A stretch of 64,000 bases of DNA from Membranipora membranacea. Taxonomy: Eukaryota; Bryozoa; Gymnolaemata; Cheilostomatida; Membraniporidae. This document shows, piece by piece, positions 1 to 64,000 of this stretch. Position 1 is the stretch's first letter. Each line of letters begins with the position of its first letter. Where the stretch lies: assembly GCA_914767715.1 (NCBI GenBank), contig OU612072.1, positions 22,382,001 through 22,446,000 of the forward strand, written 5' to 3'. Below the pieces are notes generated by a model, which saw only the letters and a program-made list of their open reading frames with translations, was not told the origin of the DNA and searched no databases. The translations under genes were made by a program, and so were the position numbers.

Positions 1-87
1 CATTCTTCCTAGTCAGCTAAACCTGAAGCTGAACTTAACTCAGCTGATATTTACTCCTCATGCGTATATCAGTCTACTTTTACTTAC

Positions 88-3000
88 GATGGAGATTTGG
101 GGCCGGACGAGGGAGCTACAATCTGCAGTTCCTGAACAGGCCTCTGATTTGGGTCACATTTCTCAAGCACTTTACGTCTCATGATCTTAGCGAGCGTCAG
201 TTCTCCCTCCCTTACCAACTCTGTGACTAGCTTCAATAATCTCAGGCTAATAGCCTCTTTCAGTTCGCTGGATCTGTATAATGGTAGATGACATAAATAG
301 CGTTGTGTGAAATTAGCATCGAAGTTATTTCCGATCTTTGTTTTACAGAGAAATCTTGCTCAGGATGACAAATGATCTGACACCGACCTAGCCTAGTCAC
401 ACAGCTACTTTTTTGTACCACGTGACAAGCTACCACCAACCCTTCATTGTCATCTATGTCTGATTCTGCAGCCAATTTATGCCTCTTGTAAATCCATTGT
501 GGTGTCTCAAATTTACTAAGTACATATCGAGACTAAAGACTGGTTCACATTGTCCCAGATAGCGTTGGGATGGCATCTGGGATGCTGATCCCAAATGGTC
601 CCAGAAAGAGTATGTCTTTTGTTTACATTGCAAAACTGATCCCAGATAGTCCCAGATCATCCCAATGTTGTATTCACATAGTACCAAGATGAGAAATGCG
701 TCTGTGTCATTAACGGGAAAGTTCCTAAGCGTCAAACTTTTCCGTTGCTGACCCAGACTCATTTCGATCGTGTCTTATTTATATTCACAATGTCTGGGTT
801 GGCTGCAATGGACAATGTGAACTAGGCTTAACAGCCTGCTCAACTACAGGCAAACGCTACTTTAACTCCGGTTTTAAGCACCGCAATGACTAAATAAGCA
901 ATCAACGTTCTAATCAACTTTTATGAGAGAAGAGAATAACGAAATAATGAGACTTACGTCAGCTCATCCAGAACTCTGACGAGGAGGGAGAAGGCGTTTC
1001 TGGACAATCTCTTCTTAGAGACATCTTTAGAGTGAGCAAACTTGTTATATCTGTATAGCAGTTTATCTATGAGATCTTCTGGTGTGATGAATGTCCTGTA
1101 GGTCGTCAGAAAAGCCTCCTGATACATGAAATCTAAAATAGAGACAGCAGGTAAAATATATATCAGGGCAACTATATTGTCATTACCTGCTTGGCTGGTT
1201 TTATTTTAGGTCTAATTATGAGGTAATTTTGGGCATATGGACTTGAAGGTAAGGTCAATATTATGTTAGCATGTATTGTAGTTCTGTTCAGCCCAAATCA
1301 GTAACCAACAGGTCCTCAGTTTCAAGAGTTAAATTCAAAATCTAAAAAAGGCGCAAATTGAGTCATATATGGAACAAATTGTGGTAAATGCCGATAAAAG
1401 CAATTTTCTTCTACAAATTTGTGGCTTTCTATGATATAAGTAAAAAGAATCATTTCTATATAGGTCAAGTCTTAAATAAAGGCTAGCCTATGTTTGGTGA
1501 CTGAAATAGTGTAAGCAAAGATTGTAACATGGAACTCCCAAGCCTCCTCAAAGATACCAGTGAAGTCCTTACATAAATATTCTATTTATGATCATAAGTT
1601 TACCCATAAGGGCAATGAAAAGAAGAAACCTAATGTATATCTACAAAGCCCAGTGGGGTGTAAAACCAAACCAGACAATTATTGCTGCCCATATAGTAAT
1701 CAATTCATACTTTTGCAGCTTATTGTTCCAACTTAGAAAGACAGGATCTATGATTTTCAATAAGATTAGTCCTAATAGATTAGATGATTCAAAAAAGATT
1801 TGTATTGAAAGTCTGCTTTGTAAATTAATAGCAAATAGGAAGGCTTTTTCCTGTTCAACAATCAATTAAATGTCCCATTAAGTTAGCTTTGCAAATAAAT
1901 TTGCTTCTTGGGAACACATAAATAAAACAGGTAAAATACAAAAGTAAGAGGATCTGAGTTAACCCAGAACTAAATAAAGACATAAATATACAAGCAGCGC
2001 TGACACATTAAAGATAAGCTGAGCAGAGCCAGGTCACCATGCCTCAGACAGATCACCATGCCTCGGACAAATATCAGCTAACCTCGCAGGAAACCAAGAG
2101 AAATACTACCTAACTTGATCATGGTGAAGTAACAGTGATCAGATTTTATACTGAAATGCAATATTTGAGCTTTCCCCTTCCTCTCTCTCACCAAATGTGA
2201 ACCCAATTAATAATAAGGAGGCTTCTTTCCGAAGCTGACCTGTTTAATAACTTTAGAGTCAAGGACAATCTCAGAATCCCGCATGAGAATGGGAAGGTTT
2301 TTGATGGATATTTTTGCATTCGGATTGCTCAAGCGCCATCTTAACATTTCTAATCAGTTGGCATATCCAGTTATCATAGCCTGGTCACGCTGCTACTTTT
2401 TGGGTTTAGGGAAACCAAAAATGTAGCGGCTTGTAGCGGCTTTAGTTATCTTACAAGTGGTTATAAGTGAGGTTTGTATCATTTACTCTAAATCAACAAA
2501 TCAACTCAACTGTAGTGAAATGGAAGGTCAGATTACAATGGCTGTCAAAACATTAAGAAAGCTGTGCAGCATGTTATTGAAGAGAGGCTATGTGAGCAAT
2601 ATTCCCATAATGCAATTTAACACATTGCGGGCTTATCAATAACTACTTGCCTCTGATGAGCATGCAAAAGGAGACTCACTGCAGATTACATGTCAGAGCT
2701 AAACCAACTGAACTGATGCTCAAGGACAGATTCTGATGAGCAGCACATTGGTGCGCAACCAAAACGTCAATCAGCAGAGAAAAATCATGAGGGATCAACG
2801 TAGCACTGCATTCGTAAGTGAGAAAATTGCAAAATTTCACATTCAGTGATGGGATAGCTGCTAGGAGTCATTCATTAGGATACCGAAACAAATATATAAA
2901 ATTCTTCATAATGATATCTTGGCGGTTTTGTCTTGTGAAGCTTGTTCTGGTGAAAGAAAGACAAAAACAATAAATCTTATAGGATAGACTAAAAATAAGT

Positions 3001-6000
3001 GAAGCTTGGGACCACAGAGTGTATGAAAGTAAAGGTTGACTATATTTGGTGCCTCTTCTCCCGTCAAACAACAAGTTTATGTGACACCTCTTGAATAACA
3101 TATCAATAAATCAACCTTGAAGTACAAATTCTATAGACCACACCCCCTATTGCTTTCAGCACCAAGAGAAATAACACTTAAGTGCGAGTGATCCAAGATT
3201 TTCCCTCTCAATTCAGCCCCATCATAGAAAAGAAACTCTGTTATAAGTAATACCAATATCCCATTATATATGTGAATGTGTTAGATTTTAGACCGTGTGC
3301 CCAGTCTGATTTGATCAGGGTCGCAACGGAACATGTAACAGTCCCTTATTGAAATCGCTTGGGCACTCAGGCTAGTTAGATGTAGAAACATGATCTAAAC
3401 GGCGTAAAATGCATAATTGAGTCCAAGACACTCTGCTTTTCTCAACAATGGACGCAATGTTAAAAAAAAGAAGGCTGGATCTCGGCTGAAAGGAGGGCAG
3501 AATGTAAAATCACATGAATCTGCGTCGACGTTTACCAGTGACATTAAACTGTCGGCTGGCCCTAAATCTGCACACAAAACACAGCTAAAGTTAGAGGATG
3601 AATTATACACAAAGTAAGCTTTCATGTTTATACCCCTCTAATTCTAATACCCACACATTTAGTATTTACCGAGACATGGCCTCAGACTTGGACATTCCAA
3701 TGGCGGACTTCTATAGTACATATATGGTTCTATAACCGGTGGCACAGAAGCGTGAAAAGCTAGTTATTGACAGCGGAGGGTGTATGATGCTCGTGAAATA
3801 TGAGTTTATACATGGATGAATGGTCTGTCTTTCAAACCCTTAAATTTGGACTGAAAAACGCCCATTCATGGAACATCCCTATGTAAACTCACATATGCCT
3901 ACCGCAGGAAAATTGAGTGGCCGTTTTAAGCAGCAAGTTGGCTGGTAGCAGAAAATAATATTAACAGTACTATCAGCAAAAAAACGCTGAAATCTGGCAG
4001 CGGGTCTATCATTATAGCAACTTAAACTGCAATGCGATGACATAAAGTTACATTTGCCACCAGCTCAAATGCCAATTAAATGAGATGAGATATAATTGTT
4101 TATCATACCGTGTTTTCCTACGACGTGTGTAGCGTACACTACGAGGGCGTCTACACTACCACCCTTCAGCCCTGACATGATCTTTGACGAGCCACCCTAA
4201 AAGCAAAACATTGGTAAGTGAATGAAATATTCAGGCATCGATACAAGCATCGGCAACTTACATCCAAATATTACACTAGAGGAGTTATGTATTTGCATGA
4301 GGAGAAGTTAGCCATTTCACATACTATCAAACTACCTGACATTCAACCTTAGCTAACATTTACTCATCCACTTGGCTTCATATAGACTCCCACCTCAGGC
4401 AGAAAAAATATAGTGCAAGCTAACATTAAGTAACCCCTAAACCAGCTAAATTAAACTCTTCCTAACATTACTGATCTAGGGTCATTGTAAATTCAGCAAT
4501 ACAAGCAGTTGCATAAGGGAAGGCAACTCCCATCAGTCAAATGAACAAAAATTAAGAAGCTAACATCCTATTGTATACATGAGGACAACAGTTTGTAATA
4601 CAAGGACGCCGCTTCCCAGATATTATTACAAGATTACCTAATATCTACCCTAGGAGAATAAATATCAGCTAGATTCCAGTTTAGACTGTTTAGGGGTGAC
4701 TTCATGTTAGCTACTGCCAATTAAGGCTACCTGAAGCGGATGTGTAAATGTTAGCTGGCAATAATATTCACTATTCAAAGCACAAAAAAGCGAGTTTTTT
4801 CCTCCGACAAATACCTTACTCATAGCATCTAGCATCTTGCGCCCCTAATTGTAGTACTGACCTTACGATGATGGTGATTGGTTGTTTTAACAGTGCTGGA
4901 GGAGGCGGTACTTACCTTACGATGATGGTGATTGGTTGGTTTAGCGGCGCTGGAGAAGGCGGTACTTGCCTGACGATGATGGTGATTGGTTGGTTCAGCG
5001 ATGGAGGAGGTGGTACTTACCTTACGATGATGGTGATTGGTTGGTTTAGCAGCGCTGGAGGAGGCGGTACTTGCCTGACGATGATGGTGATTGGTTGGTT
5101 CAGCGATGGAGGAGGCTGTACTTACCTTACGATGATGGTGATTGGTTGGTTTAGCAGCGCTGGAGGAGGTGGTGGTATTTGCTGAGATACTACCGACTGC
5201 ACTGTCACTGGATGTGCTACTACCTTCACTTTCTCTGACTAAAATAGAGATATTAGGTAAAGGTCAATGTTTACTGATAACTAACTATACTGCTATTATT
5301 CACAGGTGCTACGTTATTCACAGACACTATATGCTACCTTATTCACAGGAGAATGAGGTGGCTCAGTTGGTTGGAGCACCGGTCCTTTAGCATACAAATG
5401 TTGGGGTTTGGTTGTACCAAGGTGTTCTCCGATCTGCCTGCAAAGAGAGACCAGCCTGGCGCGGATATTACACCTTAGTCCCCTTTTTTAAACAAGTCAC
5501 TATATTACAGACTTTGTATAGATCTAAAGTGATCTATGACTAAAATGGAGAGATCAATTCATGGTTTCTGTTTACTGAGAACCAAGTTTACAGCTAACAT
5601 GTATGATATTTTACTATAATATTGTCTTAATTGAATACTAGGATACATCTCTGAAGGGCCTTCATACACATAAAAAATGTACTGCTTGATAGACTGACTA
5701 GCTACATAGAACGCTAATATATATACATATATACATAGATTCCAATCTGTGCTTTTAAGTGTCATCTGTGTGTATTTGGCCCCAACTAAGTGTCATTCAA
5801 AAATAAGGAGTCATTTTATATGACCCACAAAAAAATCATGTCTTAAATCCTCTTAAATAATCATGTGGGCATCCTTAACCCAATAGTAATTAACGGTAGA
5901 TAAAATAGCCTGACATGGTCGGACAACTCCAATGCAAAGATTTGCCCTACTGAGTCATTCATATATTTGAATCACTCATTGTCCAGGGTTTTTATGGGTA

Positions 6001-6487
6001 CCAATCGCGGGATATATTATATATGACACTTTATTGCACAAATGTGTGTATATATATATCGCTGAAGTCACATAATTGGCAGACTTTGAGCATGTTTGGG
6101 ATTATGAGACTGATAGTCTGCAGTAACGCCTGAGATTGGTATCTTATGAATCCTCCTGTCAGGAGTAGTTCTATGTGTCAGACGACAACCTTCCTCTGTC
6201 CCGCCCGATGGTGAGCCCTGTTGTGCCACGCTGCAGTTGGACAAGCGCCAGGAAATGGGCCACATCACATATAGTGACTCAAAAGTTTATTGTAATAAGG
6301 AGACACCAAACCCCCCCCCCCCAACATAAGACAAGACACCGGAGGAGCACTTACTGAGAAGTTCTCTCACATCCACCATATCCAGAGGATTCAGCTCGGC
6401 GTACTCAGGGTCCTCAGGCTCGGTGTCTGAGAGAGCTAGTGATGATCTCTGTGAGGACGGGCAGTACGACTCATCACCCTCACTCAC
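88..6487 (-). CDS. RAPGEF1: RAPGEF1 (C3G)-like Ras-family GEF, left copy, partial
   Basis: Five minus-strand exons join in phase: 6355-6487, 4862-5238, 4109-4196, 958-1132 and 88-273. The last three encode the RasGEF N-terminal (REM) domain, with signatures GGSVDALVVYATH, EAFLTTYRTF and LVRVLDEL, then a helix-rich LLKLVTELV stretch. The wording matches C3G better than SOS or RasGRF: LTTYRTF is followed by TPEDL and then KLLYRYNKF. Known role of the family: the catalytic domain loads GTP on Rap1/R-Ras downstream of Crk adaptors; the REM domain supports it. The exon at 6355 encodes an acidic Ser-rich linker with PEYAELNPLDMVDVREL. All acceptors are AG and all donors GT, with no stop or frameshift. 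The catalytic domain would lie left of position 1 and N-terminal exons are not found next to it, so it is unproven that this copy makes a full protein. Confidence 0.8.
540..825. mobile_element. MITE-like element with CTGGTTCACATTGTCC-type inverted ends
   Basis: The left end is CTGGTTCACATTGTCC and the right end is the inverse complement of CTAGTTCACATTGTCC. There is no transposase inside, only overlapping shadow frames. It sits in the intron after exon 958-1132. A second copy is at 10612-10897 and a fragment at 11048-11292. Confidence 0.6.
1133..4108. other. 3-kb RAPGEF1-like intron without a recognisable gene
   Basis: No exon that joins the flanking exons in phase was found. Short frames near 1588-1869, 2457-2642 and 3417-3617 have counterparts in the right copy (11997-12257, 12888-13253, 13758-14018), but stops and frames differ, as expected of decayed repeats. 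One minus-strand stretch at 2258-2360 keeps ATG, a 36-codon frame and a GTCAGC donor in both copies. It does not join either neighbour in phase and is left unassigned. Confidence 0.4.
4862..5238 (-). CDS. RAPGEF1: RAPGEF1-like linker exon built of coding repeat units (left copy)
   Basis: This 377-bp exon starts after a TTTTAG acceptor, reads RESEGSSTSSDSAVGS, then six units of 54 or 51 bp encoding about TASSSAAKPTNHHHRK each. Unit lengths are multiples of three, so the frame holds. The exon ends AAG|GTCAGT in phase 0 and fits the phase-0 start of the exon ending at 4196. Each of the five internal unit boundaries carries a donor-like site in the same phase: AAG|GTAAGT (exon end 5126, 5021, 4916) or CAG|GCAAGT (5075, 4970). 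The plus strand is also open here, but only because the units are multiples of three. The segment is a low-complexity Ser/Thr/His linker between known domains. Confidence 0.7.
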
Positions 6488-6746
6488 CTACAGCATATTA
6501 TAAGAAACTAGGCTATAGTGAACAGAAGGGTTACTGATGGCAAAAGAATCTTCCATCCTGTCTACCAACTGTCTTTTACATCTGGAGGACCAAATTTCAA
6601 ATCACTGTGACCAACATTTGAGGAATAATGATCTGAAGTAGAAGTGCTGGCTCAATTGGTAAGAAAACTTTTTATTCAGAAACCTTAACTCAGCAAGACG
6701 CTACAGTCGAGCTAACATTACCGCAATTACTGTACTAAGCCGACCA

Positions 6747-6891
6747 TTGAGTGTGTCTGTTGTTGTTTTCTCCTCATGAAACACTTTTATTGCGTCTTGT
6801 AACTCCCTCCCTATTCAATTTGAAGGATATTAACAGGGGGAGGGAGGTGTTGAGTATTTCATAAGGAGAAAACAACAGCAGACACACTCAA
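6747..6891. mobile_element. Foldback MITE, TTGAGTGTGTCTG ends
   Basis: About 30-bp inverted arms, starting TTGAGTGTGTCTG and ending CAGACACACTCAA, flank a short spacer. The same element lies at 21696-21840, so insertion came before the segmental duplication. Confidence 0.6.
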
Positions 6892-7260
6892 TTTCCAGCT
6901 TAAAATATAGTCAATGTCATAATGTTAGCTCCGCCATTACGTAATCCTGAAATTGGGATCCCCGAAGAGCAAAGTTTTTCAACCAACAAGTCAGCACTTC
7001 TGTTTCAGGGCATTACTTCTCTCAAAATAATCACAGAGATTTGAAACTGGGACCTATAAATGTAAAAAGACATAGATAAACAATATATATTAGGTTAGAG
7101 CACCCTCTATAATACCCACATCATTGAAGTGTCTCCTGTATTGGTTGATATCTAAAGGACATATTTTTACTCAAGTGGCAGCAGGTGAGATTTTGTACAA
7201 TTCTGTTTGATCAACAAATCCAAGACGTTTTATGTATACTTGTGATCTTATAACTTGTAG

Positions 7261-7357
7261 ATCCCTAATGATATAGTCATCTTGTCTTGTGGATCTAAGA
7301 ATATTATTAATATTATTCTTAGATCGTCAAGACAAGATGATTATATCATTAGAGATC
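7261..7357. repeat. Long palindrome in the duplicated segment
   Basis: Arms of about 45 bp, near-perfect inverse complements, around an AT core (ATTATTAATATTAT). The right-copy version is at about 22207-22305 and has slightly better pairing. Confidence 0.7.
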
Positions 7358-7440
7358 TACTGTTAGGGTTACCAAGTGCTCAGATTATCTTTGTCACTTT
7401 ATTAGCCCTTCTATATTAAACCACTGCTGCCACTGCTGGG

Positions 7441-8095
7441 CTTTGCCCAGCAGAGCCACCAGTCAAAAATTTGAATAGAGAGTTGTGGCATCAAAACATC
7501 TAGCCAGTAGCTTTGAGTGGAGATATACGAGCGCTCATAATGTAGGGAGTATCTTCTTCCCAAGCCATCCACCATTAGAGATGACAAATTTTTTGTTGTT
7601 GACCAATCAGGCGGTTTTAAAATCTAGCTGAGATCCAACACTAATAAAAATGTTGGATCTCAGCTAGATTTTAAAGGCAATCATTTGCTAAACTAAACTC
7701 TAGCTAACATTCCCCCCCTCCCTCCCTCCCTCTATTTGTTGATTCTCTACACATGCTCCAAGCTCACAACCTGCTGTGTTTAACTGTTCCATATTTTAAG
7801 GCTAATGGACAAGGGATGGACTGAGAGACTAATCGATTCCAGATTTGGAATCTCCATGCCTCATTACTTTACTGTGCTGCTAACCATTGTTGAGATATAG
7901 GTAGCGATGCCTGGTGCATGTAAAAACGCAATGTAATGAAGCGTAGAGATTCTACGTCTGGCATCCATGAGTCTCTCAACCCATTCCTTGTCCATTAGCC
8001 TTGGTCATTTAAGCCAAAAAAAATTGAATATATAATTGATTCCTATTCGCAAATCTGCGCTGATAAAAAGATAAAATCTCTCCCTACACACTCAC
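7441..8095. other. Junction zone between the two duplicated copies; no gene seen
   Basis: Homology of the left copy to the right copy ends near 7440. This stretch holds a perfect 22-bp-arm hairpin at 7619-7672 and a MITE at 7798-8002. No further RasGEF catalytic exon could be found on the minus strand, although the neighbouring exon at 8096-8225 needs one in phase 0. Confidence 0.5.
7798..8002. mobile_element. MITE with AAGGCTAATGGACAAGG inverted ends
   Basis: The left end AAGGCTAATGGACAAGG is matched by an inverse complement ending at 8002, and pairing extends about 35 bp inward. No coding capacity is seen. A target-site duplication was not clear. Confidence 0.65.
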
Positions 8096-8225
8096 CTTGA
8101 GTATATGTACAAATTTGATGAAGTATTTCTCTCTGATTGCCTGATCGTCTGGTTTGAGTATTACATTCTTACACCACCATGACATCTTATTAAAGTGCTC
8201 CGTAAACTGTACCAGATTGGGGCAC
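8096..8225 (-). CDS. RAPGEF1: RasGEF catalytic-domain exon, last one found for the right copy
   Basis: Acceptor CTACAG, donor GTGAGT, 130 bp. It completes the Lys codon of the previous exon and reads CPNLVQFTEHFNKMSWWC, strongly like the C3G catalytic domain. The reading frame is open and ends in phase 0. Confidence 0.8.
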
Positions 8226-9124
8226 CTGTAGAGAGCAAGTAAACACAACTTTACTGATGACTGATACTCGGTACACAGCTGACTGAGTGTAGGTCACTTT
8301 GTACAGGCCATATTTTTTTAATTGTAGTCAGATAATTGATCTACTGCTAGCCTGCCTGCTTGAAAAGATTCTATGAAAGCCATCTCCAAATGGACAGACA
8401 ATCATGATTTGATATCACCTGGGGTCTCTGCCTATTGCTGCCTGTTGAAGGCACTACATTGACGGTTGATGGTGGGGTGGGGGTGGAAAAGTCAACGATG
8501 CCCTGTTTGAAACGCTTAAAACCGCTTCCATCTCTCTTTGGCCTCACTGAACTACATAAAGCTCAGAGATGACACCTCGATATATGAACTGTCAACTTAT
8601 GGGTTTATTATTTTCAGATAAAGATAGTTGAAATCAGAATTCGGAATCAAGGAACTTAGTAATGACCGGAGTATGACCTACCATTCTGAGAGTGAAGTCT
8701 CAATTAGTATTAATATTTTAGATAAACAGAACTCAATGAGCACAAATTTACTGACTAGCAGCAACACCTGTGACTTGCGAATATAATCTACACCTTACTG
8801 TACAATCTATCATATTGAGTCCACCTGTACCACAGGCTAGGTCAAATGGAGCACTGCTCGGGTCTTGTAATCAGACGGTGTAACTGATCAAAACCTCCTC
8901 AGTTACCATCAGAAGCTCACCAAAGATGGGTTCATTAAATATATCTATGCTTAGTATTTATACCCCATAAGATATGTCAAAGTGTCCTAGTAGAGTGTTG
9001 TATATGTATAGGTTTTTTTCCCGAAAACAACGTGGCACCAGAAGGATTGGAGGGTAGACCACCCCGCCCAGTAGTTTTGTTGCTCATTGGTCCTTAGTCT
9101 AATATAAGTGAGTGTATAACTTAC

Positions 9125-9256
9125 TTTTCTTCGTTCCGTTCTCTAGACCAGGTGAGAAGCTCAGGTAATTCTAACCTCTGATAGAAGTCTGTCTCTATAA
9201 GTGTGAGATGCTCGGCAATCTCGTGTGACTTGAAATCCACCAGCGTTCAAACTTGC
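9125..9256 (-). pseudogene. RAPGEF1: RasGEF catalytic-domain exon with in-frame TGA
   Basis: The 132-bp exon is flanked by CCCAG and GTAAGT and is phase-compatible with exons 10160-10345 and 8096-8225. It reads, after the stop, TLVDFKSHEIAEHLTLIE and ends RERNEEK, the start of the CDC25-homology domain. TGA is at 9249-9247. Confidence 0.75.
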
Positions 9257-9681
9257 CTGGGAAATACAAGCAGAACATGTGTTATAGTGCTTGTGAGAGA
9301 ATCAGATCTTTGGTAGCATGCTGAGTTCTTAGACTAATATTTGTAATAGTGCTCTAGGCTCATAAACAGCCTGCAGCTCAGTTTCTAGTGATTTTCACAG
9401 TTGAGATGTGAAGGTAGTGAAAAGGTACTACAGAGAAACTCTTTTCATGATAGCATTTACAGTAGTATTATTCATTCACAATCACGCTAGGTCATGGTGA
9501 ATGCTGAAACCTTTGTGGATGGATCAGATGCAAATCGATATTCTCGGAGCTCATTATATTGAGCTAGTTTTTCTGCAGGTAATTATGTGTCTGGCACTTC
9601 GGATAGGGGCTTAGAGTATATATTAATTTGAGAGAAAATGAACTGCAGAAAAAAACATACTGATCTTTGATCCAGTAGCAT

Positions 9682-9739
9682 TAGCCTTATTCACCGGCCA
9701 CGGGTTTGGTTTTTTGTGGTGTTCCCGTGAACAAGGCTA
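9682..9739. mobile_element. Short foldback related to the 61334-61914 element
   Basis: TAGCCTTATTCACCGG and its inverse (CCCGTGAACAAGGCTA) flank a GGTTTGGTTTTTTG core. The end and core resemble the left arm of the large foldback at 61334, so it may be a deleted member of that family. Confidence 0.45.
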
Positions 9740-10036
9740 GGTAGCATCAATTGCTTATTACAAGATCAATTCCGGGAGTGATTAAAATCACATGAATCGT
9801 TGACAATTTATGCCAGTCATGTGCTATCAAGCATTGACTGAATATTTGTGCACAGCACGATTATGAATTTCCTAGAGGGGGTAAAGAATTCGCGAGAGAA
9901 AAGGTTCTTCATTACCAAGAAGCTTGAAGTAGCATAATTCAAGGCTGGCTAAAAGTATATAATATATTAAAAAGATTGAGTAAAACCCCAACCTAAATTA
10001 GCCAGAACCTAGTGCCTTTACATTAAGTCGGCATAA

Positions 10037-10081
10037 GTAGAATGAAAGGGGCTGACTTAATTCAGCTCCTTTCATTCTACC
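10037..10081. repeat. Small palindrome at the left edge of the right copy
   Basis: Two 19-bp arms (GTAGAATGAAAGGGGCTGA and its inverse with one mismatch) overlap the point where homology to window position 1 begins (10073). Confidence 0.6.
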
Positions 10082-10611
10082 TAGTCAGCTAAACCTGAAG
10101 CTGAACTTAACTCAGCTGATATTTACTCCTCATGCGTATATCAGTCTACTTTTACTTACGATGGAGATTTGGGGCCGGACGAGGGAGCTACAATCTGCAG
10201 TTCCTGAACAGGCCTCTGATTTGGGTCACATTTCTCAAGCACTTTACGTCTCATGATCTTAGCGAGCGTCAGTTCTCCCTCCCTTACCAACTCTGTGACT
10301 AGCTTCAATAATCTCAGGCTAATAGCCTCTTTTAGTTCGCTGGATCTGTATAATGGTAGATGACATAAATAGCGTTGTGTGAAAATAGTATTGAAGTTAT
10401 TTCCGATCTTTGTTTTTCAGAGAAATCTTGCTCAGGATGTCAAATGATCTGACACCAACCTAGCCTAGTCACACAGCTACTTTTTTGTACCACGTGACAA
10501 GCTACCACCAACCCTTCAATGTCATCTATATCTGATTCTGCAGCCAATTTATGCCTCTTGTAAATCCATTGTGGTGTCTCAAATTTACTAAGTACATATC
10601 GAGACTAAAGA

Positions 10612-10897
10612 CTGGTTCACATTGTCCCAGATAGCGTTGGGATGGCTTCTGGGATGCTGATCCCAAATGGTCCCAGAAAGAGTATGTCTTTTGTTTACAT
10701 TGCAAAACTGATCCCAGATAGTCCCAGATCATCCCAATGTTGTATTCACATAGTACCAAGATGAGAAATGCGTCTGTGTCATTAACGGGAAAGTTCCTAA
10801 ACGTCAAACTTTTCCGTTGCTGACCCAGACTCATTTCGATCGTGTCGTATTCATATTCACAATGTCTGGGTTGGCTGCAATGGACAATGTGAACTAG
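10612..10897. mobile_element. MITE, right-copy version of 540-825
   Basis: Same inverted ends and body as the element at 540-825, in the same intron. Its right part is repeated at 11048-11292 within the local tandem duplication. Confidence 0.6.
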
Positions 10898-11442
10898 GCT
10901 TAACAGCCTGCTCAACTACAGGCAAATGCTACTTTAACTTCGGTTTTAAGCACTGCAATGACTAAATAAGGAATCAACGTTCTAATCAACTTTTATGAGA
11001 GAAGAGAATAACGAAATAATGAGACTTACGTCAGCTCATCCAGAACTGATGCTGATCCCAAATGGTCCCAGAAAGAGTATGTCTTTTGTTTACATTGCAA
11101 AACTGATCCCAGATAGTCCCAGATCATCCCAATGTTGTATTCACATAGTACCAAGATGAGAAATGCGTCTGTGTCATTAACGGGAAAGTTCCTAAACGTC
11201 AAACTTTTCCGTTGCTGACCCAGACTCATTTCGATCGTGTCGTATTCATATTCACAATGTCTGGGTTGGCTGCAATGGACAATGTGAACTAGGCTTAACA
11301 GCCTGCTCAACTACAGGCAAATGCTACTTTAACTCCGGTTTTAAGCACTGCAATGACTAAATAAGGAATCAACGTTCTAATCAACTTTTATGAGAGAAGA
11401 GAATAACGAAATAATGAGACTAACGTCAGCTCATCCAGAACT
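10653..11442. repeat. 395-bp tandem duplication spanning MITE and exon end
   Basis: 10653-11047 is repeated at 11048-11442. The first unit carries a copy of the last 18 bases of REM exon 11425-11599 plus its donor (11030-11047 followed by GTAAGT). The second unit joins the complete exon, whose donor reads GTTAGT. The left copy has only one unit. Confidence 0.85.
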
Positions 11443-12257
11443 CTGACAAGGAGGGAGAAGGCGTTTCTGGACAATCTCTTCTTAGAGACATCTTTAGAGT
11501 GAGCAAACTTGTTATATCTGTATAGCAGTTTATCTATGAGATCTTCTGGTGTGAGGAATGTCCTGTAGGTCGTCAGAAAAGCCTCCTGATACATGAAATC
11601 TAAAATAGAGACAGCAGGTAAAATATATATCGGGGCAACTACATTGTCATTACCTGCTTGGCTGGTTTTATTTTAGGTCTAATTATGCAGTAATTTTGGG
11701 CATATGGACTTGAAGGTAGGGTCAATATTATGTTAGCATGTATTGTAGTTCTGTTCAGCCCAAATCAGTAACCAACAGGTCCTCAGTTTCAAGAGTTAAA
11801 TTCAAAATCTAAAAAAGGCGCAAATTGTGTCATATATGGAACAAATTGTGGTAAATGCCGATAAAAGCAATTTTCCTCTACAAATTTGTGGCTTTCTAAG
11901 ATATAAGTAAAAAGAATCATTTCTATATAGGTCAAGTCTTAAATAATGGCTAGCCTATGTTTGGAGACTGAAATAGTGTAAGCAAAGATTATAACATTGA
12001 ACTCCCAAGCCTCCTCAAAGATACCAGTGAAGTCCTTACATAAATATTCTATTTATGATCATAAGTTTACCTGTAAGCGCAATGAAAAGAAGAAACCTAA
12101 TGAATATCTACAAGCCAAGTGGGGTGTTAAACCAAACCAGACAATTATTGCTGCCCATATAGTAATCAATTCATACTTTGGCAGCTTATTGTTCCAACTT
12201 AGAAAGACAGGATCTATGATTTTCAATAAGATTAGTCCTAATAGATTAGATGATTAA

Positions 12258-14494
12258 TGTAAATTAATCGCAAGTAGTAAGGCTTTTCCCAACAATCAAT
12301 TAAATTTCCCATAAAGTTAGCTTTGCAAATAAATTTGCTTCTTGGGAACACGTAAATAAAACGGGTAAAATACAAAAGTAAGAGGATCTGAGTTAACCCA
12401 GAACTAAATAAAGACATAAATATACTAGCAGCGCTGACGCATTAAAGATAAGCTGAGCAGAGCCAGATCACCATGTCTCAGACAGATCACCATGCCTCAG
12501 ACAAATATCAACTAACCTCGCAGGAAACCAAGAGAAATACTACCTAACTTGATCATGGTGAAGTGAGATTGATCAGATTTTATACTGAAATGCAATATTT
12601 GAGCTTTCCCCTCCCTCTCTCTCCCCAAATGTGAACCTAATTAAATAAGGAGGCTTCATTCCGAAGCTGACCTGTTTGATAACTTTAGAGTCAAGGACAA
12701 TCTCAGAATCCCGCATGAGAACGGGAGGGTTTTTGATGGATATTTTTGCATTCGGATTGCTCAAGCGCCATCTTAACATTTCTAATCAGTTGGCATATCC
12801 AGTTATCATAGCCTGGTCACGCTGCTACTTTTTGGGTTTAGGGAAACCAAAAATGTAGGGGTTGTAGCGGCTTTAGCTATTTTACAAGTGGTTATAAGTG
12901 AAGTGTGTATTATTACTTCTAAATCAACAAATCAACTCAAGTGTAGTGAAAAGGAAGGTCAGATTACAACGGCTGTCAAAACATCGAGAAAGCTGTGCGG
13001 CATGTTATTGAAGAGAGGCTATTCGAACAATATTCCCATAATGCAATTCATCACATTCTGGGCCTATCGACAACTACTCGCCTTTGCTGAGCATGCAAAA
13101 GGAGACTCACTGCAAATTAACATGCCAGAGCTAAACGGACTGAACAGATGCTCAAGGACAGATTCTGAGCAGAAATGTTTGCAAGATGAGCAGCACATTG
13201 GTGCGCAACCAAAACGTCAATCAGCAGAAATAAATCATGAGGGATCAACGTAGCACTGCATTCGTAAGTGAGAAAATTGCAAAATTTCACATTCAGTGAT
13301 GGGATAGCTGCTAGGAGTTAATAGGATACCAAAACGAACATATCAAATTCTTCATATTAATATCTGGGCTGGTTTGTCTTGTGAAGCTTGTTCTGGTGAA
13401 ATAATTTGTAAAAAACAAAAATTTAATAGGATAGACTAAACAAGGTAAAGCCTTGGACCACATAAAGTAGTTTCACTACATGTGCCGTCTCAGCTCCCAT
13501 CAAACAACAAGTTTAGGTCAAACCTCTCAAAATACAAATTCTATAGACCTCACCCTATGGGCGTTCAACGCCAAGAAAAATAACATTTAAGTGCAACTGA
13601 CCCAAGATTTGCCCTCTAAATTCAGCCACATCATAGAAAAGAAACCCTGTTATAAGTAATACCAATATCCCACTATATATGTGAATGTGTTAGATTCTTG
13701 CCTGAGTGCCCTGTCTGCTTCAATAAGGGATTGATTGAAATCACTTGGGCACACAGGCTAGTTAGATGTAGAAACATGATCTAAACGGCGTAAAATGCGT
13801 AATTGAGTCCAACACACTCTGCTTTTCTCAGGGATGGTAGAATTCACAATGATGAAAAAGAAGAAGGCTGGATCTCGGCTGAAAGGAGGGCAGAATGTAG
13901 AATTACCTGAATCTGCGTGGACGTTTACCAGTGACATTAAACTGTCGGCTGGCCCTAAATCTGCACACAAAACACAGCTAAAGTTAGAGGATGAATTATA
14001 CACAAAGTAAGCTTTCATGTTTATACCCCTCTAAATCTAATACCCACACATTTAGTATTTACTAAGACATGGACTCGGACCTGGTACATTTATGGTTCTA
14101 TAACCGGAAACGCAGTAGCGTGATAAGCTAGTTATTGGCGGCAGCGGACGGTGTATGATGCTCATGACATATGAGTTTATACATGGATGAATGGTCTGTC
14201 TGTCTACAGAGAAGGCTTTTCGACTCAAAAAAAAATGTGAAAAACGCCCATTCATAGAACATCCCTATGTAAACTCACATATGCCTACAGCAGGAAAATT
14301 GAGCGGCCGTTTTAAGCAGCGAGTTGGCTGGTAGCAGAAAATAATATTAACAGTACTATCAGAAAAAAAGCGCTGAAATCTGGCAGCGGGTCTATCATTA
14401 TAGCAACTTAAACCGCAATGCGATCACATAAAGTTACATTTGCCACCAGCTCAAATGCCAATTAAATGAGATGAGATATAATTGTTTATCATAC
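12258..14494. other. Right-copy intron; decayed frames only
   Basis: Counterpart of 1870-4108. The plus-strand frame at 12888-13253 (121 codons) is broken by a stop in the left-copy equivalent at 2457-2642. No domain is recognised and both strands contain competing frames, so it is treated as decayed repeat sequence. Confidence 0.4.
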
Positions 14495-15243
14495 CGTGTT
14501 TTCCTACGTGTGTAGCGTACACTACGAGGGCGTCTACACTACCACCCTTCAGCCCTGACATGATCTTTGACGAGCCACCCTAAAAGCAAAACATTGGTAA
14601 GTGAATGAAATATTCAGGCATCGATACGAGCATCGGCAACTTACATCCAAATATTACACTATAGGAGTTATGTATTTGCATGAGGAGAAGCTAGCCATTT
14701 CATATACTATCAAACTACCTGACATTCAACCTTAGCTAACATTTACTCACCCACTTGGCTTCATATAGACTCCCACCTCAGGCAGCAAAAATATAGTGCA
14801 AGCTAACATTAAGTAACCCCTAAAGCAGCTAAATTAAACTCTTCCTAGCATTACTCATCTAGGGTCATTGTAAATTCAGCAATACAAACAGTTGCATAAG
14901 GGAAGGCAACTCCCATCCATCAAATTAACAAAAATTAAGAAGCTAACATCATATTGTATACATGAGGACAACAGTGTGTAATACAAGGACGCCGCTTCGC
15001 ACATATTATTACAAGGTTACCTATTATCTACCCTAGGAGAATAAATATCAGCTAGATTCCAGTTTAGACTGTTTAGGGGTGACTTTATGTTAGCTACTGC
15101 CAATTAAGGCTAGCTAAAGTGGATGTGTAAATGTTAGCTAGCAATAACATTCACTAATCAAAGCATAAAAGCGAGTTTTTTTCCTCCCACAAATACCTTA
15201 CTTATAGCATCTAGCATCTTGCACCCCTAATTGTAGTACTGAC

Positions 15244-15566
15244 CTTAAGGTGATGGTGATTGGTTGTTTTAGCAGTGCTGGAGGAGGCGGTACTTACCTT
15301 ACGATGATGGTGATTGGTTGGTTTAGCAGCGCTGGAGGAGGCGGTATTTGCCTGACGATGATGGTGATTGGTTGGTTCAGCGCGGGAGGAGGCGGTACTT
15401 ACCTTACAATGATGGTGATTGGTTGGTTCAGCGCGGGAGGAGGCGGTACTTACCTTACGATGATGGTGATTGGTTGGTTTAGCAGCGCTGGAGGAGGTGG
15501 TAGTATTAGATGAGATACTACCGACAGCACTGTCACTGGATGTGCTACTACCTTCACTTTCTCTGA
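15244..15566 (-). CDS. RAPGEF1: RAPGEF1-like repeat-unit linker exon (right copy)
   Basis: 323 bp with five units of 51 or 54 bp instead of six; the start reads the same Ser-rich RESEGSSTSSDSAVGS. Internal boundaries carry three AAG|GTAAGT sites and one CAG|GCAAAT; the terminal donor is AAG|GTCAGT. Unit number differs from the left copy by whole units, so the frame is kept. Confidence 0.65.
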
Positions 15567-16019
15567 CTAAAATAGAGATATAAGGTAAAGGTCAATGTTT
15601 ACTGATAACCAACGATACTGCTATTATTCACAGGTGCTACCTTATTCACAGGAGAATGAGGTGGCTCAGTTGGTTGGAGCACCGGTCCTTTAGCATACAA
15701 ATGTTGGGGTTTGGTTGCACCACGGTGTGCTCCGATCTGCCTGCAAAGAGAAACCAACCTGGCGCGGATATTACGCCTCAGCCCCCTTTTTTAAACAAGT
15801 CACTATATTACAGACTTAGTATAGATCTAAAGTGATCTATGACTAAAATGGAGAGATCAATTCATGGTTTCTGTTTACTGAGAACCAAGTTTACAGCTAA
15901 TATGTATGATATTTTACTATAATATTGTCTTAATTGAAGTTCTAGGATACATCTCTGAAGGGCCATCATACACATTAAAAATGTACTGCTTGATAGACTG
16001 ACTAGCTACATAGAACGCT

Positions 16020-16110
16020 AATATATATATACATATATACATATGTACATATGTATATATATATATATATATTATACATACATATATACAATGTATATAT
16101 ATATACACAC
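16020..16110. repeat. TA-rich microsatellite, left flank of the inverted block
   Basis: Runs of TATATA and TACATATATACA. A similar tract lies at about 18340-18382. Between them the sequence is inverted relative to the left copy (about 5736-6046). Confidence 0.8.
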
Positions 16111-16279
16111 ATTTGTGCAATAAGGTGTCATATATTATATATCCCACTATTGTATCTATAAAAACCCCTGGACAATGAGTGATTCATATATATATATATA
16201 TATAGTGGCTATCAGTGTGTAGGGCATATCTTTGCATTGGAGTTGTCCGACCATGTCAGGCTATTTTATCTACCATTAA

Positions 16280-18182
16280 ACAACTAGGTGGCTCAATTTT
16301 ATTCATGCATCAAATTATTCTCTGATTCTTCAGCTCCGTAATGATGTGCTTCTTTAGAAAATTGGTCCACTCTTAATGCATTTTATATCTATCCCAGTAG
16401 AGGCCTTCCCGAAAACGCTCACATCAAGCCAGACTAACGTTTTGTGACGTCAGAGAGCTGTTTGAGTGATCAGCCTATTGTAAAATCAAAACAAACAGAG
16501 CTATCTTGTATTCAATACAGCAGAAAATCCATGGTGCTGATTTTCATCTTCCACTATGAGCCTTTGCATCCACATCTCAATTGCAACCTCATGGAAGGGC
16601 ACTGGCATCCCCGTCCCCAAATTTGAGATATGATGGTCTAAAAAGTCAGCTTATTTGTGTGATTTCTGCAACTGTAGGTCAACACAGAGCACAGAACTAA
16701 GGCTATATTGTGTAGTAAGGTATTCTATGAAAGGCCCCCATTGGGTACAATACTCCACTGAAATCCACTGGCTAAGTAAACAAACTTGGAATTTTATACT
16801 ACAACAAGCACGGCGGTGTGTGTGTTCGATTGAGAATAAATGACACATGCTATAAACTGAGGTAAGAGGCAGGTCAGATAGTAAAATAATCGAGCGATAG
16901 CTGAGTCATCGGCTGCACAAAGTTGGTGAAAATAGGGCGACGACGGAAAGGAGATCAAGAATTTTTAGACCTTAGCATTCCAATTTGTTTTAGCTTTAGA
17001 CTTTAGATAAAGCTTTAGACATTAACTGTGTTACTGTTCTCACATTCTTGAAACTGACAAGCTTATCAGTATGCCTGCGTGCCGTGCCGTTATGTATAAT
17101 TATGTGAACTTTACTAAAAACTTTCTGTGAGGACCTGCTGTTTGCCATCCATTGTATATTTATATTTGGAGATTTTTAATTGATCCAACTTTATCAGCAG
17201 ACAAATATTCTATGTGATGATAAAGTTCTAAATAATGTTCTGGGTAGATGGCGTGCCGGGGTAAATCCAAAAAATACTGTGCTGCGGCTAACTGTGACAA
17301 AGATTCTTTTTATTTGTTTAAATAGCCAGAAAATCAACCACATTTTTATTTACACAAATTTTTGCTGATTATGTAAATCAAAATCCATTTGTCATCAATT
17401 ATTGTAATGTCCATTGAAATATTATTGTCTTTCTGCTTGAGAAACAAGCCTACCTCTACATGCATGTCTTCCACGGTCAGTTCTTGGGAAGAAACCTATT
17501 CCTTCACCATCAGTTGCCTGCCCTATTCCTCTAGAATGGCCCCAGAAGCTTCATTCTCTGAATCAACAGATCTGTCACTTCGATAACATCAGTTATCTGA
17601 CGACATTGCCATTGAAATATTTTGCACAAAACTAAGGATCGTGAATTTAATAATGTGTGTTGAATAATGTTAGACAAATTGATTGCAGCTAATAAACTCG
17701 GCTTTGGCTCTGGCTCTGTGAATTGGGGCTCGTATCATTCCTGTTATGGATGTTTATACGATGAGCATATTTTGCAATCATCGATGAGGTAATTTATCAT
17801 GCGCCACAATAATGTTTGTTTGACGGCAATGTGATAATTTATGTGGGGAGAGCCTTGTCAAAGATTATAAAACATTGGCCATGTAGACAAAACCGCATCC
17901 ACTAGGATACTGTGTGTAGTCAACAAAGATGTTGATGCGTGACCTATTTAGCTGAAGTTGTTGAATAATTTCTATCAACACAGCGCACTAACAGCTCTGT
18001 GACGTCAAATATCACACCCTTTTCAGCTTTAATTTTATGCGAGCGTTTTTTAGGAAGGCCTCTACTGCGATAGATATATAATGCACTTAGAGTGGATCAA
18101 TTTTTTTAAGAAGCATATCATTACGGAGGTAAAGAATCAGAGAATAATGTGATGTATAAGTAATATTGAGCCACCTAGTGGT
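16280..18182. mobile_element. TTAA-flanked DNA transposon, Kolobok- or piggyBac-like, degenerate
   Basis: Exactly 1903 bp lie between two TTAA copies (16276-16279 and 18183-18186). The left copy of the segment has a single TTAA at the same place (about 5890), so the empty site is visible. The ends ACAACTAGGTGGCTCAAT and ACCACTAGGTGGCTCAAT are inverted repeats that stay similar for about 190 bp, including TCTGATTCTT and AGTAGAGGCCTTCC blocks. At 17248-17325 a plus frame reads KKYCAAANCDKDSFYLFK before a stop, which resembles the start of a THAP zinc-binding domain. TTAA target sites are known for piggyBac and Kolobok; a THAP domain would favour Kolobok. No intact transposase is seen. Confidence 0.7.
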
Positions 18183-18889
18183 TTAATTACTATTGGGTTA
18201 AGGATGCCCAACATGATTATTTAAGAGGATTTAAGACATGATTTTTTTGTGGGTCATATAAAATGACTCCTTATTCTTGAGTGACACTTAGTTCGGGCCA
18301 AATACACACAGATGACACTTAAAAGCACAGATTTGAATCTATATATATATATATACATATATACAATGTATATATATATATCGCTGAAGTCACATAATGG
18401 ACAGACTTTGAGCATGTTTGGGATTATGAGACTGATAGCCTGCAGTAACGCCTGAGATTGGTAGCTTATGAATCCTCCTGTCAGGAGTAGTTCTATGTCT
18501 CAGGCGACAACCTTCCTCTGTCCCGCCCGATGGTTTGCCCTGTTGTGCCACGCTGCAGTTGGACAAGCGCCAGGAAATGGGCCACATCACATAAAGTGAC
18601 GCAAAAGTTTATTGTAATAAGGGGACACCAAACTCCCCCCCCCCCCCCCCCCCCAACATAAGACAAGACACCGGAGGAGCACTTACGGAGAAGGTCTCTC
18701 ACATCCACCATATCCAGAGGATTCAGCTCGGCGTACTCAGGGTCCTCAGGCTCGGTGTCTGAGAGAGCTAGTGATGATCTCTGTGAGGACGGGCCGTACG
18801 ACTCATCAACCTCACTCACCTACAGCATATTATAAGAAACTAGGTTATAGTGAACAGAAGGGTTACTGATGGCAAAAGAATCTTCCATC

Positions 18890-21520
18890 CTGTGTATGGG
18901 ATTTTTTATTGATTATTAATAATAAATTTTCTCTCCACAGCACATGTCGGCTTTTGCGTATTATCTAATTTGTTGAATTTGAACGAATTTTTATTGATCA
19001 TTAACTGATGTGACATCTTCTCTTTGTCAAGTAGTCGGTTTGACAGCGCCAGCAAAATATTTTATGTTTTCAAATCCAGATTCTGACCTCAGTGAGATTT
19101 TTTGCTGCCGCTCCCTCAGTCCCCTCCATACCATCATGGAGCATCATAGCATGCCTGTGTTCTGGACACTGATGTTGCGGGTGGTACATGTAGCCCCCGG
19201 CTCCGCCATTGTGCATCAGCATAGCCTGTCAACAAACACAATTCATTACAGTTCCAATTATCATTCGAAGTTCACTATACATTCATAAAAAACACAGACA
19301 AATTGGCTTTTTCCAAAGAAAGCTATCACATAATTATAAGCCTGTAATTCATATAGACCACTTTATATTCATAAGGATATAGTCTACCATATGAGGGGAA
19401 CTTAATCATATTAACCAGTAGTCTAAGCCCCCCCCCCCCCCCCCCGAGAATCTTGCCCCCTCGTTTGACGGGGGCAAAGTCTGAGAACTATGTAGGAGTT
19501 TGCTAAAATTGTCTGCTCCTGTAAAATGCAAGTACTAAAGAGAGAGATCTTTTAAATCTGCAATATCTTTTGAGTTTTACTCCTTCCTGAAGAAAGATGA
19601 TATTCTGTAGGCCAACATTGAAATGTGTGCATCTTTTGTATACCATCTACAACTCTAAATATCCCCAGAAGAAGCTAAGGGACAAACGCCAATGTAGTCA
19701 GGGCCCTCCAGACCTTTGCCCCCGCCCGATGGCCCCCGGCGAGGGAGTCGCCAATGTCTTTATTTAGTAACCTCGTCACGCGGCTCCTTTTTTTCTTTAG
19801 GGGAAAGTAGCTGGGTGACAAGGCTATTTATTTAGTATTAAGTATGTTTGCAGTAGCCTGTAATTTGGACATGATGACCTAATGACTGGATTAGGGATAA
19901 CATCTGCAGACAGTGAGATCCAGTCAAATATATCACTCTGACCTGAGCTGACTTGATATATGGGGTATATATGAGTCTTATAAGGCTTCCTGCACTACAA
20001 ACTAGCCTAGTGCCATATTATAATGCACAATTAAATGTTCTAAATTTTTGCTATGTCCAGTACTTAGATTGTTAGTGTGTGGTTATATGGTGTTTTTAAG
20101 TGAGAGCGCATGTGGGCCTACTCAGTGTCAAAAGTTAATCCATTTTTGGTAAGCAAGGCTGCCACATTTTCTGTGATGGCAGGTTCAAATCAGAGACAGC
20201 AACAGAAGTTCAGGGGCGTGTCTGGGGGGACTGTCCAGCGGGGGTCGAGAGTCTAGGGGCTCAGACTACAGATGACATATGGTCAAGTCAAAAATAGATG
20301 ATATTCTTTGGATAAAGCAAGCCTTAGGCGTTCATGTAAAACAATGTGCTCAAACATTGTCATGTGGACCCTACACAGCTAATGACCGACTAAATAATGC
20401 ACATTTGGAAGTCTCTGTACTTTGTGACCTCCTGTGTGGATAACGAGATTTACTCACATGATGCTGGAAGAGTTCCCGCTGATGTTGCTCTTGCATGTGG
20501 AGGTAAAATTGACGTCATGTAAAACTGTCGACGGGATTGAACTCCGATAGTTGTGTCTCAGTGCCAAACACATGCATGTATGACTCAACTGTGAAAATAT
20601 GAGAAATCAGTGATGGTTAAAACAAAGTATAGTATTCGGAATAATGTTAACTTAACCTATCCAAGTTCCCAATCATGTGTAGTCAATATATCATCTCCCC
20701 CCCACCCCTACAGGTAGAGGGCGGGGTAAGATAGCGGATTGTCGCTAACTAACTAATGTATGGCGCCTGTGAACAGAAACTAACAAATCACTCTTAGATA
20801 ATGTCAATCAGGTACGCCTTGATCAAAGTTGCAAACCAAAATACCCTGAGCCACAATAGATTGACAATAAAAAGCATACACATAAAATAGCATAAAAACT
20901 TATTTTTGTAGATAATTTACTAAAGTTATACCAAGTTTAGAGATAGTTGGTTTCTTTTTGTGCGCCATGTCGCATCTGCTCACAAGTTTATGACCAGTGC
21001 ACTTTGTTACATCTCCAAACTCAAAGTGTCAAGAATACAACGCGAACAATACATTATTATCTTAATACCAGGAAAATTACAAGTGATATTATCCGACCTA
21101 ACCAATCATGACTAGTGTAACAAACTCTGAACCAATCAGAACTCAGTTCAAAATGCTCAAAACAATACATTGTGGTGGGGAAACTATCCAAATATTCTAT
21201 TGCCATTATCTAACCGGGATAGATCAATTAGAATATCCCAAAACAAAGAAAAACCAATCAGTGATCTTGATTACAGAAATAAACCTAGAATAAAATATCA
21301 GCCAGTTGATTGTAACCTTGTCTCCCAGCACATAACCAACATACACAACATGAATAATTGATGCCTATGAGCTCATCCCCGTGACTGTATACCTTTATAG
21401 ACGTTGACACAGACCCCACAAAATGAGCATTCAGCACCCAACCTGGTGATACTACACGCCCTCTCTCAAACAATCTTTGCTCAAATACGTCCCTGACACC
21501 TAATTTTTGGATTTTTTAAG
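18890..21520. other. 2.6 kb present only in the right copy; upstream RAPGEF1-like exons
   Basis: Homology to the left copy breaks at CCATCCTG (about 6561) and resumes at TCTTTTACATCTGG. The segment holds the exon candidate 19088-19225, which joins 18687-18819 in phase 0, and a further candidate ending near 20459. A poly-C run lies at about 19428-19445. No transposon ends were recognised, so deletion in the left copy is as likely as insertion here. Confidence 0.5.
19088..19225 (-). CDS. Probable His/Gly-rich linker exon of the right RAPGEF1-like copy
   Basis: 138 bp, acceptor TTGACAG, donor GTCAGA, open with 46 codons in phase 0 at both ends. It reads AMLMHNGGAGGYMYH and later HAMMLHDGMEGTEGA. 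It fits the phase-0 start of exon 18687-18819. No domain is recognised; assignment rests on position and phase. Confidence 0.45.
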
Positions 21521-21695
21521 TCTTTTACATCTGGAGGACCAAGTTTCAAATCACTGTGACCAACGAATGAGGAATAATGATCTGAAGTAGAAGTGCTGGC
21601 TCAATTGGTAAGAAAACTTTTTATTCAGAAACCTTAACTCAGCAAGACGCTACAGTCGAGCTAACATTACCGCAATTACTGTACTAAGCCAATCA

Positions 21696-21840
21696 TTGAG
21701 TATGTCTGTTGTTGTTTTCTCCTCATGAAACACTTTTATTGCGTCTTGTAACTCCCTCCCTATTCAATTTGAAGGACATTAACAGGGGGAGGGAGGTATT
21801 GAGTATTTCATAAGGAGAAAACAACAGCAGACACACTCAA
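21696..21840. mobile_element. Foldback MITE, right-copy version of 6747-6891
   Basis: Same arms and spacer as the left-copy element. Confidence 0.6.
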
Positions 21841-22206
21841 TTTCCAGCTTAAAATATAGTCAATGTCATAATGTTAGCTCCGCCATTACGTAATCCTGAA
21901 ATTGGGATCCCCGAAGAGCAAAGTTTTTCAACCAACAAGTCAGCACTTCTGTTTCAGGACATTACTTCTCTCAAAATAATCAGAGATTTGAAACTGGGAC
22001 CTATAAATGTAAAAAGACATAGATAAACAATATATATTAGGTTAGAGCACCCTCTATAATACCCACATCATTGAAGTGTCTCCTGTATTGGTTGATATCT
22101 AAAGGATATATTTTTACTCAAGTGGCAGCAGGTGAGATTTTGTACAATTCTGTTTGATCAACAAATCCAAGACGTTTTATGTATACTTGTGATCTTATAA
22201 CTTGTA

Positions 22207-22305
22207 GATCCCTAATGATATAGTCATCTTGTCTTGTGGATCTAAGAATATTATTAATATTATTCTTAGATCCACAAGACAAGATGATTATATCGTTAGA
22301 GATCT
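22207..22305. repeat. Long palindrome, right-copy version of 7261-7357
   Basis: Arms of about 45 bp around an ATTATTAATATTAT core. Confidence 0.7.
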
Positions 22306-22535
22306 ACTGTTAGGGTTACCAAGTGCTCAGATTATCTTTGTCACTTTATTAGCCCTTCTATATTAAACCACTGCTGACACGGCTGGGCTTTGTCCAACAG
22401 AGCCATAATAATTTGAGCACAGCAGGCTAACTTACTGTCTATAGCTCGCCCTCATAGATTTCCACTGGACTGTATCTTACTAGACAGCGAGTCTTCTACC
22501 AGAACATCAGACCACATATTCCTTCTCTTTCGGAC

Positions 22536-23000
22536 CTGAGTCACTGCTAATAACGTCAGGATAATAATAACAGTTGAAGTAACGATTTATACATTTAGTG
22601 TTGAATCTAAATTAAAGAGATTACTCAGGTTTTACATCTCGGACATATCATGATGTCATTTATAGCGGAAGACAGCAAAAGACTGGCTGTTTTTAACAAA
22701 ACATAATAAATAAACAAGATTCAATTAGCCCCACTTTGGAGTTGCTTCCCCTCTACTCGATTGACTACAAGAAGGAAGCATGTGATACAAATACAGACAC
22801 ACTGGATACGAGTGAGCTTCGAGTGCATTTCTCATTGTACAAATGTAGTGTTTGATACCAATGTTCGTTAAACATACCGCCATCTTCTAGCAGCTTGAAC
22901 TTTAGAAGTCGAAACCAATTAAGACTACGTTCAGCTGAATCAAAAATTTAGAAGCAAGACTTATAAGGTTACTAGAGAGATATTTAGACTATACACATAC
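22536..23000. other. Intron of the PHAX-like gene
   Basis: Between exon 3 and exon 2. No repeat or RNA gene recognised. Confidence 0.4.
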
Positions 23001-23176
23001 TATACCTGCATGCTGCCGCCTGTGAGTAGATGATGATGCCGAGCCGTTTATTTGGAGTTTTCTCTTCTTACCGCTAATATAACCTCTGTCATCACTCAGC
23101 TCCGAGTCGGCATCATCTGAGTCGTCTCCTCCTAACCTGGGAGTCTCTCTGAATGTGTGAGCTCGTGAACATGGCT

Positions 23177-24418
23177 CTGTAATAGCGCAACAGTTTGAGT
23201 AAAGTGGTGAGAAACAATTCGGGGACTTATATGCTTGACTTTCTATACTTGACTCATTTTATAACTCCAGAATTTACCTTTTAATTATTGAGGTTCAATC
23301 ATAACTTTCGAAATGGTACCGACGAAGTTGTAAATTGAATCAGCACCAGCCAATATGATGAATGATATATCAATTATGACAACTGAAAAAGCCTGGCTTT
23401 GATAGCACTGGTAGAGATAAGATAAGATATTAATAAACTGTAACTATCATAAGAGTCAAGGCTTTTGAAAACAATTTAACGTAACAGCATTTTTGGTATG
23501 ATATTGAAAAGCCAGCGTTGAGTTGGCTGAAAGCGCAACATCAGCGGCTCGTATATCAGCAAGCCGACACACTAAACTGTGTCAAAACAACACTGCTTCA
23601 TACTCAGATTACTCAGATCTCATAAACCTGATAATAGGGTGGTTGCTTACAATTCCTCTCCACTCCTAATATAATCTTTAGAATGCTTCAACATTACAAG
23701 TCAAACCAGAAGTCTATCTATGGTCTAGGACAAATAATATGACACGTTTGTGATAGCTTGGTAGGGAGGGTTAGTTAAGCAAACATACAGGCATACCATC
23801 ACAATATGGGCTAACTTAATCATCATCAGATAAGTCTGTCTCAGGTTAGACAACTGATGCCTCTCTGGGAAATATGTGCGCAATGGATTCTGTATTGCTC
23901 AAAGATAGCAAATCGAGGCCTTAATCCCAAAATTGTCACCGAACAGGCCCATAATTTGCACAATCTGATTGCCAACAGTATGGAATCAAAACACTCCCTG
24001 TTATTGACACTAAACTTCTGCAAATAATTTGCCCATCAGGTGACAATCCTGAGAATGAAGCTTCTATTAGTCATCGATACAGAATTCAATGAGTGAACAT
24101 TTCCCTGACTGGCAGCAGTAGGTTAAACTTAAATGTGACCTGATGACATCATAAGCACACGCTGATGCCCGAATCTTACCCACACTGGTCACGTGATATA
24201 CTATTGCATGTATATCTCTGATCGATAGAGAGTGAATTAATTCATTAAGCAAGAGTACCATCACAAGGAATTTGGTGTGACCACCCATGTTCAATGTTAT
24301 CAACTAGGGGTGGGTACATGTTAGGTACTCATATTAAATTGACTCTAACGATCAGAGATACACATGATAATAGCGTAGTCTCAATGTCAGTGTGAATCTT
24401 ATCTTCCCTTATACTAAC
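23177..24418. other. First intron of the PHAX-like gene
   Basis: 1.24 kb between GTTAGT and TTACAG. Two minus-strand frames inside (60 and 78 codons) have no recognisable product and are taken as chance. Confidence 0.4.
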
Positions 24419-24584
24419 CTTGAGGTGCTCTGTAGCTCATAGCCAGATTATTCGGCCGAGGTAACGGATCTGGAGCGACGTAAGAACTCTTTGAACTGCC
24501 GCCATCATCACTAGCTTTTATCTGTCCGACTTCCTCGTCACCAGAATCAGTGATCTCTCCTTCCTCTACATCTCCGTCCTCCAT

Positions 24585-25498
24585 TGGTTATATGTAAGGG
24601 GATCATTGCAAGCAACTCTCCTAAAACAATATTATCACAATGTTGGCTATCAGGTATTGCGTTTTACGTTTAGGCCTACGCTATGCTTTGACATTTTATG
24701 GTCCTATCTTCTTATGGTAGACAAGTTATAACAGTAGACATGATTGAAACTCCCAGCTACAGAGAGGATGTTCAGAACAGAATATATTTTCATTGCAGAA
24801 TCAGCCAAGTTCGTCGTCTGCAACTCCTCCCTCCTAGATGGCCCCAGATCTTTAACATGATTCTTTCTATTTTAAAATAGTCTATTAAAATTATGAATGA
24901 AGCATGAATTGAATAAGCCTAGAACATGGACCCAAGAAACAACAACTGCAAAAGATTGCTATTAAAAGCAAGCTTCTTAATGCCTACTGTGGATCTATAT
25001 AAGTGATCACTGCTTGCTTAGATAATCATTGTTTGTTTTGTAAAATCTGCTACATACAACAAATTCACAGAGTCAGAAGTTGTCCTCCTCCAGCTAGGCT
25101 AGCTAGTAGGAAAAGCTACTTACCTCAGATCAGATCCACCACAGTGTCAACCATAACTGCGCCACACATATAAATATTTCACTACAATCACCTCACCTCA
25201 AGACTGCACATATGTAGATAGCTCAATTTGGCTTGTTCTGCAGACAGTGCATGTATTTTTTCTTCACTCCTCACTTATCATTATCCAGCTTCAACTTTTC
25301 TTTTTCAATTGCAACACTCTTGGAATAGGAGATAAAAAATAACCCTCACTTTTTGTAACACATGATTTGATTGGCTGCATTATGATATGGTTAATTGGTG
25401 TAAGTATTCTTGGAGAGAAAAAGTTAGTAGGGCACTCAGGATTACTTTATTATCACATCATTTGTGGTGACTGACATTTGGAATCTACTGCTTTAAAG
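24585..25498. promoter_or_regulatory. Shared 5' region of two divergent genes
   Basis: 0.9 kb separates the PHAX-like ATG (24584, minus) from the AP2S1 ATG (25499, plus). Position suggests a bidirectional promoter. No TATA element or factor site is assigned with confidence. Confidence 0.4.
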
Positions 25499-26693
25499 AT
25501 GGTATGTGCTAGCAATAGCAATTTGATATAGCCCAATATAGAACCAGGCCTATGGAATTAATGCCTGATAGCCATGAGAATGAAATGGTCATGAACTGAA
25601 GAAATGTATGAAGCAGTTTTTTTTATTTTTACTTGCTAACTAATAACATCTTAATTAATTTATAAATAGATTTTCTCCCTGCAAATTTGTATAATAATCT
25701 TGTAGGGCAGTATGTATGGTTATTTGTATAATTCTGCCCTACCCATGTTAGGGTACTTGTAGTCATGGTGTCACTCAGCAGGTAGCCACACAATCGAATC
25801 ACTGATTTGTCACCTGTCACCAAACTTTACCTAAGCTAAGCGCTGATTAACTGACTTGAGTGAGTAGCATGATCACAGACAGTAACCCTACTCTCAGTAC
25901 AGACTAGCTAAATAATAGCTCTCAATATTGATTGGCTCCTGTGAGCTTGTAAGCATTTATATTCTATTGTCAAAGCGTCTTGCATCAATCATAGTACGCT
26001 TTGCGCATGAGCACCCAATCAATTTAGGGCGGTAATCTTTGCACCTTAGCACTTGGATTTATCCAAATGTGAGTTCTCAGACTGAAGAGTTGCCCTGTTC
26101 CCGCTGGTTAAACATTAACTTTATGTGCAAAATGTAAATGTAATAGGTCAATTGGGCCAGTTTGTGACACTGCCGCTGCGATGCAGAGTGACTCGTATCG
26201 TAAATTCGCTGCAGTGCATAGAAGCTTATATAGCCTCAGGGAGTATGCAGGCAAATTAACTGTCAGTACATCCTGGACTGTGGTTGATGCAGGTTTTCTT
26301 GGTACATCATTGCCATTTATTAGGGTAGTTTTTTTTCAGGTCAATCAGTTCAACATTACACACTGTCATTTCAGATTGATTTAGTATATGGATATGGTTT
26401 CCTTTTTGTTCATGACAGTGTTCTGGTCAATATGAGACTGATTGTCAAAAAATCACTCACGTTTCATCATAACTTGTCTGTACCATGAAAGTATGAAGTC
26501 ATTGAGAATTATAGGGTAGTTTAGTTCACCTGCATTCCTTTACCAGATCATGTCATCAACAAAACAATTCTTAGTTATGTCAGGTCTTCCTCACTTATAG
26601 CTTTAGTCATTCCTAAAATACACTATGCTATCTAGGCTTATTTCATCCTTGCATGGCTGACATTAATATCACTGATTATGCTTGCTGTTTCAG

Positions 26694-26843
26694 ATTAGGT
26701 TTATTCTGATACAGAACCGAGCTGGTAAGACACGTCTTGCTAAGTGGTATATGCACTTCGGCGATGAGGAGAAACAAAAACTGATTGAAGAAGTTCACTC
26801 TGTTGTCACTGTGAGAGACGCCAAACACACGAACTTTGTAGAG
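26694..26843 (+). CDS. AP2S1: AP2S1 exon 2, intact
   Basis: 150 bp between TTTCAG and GTAACT, 50 codons in phase 0. It encodes the first strands and helix of the longin-like sigma fold and ends DAKHTNFVE. Only a few conservative differences from the family are seen. Confidence 0.9.
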
Positions 26844-27265
26844 GTAACTAACTCAGGTTCCTATTTAAACCTTCCATATATTATCGTTGGGTTTTATTCA
26901 AGAAGTTTGTACGGAACATATCCGGTTTCAGTTTCTCACTTTCCTAAGTTTGTTTGAGTTACAGGAGCTCTACAATATTTTTTTAATCTTACCTCAGTTG
27001 GCCACCAGACAAACATTTCAAGATCTATATGATATATGATTTCAGCTAAATTGGAATCAATCAGTCATCACACCTGTTATAAATAAGTGCCTGCACTCCA
27101 GTCCCCAGTTGATAATTGCTCACAATTAACTCTGTTCTCACTTTCTCTCAAACTCTGAAACAATCCTACCAACACAGAAAAGCATGTTCATATTAAATTA
27201 AGAATCAGGTTTGAATCATTCTCGAGTTCTCAGTGTTGTTTAAACCACTCTGTAAGGTCTATGAA

Positions 27266-27421
27266 CTGTGGCCTATTTGCAACCTATTTTCACTCACTAA
27301 AAGTTGAGATGAGAAGGTACTGAAAGGTGCTTTCTTAACGATAAAATATACAATATAGTACCTTATTAGTACCTTCTCATCTCAATTTTGTCTGAAAATC
27401 AGGTGAAAATGGGCCACAGGT
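27266..27421. mobile_element. Foldback MITE in AP2S1 intron
   Basis: Inner arms GTTGAGATGAGAAGGTACT and inverse, outer imperfect arms CTGTGGCC and GGCCACAG. A fragment of the same family is near 9405-9440. Confidence 0.6.
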
Positions 27422-27602
27422 AATGAGCTTTATAGTAGGTTTCTCAATTAGACTGAGAACTCTAGATTCGTAATATAAAAAATATGTTACATTCACAGTC
27501 ACTTTAACTAAGCCTAGTCTAATCCATCGTCATACTTATAATTTTATCCATACCAAACTACTAGCTCACTCTTTATCATGTTACTCATGTCATGTTTTGT
27601 AG

Positions 27603-27773
27603 TTCAGGAAATTTAAGATAGTATACTGACGATACGCCGGATTATTCTTCTGTGTATGCGTGGATACTGCCGACAACAGCTCTTAGCTTATCTAGAAGCC
27701 ATACATAACTTTGTCGAGGTGCTCAACGAATATTTCCACAATGTCTGCGAACTAGATCTTCAAATTTTATAAG
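27603..27773 (+). pseudogene. AP2S1: AP2S1 exon 3 with TGA and two frame shifts
   Basis: Acceptor TTGTAG, donor GTAAGT, 171 bp against an expected 174. TGA at 27627-27629 lies between Tyr and Arg of the conserved YRRYAG motif. Frame changes near 27668 and again near 27760. Confidence 0.85.
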
Positions 27774-29157
27774 GTAAGTCTTTGATTGGAGAGGAGTAAA
27801 GTATTCGAAGGAGGAAAAGTTTCACACAGCCTTGAAATAGTTTAAATTATGGCTAGCTAACATTTAACTCAATTTGGTTTCTTTATGATATTATCTACCG
27901 CCAACTCCGTGCCCTGACCAATGCTAGCAAGAATCGGTGCTAGTTAACATGAAGACACTTCCGTCTAATCGAAGCCAAATTAAACTTTAGCTCATATTCA
28001 TTCCTCTGGGTATCATGTAACCATTGCCGTTGCCAAATTGTTTGCAGTCAGGAAAACTGAAAAACATTGTCGGCTGTAATTTTAGAGAAGAAAATGAACT
28101 GCACCCCCTGATCCAATCCTATTTATATTTACCTCACCATGATAATATGAGATGGACCCAAAGCTTTGAACATTAGGTGTAATAAAAAATGACAATCAAA
28201 GACCTTAACAAAAGAACATCCCTGCCTAACTATAGCATATCCTCCAATAAACCTGAAACTATATGACAAAATAACCCACACTCCCTCCTGAATTTTTTGG
28301 TTTTCACTGACACACTTTGAACGACTATGTTTCTTTTGCCCAGTTCAACAGTTTGGTGGCCTAGTTACTATAATTCGGTTTGTCTTGAGAGTTGTGGGTT
28401 ATCTTTGGTTGCACAAGACTTGTTATTCTGATTGGCTCTGGGCCAAATTGTATAAACAGACAAGGTGTAAGCTCACTTAGCCCGGTACTGGCATGTGAAT
28501 CTTTAGACTGACCTCTCCCCTTACATGATAAACTGGCAGATAAGTAGATAAAATTTACTGTTTAATTGTAGCCTAGATTCAATCATGTAGATCCGCTTAA
28601 TCTGACTCTATAGTTGTATACTTTTGAGGAAAGACATCCACTTTCATTGCTGTTTTTTTTCGATGTGTAGTATCAGACCACACAGAACTTATTTAGGCAT
28701 GTTTATAGCGAAAGCGTAGAGTTTGGTACATTTACCTTTACGCACTATCAAATTGGAGTTGTCCACTCAAAAACAGTGGTTCAAGGAATTGACAACACCT
28801 GAATGATGCTAAGTTGCCTTTGAAATTCAACATTTTGTTTCTTAATCATGCTGATGATACTCGTTTGACCAACCTTAGACTTCTTAGTGAAATTCTGTAA
28901 CAATTTTTTCCATTATATCATTACATAAGGAATTACACCCCCTCCCCCCACCAAATTTAAGGAGAAAGCTACTGTCACTCACTTTTCATGTTACATATAA
29001 CTTTTTGTCCTTTTACATTAGGTGTACAGAGTGGTGGATGAGATGTTTTTAGCAGGAGAAATTAGAGAGACGAGTCAAACCAAAGTACTAAAACAGCCTC
29101 TTATCCTCGGATCACTGGAATAAGTCTACTGTACATCATCACTTATCTATAATACGT

Positions 29158-29441
29158 AACCAGGTTCGATTCCCGGCGCCGGCTATCATTTCTGATTTGG
29201 CACTGGCAAGCCATTCATCCTAGCCAGGTCTGTTCGGATCAGGACCATACATACAGGAGGTCTACTGTGTGCTTGCATGCAGTATAAAGATCCCCCTCTG
29301 CCTCTTCGAAAAAAGAGTAGCCGGCAACGGCGGGCAAGGGTATAGGGTACTACCTCACACAAGCCACCTGCGCTTAAGGGGGCCCGTTAAATAGGGCGGT
29401 CAAATAAAACCTAGTGCATAGAAAAAGAAAAAAAAAAAAAA
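29158..29441 (+). mobile_element. tRNA-derived SINE, 5' truncated, with poly-A tail
   Basis: It starts inside a tRNA-like B box (GGTTCGATTCCCGG), continues with a GC-richer body (AGTAGCCGGCAACGGCGGGC) and ends in an A-rich tail. It lies 35 bp after the AP2S1 stop, so it would fall in the 3' UTR. Confidence 0.65.
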
Positions 29442-30035
29442 CGCAATTGCAATCTGGATATATAACTGTACCAGCAGGAAAACCTGGAGAATTCATCTTC
29501 TACTTATTCATTTGGTCTTTAGTTTTACTAGTTTGGAAATAGTTTTCTGAAATAAAAAATGACTTTACTGGTTGAAGTCATGTCTTACTACTCATGTAGC
29601 TGAAAGTGGTTTTATGGCATCAAAACTTCTTTAATCTTCATGTGTACTATGACTTGCCATGTTTGGTTACTGATTCAAGTAGATCTAATGGTGGTTTTTT
29701 TTCCTCACTGGTCCCTGTAATATCATTCCATGGTGTAGCTGTTGGAAAAGCTGACAATTATCATAAAACTCTAATATGACACATCTATTTGATGTAGGCT
29801 TTCAAGGTTGATTGTTCCAGCCCCCAGCACCCCCGGGTGTATACATCTCCTGTAATAGCCCCTCTGCCTACGGGTGTCAGGAAAATTCAGTGATGAGGTC
29901 GAATAATCTTGAAACATTATCATGTTATGTTATTTTCTCACTTACTAGACGACTCATGATAACAGAGCCAATTTAGTTCATTAATTTGCTGCATTGTGGG
30001 AGTGTAGTTTTCATACACTGATTGTGTTCTTGTAG
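29442..30035. other. Spacer between AP2S1 and the N-terminal C3G exons; nothing recognised
   Basis: AT-rich sequence with no exon-like frame. The first exon(s) of the following gene should lie here or further left but were not identified. Confidence 0.4.
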
Positions 30036-30211
30036 AATGTCAGGAAGGTACAGAATGAAAAGAGGAAGGTAACTCAGGCTCTCAAGTATATAAACTTTGC
30101 TATAGATAAGAGTAACATGATATCATTACCAGGCTCTTCTTCTGTAACTCTGGAGGAGTTATTCGGACTTATCACTCTTATCACTGGTCTCATGTCTAAT
30201 GAGGATGCCAG
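30036..30211 (+). CDS. RAPGEF1: C3G N-terminal helical region, exon 1 of those seen
   Basis: Acceptor TTGTAG, donor GTAAGT, 58 codons plus two bases. It contains KVTQALKYINFAIDKSN and LPGSSSVTLEELFGLI, matching the C3G N-terminal region. Confidence 0.7.
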
Positions 30212-30813
30212 GTAAGTGAGGAACGGAGGCCCTAGAGGGCGTCAACACGGAATGGCAACCTCAGGGTGCCTCAACATGATAGAGTATCAACCATAGTTTG
30301 GTTCCGTGCAGCTAAAGCTTCGACAAAGAATTCAATGAAAAGTCAGATCATCTAGATGTGCAGCGCAGATAATGGGGCTGTTTATTTCATAATTTATCAA
30401 GCTCTGATCTCAATTTAAAAAACCCGGTCAGGGAGGATTGCAGGCGTCTCTATCATTCACTGGTTAATGATGTCACTTCGCACCCTGAAACTCTGTCAAA
30501 CCCTCTACCTCGCCACTCCCCTACAATCAGCCCCCTAGCAGTCAACTTTGTTTAGGTCACAATTAGAGCTGTTGTTGGTTGTTGGTAGTTGAATGCCATA
30601 AGTAAACCAGCAACCACGAATAGACATGATCTCCTGAAACATGATAATTTTGTAACAGCAGGGGTTGTGCGATTACCTCCTCCTAGGGGTTAGAGTTAGG
30701 AGTTGTCTCTAACTCCTTGCCTCCAACACAAAGATATGTTGTGTGTTTGGCAATTTACATATTGGCATGTCTAGTATAAGCTCTGCTATATTCTCTTGTT
30801 GCTATTTTGGTAG

Positions 30814-30930
30814 CGCCGAGCTGACTTATTACCTACAGCAGACATATAATGCTCTGGCTGAGCTCATAGAGTGGGCTGACGCCTTCATGGTCATGGATAT
30901 AAAAACCCAACTAGATGTCGACAATGCAAA
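30814..30930 (+). CDS. RAPGEF1: C3G N-terminal helical region, next exon
   Basis: 117 bp, in phase with its neighbours, reading AELTYYLQQTYNALAEL then IEWADAFM. Its last 24 bases and the donor form one arm of a perfect hairpin (30907-30985). Confidence 0.7.
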
Positions 30931-30985
30931 GTGAGTCAGGGTTCTCAGAACCCTGACTCACTTTGCATTGTTGACATCTAGTTGG
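30907..30985. repeat. 39-bp-arm hairpin across an exon-intron border
   Basis: Arm 30907-30945 covers the exon end, the donor GTGAGT and 15 intron bases. Arm 30947-30985 is its inverse complement with one mismatch and a one-base loop. Confidence 0.9.
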
Positions 30986-33537
30986 AAACTTTTGCTCTTT
31001 TTGTAACTTGTAAGCAATGCAATAACGATTTGAGAATTGATATCGTTGACATACGAAGGTCCCTTAATAAAATTATTAGTCCTTCCTTAGTAGTTCCTTA
31101 CTTTGGCTCTTGTTTTTGAAAGTCACAAATTAATATAACTGTATTATAACATCAGTTCAAAATGTTTGCTTTGCATTCCTTAGCTACTAGTTATCCCAGG
31201 CACCAATCATTCCAACACATTGGATAAATTATATATTATACTGGTTGAAACTTCTAATTGATTTCTACCATGACTACCTTATGACAGGAGAGTGATACGG
31301 GGTATCGAGGCATCAGTAGATGACCTCACAGAGTTTACATGTGAAGTGGTATAATGTAGTTATGGGACCAGATGGTAAAACCTACCTACAAGCACCGCTG
31401 GCTCAGAGCGAGGATTTGTCCCCCCATACAACCGATTCTCTGACCTGCTGGAGCTGCTATCAGTACTGGATATATGTAAGTTGTTCTTTGTGTGTAAACT
31501 GATGTCATTTTATTCTGTTTGGCACGAGGAATAGCAGTCATTATCATTGACACAGTTTGTGTGGTATATTTAGTTTGTTTATGCCTTGTTCGCACTTGCT
31601 CTAGCTAAGTTAATTTCATCATTATTTGCATAACTATATGTATACATTCAACTTATTGACTTGCTACACCAAACCACCAAAAGTTGTGCCCTCTTTGACA
31701 TTAAGGGGGCAACTCCAATGTAAAGCTACAATGCATGCGTTTTTATCCTTCTGTTCATAGGGGAGCACATGTCGATTTGAATGATTTCACAGGCAGAATA
31801 GACCAGTTAACAATGGGCTTCTTTGCTAACTCTGCTACAGGCCAGAAGTGGAGAGCCCCCAATTTATCTCATCCACCCTCGACCTCTGAGAGAAAATACA
31901 GATCAAGAATAGGCTCTGATCATGATAACGTCAGCAATAATTGTAAGGATAATCTATAACTTTGCACCAGGATAAGGCTAAATTGAGGAGCCTAGTCACT
32001 TAGTTTTCTCAAAAAAATTGTCCATTTACTCTGTTAAACTTTGCCAGAGCTGCTTGTAGTTGTATTCCATTATTGACCGGTGATGAATGATGATGGAATG
32101 CCCTACCAGCAAACTAGGATAAGCTTCATCACTCAGCAACTATCTATTGTCAGTACTGTGAGCTAAGAAACCTCATTGCAGGTCAAACTGTCCCTGAGCA
32201 AATCACTAGAAAAAAGCACATCGCTTTCTGTTATAAAACATTATTCATTTCGTTTTCTTTTTATGAGCAGCCTCGTATGACAGTAACACCAAGTCACCTG
32301 CTGTTACACCGATGATGGCTGCCTCTGATTCTTGGACCCCCAGTGGGGACAGAAATCTGATGAACAGAAGCTTTGCTGACCTGCCGTCTGTCAACCAGTG
32401 GCACCAACAACATGTGTGAGAAAAGAACGGGGTATGTCTGGCCTTTCAATAAGATTTTTTTTACCTCAAGGATTTTTTTAAAGGGTCATATTTAGAGGCC
32501 AGTACTAAACATATAGAGGAAATCCGAAGTCCCAAGTTGATACTTTCAGTCAGTTTACATCTTTCAGTTTGATGGGAAAGTTCAAAATACCCTCCCAGTA
32601 TTAATTTATAGTGATTCGAAAAAGTTACCAAATCTAGGGTTTGCTAATTGGTTAAACAGTCCACTCCCGAGACTCAGACCGAGATATACCCAAAGTGTAT
32701 CATAGCATTAGTGGAGAAATCATACACTTCTCAGTATACCTTGTTTAAATAATATCACATAGCCCCCTGTTTATATATATATATAGCCTGCTGGTACATG
32801 GTCCTATATCATTAGGGCGTACCAGTCTAAGGCATTGAGCTGACGGTAGCACTACTCCTATCGTATGAATTGAGCATTCCTGGTGGTGACTTTATGATCC
32901 ATATACCCACGCTTCATTGTTATCAACCAGCTAATTCTTGATTCCCTACAGCTGAGCAGGAAAATCAAATGCCTATCATGTTATCAGGTATGAGAGTCGC
33001 AAACCTTCCCTATTGTAAGACAATGTCTGCTGCCAATATGTTAGCTAGTGGTGGATCTAAAGGGCACAGGCTCCCCCCCCCCCATATCTTAACGATAAAT
33101 TTTCAAGAACAGAAGAAAATCATCTCAACCTGCTGTTGTCCCAGTTGATAAATGTGAAATCACCCCCAACTGATAACTGTATAGTGGTGATAGCTTAACA
33201 ACGTCACACATTACAACTGTTTGGCCCTACAGACCCCTCCAGTCAAAACTCTAGATCCGCCACTTAATATGTTGATAAATGATTGATGATGATGATGATA
33301 AATTCATAAATTCAAATTAGAGTTCTTTGATCTTGTATACTTTTGGGCTTTGCTCTAATCATGTTCTATGATTGGTTGGAGCCTTTCAATGATTATAGGT
33401 TTATTATATTATTTCCCCACCACAGCCAATGTTACATATTCTCGTCTGGAAGTGGATCTTGTTGAATCGAGCCGCCTAAATGCTGGCAACATTTGGTTAT
33501 CAGGTTCCTTTGTTTTGTATCAATATAAGTCTTGATC

Positions 33538-35586
33538 AGGGGTTCATCTCCTTGCATATTACTCGCTGTAACCATAATGGTTTTATTGGTTTGATTGGTT
33601 TGGGATACTCTGTGGAGCAATTTGAATACTACCTCATGGGGATCATTACACATTGGCCTCCATATCTTTGCTAACCATTGATAGCAGGATTGTACCTTTG
33701 ATGAGGTACCACTGTTCACCTTGACCTTGATAGTCTTATAGTCTTTGCTGTTATTTACACCCAGCATGATATGCCATGTATGGTCACCGGTATGGTTGTA
33801 ATATTTATCTGACCATTCCGGTGAACATCTGCGGCAACCTGGTTCAGCAGCCCAGCAAAGCTCATAGGCTGTGATATTGGTCTAATTTTGACGCTGGCCT
33901 TTGTCCAGTTTCAATAAACCACCAGTAATGCTCATAGTTTGTTTACTACTCTTGGTGACAACTATACAGCTTATTTTATTGGATCAGGTCGAGAGCAGAA
34001 CCAAACCGAACAAAGCTTTTCATGACAGGCTAGTGTTAGCCCAACCTCATGTACCCTGCCTGACATGATATATCATCATGTGATATACTATCAGGTGATA
34101 TACCACATATGGTCACTGATCTGATTGTTATAAAAATATGAATATTTGAGTGCGGATAAATTACCCAGAAAAGTCAAGCCACACTACTTACCAGAATTCC
34201 ATACTGCTTCTCATCTTCGTTCTTAGTAACAGGAGTTGCCCTCTTTTGAAAATTATTTTCTTTTTTACCAGTGAAGCCAGCACAGCACTGCATACTCATA
34301 GGCTGATTATATGAATGTGCAGCCTTAACGGAAGGCATGTTATCCAAATGATTCAATTCAGATTAATTGAAGATGATTTGTTTGTTTTTTCAGTATTTTG
34401 TCAAGATCCAGTAAATCTTGGAATTATTTATGATACTGGATTACCAATATCACCTCACCAGTTTATGTGATGAACTAGACAAGTTCAGATCAAAGATAAA
34501 TTATCATAGTCAAGCCTGCTATATCAAGCTTCATGTAGGGGAATTTGTTGACAACCAGCTCTGAGGGCTACAACCCAAAGCAAAATATATTCATAAATAT
34601 GGTCGGATGGTTTTTAGTATCTTGGTTGAAACATGCATGTGCCTAGATCAACAACAGAAAACTCTCTGCCTCAAGGTTGTTAGTTATCGGAGGTGATCAG
34701 GGAGGAATTTTAGAGAATTCCCATAATAATGAGTTTAGATACTTTGGCAGAGCTCCAACAAATCCAACAAATTGAAAAAATTATTTGTGGATAAGTGAGA
34801 ATTTAGGAGATCAATTTATTGGTTTCTATTGCTGACTGCGTCAAGTCCTGCAATTAGACTGGTGATTTTAATTGAGGATTTTGAAAGTTAAAGTGAGTTT
34901 CAAAAAATTACTTCAAAGTTCGAGAGGACAAAGTCATCTACAGTTTATTTATAAACGCTAATATCTGTTATAATAAGTAATAATCTATGACAATCAAACA
35001 CATTTCTAAAAAAGTTATGCAGTACAAGCACAAGTCCAGTTGAAGGATTGTCAAATGATGCATTTGGATAAAAGGACTATCATAAAACAACAGGGGTAAT
35101 GCCTTGGTCTTATACAGAATAACAGGATACCTATTAGGTGTTTTTCCTGTTACCATAGAAATGCTAAGAGTTCACACACGCATACACATATGAAGTCTCA
35201 ATTATGAACTACAGGTGAGCAGTAGAAATATTGGTAAATCAGTCAATCAAATTGCAGCATAATTAATAATGATGATAATAAAAATAATAATAAAAATGAT
35301 AAAGTTAAGCAATAAACTCTATCAGTGTGCTTGCTTGTACCTAGTATTTGCATCGCAGAGCCAAAGAGTGATTTAAAGATGATTCCACTGGAACTGGAAC
35401 TGGAAATCTTAGCAGTACGATATCATCATACAGCTAATATTCATTTCATCTATTGGTTTTGATTTCTCTGAGACGTGCAAGAAAAGCTGAGGTTAATCAT
35501 CTTGATAATAGCCTCAGTGTGCTTATAGTTAGCAGGTAGCAGTTAGCAGGTAATCATCCAGTGTGTTATTTAGTGGGGATCTGAAA
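33538..35586. other. Intergenic region between convergent genes; nothing recognised
   Basis: Two kb between the end of the plus-strand exons and the stop of the minus-strand caspase gene. A 111-codon minus frame at 33432-33767 overlaps the last plus-strand exon candidate and has no recognised domain. Simple AATAAT repeats occur at about 35262-35300. Confidence 0.4.
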
Positions 35587-36665
35587 TCATCGTTGGTTGG
35601 CAGTCGGCAGCTTCTTCACATAAAATGTCAGCAGGCTGACCCGTTCATTGTTGATCAGTTCAACTCCCTCTGTGAAAGAAAAGCACAACATACTGATAAT
35701 GTAAGATAAGATAATTCTCTTCTAAAGAATAACTTCCATTGACATTTCATTAAACTTGATATTCTGACCCCCCTGTGTATCGAGAGTTGCAGAAAAATGT
35801 AAAGATGGTTCAGTAAGCAAAGCATGTTTACCCATATTCCAGAGTCCTGGCTTTGGGTTCCATGATAGCTGCAATCAAGTATGTATGGAAAATTATAGTT
35901 CTCTCACATATATTTTGCATATCTATGGAAAAATAGAGCTCATAGCTATTGCAAGAGTCGAATAAAAAGTTGTATTCATACCGCTATAAACTAGTTCAGT
36001 CACAGCAGGATTTGGAGATACGGGATGAGTGAGTTCATGAGGATGTTCTGTTCTCATATTAACTCCTGGTGACAGATAGAGCTTCCTCTCATTAGTGAAT
36101 GTACTGATGGTGACAGGAAGCTGTCCTACGCCTTCCTTAGGAGCCTCCTCTCTCACTAGGGTTTGAATCTACAACCAAACAGGATGTTTTACTAGGTCAG
36201 GTAATACTTTGAGGCGGTGGACAATACCCTGAACCTAGTAGCAGTCTCTGATGTATTGAAAGCTGGTGGTATCTTAAACACTTGATTGGAGGTAATCTTA
36301 TCTGATGAAAGAAGATTTTAACCAAGACAAAAATATCACAATATCACAAACTATTCCCCAAAAAACAAATTTGTATTGACAGTGCACAAATGTAAAAATA
36401 AATTTGGATTTTTTCACATAATTATCTCTCGAACTGGTATATACTGTGCCTGAGCTTAATCAGACAGCAAGTGTAAAACCAGTATCAGGTATGTGCAATA
36501 AGGAAAACAGTCTTACCCTTTGTGGAAAAGAAACATTAAAAACCAACAAACATACCATTTTACTGAGTTCTTCAGCGTGTTTTGATCCTGCTTGCTTGTA
36601 GAAGGTTGCGACCAAAGCACGAATGAACAAAGATCCTTTGTTCCTGAATCTCCATGCAACATAAT
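35587..36665 (-). CDS. Caspase small subunit, three last exons
   Basis: Exons 36556-36665, 35982-36168 and 35587-35669. They read YVAWRFRNKGSLFIRALV, then GQLPVTISTFTNERKLYL, then VSLLTFYVKKLPTANQR and stop. The WR-KGS-FI and STL-KKLYF-like motifs are the usual small-subunit marks. A C-terminal tail of about 50 residues goes past the usual caspase end. Confidence 0.85.
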
Positions 36666-39600
36666 CTATCAACATTTATCATGGGATTTACAATTGAACA
36701 TAGTATATGGGTTCACTGTGGAAAACGTTGGTTGTGTTGTGCAACTTTGACATTTCATATGTTTGCCTCTAGCCTTTGAAATATGGTGAAGTTGATAGGT
36801 TTTCCCTAAGTGCTGGTCCATTTGCTATGATATGAGGGTCTGTATATCGATATTCGTTAAACTTGGAAATCTCATACCGTGTGGGATAGAAACTATGGAA
36901 GAGTAACAAGGAATCAAATCAAGGGATTGCATTGAGTTGCGGGAGAATCAATTCTTATCGGGTAATTTTCTATGGTTAATCCATTGCTAACAACTTTTTA
37001 ATTGGCTTAAAAATGAAGCAGTCACATTTATAGTTACCTGGAAAGCTTGGGTGGAATACGATAAGATCATCCATACACTGATGGCTATCATCTGAAGGTC
37101 TTTCTGTGTCTTGTTGTTGCTGCTGTGGTTGTTGTTGTTGTGACGGTTGTTGTTGCTGTTGATGTTGTGGTAGCTGTTGATACTGTCGTTGCCGTGGCTC
37201 TTGTGGTCGTTGTGGGGAGGGTACTGGTGGCACTCTTTTGACTGAACTTGGTACTTGTACATCTTCTTCTGGACCGGAAGCTGTTTTGAGAAAACAAAAG
37301 TAATAAAATCCAGCCCCAAAATCTGATTTGTCTTTGTTACCTCTACCAAATAGACTGCACAAATAATGTTATTACAGAACAGAATGAACATGAAATAATA
37401 TTTACCAGCTGTCTTTGTTTCCACTTCATCTTGTACACATCTCTGCTGTGATTCAGGAGATGCAGTGGATCCTTCATCAGTTCCTGTCTGGATTGTCGAC
37501 GAATCGTCATTCTTCATTTTTCTCACTTAAAAAACAAATTCTTTTTTACTGTCTGGCTTGTGAAATTAGGATTATGCTTCCATAAAATGATTAATAATTC
37601 ATGCACTGCGAGATTTCAGATATTCAACATTGCAATTACAGAAATCATAGCATACTTTCATTGCAAATCTCAATAATCTATTATGGATATCAATCAACAG
37701 ATCTTCACACAAAATAGATGCCAGTGTTAAAAGTGCCACACCAAAGCTTACACACCTCCTGAGCAGGCCTGAAGGATCACCATCTTGGGTTTTCCTCTCA
37801 TTGCAGGAAAGTTTTGTGATGAGAGCAGTCTGTATATGTCCACTAGTTTGAGGGTTCCATCTTTGGTTGAGATTGTACCATAACCACCATGACTCATCAA
37901 CACCAGTGCAAACATTCCCAGGTTAGCATGTACAGATGTATCAGTGTCTCTATCCACATACTGTGTCTCTTTGTGTATCGCCTCAACCACCTCCTATATC
38001 AAGAACAAATGGAGAAGAAATATTGCATTACCATCAGTAGATGTCCCGTTTTGGTTGATTCGGTTGATTTGGTTGACTTTTTGCATAGTCTAGATTCAAA
38101 TACTTTATTATGATAATTCATGAAATAGTCAGTAGATATTTTTAAAGTTATTTTTTTCTTTTACTGTATGCAAAAAAGTTGATCGTCAAGCATTGAAGGG
38201 AGTAACCTTCAAAGGGAGGGGTCCAGTTTGGGGATGAGATGTAGTCACCTTTTAATTTTGATTAAGTTGTGAGGTCATATATTTTGATATCGCTCTTTCA
38301 AAGAAAGATTGCCGGCTGCAATGTTTTAAGACACCAAATTGTGGAGATAAGCCTTTGGTACAGGGTACATAAATTTACATCTCATTAGTTGTTGGATGAT
38401 ATGATTACCTTGGCACTCCATTCTCTATTACCGCTCAGCTCGCTTACAATGTATCCAAACTGTTTGAACATTTCAACCATGTTTTTGTAGTCATACTGAG
38501 ATCCTTCTCTGTCCTGTTTCTTTATGGGGAATCTGATATTGATTATGAGAGCTCTTCCTCGAGAAGCAGTCATAGTATAAACCTTAAAACGAACAGAAAA
38601 TTTCAATTGTTTTTATTAATTCAATGCCCACTGATGTGGAACCATTCGCCTTAGACCAACTTGATCAAGATGCTGAACGCTTAAGAATGCCAGTCAGCAT
38701 TTTCAATCCTTACACAGACAAAAGCTTATGTCTCTGAACTCATTATGGTAGGTTATAGCATCAATCTTCAGTAGATAAGAAGACATATTATTGGGACTAA
38801 TTAGTTTGTCTTAACATCACAATTACCTTTTCTTTGTGAGGTGTAGAATACAAGGTGGTCTGGAAGTTTGGCAGCATGCTGATGTGTGCTTGAGTTTCAT
38901 CATTCATGATTCTTCTGATTTCATCAGTTGATGGGTCCAACTTCTTCACATATTGAACTAGTGCTTCATTAGCAGAGTCAGAGAGTTTGAGGCCTTTTAT
39001 GGAGTGAGAAAAAATATTCGTATTAATGACGATCAAGTTATGGGTTTCATACTGAATATGAGCAGTGAGAATTTCATCAAACTCTACGACTGACATATAT
39101 TCACAACTTGTTGGATAGTAGCACAAGGGGATAATCAAAGTCTTAAAGAAGATCAACCAGAAACATCATTTCACACAATTCCACCAATCTGTGATAGTTC
39201 AATCAAAAACTATTGGACTCGCAAACTATAATGTGACTCAGCTAGCAGTAAATACAATGAACACTGTGGAGAAAATAATTCAACAATTTAATCTTACATG
39301 GTGTCTTGAGTACAGCTGGAACATCATGTTCTGATCCACATGATACAGTGTCTGCTGTTGGTTGTTGCTTGCTTGATGGATCGCATATCGCCTGGAAGTC
39401 TAACAATGCAGGGTTAGACTTTTCACGAATGAGGCAATGGGGACAAGGAATGTCATAATCTATCTTTGTGGCAGGCCATGTTGATTTTGCTTTCCCTGAT
39501 AACACTTTGAGGAGGGTGGAGAACTTTGCCCAACATTCAGATATTGTGGTTGCACATCCGTCAACTCTGATGATTGCCCTTTGCGCATCTCTCTCATGTA

Positions 39601-42600
39601 TGAAATGAACATCAAACTGCTCCCTCTTCTCATTGCCAGATCTGGTTGGTGCTTGCAACTTTGCAGCTGCTCCATTCCCATAGGGGAAAATTTGATAGCT
39701 TTCATCCATATTTTCGAGAAATGAAACTGTTAGCTGATGAAATGCATAGTCAGGTGCTTTCAATCCGATAAAGTTCATTGATGCATATAGCTGAATCTCA
39801 GCTCTATGATGAAAAAATGAATGTTCAGGCATGAAGTATGGCATCAGGTAGCATTCATCCTGATTGTTGATAACGGTTGGGCCAAACAGAAGTTTGAATT
39901 CTACCAACAGCGCAATAGCGATATCAGAAGGTATCTTGGAGGATAGGGTAGAAATGCGGGAATGAAGGTCAGCTTTGCTCATCATACCATTTCTTTGATA
40001 GCTGCTGGGTCCTGAAGTAACATTTCCATCTGCTGATTGCTGTATGACGATATTAGGAATCATGGTGTGACCATACAATGATCCTATTAGCTCTGTTAAA
40101 ACTGGTATTTTGTGGAACACAGTATCTGCCAGACCAGGGTGTGGGGAATCCGGATACCACAATATCTGACCAGATCTCTTCATGAAGTCAAAGACAGTCC
40201 GAGGGTGCTTCAGAGAGGTAGAAATCAGGTCATATTTGAGATAGCTGTCATTATTCTCGGTGAAGGGAGAAAGCCAAATACTGGGAATGGAACATTTTGA
40301 ACCCTCTACTCTGTTGTAGAGGGTTCTCTCTAGCCTCTGGAATACTGTGGAATAGACTTTGTCATCTTGAGAAAAGCCTACTGGGAACACATTTTCTTGG
40401 CTGAACACAGATGAAAAATGATCCCCGTCAGAACGAACAGCAAGCCTTTCTATTTGACCGTTTCCTTTTAGAAGCTCATCAGTCAAATCTTGTAGAGTGC
40501 GAGTAAAGTCACCAGCTATTTTTTCATACAGGTCTAATTTAGTTCTATATTCATCATGGTGGGTGAGAACTACGAGGGGCTCTTGGATCTTTTGAACTGC
40601 TGTCCCAAGGTGCGCGATCCAATTAAAAGCGACTTCCCTTGTGGCTTCACGTGGTCCTCGCTTTTTGGCTATTTCTTCGAATTCTGACATATTCACCACG
40701 ACTATTGGTATGCAGTCTTCACGCATTGTCAGGTGGTAGCCGTGATGGTAAATTTCGTCACCTCCAAAGTCAATAACCTCGACATCACTTTTCTCTGAAT
40801 CAGGGCCTTGAATCTGTACCTTCTCAAAACCAAAAACCTTTGTTTTTTCAACGCTTGCATCCTGTGGACTTCGAGCTTTGAACTTATCCTTCATGACACT
40901 TAGAAGAGAAGACTTCCCTGCCTCTTTTCTACCAATGAGGACAATAGGTGATAGAGAGATGACTTCTTTTCCACTTTCCATGTCTGTGTAGTAGTGTTTT
41001 ATGTCGCTCCAACCTCCTGCACACACAGCATAGGGTGGCTCTATTAGCTCGTAGCATATGCCACATCTGAATGTGGAGAGATTCAGCGACCTCATACTGG
41101 AATGTAATCGGATGAGATCAGAGTTTCCATCGAGGTCCAGATGAGTTAGAGAGACTAGTTCACCGATCCATTCAGGTAACTGTTTGATGTTATTTCTCTC
41201 CAACGTCAGCCGTTTCAGTCTCCTCATGGTTCTTATACTGAATAAGATGAGATATTTATGTGTATATTATACTAATCAGATAATTATGATTATTTATCTT
41301 ATTTTGATTTCATTTTGGTCAAATTTGTTGCTCGCCAAATACCGAGATCAGTTCAGTTATTTGTTCAACAGTATATGTGGCATCCAATGAATTTATCTGC
41401 AGCTGGGAGCCAATATATTTGAGCATTCCACAGCATAAATGTGGATCAATGTACCACTAGGGTAAGTCGTCGATGTTAAAATAAACTAATAATCTGAAGG
41501 GGATTATTGTTAGGCAATTATGAGTGAAACCGGATTGTATTTTCATCTTTTTCAGAGTTGTCTTAAATGAGAGTGATGTTGCAAACGCGTTCCCATCAGT
41601 CACATTCATAAAAATGTCAAAATAAAATTAAATTTGAATCGCCTGTAGGCTCACTTGTTGTAGTTAATTGGTGCATCATCTGTGATTTTGACACAAATAA
41701 AATACCACAATAATATATACAATATATTTCTCATCATAACCAATGCCTTTATTTTCTGAAGCTATGTCTATCGGCCGCAATGAAGGTGTTGTTGGGGAGA
41801 TTGGGACAAAAATAATGGCACCTCAAAGTTTATTTCACCTGATGAGAAATCAAATCGGCCAAAACGAGAAGACAATATCATCAAATAGCCGGAGAAAATT
41901 TACCAACCTACTTCACCCCGATCACTGGGAACTACCTTTACCAGAAAAAAATAGGCACAATAGTGTTCAATATTTGAAAACTATAACTGAACCCAACGGG
42001 CAAATCACCTTGAATTATCCTCCAAAAAAATATGGCGCCCGTATAAATCACAATCACTGTGGAAGTGAACAATTCGATTGAGAACTGTATGGCCGCATGG
42101 AAGGTGAATATAGAAATCAGAGGGCTCTCTTGAGGCAGCAGATAACAGGACTTATATATCCCGGAGAAATCGGGGATAGACCAGCTGACTGCTTTATGTT
42201 TTTCATAATCATTATAAAAATGTCATCATTACTTTTCCTCTTCTGAGATCTAGGGAAGATTACAATTCTGTGAGTCTGCTCTCTGTTACCAACAGCATCC
42301 ACATTCCACACAAATATGTTACACTGTTTACTAATACACTGTCAGCATTGTACACAATATCATGTGACCTGGATTTTCCATTACAATGGTAGGGGTTCTC
42401 CCATTTCATATGAAAGTTTTCTCCTAATGTAATATTTTTTGCCCCCTAAAAACGGCCCCAGCTCTCTATTGTATACACTGAGAGGTGTAAATTTTGCGGT
42501 TTTGAACATTCCTAAACTTTCTCATGAACTGTAAACATTCAAATTGAAGCGAAAGAGATATCATTAAATTGAAAGCTAGCTATTAGTTGCTTTCGTGGGA

Positions 42601-45600
42601 CTACCTGTTGTTACGTTGCATTTATGGTTGCTACGGGTCTACTATGAAATAATTTATTCCTATTCCGATTAATGGGATGACTGCAATCGTGGCCACACAT
42701 CATGCACAGAGTATTGATAGGGGGAGGATGGCAATAGGTATTGTAAAATTTCTGCAGAGCTTTGACCATTAAATCTGTTTTAAAATAAAAACAAGATTCA
42801 ACAAATATGGTTCGTATTAAATTGATGGTGATAGCAGGTTTACTTCAATAGGTTCACTAATTAATGTACAGGCTTTATTAGCACATGTCATTTGTTGAGA
42901 GGAGTAGCAGTGTTAATTTATGATTTTTTTATATCTGAGCAGGATATAATCCACAAAACTGCAGTATGTGTATATAAAAACCCATATCCAGTGCCTCATA
43001 TCACTTTTTCAAAAAGTGTTTTGGAAAAAATTAAAAGAAACGGCTGAAACACAGTCCTGTGTCCTACCACATATGCGTAGTAAAACCAGATGAGGGTATG
43101 CTTACTTTACCCATATATCTCAAATATAAATCAATGGAAATCTGTAAGCTTCAGCGGGACAGCGTGGCCGAGCGCCTTGCGTGCTCGATCACAGTGAGTG
43201 GTCCAGGTTCAAATCCCGGTTGAGACCAAAGAAGCAAGAAGGTGGAAGGGTATAACCGACTTTTTTATATATTACTACTTACACCCACTACATCATTAAA
43301 TTTAAATACCTTGAATATTTCACACTGAACTTTGCTAGCTTCAGCGGCCAAGCGTGGCTGAGCGGTTGATCTCAGCACCAGAGGCCGGAGTTCAAATTCT
43401 GGTGAGGCCAGATTAAAAGCCGTGAGGAAGAAGCATGGTATGACCCTTTTATTTATATATAATATATATATATATATACCACAATTATAACATGTTTGTT
43501 GCGCTATATTCTATGGCTGAATTCACTGAAAATAATTGTAGAGGGAGTTCTGCCATAGGTCTCAGTGAAGAAGATGTTGCTTGTCTCTCAATAACAAATT
43601 AAGTTTGATGCGATCTACGTTCCAGATAAATGGAAGGAAGCGCAAATCCGACCAATCCCAGGGTTGCTTGCCCCTCCAAACACAAAGACTATCAGCCAGG
43701 GTCAATATTGTTTCACCTTGGATTCTCTCTACCTGGGATTCTCTCCTGGGTAGGAGATCGGGCGAGCTATCCGGCTATCAAGTGAAGGGAAAAGGGAAAA
43801 CTTCTCAAGACAGCAAACTGCATAAAACTCAATCTAGGTACAAATTTAATCATAGCCATGGACTGGGGTAAGTTTGGGAGCATCCAATGAAAAAGTTATA
43901 AAGAATGATAAATTATCTACCCGAGGAAATCAACTTAAGTAATCAGTGACTTTGCTCAATGAGTGAAACAAATTAGCACCAAGTAACAACACCTGATAAT
44001 AAGATGTTGGTCTTGTACCATTGCCTGAACAATTGTTCAATACCGGTGAGTGGATGGTATAATTCAGGAGTTCGGACCAGATTTGCAATTAATTTTCTGT
44101 TAAACTAGTTGAACACACCATAAATTGTGGAATTTGAATGAAAAAAGGTAAACTCAAACACCATCCAAGGTAATATCACAACCCCACAAGCCTGTTGCTC
44201 ATTACATAGACTCAACGATCAATGTTGCATTTCTGATTATTACACAATGTAAAGTTATATTTGTGAGCATCTTGAGAACCTACAAGTGTGTATAACTTTT
44301 TGAGCTGGTGACCCTGCACTTGTCATTTATAGCAGTATGGTTCAAAAGATTGAAAAGTGATGACATTATCTCTTATGAAAATTTTACATAACTTTACATG
44401 ATTTTTTTACTTTAAACTTTTGAAAGGTGTGTACGCTATTTTATTGGCGTACCTGTTTTATTAGCCTACGTTTTATTAGCATACCTGTTTTATATTCGTA
44501 ATTTTCACAGAATTGTAGAAACATAAATAAAGAAAGCACATAACTAAAACCTGTATGACCATATTCACTGGGCAAAGTACAGGTTCGGATAGTTGTTGCT
44601 CAGGATAATCTAAACTGATGATGATGACCAATGTGTCTTCCTAAAATTCATAAATGTGTATGGCCGTTCACTACCTCCCAACAACCTTGCCACTTGATAG
44701 GTGTTATGCTGGAGTCAAAAAAGTTGCCGATAACAAACTATGGCAGACCTTATCAGTATTGAGGACTGCCAAATTTACATTCAGCAGATTCAGCTCTCAA
44801 ATATGCAATCACTATCCTGCAGCAGTTTGATGAAATCAATCCCATTCGCAGCCAGTGAAATAGTAGCCATACCTTTTGTGATTTTCATAAAGGCTGTCAA
44901 GTACTATTGCTAAAATTCACTTTTATTATTGGTTGAGTGATTATAATTTGTTTAATGGTGTTGGCATTTGCAGCGTAACAGTTGATAATCCCTGAAAACT
45001 TATAGTAGTTGTAGTGGGACCTAATCCATGTTTATGCACAATAATTATCATAGGCAATGGATCTAAGTGATAATTAATTCCTATAATTACAGCTACAACA
45101 ATTAACTATTGGCAAGAATCCAGTCAGACAGCCCAAATTTGAGTCCTTTGTGTCAAAATAAAAATATCTCAATATAAAACATTGTTGATAGCTAAAGACA
45201 ATACAGCCAGCTTTTACTGCGTGAATAGCATAAATTTTCCCACGAAATAGACTTCATTTAACTCTGGCAAAATTAATGTCAACACACATTGAGTTTTGAA
45301 TTTCGTTCGTACACACAATGGAGTTAGGGCTGATATCTTCCACAAGATACCATGCCGGTTACATGTTGAGTTATCATCTAATTTTTTCAACTCCCACCAC
45401 AAATTGCAATATTCTTGCTTAGCAGACATCTTGTATACAACATTTACATTGATACTAAGTTTTTGACTCCTTGCGGTCAAAATATCATCGATCCATATTG
45501 ATATAGGTCGGAATTGTATTGACAAACTGTATGACAATGGACAATGTCTCTACAGTTCTTGAGTTCAATTCCATCAATGACTTAGGTCAACGGCGATCAT

Positions 45601-48600
45601 TTTGGATTCCAGGAGGAAGGCAAACAGCACAACCATAATTATATGTTTAATGCAGCTTTGTTTGAATGAATTAAAATCAGGAATCCATCATCCCGAGTTA
45701 AACCCCAGATCACATTTTAAAGGATAATGATTTCAATGCTTGCTGCTCATGTGTTAATCTTACACCTGTCAAACTGTGCAAACTTTGATGATTATACTAT
45801 GTGATTAAGTCAACCAAGGGATTAAATTTTGATCTCTTGGTGTGAAAGGTTTGATACTACTGTTCCATCCATTCTGTTGTCACCGAAGTCTAAATATATT
45901 TTGACAAATCCGTGATTGTGTTTGCACTGCGAAGATACTCATGTTAGTATCGCCTGAGCCTATTTTCTGACAACATTTACAACTTTTTGATGGGGTCGTA
46001 ATTTATAATTTGTAATTTTACTTTGCTGGACGATACAATAGTATAGCTTCTGAACGGAGGCAGTTTTCATTGATTTAATATCAGCAATTCTACTGCTAGC
46101 TGCCCCACTCATTGGGGATAAATTTACCTTTATGATGGTAAACACTCTGATATCTAGTAGTTCGACTCCACATTATGGCGATGTTTTTCGGCATTTTCAA
46201 ATTCCAAGAATATTTTGAAGGTAATATGATTTTAAAAATTTAAACACATTCCATCGATCTGTGGAAGTGATGTAACCATTTTCTTGACAGTGGGCTAAAC
46301 ATTGAGTTTGCCAAATTGAGATTGATTCCTAATAAAGAGATTGATGTGAGATGGTTCTTTAAAACAATTTCCATTGAGAACTGAAAGGCATCCAGATTGC
46401 ATTACATTGTGGTAGCCAGTGTTTACCTTTCGGATTGATTCTGACACTTCTCACTTGTGGGTGAGCACAATTCCAAAAATTTTAAAATCAAGACACATAC
46501 ATACATACATGCGATATAGTTGTGTGATATATGTGTTTTTTCAATAGCATAATCCAACAAACAAACTGAACATACCCTGAAGGTAACTCGACCAGATCAC
46601 AATCGCTCATTTCCAGTTCCTCTAGTCTTCTAAGTCCAGATAGTGTATCACTCAACTGATCATCTGTACTCAGATAGTTGTAACTGACATACAGCTCCCT
46701 CAGTGATACCATCTTTGAAATGCTGCAAGGTACCAACAAAACATTGAAATTTGTTCAAAACAGAGAGTGGTGAAATCTGAATTCGACATTGATAATATGA
46801 TGTTGAAGGTTGCAGTCGATTGCATGCCTCTGAAAAGTTCAATGCGCCACTTTTACATTATGGTTGTCAAGCTCTGAAGTGATATCATCAAGCAGTTTGA
46901 TTGAGGCGTCGACTGTCCCAATGTGCGTCTTGTAAGCAAACAGTGATGGCTCTATTACCTCAGTCAATTTGGATCTCATTTATTTTATTATAACCTCCTC
47001 AGTAAGCTTGTCAAGGTGAAACAATATTGACACTGACCAATGGTCTTTGTGTTTGGGAGGGCTACCTTGGAGCTGCATGGGCGCTCGGAGTGACAGGCTG
47101 TACTCACACAGCTATCTACACATGTTGTCTGTTTGCCAATTTAACTATTGAGTACAGTATTTCAACCTATACTAAATTGTAGCAACTAGCCCATAGATCG
47201 CTGTCGTTTATGACTCATTGAATAATATGCTATAGCAGAGAGGAGTTTAGAAACTCAAAATCTCAGGACGTTGCCTCTACCATCTGTTCAAATACTGGTG
47301 TCTGATATGCATTTGGAGCCTCATAATCTGGTAGAAATCCCAACTCATGTATAAGTTGGATGTTGAGAAGTCAACATCATCTGAAGACTTCCAGACATGG
47401 ATCTCAGTGGAGGGTGAAGAAGATGTTTGCTTGCCTCTCAATGACCTATTGAATTTGATGCAATCTACATTGGAAATTCCAGTTAAATGCAAGAGAGCCC
47501 AAATCCGACCAATCCATAGGGTTGCTTGCCCCACAAAACACAAAGACTATCAGCTAGTGTCAATATTGTTTCACCTTGGATTCTCTCTACCTGGGATTCT
47601 CTCCTGGGTAGGAGATCGGGCGAGCTAGCCGTCTATCAAGTGAAGGGAAATGGGAAAACTTCTCAAGACGGGCAAACTGCATAAAACTCAATCTAGGTAC
47701 AAATTTAATCATAGTCACGGACTGGGGTCAGCTTGGGAGCATCCAATGAAAAAATTATAAAACAATATGAATTATTCACCAGAGGAAATCAACTATAGTA
47801 ATCAGTGACTATGCTAAATGAGTGAAACAAATTAATTGTAGATAGCGATTTACTGCAGACAATTGAAAACAGAACAGCAATTTTCAGGCGACCATCAGGT
47901 ATTAAGAGGATGGCAGCAACCTCAATGTCATTTAGTACAACTATAATCAAATATCAACAATTTGATAACTCTCTTACATTGACCTTAGTTTCTTTTTATT
48001 AGGATGACACTGAGACTCATAAAAAATCTTTTCATTGCTTTCAACCTCATTCGCAACATGGAAGTTGTCAAACTACGTTTAGAGATGGGGCAACTCCCAT
48101 ATTAATTGACATTTCGAAGTCATCATGTGTAATTTAGTGAAAACTGTGAATACATCATCCCGAGTTTAACTCCAGATCACATTTTAAAGGATAATGACTT
48201 CAATGCTTGCTGCTCAGGTGTTAATCTTACACCTGTCAAACTTTGCAAACTTTGCAAACTTTGATGATTATACTATGTGATCAAGTCAACCCAGGGATTA
48301 AATTTTGATCTCTCTGCGTGAAAGGTTTGATACTACTGTTCCATCCATTCTGTCGTCATCGAAGTCTATATTTTGACAAATCCTTGATTTTGTTTGCACT
48401 GCGAAGATACTCATGTTAGTATCGCCTGAGCCTGATTTTCTGACAACACTTACAACTATTTGATGGGCTCGTAATTTATAATTTGTAATTTTACTTTGCT
48501 GGACGATACTATAGTATGGCTTTTGAACGGAGGCAATTTACATTGATTTAATATCAGCAATTCTACCGCCAGCCAGTTATGATATTGCAAAACTGAATGG

Positions 48601-49229
48601 CAGCTGCCCTACTCATTGGGGATAAATTTACCTTTATGATGGTAAACACTCTGATATCTAATATATCCACTCCACATTATGTCGCCGTTTTTCGGCATTT
48701 TCAAATTCTATGAATGTTTTAAAGGTAATATAGTTTTAAAAATTTCAACACATTCCATCGATCTCTGGAAGTGATGTAACCATTTTCTTGACAGTGGGCT
48801 AAACATTGAGTTTTCCAAATAGAGATTGATTCCTAATAAAATGTAACAGATATTGATGTGAGATGGTTCTTGAAAACAATTTCCATTGAGAACTGAAAGG
48901 CATTCAGATTGCATTACATTGTGGTAGCTAGTGTTTACCTTTCGGATTGATTCTGACACTTCTCATTTGTGGGTGAGCACAATTCCAAAAATTTGAAAAT
49001 CAAAACACATACATACATACATGCGATATAGTTTTCGATGTGTTATTTCAATAGCATAATCCAAAAAACAAACTGAACATACCCTGAAGGTAACTCGACC
49101 AGATCACAATTATCCATATCCAGTTTCTCTAGTCTTGTAAGTCCTGATAGCGTATCACTCAACTGATCATCTGTACTCAGATTGTTGGCTCTGACTGTCA
49201 GCTCCTTCAGTGATACCATCTTTGAAATG
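35587..49229 (-). CDS. LRR-Roc-COR GTPase fused to a caspase domain
   Basis: Exons in transcript order, all phase-compatible: 49083-49229, 46576-46722 (LRRs), 39298-41237 (last LRRs, Roc, COR), 38827-38993, 38409-38582, 37756-37993 (caspase large subunit), 37406-37525, 37038-37280 (linker, polyQ), 36556-36665, 35982-36168, 35587-35669 (small subunit, stop TGA 35589-35587). Every junction has AG and GT. Roc shows a P-loop GRKEAGKSS, DFGGDE and THHDE; COR shows FDFMKRSGQILWYPDS. The caspase shows RGRALIINI, catalytic-His SHGGYG, catalytic-Cys QACSG, YVAWRFRNKGSLFI and a final VTISTFTNERKLYL. ROCO proteins couple ligand-sensing LRRs to a GTPase switch; here the output would be a cysteine protease, which suggests an intracellular receptor for cell death or defence. 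This is inference from domains. Further 5' exons lie right (54815-54962) or outside the window; the start codon is not seen. Confidence 0.85.
37038..37280 (-). CDS. Caspase linker with Pro/Gln-rich insert and start of small subunit
   Basis: 243 bp, phase-compatible. PPVPSPQRPQEPRQRQ leads to runs of four to five Gln broken by Pro, His or Ser, then DTERPSDDSHQ and MDDLIVFHPSFPG, the first strand of the small subunit. Codons are CAA and CAG mixed. The other two strands' frames here are shadows. Confidence 0.85.
37406..37525 (-). CDS. Caspase inter-subunit linker, first part
   Basis: 120 bp, acceptor CTTAAG, reading VRKMKNDDSSTIQTGTDEG and ending ETKTAG. Several Asp residues could be cleavage sites between subunits. 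Confidence 0.75.
37756..37993 (-). CDS. Caspase large subunit, catalytic exon
   Basis: 238 bp. MFALVLMSHGGYGTIS holds the catalytic His, and GKPKMVILQACSGG holds the catalytic Cys in a QACSG pentapeptide (usual QACRG or QACQG). Both catalytic residues are present, so proteolytic activity is plausible. Confidence 0.9.
38409..38582 (-). CDS. Caspase large subunit, first exon
   Basis: 58 codons, phase 0 at both ends. It reads YTMTASRGRALIINIRF, then EGSQYDYKNMVEMFKQFGY, following the caspase start (RG-ALIIN, D-x-NM--LF--LGY). Confidence 0.85.
38827..38993 (-). CDS. Helical linker exon before the caspase domain
   Basis: 167 bp, phase-compatible on both sides, reading LKLSDSANEALVQYVKKLD and TDEIRRIMNDE. 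It lies where a prodomain would sit. No death-fold family is recognised with confidence. Confidence 0.7.
39298..41237 (-). CDS. Exon with last LRRs, Roc GTPase and COR domain
   Basis: A single 1940-bp exon, acceptor ATTCAG, donor GTAAGA. Counting from the Met at 41227: LRRs at about 1-50 (LKRLTLERNNIKQLPEWIG), Roc from about 95 to 310 with P-loop at 99-106 (GRKEAGKS), G3 at 153-158 (DFGGDE) and G4 at 222-226 (THHDE), then COR from about 318, with IWLSPF, a region like FLHEVGEILYF at about 344-360 and VFHKIPVLTELIGSL. A Cys/His-containing loop follows the LRRs. The acceptor and phase show this Met is internal, not the start. Confidence 0.9.
41238..43150. other. Intron of the LRR-Roc-COR-caspase gene
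   Basis: No exon in phase. A plus-strand frame of 112 codons at 41743-42081 has no recognisable domain and lies antisense in the intron; its status is unknown. Confidence 0.4.
43150..43240 (+). mobile_element. tRNA-derived SINE-like unit 1
   Basis: Has an A box (GTGGCCGAGCG) and a B box (GGTTCAAATCCCGG) spaced as in Leu/Ser-type tRNA, followed by an unrelated tail (AAGAAGGTGGAAGGG). The cloverleaf does not close cleanly, so a SINE head fits better than a working tRNA. Confidence 0.5.
43336..43445 (+). mobile_element. tRNA-derived SINE-like unit 2
   Basis: A box GTGGCTGAGCG, B box AGTTCAAATTCTGG, and a tail with GAGGAAGAAGCATGG similar to unit 1. The two lie about 180 bp apart in the same orientation. 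Confidence 0.5.
43490..43990. repeat. Distal part of the LRR-region duplication, extra copy
   Basis: Matches the end of the blocks at about 47400-47830 and 49890-50340 (TCAATAACAAATTAAG, TCCTGGGTAGGAGATCGG and further). It carries no LRR exon. Confidence 0.75.
44430..47850. repeat. LRR-region segmental duplication, copy A
   Basis: 44440-46500 matches 61915-64000, and 45690-47850 matches 48140-50345. It starts with a few units of the CCTGTTTTATTAGCCTA minisatellite, contains LRR exon 46576-46722 and ends in the sequence also found at 43490. The frames inside (for example plus 47347-47628 and minus 45214-45537) differ freely between copies and are not taken as genes. Confidence 0.85.
46576..46722 (-). 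CDS. LRR cassette exon (copy A)
   Basis: 147 bp (49 codons), acceptor TTGCAG, donor GTATGT, entering one base before a codon and leaving two bases, so copies can be chained without loss of frame. It reads ISKMVSLRELYVSYNYL then LRRLEELEMSDCDLVELPS. It joins the Roc exon (GG plus T) in phase. Confidence 0.85.
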
Positions 49230-50345
49230 CTGCAAGGTACCAACAAAACATTGAAATTTGTTCATAACAGAGAGTGGTGAAATCTGAATTCGACATTGAT
49301 AATAAGATGTTGAAGGTTGCAGTCGATTGCATGCCTCTGAAAAGTCCAATGCGCCACTTTTACATTATGGTTGTCATGCTCTGATGTGAAATCATCAAGC
49401 TCATTGATCGAGGCGTCGACTGTCCAAATTTGTGTCTTGTAAGCAAACTGTGATGGCTCTATTACCTCTGTCAATTTGGATCTCATTTATTTTATTATAA
49501 CCTCATCAGTAAGCTTGTCAAGGTGAAACAATATTGACACTGACCAATGGTCTTTGTGTTTGGGAGGGCTACCTTGGAGCTGAGTGGGCGCTCGGAGTGA
49601 CAGGCTGAACTCACACAGCTATCTACAATTGTTGTCTGTTTGCCACTTTAACCATTGAGTACAGTGTTTCAACCTATACTATATTGTAGCAACCAGCCCA
49701 TAGATCGCTGTCCTTTATGACTCATTGAATAATACGCTATAGCAGAGAGGAGTTTAGACATTCAAAATCTCAGGATGTTGCCTCTACCATCTTTTCAAAT
49801 ACTGGAGTCTGATACGCATTTGGAGCCTCATAATCTGGGAGAAATCCCATATCATGTATAAGTTGGATGGTGAGAAGTCAACACCATCTGAAGACTTCCA
49901 GACATGGATCTCAGTGGAGGGTGAAGAAAATGTTTGCTTGCCTCTCAATAACAAATTAAGTTTGATGCGATCTACGTTCCAGATAAATGCAAGGAAGCGC
50001 AAATCCGACCAATCCCAGGGTTGCTTGCCCCTCCAAACACAAAGACTATCAGCCAGGGTCAATATTGTTTCACCTTGGAACCTCTCTACCTGGGATTCTC
50101 TCCTGGGTAGGAGATGGGGCGTGCTAGCCGGCTATCAAGTGAAGGGAAAAGGGAAAACTTCTCAAGACAGCAAACTGCATAAAACTCAATCTAGGTACAA
50201 ATTTAATCATAGTCATGGACTCGGGTAAGTTTGGGAGCATCCAATGAAAAAGTTATAAAGCATGATAAATTATCTACCAGAGGAAATCAACTTAAGTAAT
50301 CAGTGACTATGCTAAGTGTGTGAAACAAATTAACACCAAGTAACA
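48140..50345. repeat. LRR-region segmental duplication, copy B
   Basis: Direct repeat of 45690-47850 with LRR exon 49083-49229. Its right end is interrupted by the non-LTR retrotransposon: the duplicated sequence resumes at about 53689. Confidence 0.85.
49083..49229 (-). CDS. LRR cassette exon (copy B)
   Basis: 147 bp, same borders and phases as copy A. It reads ISKMVSLKELTVRANNL then LTRLEKLDMDNCDLVELPS. Differences from copy A fall mainly in the variable strand positions of the repeats; the framework is identical. Confidence 0.85.
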
Positions 50346-51109
50346 ACACCAAAACAGGATGGCTAAGCCAACCAATTACCAAATCATTGACTTTTTTAAT
50401 CATGTACAAAATCTTAGCCCAGGATCTGTGAATACCGTTATTAAAGATTTTAGCACCGATCCTTTACAATTTTACACATCAATATGCGTAGTCTAATCAA
50501 CAAAATGCCTTTGTTTGAAGTACTGCTAGCTCAACTCAATGTTCATTTTTCATGTATTGTCATTTCAGAGATTTGGTTTTCACAAAATGAAATTTTAGAG
50601 AAGTTTTCACTATATGGCTATAAAAAGTTTTGTAGATCCGATTTCATGGCGCTGGCGGTGGAATTGCTATGTATGTATCAGAGGAGTTTGTGGCTAGTGT
50701 GACTGATGTTCGGTTGTCTGGAGCGGAGGCTATGGTGGTTCGTATGATTTGTTCTGGCTGCCCAGTCTGCTCTGTGCTGGCAGTCTATCGCACCCCTTCG
50801 GTGGGCCGGCGGATATCCTGGTGGACTGGGAGGCGCTGCTGCCTTCGCTCCCTATCAACTCTATAGTTGTTGGAGATCTAAATTTTGACGTAAATCTTTC
50901 AAATGAAACTGAAAACTTTACCCTAGACTATATGAGAAATATGAGCATGAATGGCTTCTTTAATATTATTGAGTCGCCAACACGGTGCGGCCGCACGAAA
51001 GACAGAATTTTAGATCATATTCTGGTCAACAACACCAGTAATGAAATTTTGTCATGTACAGTTAAGACTGACATGATAGCTGACCATTTTCCAGTTAGGC
51101 CTGGTACCC

Positions 51110-51375
51110 ATCAACTGCATAACTGTCCCAGTAACTCATCTGCGATCATGCACGGCCACTTGTGCATTGCTGTCTGTGATTGGTGGGTACAAAATACACA
51201 GACATCGTGCGTTTACAAATACCTTCGCACGAAAATAGAATTGATTCTACTTTCGTGCGATATGTTGTGCGATATGTTGTGCTGCATTTTGTGGTATCCA
51301 CAAATTCTTTAATGATTGCCAGTGCAAAATCTTAGAAATTCCTGAGATTAAAAAAGCACATTGGTGGGTACAAGG
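51110..51375. mobile_element. Small insert inside the non-LTR element
   Basis: After the endonuclease DHFPV the coding sequence breaks off into a segment with GTGGGTACA repeats and a palindromic core around TAGAATTGATTCTA (51235-51251). Coding-like sequence resumes after about 51470. It looks like a nested foldback insert. Confidence 0.4.
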
Positions 51376-53399
51376 CTTTATTAGCTCCATTGCTTTTCCA
51401 AACACATGGAAGCCAAACCAAGCTAACCAAATTTTAATTACTAAGCTTGATCCAAACACACTTTACAAAAAAGTTTATGACCCTGAAGTATGACAGGGAG
51501 TGCTCAAATAGCAGTAATCCAAATGACGCCTTTGAAATTTTTGAAAATACTCTACAGAAAGTCGTAGCTGAGTCATTCATAACTAAACCTAAAAAGCTAA
51601 GCAAAAAATTCACTTTTAAAAAGCCTTGGATGACGCACAAAATCGTCAAATTGATTCAACAGCGAGTAAACTTGCCCAAAAATTTAGGGATGAGCCTTTC
51701 AACAGTAAACTTCTTCAAAAATATTCTAAGATAAAAAATCTGACATGTAATACCATCAAAGATAGAATTTTTACAAAACTGAATTTGAAAATGTAAAATC
51801 GAATCAAAATGAGAAATGGGCTTTTAAACAGAAAAGCAGACAAGTCTTCATCACCAAGTTGTATTGAAACAAATGGACAAAGGTACACATCTGAAATTGA
51901 AATTGCTGAATGTTTTAACAAATTTTTTACGAGTGTAGGTCCTGGCTTGGCAGCTAAATGACCTGAATGTGGAGCTGACCCGTTATCATACCTAATACGA
52001 CAGAATTAACAATTTTGACTTCTTAGAAATTACAAACGACATTACAGAGACTGTCATAAATAATTCCTCTGCAAAAATAGCAGTTGGGTACGATGGGATT
52101 TCCATGAAAACCATTAAAGAAAATAAAAATGCTATCATCCCAATCTTGACCCACATGATCAATCTTATTGTTCCATCATCAGAATTTCCAGATAGCCAGA
52201 AAATTGCCAGAGAACGACCACTGCATAAAAAAGGTGATAAATTTGACTGTATCAACTATCGGCCGATATTGATATCAACTGCAATATCCAAAGCTGCAGA
52301 AAAAGTTTTAGCTATCCAACTTCGATTCTAATTGGAAAATTCTAATATTTTAATTGACAACCAGTTTGGATTCCGTGAAAAACGGAACACAACTTCTGCT
52401 TTATCTAGACTAATGGAACACCTGTACGACAGTTTCAATAACAGTAAAATTACACAAGGAATATTTTTAGACTTCAGCAAGGCTTTTGATACCATCAACC
52501 ATGATATGTTAATCAAAAAATTGCCTTTTTATAATTCTACAAATGATGCATGTGACTTGTTGAAATTTTATTTAGAAAACAGAAAATAATTTGTCAAAAT
52601 CAACGATCATTCCAGTACAATGAAAAAGGTCGATATAGGAGTTCCTCAGGGATGTGTATTAGGTCCAATTTTATATTTAATATTAATCAATGTTTTGGTA
52701 ATATCTGCGCCAATGTTTAAATATATTCTCTTTGCCGACGACACAAAATATATTTTCCAATGATCCTGAAATTTTAAAATCAAATGTTCAAAAAATTGAA
52801 CAATGATGCTTGAGTAATATATTGATTTTAAACTATACAAAAACAATTCAGGTAATTTTTAAATTCCAAAATAAGCAAATTTTAGACCCCGAACAGTACC
52901 AAATTAAACTTGGTAATCAGGCTTTAGAGACAAATTTCTCGGCATTCACCTGGATGAGAGCATTATTTTTAAAACCCATAATTTAGAAGTTTGTCGGAAA
53001 TTGAACTTCGTCCTATTTTTAATGCGTAGTGTACGACCATATTTCAATATTCCTACGATGATCAATTTGTGTTGCACATTCTTTTTTCCACATTTAATCT
53101 ATGGTATTGAGTTTCATGGTCATGCCGCAAATTGTAATCTTAATCACATCTATTTACTTCAAAAGTCAGATCTCCGTGTCATACTCAAAATCCGCCCACG
53201 TGGTCATGTGACCTCTTTCTTCTCCGAGTATCAAATTATGCCCATTGAAACACCGCTATTTGTTACATTTTAATAATACTAACCTTCATGGGGAGTTAGA
53301 AATTCAAGCCCCTGCCATTACAGCCACTAGGTCGAAGGAAAAATTAGCCCCAAAGAGAGCCAACATCTGTAGAAGGGAGAGGTCACTGTTAACCACAGG

Positions 53400-53560
53400 T
53401 ATAAACCTGTGAAATTCACACCTACTGGGGGAGGAGGGGGGCGGCTCCTTCTGCTTTGCGTGGGAGGTTGGCGTCCTCGCTGTGGGGGTGTGGATCGCTT
53501 CTTGTCGTGTAGGCTGCGTGTCTGGGCTCGCCCTGGGGACAGTAGCCTTTGTTTTCCGGC
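53400..53560. other. GC-rich patch near the 3' end of the retrotransposon
   Basis: A GGGGGAGGAGGGGGG-type stretch stands out from the AT-rich surroundings. Both strands are open, but composition alone explains that. It is probably element 3' UTR. Confidence 0.4.
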
Positions 53561-53688
53561 TAATCGGATGGTCGCCATACTAGTCCTGGACTAATCTGAC
53601 CATGCTGCTGCCTTATTTTATTACACTATTTTAGTCCTTTGATTTTGAATACAAAAAATTGTTGCAGAAACAAAAAAAACAAAAATTG

Positions 53689-54814
53689 TAAATAGTGATT
53701 TACTACGGGCAATTGAAAACAGAAAAGCAATTTTCAGGCGACCATCAGGTATTAAGAGGATGGCAGCAACCAGCAGCAGTCATTTAGTACAATTATAATC
53801 AAATATCAACAATTTGATAACTATTTTACATTGGCCCTAGTTTCTTTTCATCAGGATGACACGGAGACTCATAAAAAAATCATTTCATTGCTCAGGATAC
53901 TTCTGCCTGAACATTTCAGTCTGTTTATCAAAGATCCTAACCATATCTCCAAAGTCGATATACAGAGGATGTTCAACTGCTTACTCTTGGCGCAGTAACA
54001 CAATATCTAGATGCTAAACCCAAGGGATGTTTAAAATCCCTCCCAATTGACTTTAAAGCACCATTATTACGATATCCTCAACAGTGCTCAAAAACAAACT
54101 TATAAAGACCAATCAAGTGGATGTAGGCTACAGCTATCTAACACAACGCAAACAACCAGTAATATCATCAGGAAAGAAGTCAGATTCTATCATAACATCT
54201 ACAGTTATCCCGCAGGTGGGCTTAGCAGTATATCACACAATATACATAATATTATAAAATATGCTGACAATACCCTCATCTTGGAGTTATCTTAGCTTTG
54301 GCTGTTTCGACAACAAAAATACAAGAAACAGTGGTTTACGAAAAAAAATTAAGGCGGTAATGATTTGATTTTCTTAAAATTTGGTATGATGTAACAACAC
54401 GACAAACAAAGTCAAATAAGTAATGTATTTGCTTTTCGGTTTCTCAACAGAGCAATGCAAAAAAACTGTTGAATATTAGCGCTCACTACCCAACAATAAA
54501 ACAGGTACAACAAAGACTTAAATATTCCTCTGCGTTTATGATGACTGTTTTCGATCCAAGTTTAGAAACAATTTATGTTTGGCAAGCGATTAAACGCATG
54601 ATTAGTTCACTAAAGTAGAGAACCCTGGAAATCGTTTGACAATTTTAAGTGATGAGACCACTCCCAATCAATTAAACTATCTGATACACATTTTTTCTTG
54701 CAGCATGTGGTTTTAGTGCCATAATAAAGATAAACATACATACATTGACCTGGATTATGACAACAGTAGGATGAAGATGAACATACTGAGGTTTAGGCCA
54801 ATTGGTGTCATTAC
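53689..54814. other. Continuation of copy B-type sequence, then unassigned intron
   Basis: 53689-53890 matches 47838-48035. From about 53890 to 54814 no gene is recognised; a weak plus frame at 54047-54295 (ending ADNTLILELS) may be remains of another reverse transcriptase. Confidence 0.4.
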
Positions 54815-54962
54815 CTGTCAGGTATCTTAGTCAGATGACACCATCTCAGGTTCAGATTCTCCAGATTAGTGAGTGCTGACAATGTCTGACTCAGCTGATC
54901 ATCTCTACTTAAATTGTTACTGTATAACGCCAGCTCCTTCAACAATGTCATCTTAGCAATGC
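54815..54962 (-). pseudogene. LRR cassette exon with a one-base insertion
   Basis: Acceptor TTGCAG, donor GTAATG. It reads IAKMTLLKELALYSNNLS, then shifts frame, then LTNLENLNLRWCHLTKIPD. Length is 148 bp against 147 in the other two; the extra G lies near 54900, where the others read GATGATCAG and this one GATGGATCAG. Without it the exon would join 49083-49229 in phase. Confidence 0.7.
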
Positions 54963-55247
54963 TGCAAAAAAAGAAATACAATCTTCACATTATTCCCAGC
55001 TTTATACAATTATTATTCGGATAGCCCAGAGCTACTCTGATCTCTCGCCTCACAGGAACTCCCTAAAATGCAGTGTATTCTAAGATCAAGTTTGATTCAT
55101 TATTCTCTTGTATTAAGTTTGAACTCATAGGAGAGCAACTCTGAATGCAAGAAGATGGACCAAACTTGGTACTTCGTCTTACAGAGTTAAATAAGGGGCT
55201 TTGGCTGTCTCGACAACAAAAATACATAAAACAGGTGTTCACAAAAA
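54963..55247. other. Short stretch before the minisatellite; nothing recognised
   Basis: No exon in phase. It contains CGACAACAAAAATACA, also present at 54310. Confidence 0.4.
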
Positions 55248-58200
55248 ACCAGTTTTATTAGCCTACCTGTTGTATTAGCCTACCTGTTTTATTAACCTAC
55301 CTGTTTTATTAGCCTACCTGTTTTATTAGCCTATCTGTATTATTAGCCTACCTGTTTTATTAGCCTACCTGTTTTATTAGCCTACCTGTTTTATTAGCCT
55401 ACCTGTTTTATTACCCTACCTGTTTTATTAGCCTACCTGTTTTATTAACCTATCTGTTTTATTACCCTACCTGTTTTATTAGCCTACCTGTTGTATTAGC
55501 CTACCTGTTGTATTAGCCTACCTGTTTTATTAGCCTACCTGTTTTATTAACCTACCAGTTTTATTAACCTATCTGTTTTATTACCCTATCTGTTTTATTA
55601 GCCTACCTGTTTTATTAGCCTACCTGTTTTATTAGCCTACCTGTTGTATTAGCCTATCTGTTTTATTAACCTACCTGTTGTATTAGCCTATCTGTTTTAT
55701 TAACCTACCTGTTTTATTAGCCTACCTGTTTTATTAGCCTATCTGTTTTATTAGCCTACCTGTTTTATTAGCCTACCTGTTTTATTAACCTACCAGTTTT
55801 ATTAACCTATCTGTTTTATTAACCTATCTGTTTTATTAGCCTACCTGTTTTATTAGCCTACCTGTTTTATTAACCTACCTGTTTTATTAACCTATCTGTT
55901 TTATTAGCCTACATGTTTTATTAGCCTACCTGTTTTATTACCCTATCTGTTTTATTAACCTATCTGTTTTATTAACCTACCTGTTTTATTAACCTACCTG
56001 TTTTATTACCCTACCTGTTTTATTAGCCTACCTGTTTTATTACCCTACCTGTTTTATTAGCCTACCTGTTTTATTAACCTACCAGTTTTATTAACCTATC
56101 TGTTTTATTAACCTATCTGTTTTATTAGCCTACCTGTTTTACTAGCCTACCTGTTTTATTAGCCTACCTGTTTTATTAGCCTATCTGTTTTATTAACCTA
56201 CCTGTTTTATTAGCCTACCTGTTTTATTAACCTACCAGTTTTATTAACCTATCTGTTGTATTAGCCTATCTGTTTTATTAACCTACCTGTTGTATTAGCC
56301 TATCTGTTTTATTGACCTACCTGTTTTATTAGCCTATCTGTTTTATTAGCCTACCTGTTTTATTACCCTACCTGTTTTATTAACCTATCTGTTTTATTAA
56401 CCTATCTGTTTTATTAGCCTACCTGTTTTATTAGCCTACCTGTTTTATTAGCCTACCTGTTTTATTAACCTACCTGTTTTATTAGCCTACCTGTTTTATT
56501 AACCTACCAGTTTTATTAGCCTACCTGTTTTATTAACCTATCTGTTTTATTAACCTACCTGTTTTATTAGCCTACCTGTTTTATTAACCTACCAGTTTTA
56601 TTAACCTATCTGTTTTATTAACCTACCTGTTTTATTAGCCTACCTGTTTTATTAACCTACCTGTTTTATTAGCCTACCTGTTTTATTAACCTACCAGTTT
56701 TATTAGCCTACCTGTTTTATTAGCCTACCTGTTTTATTAACCTACCTGTTTTATTAGCCTACCTGTTTTATTAACCTACCAGTTTTATTAACCTATCTGT
56801 TTTATTAACCTATCTGTTTTATTAGCCTACCTGTTTTATTAGCCTACCTGTTTTATTAGCCTACCTGTTTTATTAACCTACCAGTTTTATTAGCCTACCT
56901 GTTTTATTAGCCTACCTGTTTTATTAACCTACCTGTTTTATTAGCCTACCTGTTTTATTAACCTACCAGTTTTATTAACCTATCTGTTTTATTAACCTAT
57001 CTGTTTTATTAGCCTACCTGTTTTATTAGCCTACCTGTTTTATTAGCCTACCTGTTTTATTAACCTACCAGTTTTATTAACCTATCTGTTTTATTAACCT
57101 ATCTGTTTTATTAGCCTACCTGTTTTATTAGCCTACCTGTTTTATTAGCCTACCTGTTTTATTAGCCTACCTGTTTTATTAACCTACCAGTTTTATTAAC
57201 CTATCTGTTTTATTACCCTACCTGTTTTATTAACCTACCAGTTTTATTAACCTATCTGTTTTATTAGCCTACCTGTTGTATTAGCCTACCTGTTGTATTA
57301 GCCTACCTGTTTTATTAGCCTACCTGTTTTATTAACCTACCAGTTTTATTAACCTATCTGTTTTATTAGCTACCTGTTTTATTAGCCTACCTGTTTTATT
57401 AGCCTACCTGTTGTATTAGCCTACCTGTTGTATTAGCCTATCTGTTTTATTACCCTACCTGTTTTATTAGCCCACCTGTTTTATTAACCTACCAGTTTTA
57501 TTAACCTATCTGTTTTATTAGCCTACCTGTTTTATTAGCCTACCTGTTGTATTAGCCTATCTGTTTTATTAGCCTACCTGTTTTATTAGCCTACCTGTTT
57601 TATTACCCTACCTGTTTTATTAGCATATCTGTTTTATTAGCCTACCTGTTTTATTAGCATACCTGTTTTATTACCCTACCTGTTTTATTAGCCTACCTGT
57701 TTTATTAGCCTATCTGTTTTATTAGCCTACCTGTTTTATTAGCCTACCTGTTTTATTAGCCTACCTGTTTTATTACCCTACCTGTTTTATTAGCATATCT
57801 GTTTTATTAGCATATCTGTTTTATTACCCTACCTGTTTTATTAGCCTACCTGTTTTATTAGCCTATCTGTTTTATTAGCCTACCTGTTTTATTAGCCTAC
57901 CTGTTTTATTACCCTACCTGTTTTATTAGCATATCTGTTTTATTAGCATATCTGTTTTATTACCCTACCTGTTTTATTAGCCTACCTGTTTTATTAGCCT
58001 ACCTGTTTTATTAGCCTATCTGTTTTATTAGCCTACCTGTTTTATTAGCCTACCTGTTTTATTACCCTACCTGTTTTATTAGCATATCTGTTTTATTAGC
58101 ATATCTGTTTTATTACCCTACCTGTTTTATTAGCCTACCTGTTTTATTAGCCTATCTGTTTTATTAGCCTATCTGTTTTATTAGCCTACCTGTTTTATTA

Positions 58201-61200
58201 GCCTATCTGTTTTATTAGCCTACCTGTTTTATTAGCCTACCTGTTTTATTACCCTACCTGTTTTATTAGCATATCTGTTTTATTAGCATATCTGTTTTAT
58301 TACCCTACCTGTTTTATTAGCCTACCTGTTTTATTAGCCTACCTGTTTTATTAGCCTATCTGTTGTATTAGCCTACCTGTTTTATTAGCCTACCTGTTTT
58401 ATTAGCCTATCTGTTTTATTAGCCTATCTGTTTTATTAGCCTACCTGTTTTATTAGCCTACCTGTTTTATTACCCTACCTGTTTTATTAGCATATCTGTT
58501 TTAATAGCATATCTGTTTTATTACCCTACCTGTTTTATTACCCTACCTGTTTTATTAGCCTACCTGTTGTATTAGCCTACCTGTTGTATTAGCCTACCTG
58601 TTTTATTAGCCTACCTGTTTTATTAACCTACCAGTTTTATTAGCCTACCTGTTTTATTAGCCTACCTGTTTTATTACCCTACCTGTTTTATTAGCCTACC
58701 TGTTGTATTACCCTACCTGTTTTATTAGCCTACCTGTTTTATTACCCTACCTGTTTTATTAGCCTACCTGTTGTATTACCCTACCTGTTTTATTACCCTA
58801 TCTGTTTTATTACCCTACCTGTTTTATTAGCCTACCCGTTTTATTACCCTACCTGTTTTATTACCCTATCTGTTTTATTACCCTATCTGTTTTATTACCC
58901 TATCTGTTTTATTACCCTACCTGTTTTATTAGCCTACCAGTTTTATTACCCTACCTGTTTTATTAGCCTACCTGTTTTATTACCCTACCTGTTTTATTAG
59001 CCTACCTGTTGTATTACCCTACCTGTTTTATTACCCTATCTGTTTTATTACCCTACCTGTTTTATTAGCCTACCCGTTTTATTACCCTACCTGTTTTATT
59101 ACCCTATCTGTTTTATTACCCTATCTGTTTTATTACCCTACCCGTTTTATTACCCTACCTGTTTTATTACCCTATCTGTTTTATTACCCTATCTGTTTTA
59201 TTACCCTATCTGTTTTATTACCCTACCTGTTTTATTACCCTACCTGTTTTATTAGCCTACCTGTTTTATTAACCTACCAGTTTTATTAACCTATCTGTTT
59301 TATTAGCTACCTGTTGTATTAGCCTACCTGTTTTATTACCCTACCTGTTTTATTAGCATATCTGTTTTATTAGCATATCTGTTTTATTACCCTACCTGTT
59401 TTATTAGCCTACCTGTTTTATTAGCCTACCTGTTTTATTAGCCTATCTGTTTTATTAGCCTACCTGTTTTATTAGCCTACCTGTTTTATTACCCTACCTG
59501 TTTTATTAGCATATCTGTTTTATTAGCATATCTGTTTTATTACCCTAACTGTTTTATTAGCCTACCTGTTTTATTAGCCTATCTGTTTTATTAGCCTATC
59601 TGTTTTATTAGCCTACCTGTTCTATTAGCCTACCTGTTTTATTACCCTACCTGTTTTATTAGCATATCTGTTTTAATAGCATATCTGTTTTATTACCCTA
59701 CCTGTTTTATTACCCTACCTGTTTTATTAGCCTACCTGTTGTATTAGCCTACCTGTTGTATTAGCCTACCTGTTTTATTAGCCTACCTGTTTTATTAACC
59801 TACCAGTTTTATTAGCCTACCTGTTTTATTAGCCTACCTGTTTTATTACCCTACCTGTTTTATTAGCCTACCTGTTGTATTACCCTACCTGTTTTATTAG
59901 CCTACCTGTTTTATTACCCTACCTGTTTTATTAGCCTACCTGTTGTATTACCCTACCTGTTTTATTACCCTATCTGTTTTATTACCCTACCTGTTTTATT
60001 AGCCTACCTGTTTTATTACCCTACCTGTTTTATTACCCTATCTGTTTTATTACCCTATCTGTTTTATTACCCTATCTGTTTTATTACCCTACCTGTTTTA
60101 TTAGCCTACCTGTTTTATTAGCCTACCTGTTTTATTAGCCTATCTGTTTTATTAGCCTACCTGTTTTATTAGCCTACCTGTTTTATTACCCTACCTGTTT
60201 TATTAGCATATCTGTTTTATTAGCATATCTGTTTTATTACCCTACCTGTTTTATTAGCCTACCTGTTTTATTAGCCTACCTGTTTTATTAGCCTATCTGT
60301 TTTATTAGCCTACCTGTTTTATTAGCCTACCTGTTTTATTACCCTACCTGTTTTATTAGCATATCTGTTTTAATAGCATATCTGTTTTATTACCCTACCT
60401 GTTTTATTACCCTACCTGTTTTATTAGCCTACCTGTTGTATTAGCCTACCTGTTGTATTAGCCTACCTGTTTTATTAGCCTACCTGTTTTATTACCCTAC
60501 CTGTTTTATTAGCCTACCTGTTGTATTACCCTACCTGTTTTATTAGCCTACCTGTTTTATTACCCTACCTGTTTTATTAGCCTACCTGTTGTATTACCCT
60601 ACCTGTTTTATTACCCTGTCTGTTTTATTACCCTACCTGTTTTATTAGCCTATCTGTTTTATTAGCCTATCTGTTTCATTAGCCTACCTGTTGTATTAGC
60701 CTACCTGTTTTATTAGCCTATCTGTTTTATTAGCCTACCTGTTTTATTACCCTACCTGTTTTATTAGCCTACCTGTTTTATTAGCCTATCTGTTTTATTA
60801 GCCTACCTATTTTATTACCCTACCTGTTTTATTAGCCTACCTGTTGTATTACCCTACCTGTTTTATTACCCTGTCTGTTTTATTACCCTGCCTGTTTTAT
60901 TAGCCTATCTGTTTTATTAGCCTATCTGTTTCATTAGCCTACCTGTTGTATTAGCCTACCTGTTTTATTAGCCTATCTGTTTTATTAGCCTACCTGTTTT
61001 ATTAGCCTATCTGTTTTATTAGCCTACCTGTTTTATTAGCCTACCTGTTTTATTAGCCTATCTGTTTTATTAGCCTACCTATTTTATTAGCCTATCTGTT
61101 TTATTAGCCTACCTGTTTTACTTGCCTACCTGTTTTATTAGCGTCCCTGTTGTATTAGCCTACCTGTTGTATTAGCCTACCTGTTTTATTACCCTATCTG

Positions 61201-61333
61201 TTTTATTAGCCTACCTGTTGTATTAGCGTCCCTGTTTTATTACCCTACCTGTTTTATTACCCTACCTGTTTTATTAGCCTACCTGTTTTATTACCCTACC
61301 TGTTTTTTTAGCCTATCTGTTTTATTACCCTAC
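55248..61333. repeat. 17-bp minisatellite, about 6.1 kb
   Basis: The unit is CCTGTTTTATTAGCCTA with common variants (AACCTATCTG, ACCCTACCTG, AGCATATCTG, AACCTACCAG, TTGTATT). At 17 bp per unit the tract has about 355 units. Variants recur in blocks: the group with two AGCATATCTG units recurs at about 57620-57810, 57920, 58080, 58260, 58490, 59350, 59510, 59660, 60200 and 60360, a higher-order pattern. On the minus strand each unit reads AATAAAACAGGTAGGCT. Copy number may be affected by assembly. Confidence 0.95.
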
Positions 61334-61914
61334 CTTAGCCCTGTTCACACGGCCACGGGCTTTGGTTTTTTGGTTTGGTTGGTGGCCATGTATTGTCCGG
61401 CATAGTGTCGGTAGTTTTCTCCTGCTGTTTTAGCTCTAAGCTTCTCCACTTTGAGCTTTTACTTTTAATCTGTTCCTTAGGCAAATAAATTAACTTTATC
61501 ATTTATCATATTGAAAATAAATATAAATAAGCTGATTGCACTAAATATTACATTAATAATGTGAAAACATGGCTAAGTTGAAAAAGTTTAAAACACCCAT
61601 GAGTAAGATCATGATCAAGGTCAAGGTCATGGTCTTACTCATGGGTCTTTTAAATTTTTTCACCTTAGCCATGTTTTCACATTATCACATTAATATGCAA
61701 TATGTAGTGGAATCAACTTATTTATATTTGTTTTGAATATGATAAATAAAAAAGTTAATTTATTTGCCTATGGAACAGTGAAAAAGTCAAAGTTCAAAGT
61801 GGAGAGGATTAGAGCTAAAACAGCAGCAGACAACTACCGATACTATGCCGAACGATACATGGCCATCAACCAAACCAAAAAACCAAAACCCGTGGCCGTG
61901 TGAACAGGGCTAAG
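61334..61914. mobile_element. Large foldback element inserted at the end of the minisatellite
   Basis: Two arms of about 280 bp are inverse complements; ends CTTAGCCCTGTTCACACGG and its inverse at 61914, centre near 61610. No coding sequence. Minisatellite units occur on both sides (CTACCTGTTTTATTGGC follows), so insertion came after the repeat began. A possible CTAC or TA target duplication flanks it. Confidence 0.85.
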
Positions 61915-64000
61915 ACTACCTGTTTTATTGGCATACCTGTTTTATATTCGTAATTTTCACAGAATTGTAGAAACATAAATAAAGAAAGCACATAACTAAA
62001 ACCTGTATTCTCATATTCACTGGGCAAAGTACATGTTTGGATAGTTGTTGCTCAGGATAATCTAAACTGATGATGATGACCAATGTGCCTTCCTAAAATT
62101 CTTAAATGTGTATGGCCGTTCGCTACCTCCCAACAACCTTTCCACTTGATAGGTATTAAGCTGAAGTCAAAAAAGTTGCCGATAACAAACTATGGCAGGC
62201 CTCATCAGTATTGAGGACTGCCAAATTTACAATCAGCAGATTCAGCTCTCAAATATGCAACCACTATCCTGCAGCAGTTTGATGAAATCAATCCCATTCT
62301 CAGCCAGTGAAATAGCAGCCATACCTTTTTTGATTTTCATAAAGGCTGTCAAGTACTATTGCCGAAATTCACTTTTATCCTTGGTTGAGTGATTATAATT
62401 TGTTTAGTGTTGTTGGCATTTGCAGCTTAACAGTTGATAATCCCTGAAAACCTAAAGTAGTTGTAGTGGGACCTAATCCATGTTTATGCACAATAATTAT
62501 CATAGGCAATGGATCTAAGTATATAATTAATTCCTATAATTACAGCTACAACAATTAACTACTGGCATACAGTCAGACAGCCCAAATTTGAGTTCATTGT
62601 GTCAAAATAAAAAAAAATCTCAATATTAGACGTTGTTGATAGCTAAAGACAATACAACCAGGTTTTACTGCGTGAATAGCATAAATTTTCCCACGAAATA
62701 GGCTTCATTTAATTCTGGCAAAATTAATGTCAATACACAGCATTGAGTTTTGAATTTCGTTCGTACACACAGTGGAGGTAGGGCTGATATCTTCCACAAA
62801 ATACCATGCCGGTTACATGTTGAGTTATCATCTAATGTTTTCAACTTCCACCACAAATTGCGATATTCTTGCTTAGCAGAAATCTTGTATACAACATTTA
62901 CATTGATACTAAGTTTTTTACTCCTTATGCGGTCAAAATATCATCGATCCATATTGATATAGGTCGGAATTGTATTGACAAACTGTATGACAATGGACAA
63001 TGTTTCTACAGTTCTTGAGTTAAATTCCATCAATGACTTAGGTCAACGGCAATAACTTTGGATTCCAGGAGGAAGGCAAACAGCACAACCATAATTATAT
63101 GTTTAATGCAGCATTGTTAGAATGAATTAAAACCAGGAATCCATCATCCTGAGTTAAACTCCAGATCACATTTTAAAGGAATATGATTTCAATGCCTGCT
63201 GCTCAGGTGTTAATCTTACACCTGTCAAACTTTGCAAACTTTGCAAACTTTGATGATTATACTATGTGATCAAGTTAACCCAGGGATTAAATTTTGATCT
63301 CTTGGTGTGAAAGGTTTGATACTACTGTTCCATCCATTCTGTCGTCACCGAAGTCTAAATATATTTTGACAAATCCTTGATTTTGTTTGCACTGCGAAGA
63401 TACTCATGTTAGTATCGCCTGAGCCTGATTTTCTGACAACACTTACAACTTTTTGATGGGGTCGTAATTTATAATTTGTAATTTTACTTTGCTGGACGAT
63501 ACTATAGTATGGCTTTTGAACGGAGGCAATTTTCATTAATTTAATATCAGCAATTCTACTGCCAGCCAGTTATGATATTACAAAACTGAATGGCAGCTGC
63601 CCTACTCATTGGGGATAAATTTACCTTTGTGATGGTAAACACTCTGATATCTAGTATATCGACTCCACATTATGGCGCCGTGTTTCGGCATTTTCAAATT
63701 ACATGAATGTTTTGAAGGTAATATAGTTTTAAAAATTTAAACACATTCCATCGATCTCTGGAAGTGATGTAACCATTTTCTTGACAGTGGGCTAAACATT
63801 GAGTTTGCCAAATTGAGATTGATTCCTAATAAAATGTAACAGAGATTGATGTGAGATGGTTCTTGAAAACAATTTCCATTGAGAACTGAAAGGCATTCAG
63901 ATTGCATTACATTGTGGTAGCCAGTGTTTACCTTTCGGATTGATTCTGACACTTCTCACTTGTGGGTGTGCAAGATTCCAAAAATTTGAAAATCAAAACA
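61915..64000. repeat. LRR-region segmental duplication, copy C, cut by window end
   Basis: Matches 44450-46500 throughout, including the minisatellite seed CCTGTTTTATTGGCATACC at the left. By alignment the next LRR cassette exon would be expected about 60-250 bp beyond the window. Confidence 0.85.

Follow-up and report, generated by a model that had tools for sequence, protein, structure and literature searches.

A candidate one-chain LRR-Roc-COR-caspase receptor and its expanded gene family in the bryozoan Membranipora membranacea

Introduction

Does a single gene of the bryozoan Membranipora membranacea join leucine-rich repeats (LRRs), a Roc GTPase, a COR domain and a caspase in one polypeptide, or do a ROCO gene and a caspase gene lie side by side, and what might a fused protein do? 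The question arises from a stretch of 64,000 nucleotides of contig OU612072.1 (positions 22,382,001 to 22,446,000, here called the window; the contig is C8 below), in which a first-pass annotation made from the letters alone had proposed such a fusion and read it as a sensor, switch and executioner in one protein.

The gene and its exons

Ten minus-strand exons running from 49229 to 35982, all with AG/GT borders, form one open frame that encodes LRR, Roc, COR, linker and caspase parts (Table 1). The first-pass annotation had drawn eleven exons with consistent phases over 35587..49229; splice sites, phases and frame bear out ten of these, while the tail exons after 35982 are uncertain and position 49229 is not the 5' end, with LRR exons continuing further upstream, first at 54961 and then outside the window. 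The three stops of the full translation all fall in the tail, 3' of the ten exons, and the caspase domain is complete without it. The spliced translation, which used a linker start at 39089 and was cut after the tenth exon, is 1189 residues long. Linker exon starts at 39089 and 38993 both leave the frame open, and 38993 is the likelier one because the aligned paralogues start there with the same split Cys codon; an acceptor at 39106 was ruled out by an in-frame stop. Within the exon 39298..41237 the sub-boundaries are estimates, with Roc at about 40945-40670 and COR at about 40360-39440. Reading upstream as far as C8:22476000 did not reveal the first coding exon; a search there by ATG openings and the Watersipora N-terminus gave only weak matches (best E 0.07). 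An Rfam search returned 0 matches at the gathering score.

Table 1. Coordinates of the gene's features in the window.
Feature	Position	Strand	Basis or remark
LRR exon type B, 147 nt, phase 2 in and out	54815..54961	-	tblastn, exon comparison
LRR exon type A	49083..49229	-	splice model, exon comparison
LRR exon type A, ~2.5 kb tandem copy of exon 49083..49229	46576..46722	-	splice model, exon comparison
Single 1940-nt exon: last LRRs, Roc GTPase, COR, CPHC motif	39298..41237	-	splice model, Pfam, fold
Chimera switch point	39381..39500	-	upstream L032-like (C8:21.88 Mb), downstream L031-like (C8:22.83 Mb)
Linker exon, 55 residues (alternative longer start 39089)	38827..38993	-	splice model, paralogue alignment
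Caspase p20 exon 1 (RGRALIIN, REGSQYD)	38409..38582	-	splice model, Pfam, paralogue p20 exons
Caspase p20 exon 2, catalytic His (SHGGYG) and Cys (QACSG)	37756..37993	-	splice model, Pfam, structure match
Intersubunit linker exon 1	37406..37525	-	splice model; 97% identical in L031
Intersubunit linker exon 2 (Gln-rich) and p10 start	37038..37280	-	splice model; 88% identical in L031
Caspase p10 exon 1 (YVAWR...GSLFIRAL)	36556..36665	-	splice model, Pfam, structure match
Caspase p10 exon 2, end of caspase domain	35982..36168	-	splice model, Pfam; tail past 35982 uncertain

The window also holds repeats. A 17-bp tandem array of about 358 copies with strong strand skew occupies 55248-61335, in the gene's intron between LRR exons, and another intron of the gene contains endonuclease- and reverse-transcriptase-like ORF pieces (50454-53273, plus strand), which we take to be a broken non-LTR retrotransposon. 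In addition, two similar copies of 54/105-bp tandem arrays, and a 395-bp unit present twice in tandem with 99% identity, are found at 4854-5173, 15236-15502 and 10653-11442.

The Roc-COR and caspase parts

A Pfam search of the 1189-residue model finds Peptidase_C14 (E 2.7e-31), LRR_8 (9e-15) and Roc (29.6 bits against a cut-off of 27, E 9e-7), and no NACHT/NB-ARC, kinase or death-fold family at E up to 1; the linker exon has no Pfam match and no death fold. The Roc motifs GRKEAGKSS, DFGGDE and THHDE that had been named in the first-pass annotation are present and align with those of 21 paralogues. Of the 22 Roc exons in this alignment, 21 have an intact P-loop, that of L012 being broken by Arg in place of Gly. 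All 22 retain DxGG and THxD, none of them has a stop, and each carries a CxxC motif late in COR. Likewise, none of the 145 Roc-COR matches of two genome searches has an internal stop. A strict motif pattern, which retained G3 in only 11/22 Roc exons and gave a false G4 in the LRRs, proved too strict by the alignment. The COR domain directly after Roc is recognised by predicted fold, its sequence score (COR-B, 0.07) lying below the Pfam cut-off: the 646-residue Roc-COR exon is modelled with a mean pLDDT of 78.9 and matches LRRK1 (1.3e-21), LRRK2 and the Chlorobium tepidum LRR-Roc-COR protein Roco (3dpu/6hlu), with modest TM-scores to the whole targets (0.47-0.56 on the query, rmsd 7-10).

The caspase had been described as complete, with catalytic His (SHGGYG) and Cys (QACSG), and this description stands: the match covers positions 1-229 of the 233 in the Peptidase_C14 profile, p20 then p10. 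Its best matches among solved structures are caspase-2, an entry named Caspase, caspases 1, 4 and 3, and CED-3. The Arg of REGSQYD and the Trp-Arg of AWRF, which presumably have a role in the P1-Asp pocket, align with chains 8vp4 and 3sir, and from motifs and alignment the enzyme is predicted to be a caspase of the type that cleaves after Asp. The catalytic His and Cys are kept in 19/19 p20 exons read, from loci picked out of the Pfam caspase match list and not at random; in L016 the Gln preceding ACSG is replaced by Glu, and in L011, L013 and L015 Ser takes the place of Ala. Over 12 pairs, p20 dN/dS is 0.08-0.17 in the six divergent ones, where dS is partly saturated, and 0.27-0.65 in the six close ones, and the window gene differs from L031 by a pN of 15/768 and a pS of 6/218 (exon 37280-37038 left out). 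Because of these last two results, recent constraint is not demonstrated. The genome's best Peptidase_C14 match, L001 (C4:18270899-18271708), has DSSTG in place of QACxG and is a candidate pseudo-caspase; no Roc-COR match was found in the 3.8 kb fetched there.

One gene or two

Searched against its own genome, the Roc-COR exon gave at least 75 matches at 68 or more places (68 of 243 first-look candidates scored) and a divergent paralogue gave at least 70 matches (70 of 258 candidates scored), which together mark at least 131 places. Caspase places were taken from 145 Pfam matches and 150 matches to the window's p20, merged to 186; all place counts vary with the merging rules and give a minimum for the family size. 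At 122 of the 131 listed Roc-COR places a caspase place lies within 5 kb on the 3' side, on the same strand in 122/122, at a median distance of 1327 (range 547-2961), and at none of the 131 does one lie within 5 kb on the 5' side. From the other direction, 17 of 18 loci fetched at caspase places have a long same-strand Roc-COR match upstream; at L028 the match spans 70 residues only. Among the matches listed, 64/186 caspase places are unpaired, which is not a count of lone caspases.

Nine listed Roc-COR places have no caspase in the lists. Caspase loss is one possible reason, but the three that were read (L033, L034 and L035) all have caspase ORFs: once two ORFs are joined in each, Pfam recognises a caspase in L035 (6.7e-22) and L034 (1.9e-11), and the ORF of L033 was identified by a tblastn match (2e-6) and by eye. 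L033 and L034, on C3, belong to a subfamily whose divergent caspase after Roc-COR was missed by the caspase searches.

The same fusion is found in two other bryozoans, as the first-pass annotation had suggested looking for in other invertebrate proteomes. A protein search with the Roc-COR and p20 parts (region 150-942, E up to 10) returned at least 13 proteins among 7988 scored candidates, two of which carry a name, come from bryozoans and have a caspase domain. In the 1337-residue protein of Watersipora subatra (P0079), Peptidase_C14 (8.5e-31) and the GTPase family MMR_HSR1 score over the cut-off, while the Roc, COR-A and LRR families fall below theirs and COR-A/COR-B below the curated bits. 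In the 907-residue protein of Bugula neritina (P0080), Roc is over the cut-off and Peptidase_C14 scores 2.6e-14, with COR-A (3.8e-7) and COR-B (1.5e-4) below the cut-off and a caspase part of low confidence in the predicted fold. The other 11 listed proteins are unnamed predictions on contigs of 2.7-6.3 kb; on contigs so short, the absence of a caspase from their precomputed domains means little. The caspase region by itself (760-975) gave no protein match at E 0.001 among 458 candidates. Watersipora also has an 849-residue protein with LRR and Roc and no caspase (P0004). Residues 1-8 of P0079 are MGCSLSRR, a start that to us resembles an N-myristoylation/palmitoylation signal, and membrane anchoring of the Watersipora fusion protein is possible. 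The Flustra foliacea genome paper describes many species-specific duplications, and its main text nowhere uses the strings caspase, leucine-rich, immun or apopto.

A ROCO gene and an adjacent caspase gene might instead have been duplicated jointly as a cassette, and clustered duplication by itself could hold both together; nevertheless, this is very improbable, given that the 122/131 places, on ten contigs and including paralogues of about 25-30% identity, keep the strand and a spacing of 0.5-3 kb, that splice phases agree across the ROCO and caspase parts, and that Watersipora and Bugula each have an annotated protein in which the parts are fused. Pairing that is downstream and on the same strand at 122/131 places and upstream at none makes a single gene far more probable than two, and chance is excluded by the Pfam E-values, the pairing (122/131 vs 0) and the fused proteins of the two other bryozoans. 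The LRR-Roc-COR-caspase family thus numbers more than 120 loci in this genome. Linked loci form tandem clusters on C1, C3, C5, C8, C9, C10 and C11, the largest of which comprises 12 linked loci, all on the minus strand (C9:1938993-2494565).

Variable LRR exons and a chimeric gene

At least nine 147-nt LRR exons, with phase 2 on both sides, lie 5' of the Roc exon; the window has three of them (46722, 49229 and 54961), and six more follow upstream to C8:22458756. In type A (five distinct sequences in six copies, one from paralogue L011), 11/12 exposed positions of LxxLxLxxNxL vary, compared with 2/36 others (Fisher 4e-8), and in type B (four sequences) 10/12 exposed positions vary, compared with 8/36 others (3e-4); the exposed positions, which we take to form the concave face, were assigned from LRR structures. 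A comparison of exons 49229 and 46722 shows differences at 17/147 sites, and one of their flanks at 11/200 and 10/195 (Fisher 0.02). Three exon pairs were compared in this way, and one of them, 49229 and C8:22447032, is identical, which points to recent exon copying inside the gene. Next to the latter exon (L010 near 1032), the 5' flank is 3.5% different from that of 49229 and the 3' flank differs at 77/186 aligned sites. Furthermore, over the first 80 codons of the Roc exon dN is higher than dS in the comparisons with both L011 (0.135, 0.060) and L012 (0.133, 0.083). The pattern of LRR variation suggests diversifying selection, from few sequences and with no formal test.

The gene also appears to be composite. 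Compared with L032, it shows 0-12 differences per 60 bases between 41300 and 39441, then 19-39 per interval of up to 60 bases; compared with L031, it shows 10-37 before the switch and 0-4 after it, down to 38841. The changeover falls near 39440, where the CPHC motif closes COR. Downstream of it the introns differ from those of L031 at 74/1967 sites (gaps left out), which suggests a recent exchange. If the assembly is correct at this point, the gene would be a chimera of an LRR-Roc-COR part from one lineage and a linker-caspase part from another, and the sensor-GTPase and caspase parts may have been joined through either crossover or gene conversion. A mis-assembly of two paralogues, which would concern the chimera and not the fusion, is improbable: close paralogues that share a chromosome can be joined wrongly, but there is a single clean switch within a coding exon with the frame kept, and the Membranipora membranacea assembly used PacBio data, according to the available text of PMC10290214.

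Proposed mechanism and role

Domains, fold, genome-wide linkage and cross-species fusions agree in supporting a sensor, a switch and a protease in one protein. The architecture of the first-pass reading is therefore retained, and the family of more than 120 loci, the upstream continuation and the chimerism, which were absent from it, are added. Judged from its sequence, the protein is probably a one-chain immune alarm able to start cell death. The reading that we prefer, with a probability of roughly 0.65, is a ligand-triggered receptor, and we infer the ligand binding, GTP-gated dimerisation, caspase activation and immune role that it involves. The long LRR array would bind a ligand through its variable concave surface, which would relieve autoinhibition of the Roc-COR GTPase; Roc-COR would then dimerise as in LRRK2 and bacterial Roco and bring two C-terminal caspase domains together; and proximity, together with self-cleavage of the intersubunit linker, would activate the caspases, leading to cell death or a protease cascade. 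A CARD/DED adaptor would be unneeded because the caspase sits on the same chain.

Caspases also have non-death roles, and the fusion could be real with the caspase serving regulated processing or developmental tissue turnover, of which polypide regression is an example, and not foreign recognition. We consider this unlikely, as the more than 120 clustered loci, the variability of the exposed LRR face and the chimerism fit a recognition repertoire better. Less probable again is a family made up of allorecognition receptors that tell colonies apart, with death at contact zones: the LRR family is large and recombining, and bryozoans are among the colonial animals named as having allo-incompatibility in the accessible part of PMC8195603, but immune defence accounts for the same features.

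Beyond the ligand-triggered receptor itself, we tentatively propose, at somewhat less than even odds, that cheilostomes have built from ROCO proteins an animal counterpart of the plant NLR repertoire, with more than 120 receptors, LRR diversification on the ligand side and reassortment of sensor and caspase at the COR/caspase border, for immunity and perhaps colony allorecognition. If the mechanism is true, an animal lineage has put sensing, a GTPase switch and a death protease in one polypeptide, and its expansion to more than 100 loci has parallels in plant NLRs and in the conflict systems of bacteria. With cleavage as a simple readout, the family would then allow a direct test of whether dimerisation of Roc-COR is enough by itself to gate an effector, which is a central question for LRRK2, and it would offer candidate immune and allorecognition receptors of bryozoans.

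Comparison with known systems

No report of an animal ROCO-caspase family was found among the matches listed in a search of literature titles and abstract openings, a scope outside which most subscription journals fall. NLRs, in inflammasomes and in plants, combine an LRR sensor and an NTPase switch with a death-type output and form expanded, clustered families, all of which the bryozoan family has in common with them. In the bryozoan gene, however, a Roc-COR GTPase replaces NACHT/NB-ARC and the caspase is on the receptor itself; by analogy, the protein may work like an NLR, yet it is not one, as NACHT/NB-ARC is absent. CARD/DED initiator caspases have a long prodomain with a death fold. The bryozoan protein is likewise a long-prodomain caspase, presumably activated by proximity, but its prodomain is a complete LRR-GTPase receptor and the 1189-residue model has no death fold.

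With the animal ROCO proteins LRRK1/LRRK2, DAPK1 and MFHAS1 the bryozoan protein has a common LRR-Roc-COR core, as the fold match to LRRK1 indicates, whereas it ends in a caspase instead of a kinase, a death domain or nothing; the C-terminal kinase that would make it an LRRK was not among the Pfam families at E up to 1. In other animals, ROCO proteins that carry immune signalling domains are known from the sea anemone, where the gene NG1 is described as LRR-GTPase-COR-TIR in the accessible text of PMC5094078, and from Trichoplax, where a figure legend of PMC4104024 names CARD and TIR among the domains. Theirs are TIR or CARD, as far as these excerpts go, and the bryozoan one is a protease.

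The combination itself has a precedent in bacteria. The accessible part of PMC8195603 describes conflict proteins with LRRs, an AP-GTPase (Roc), COR and a C-terminal caspase, the caspase being one of at least 24 listed effector domains, with several paralogues per genome. The likeness is one of architecture only, with LRR, GTPase, COR and C-terminal effector in the same order, whereas the bryozoan gene is intron-rich and has an animal-type p20/p10 caspase, more than 120 loci and a caspase in every copy read. The bryozoan and bacterial fusions likely arose independently.
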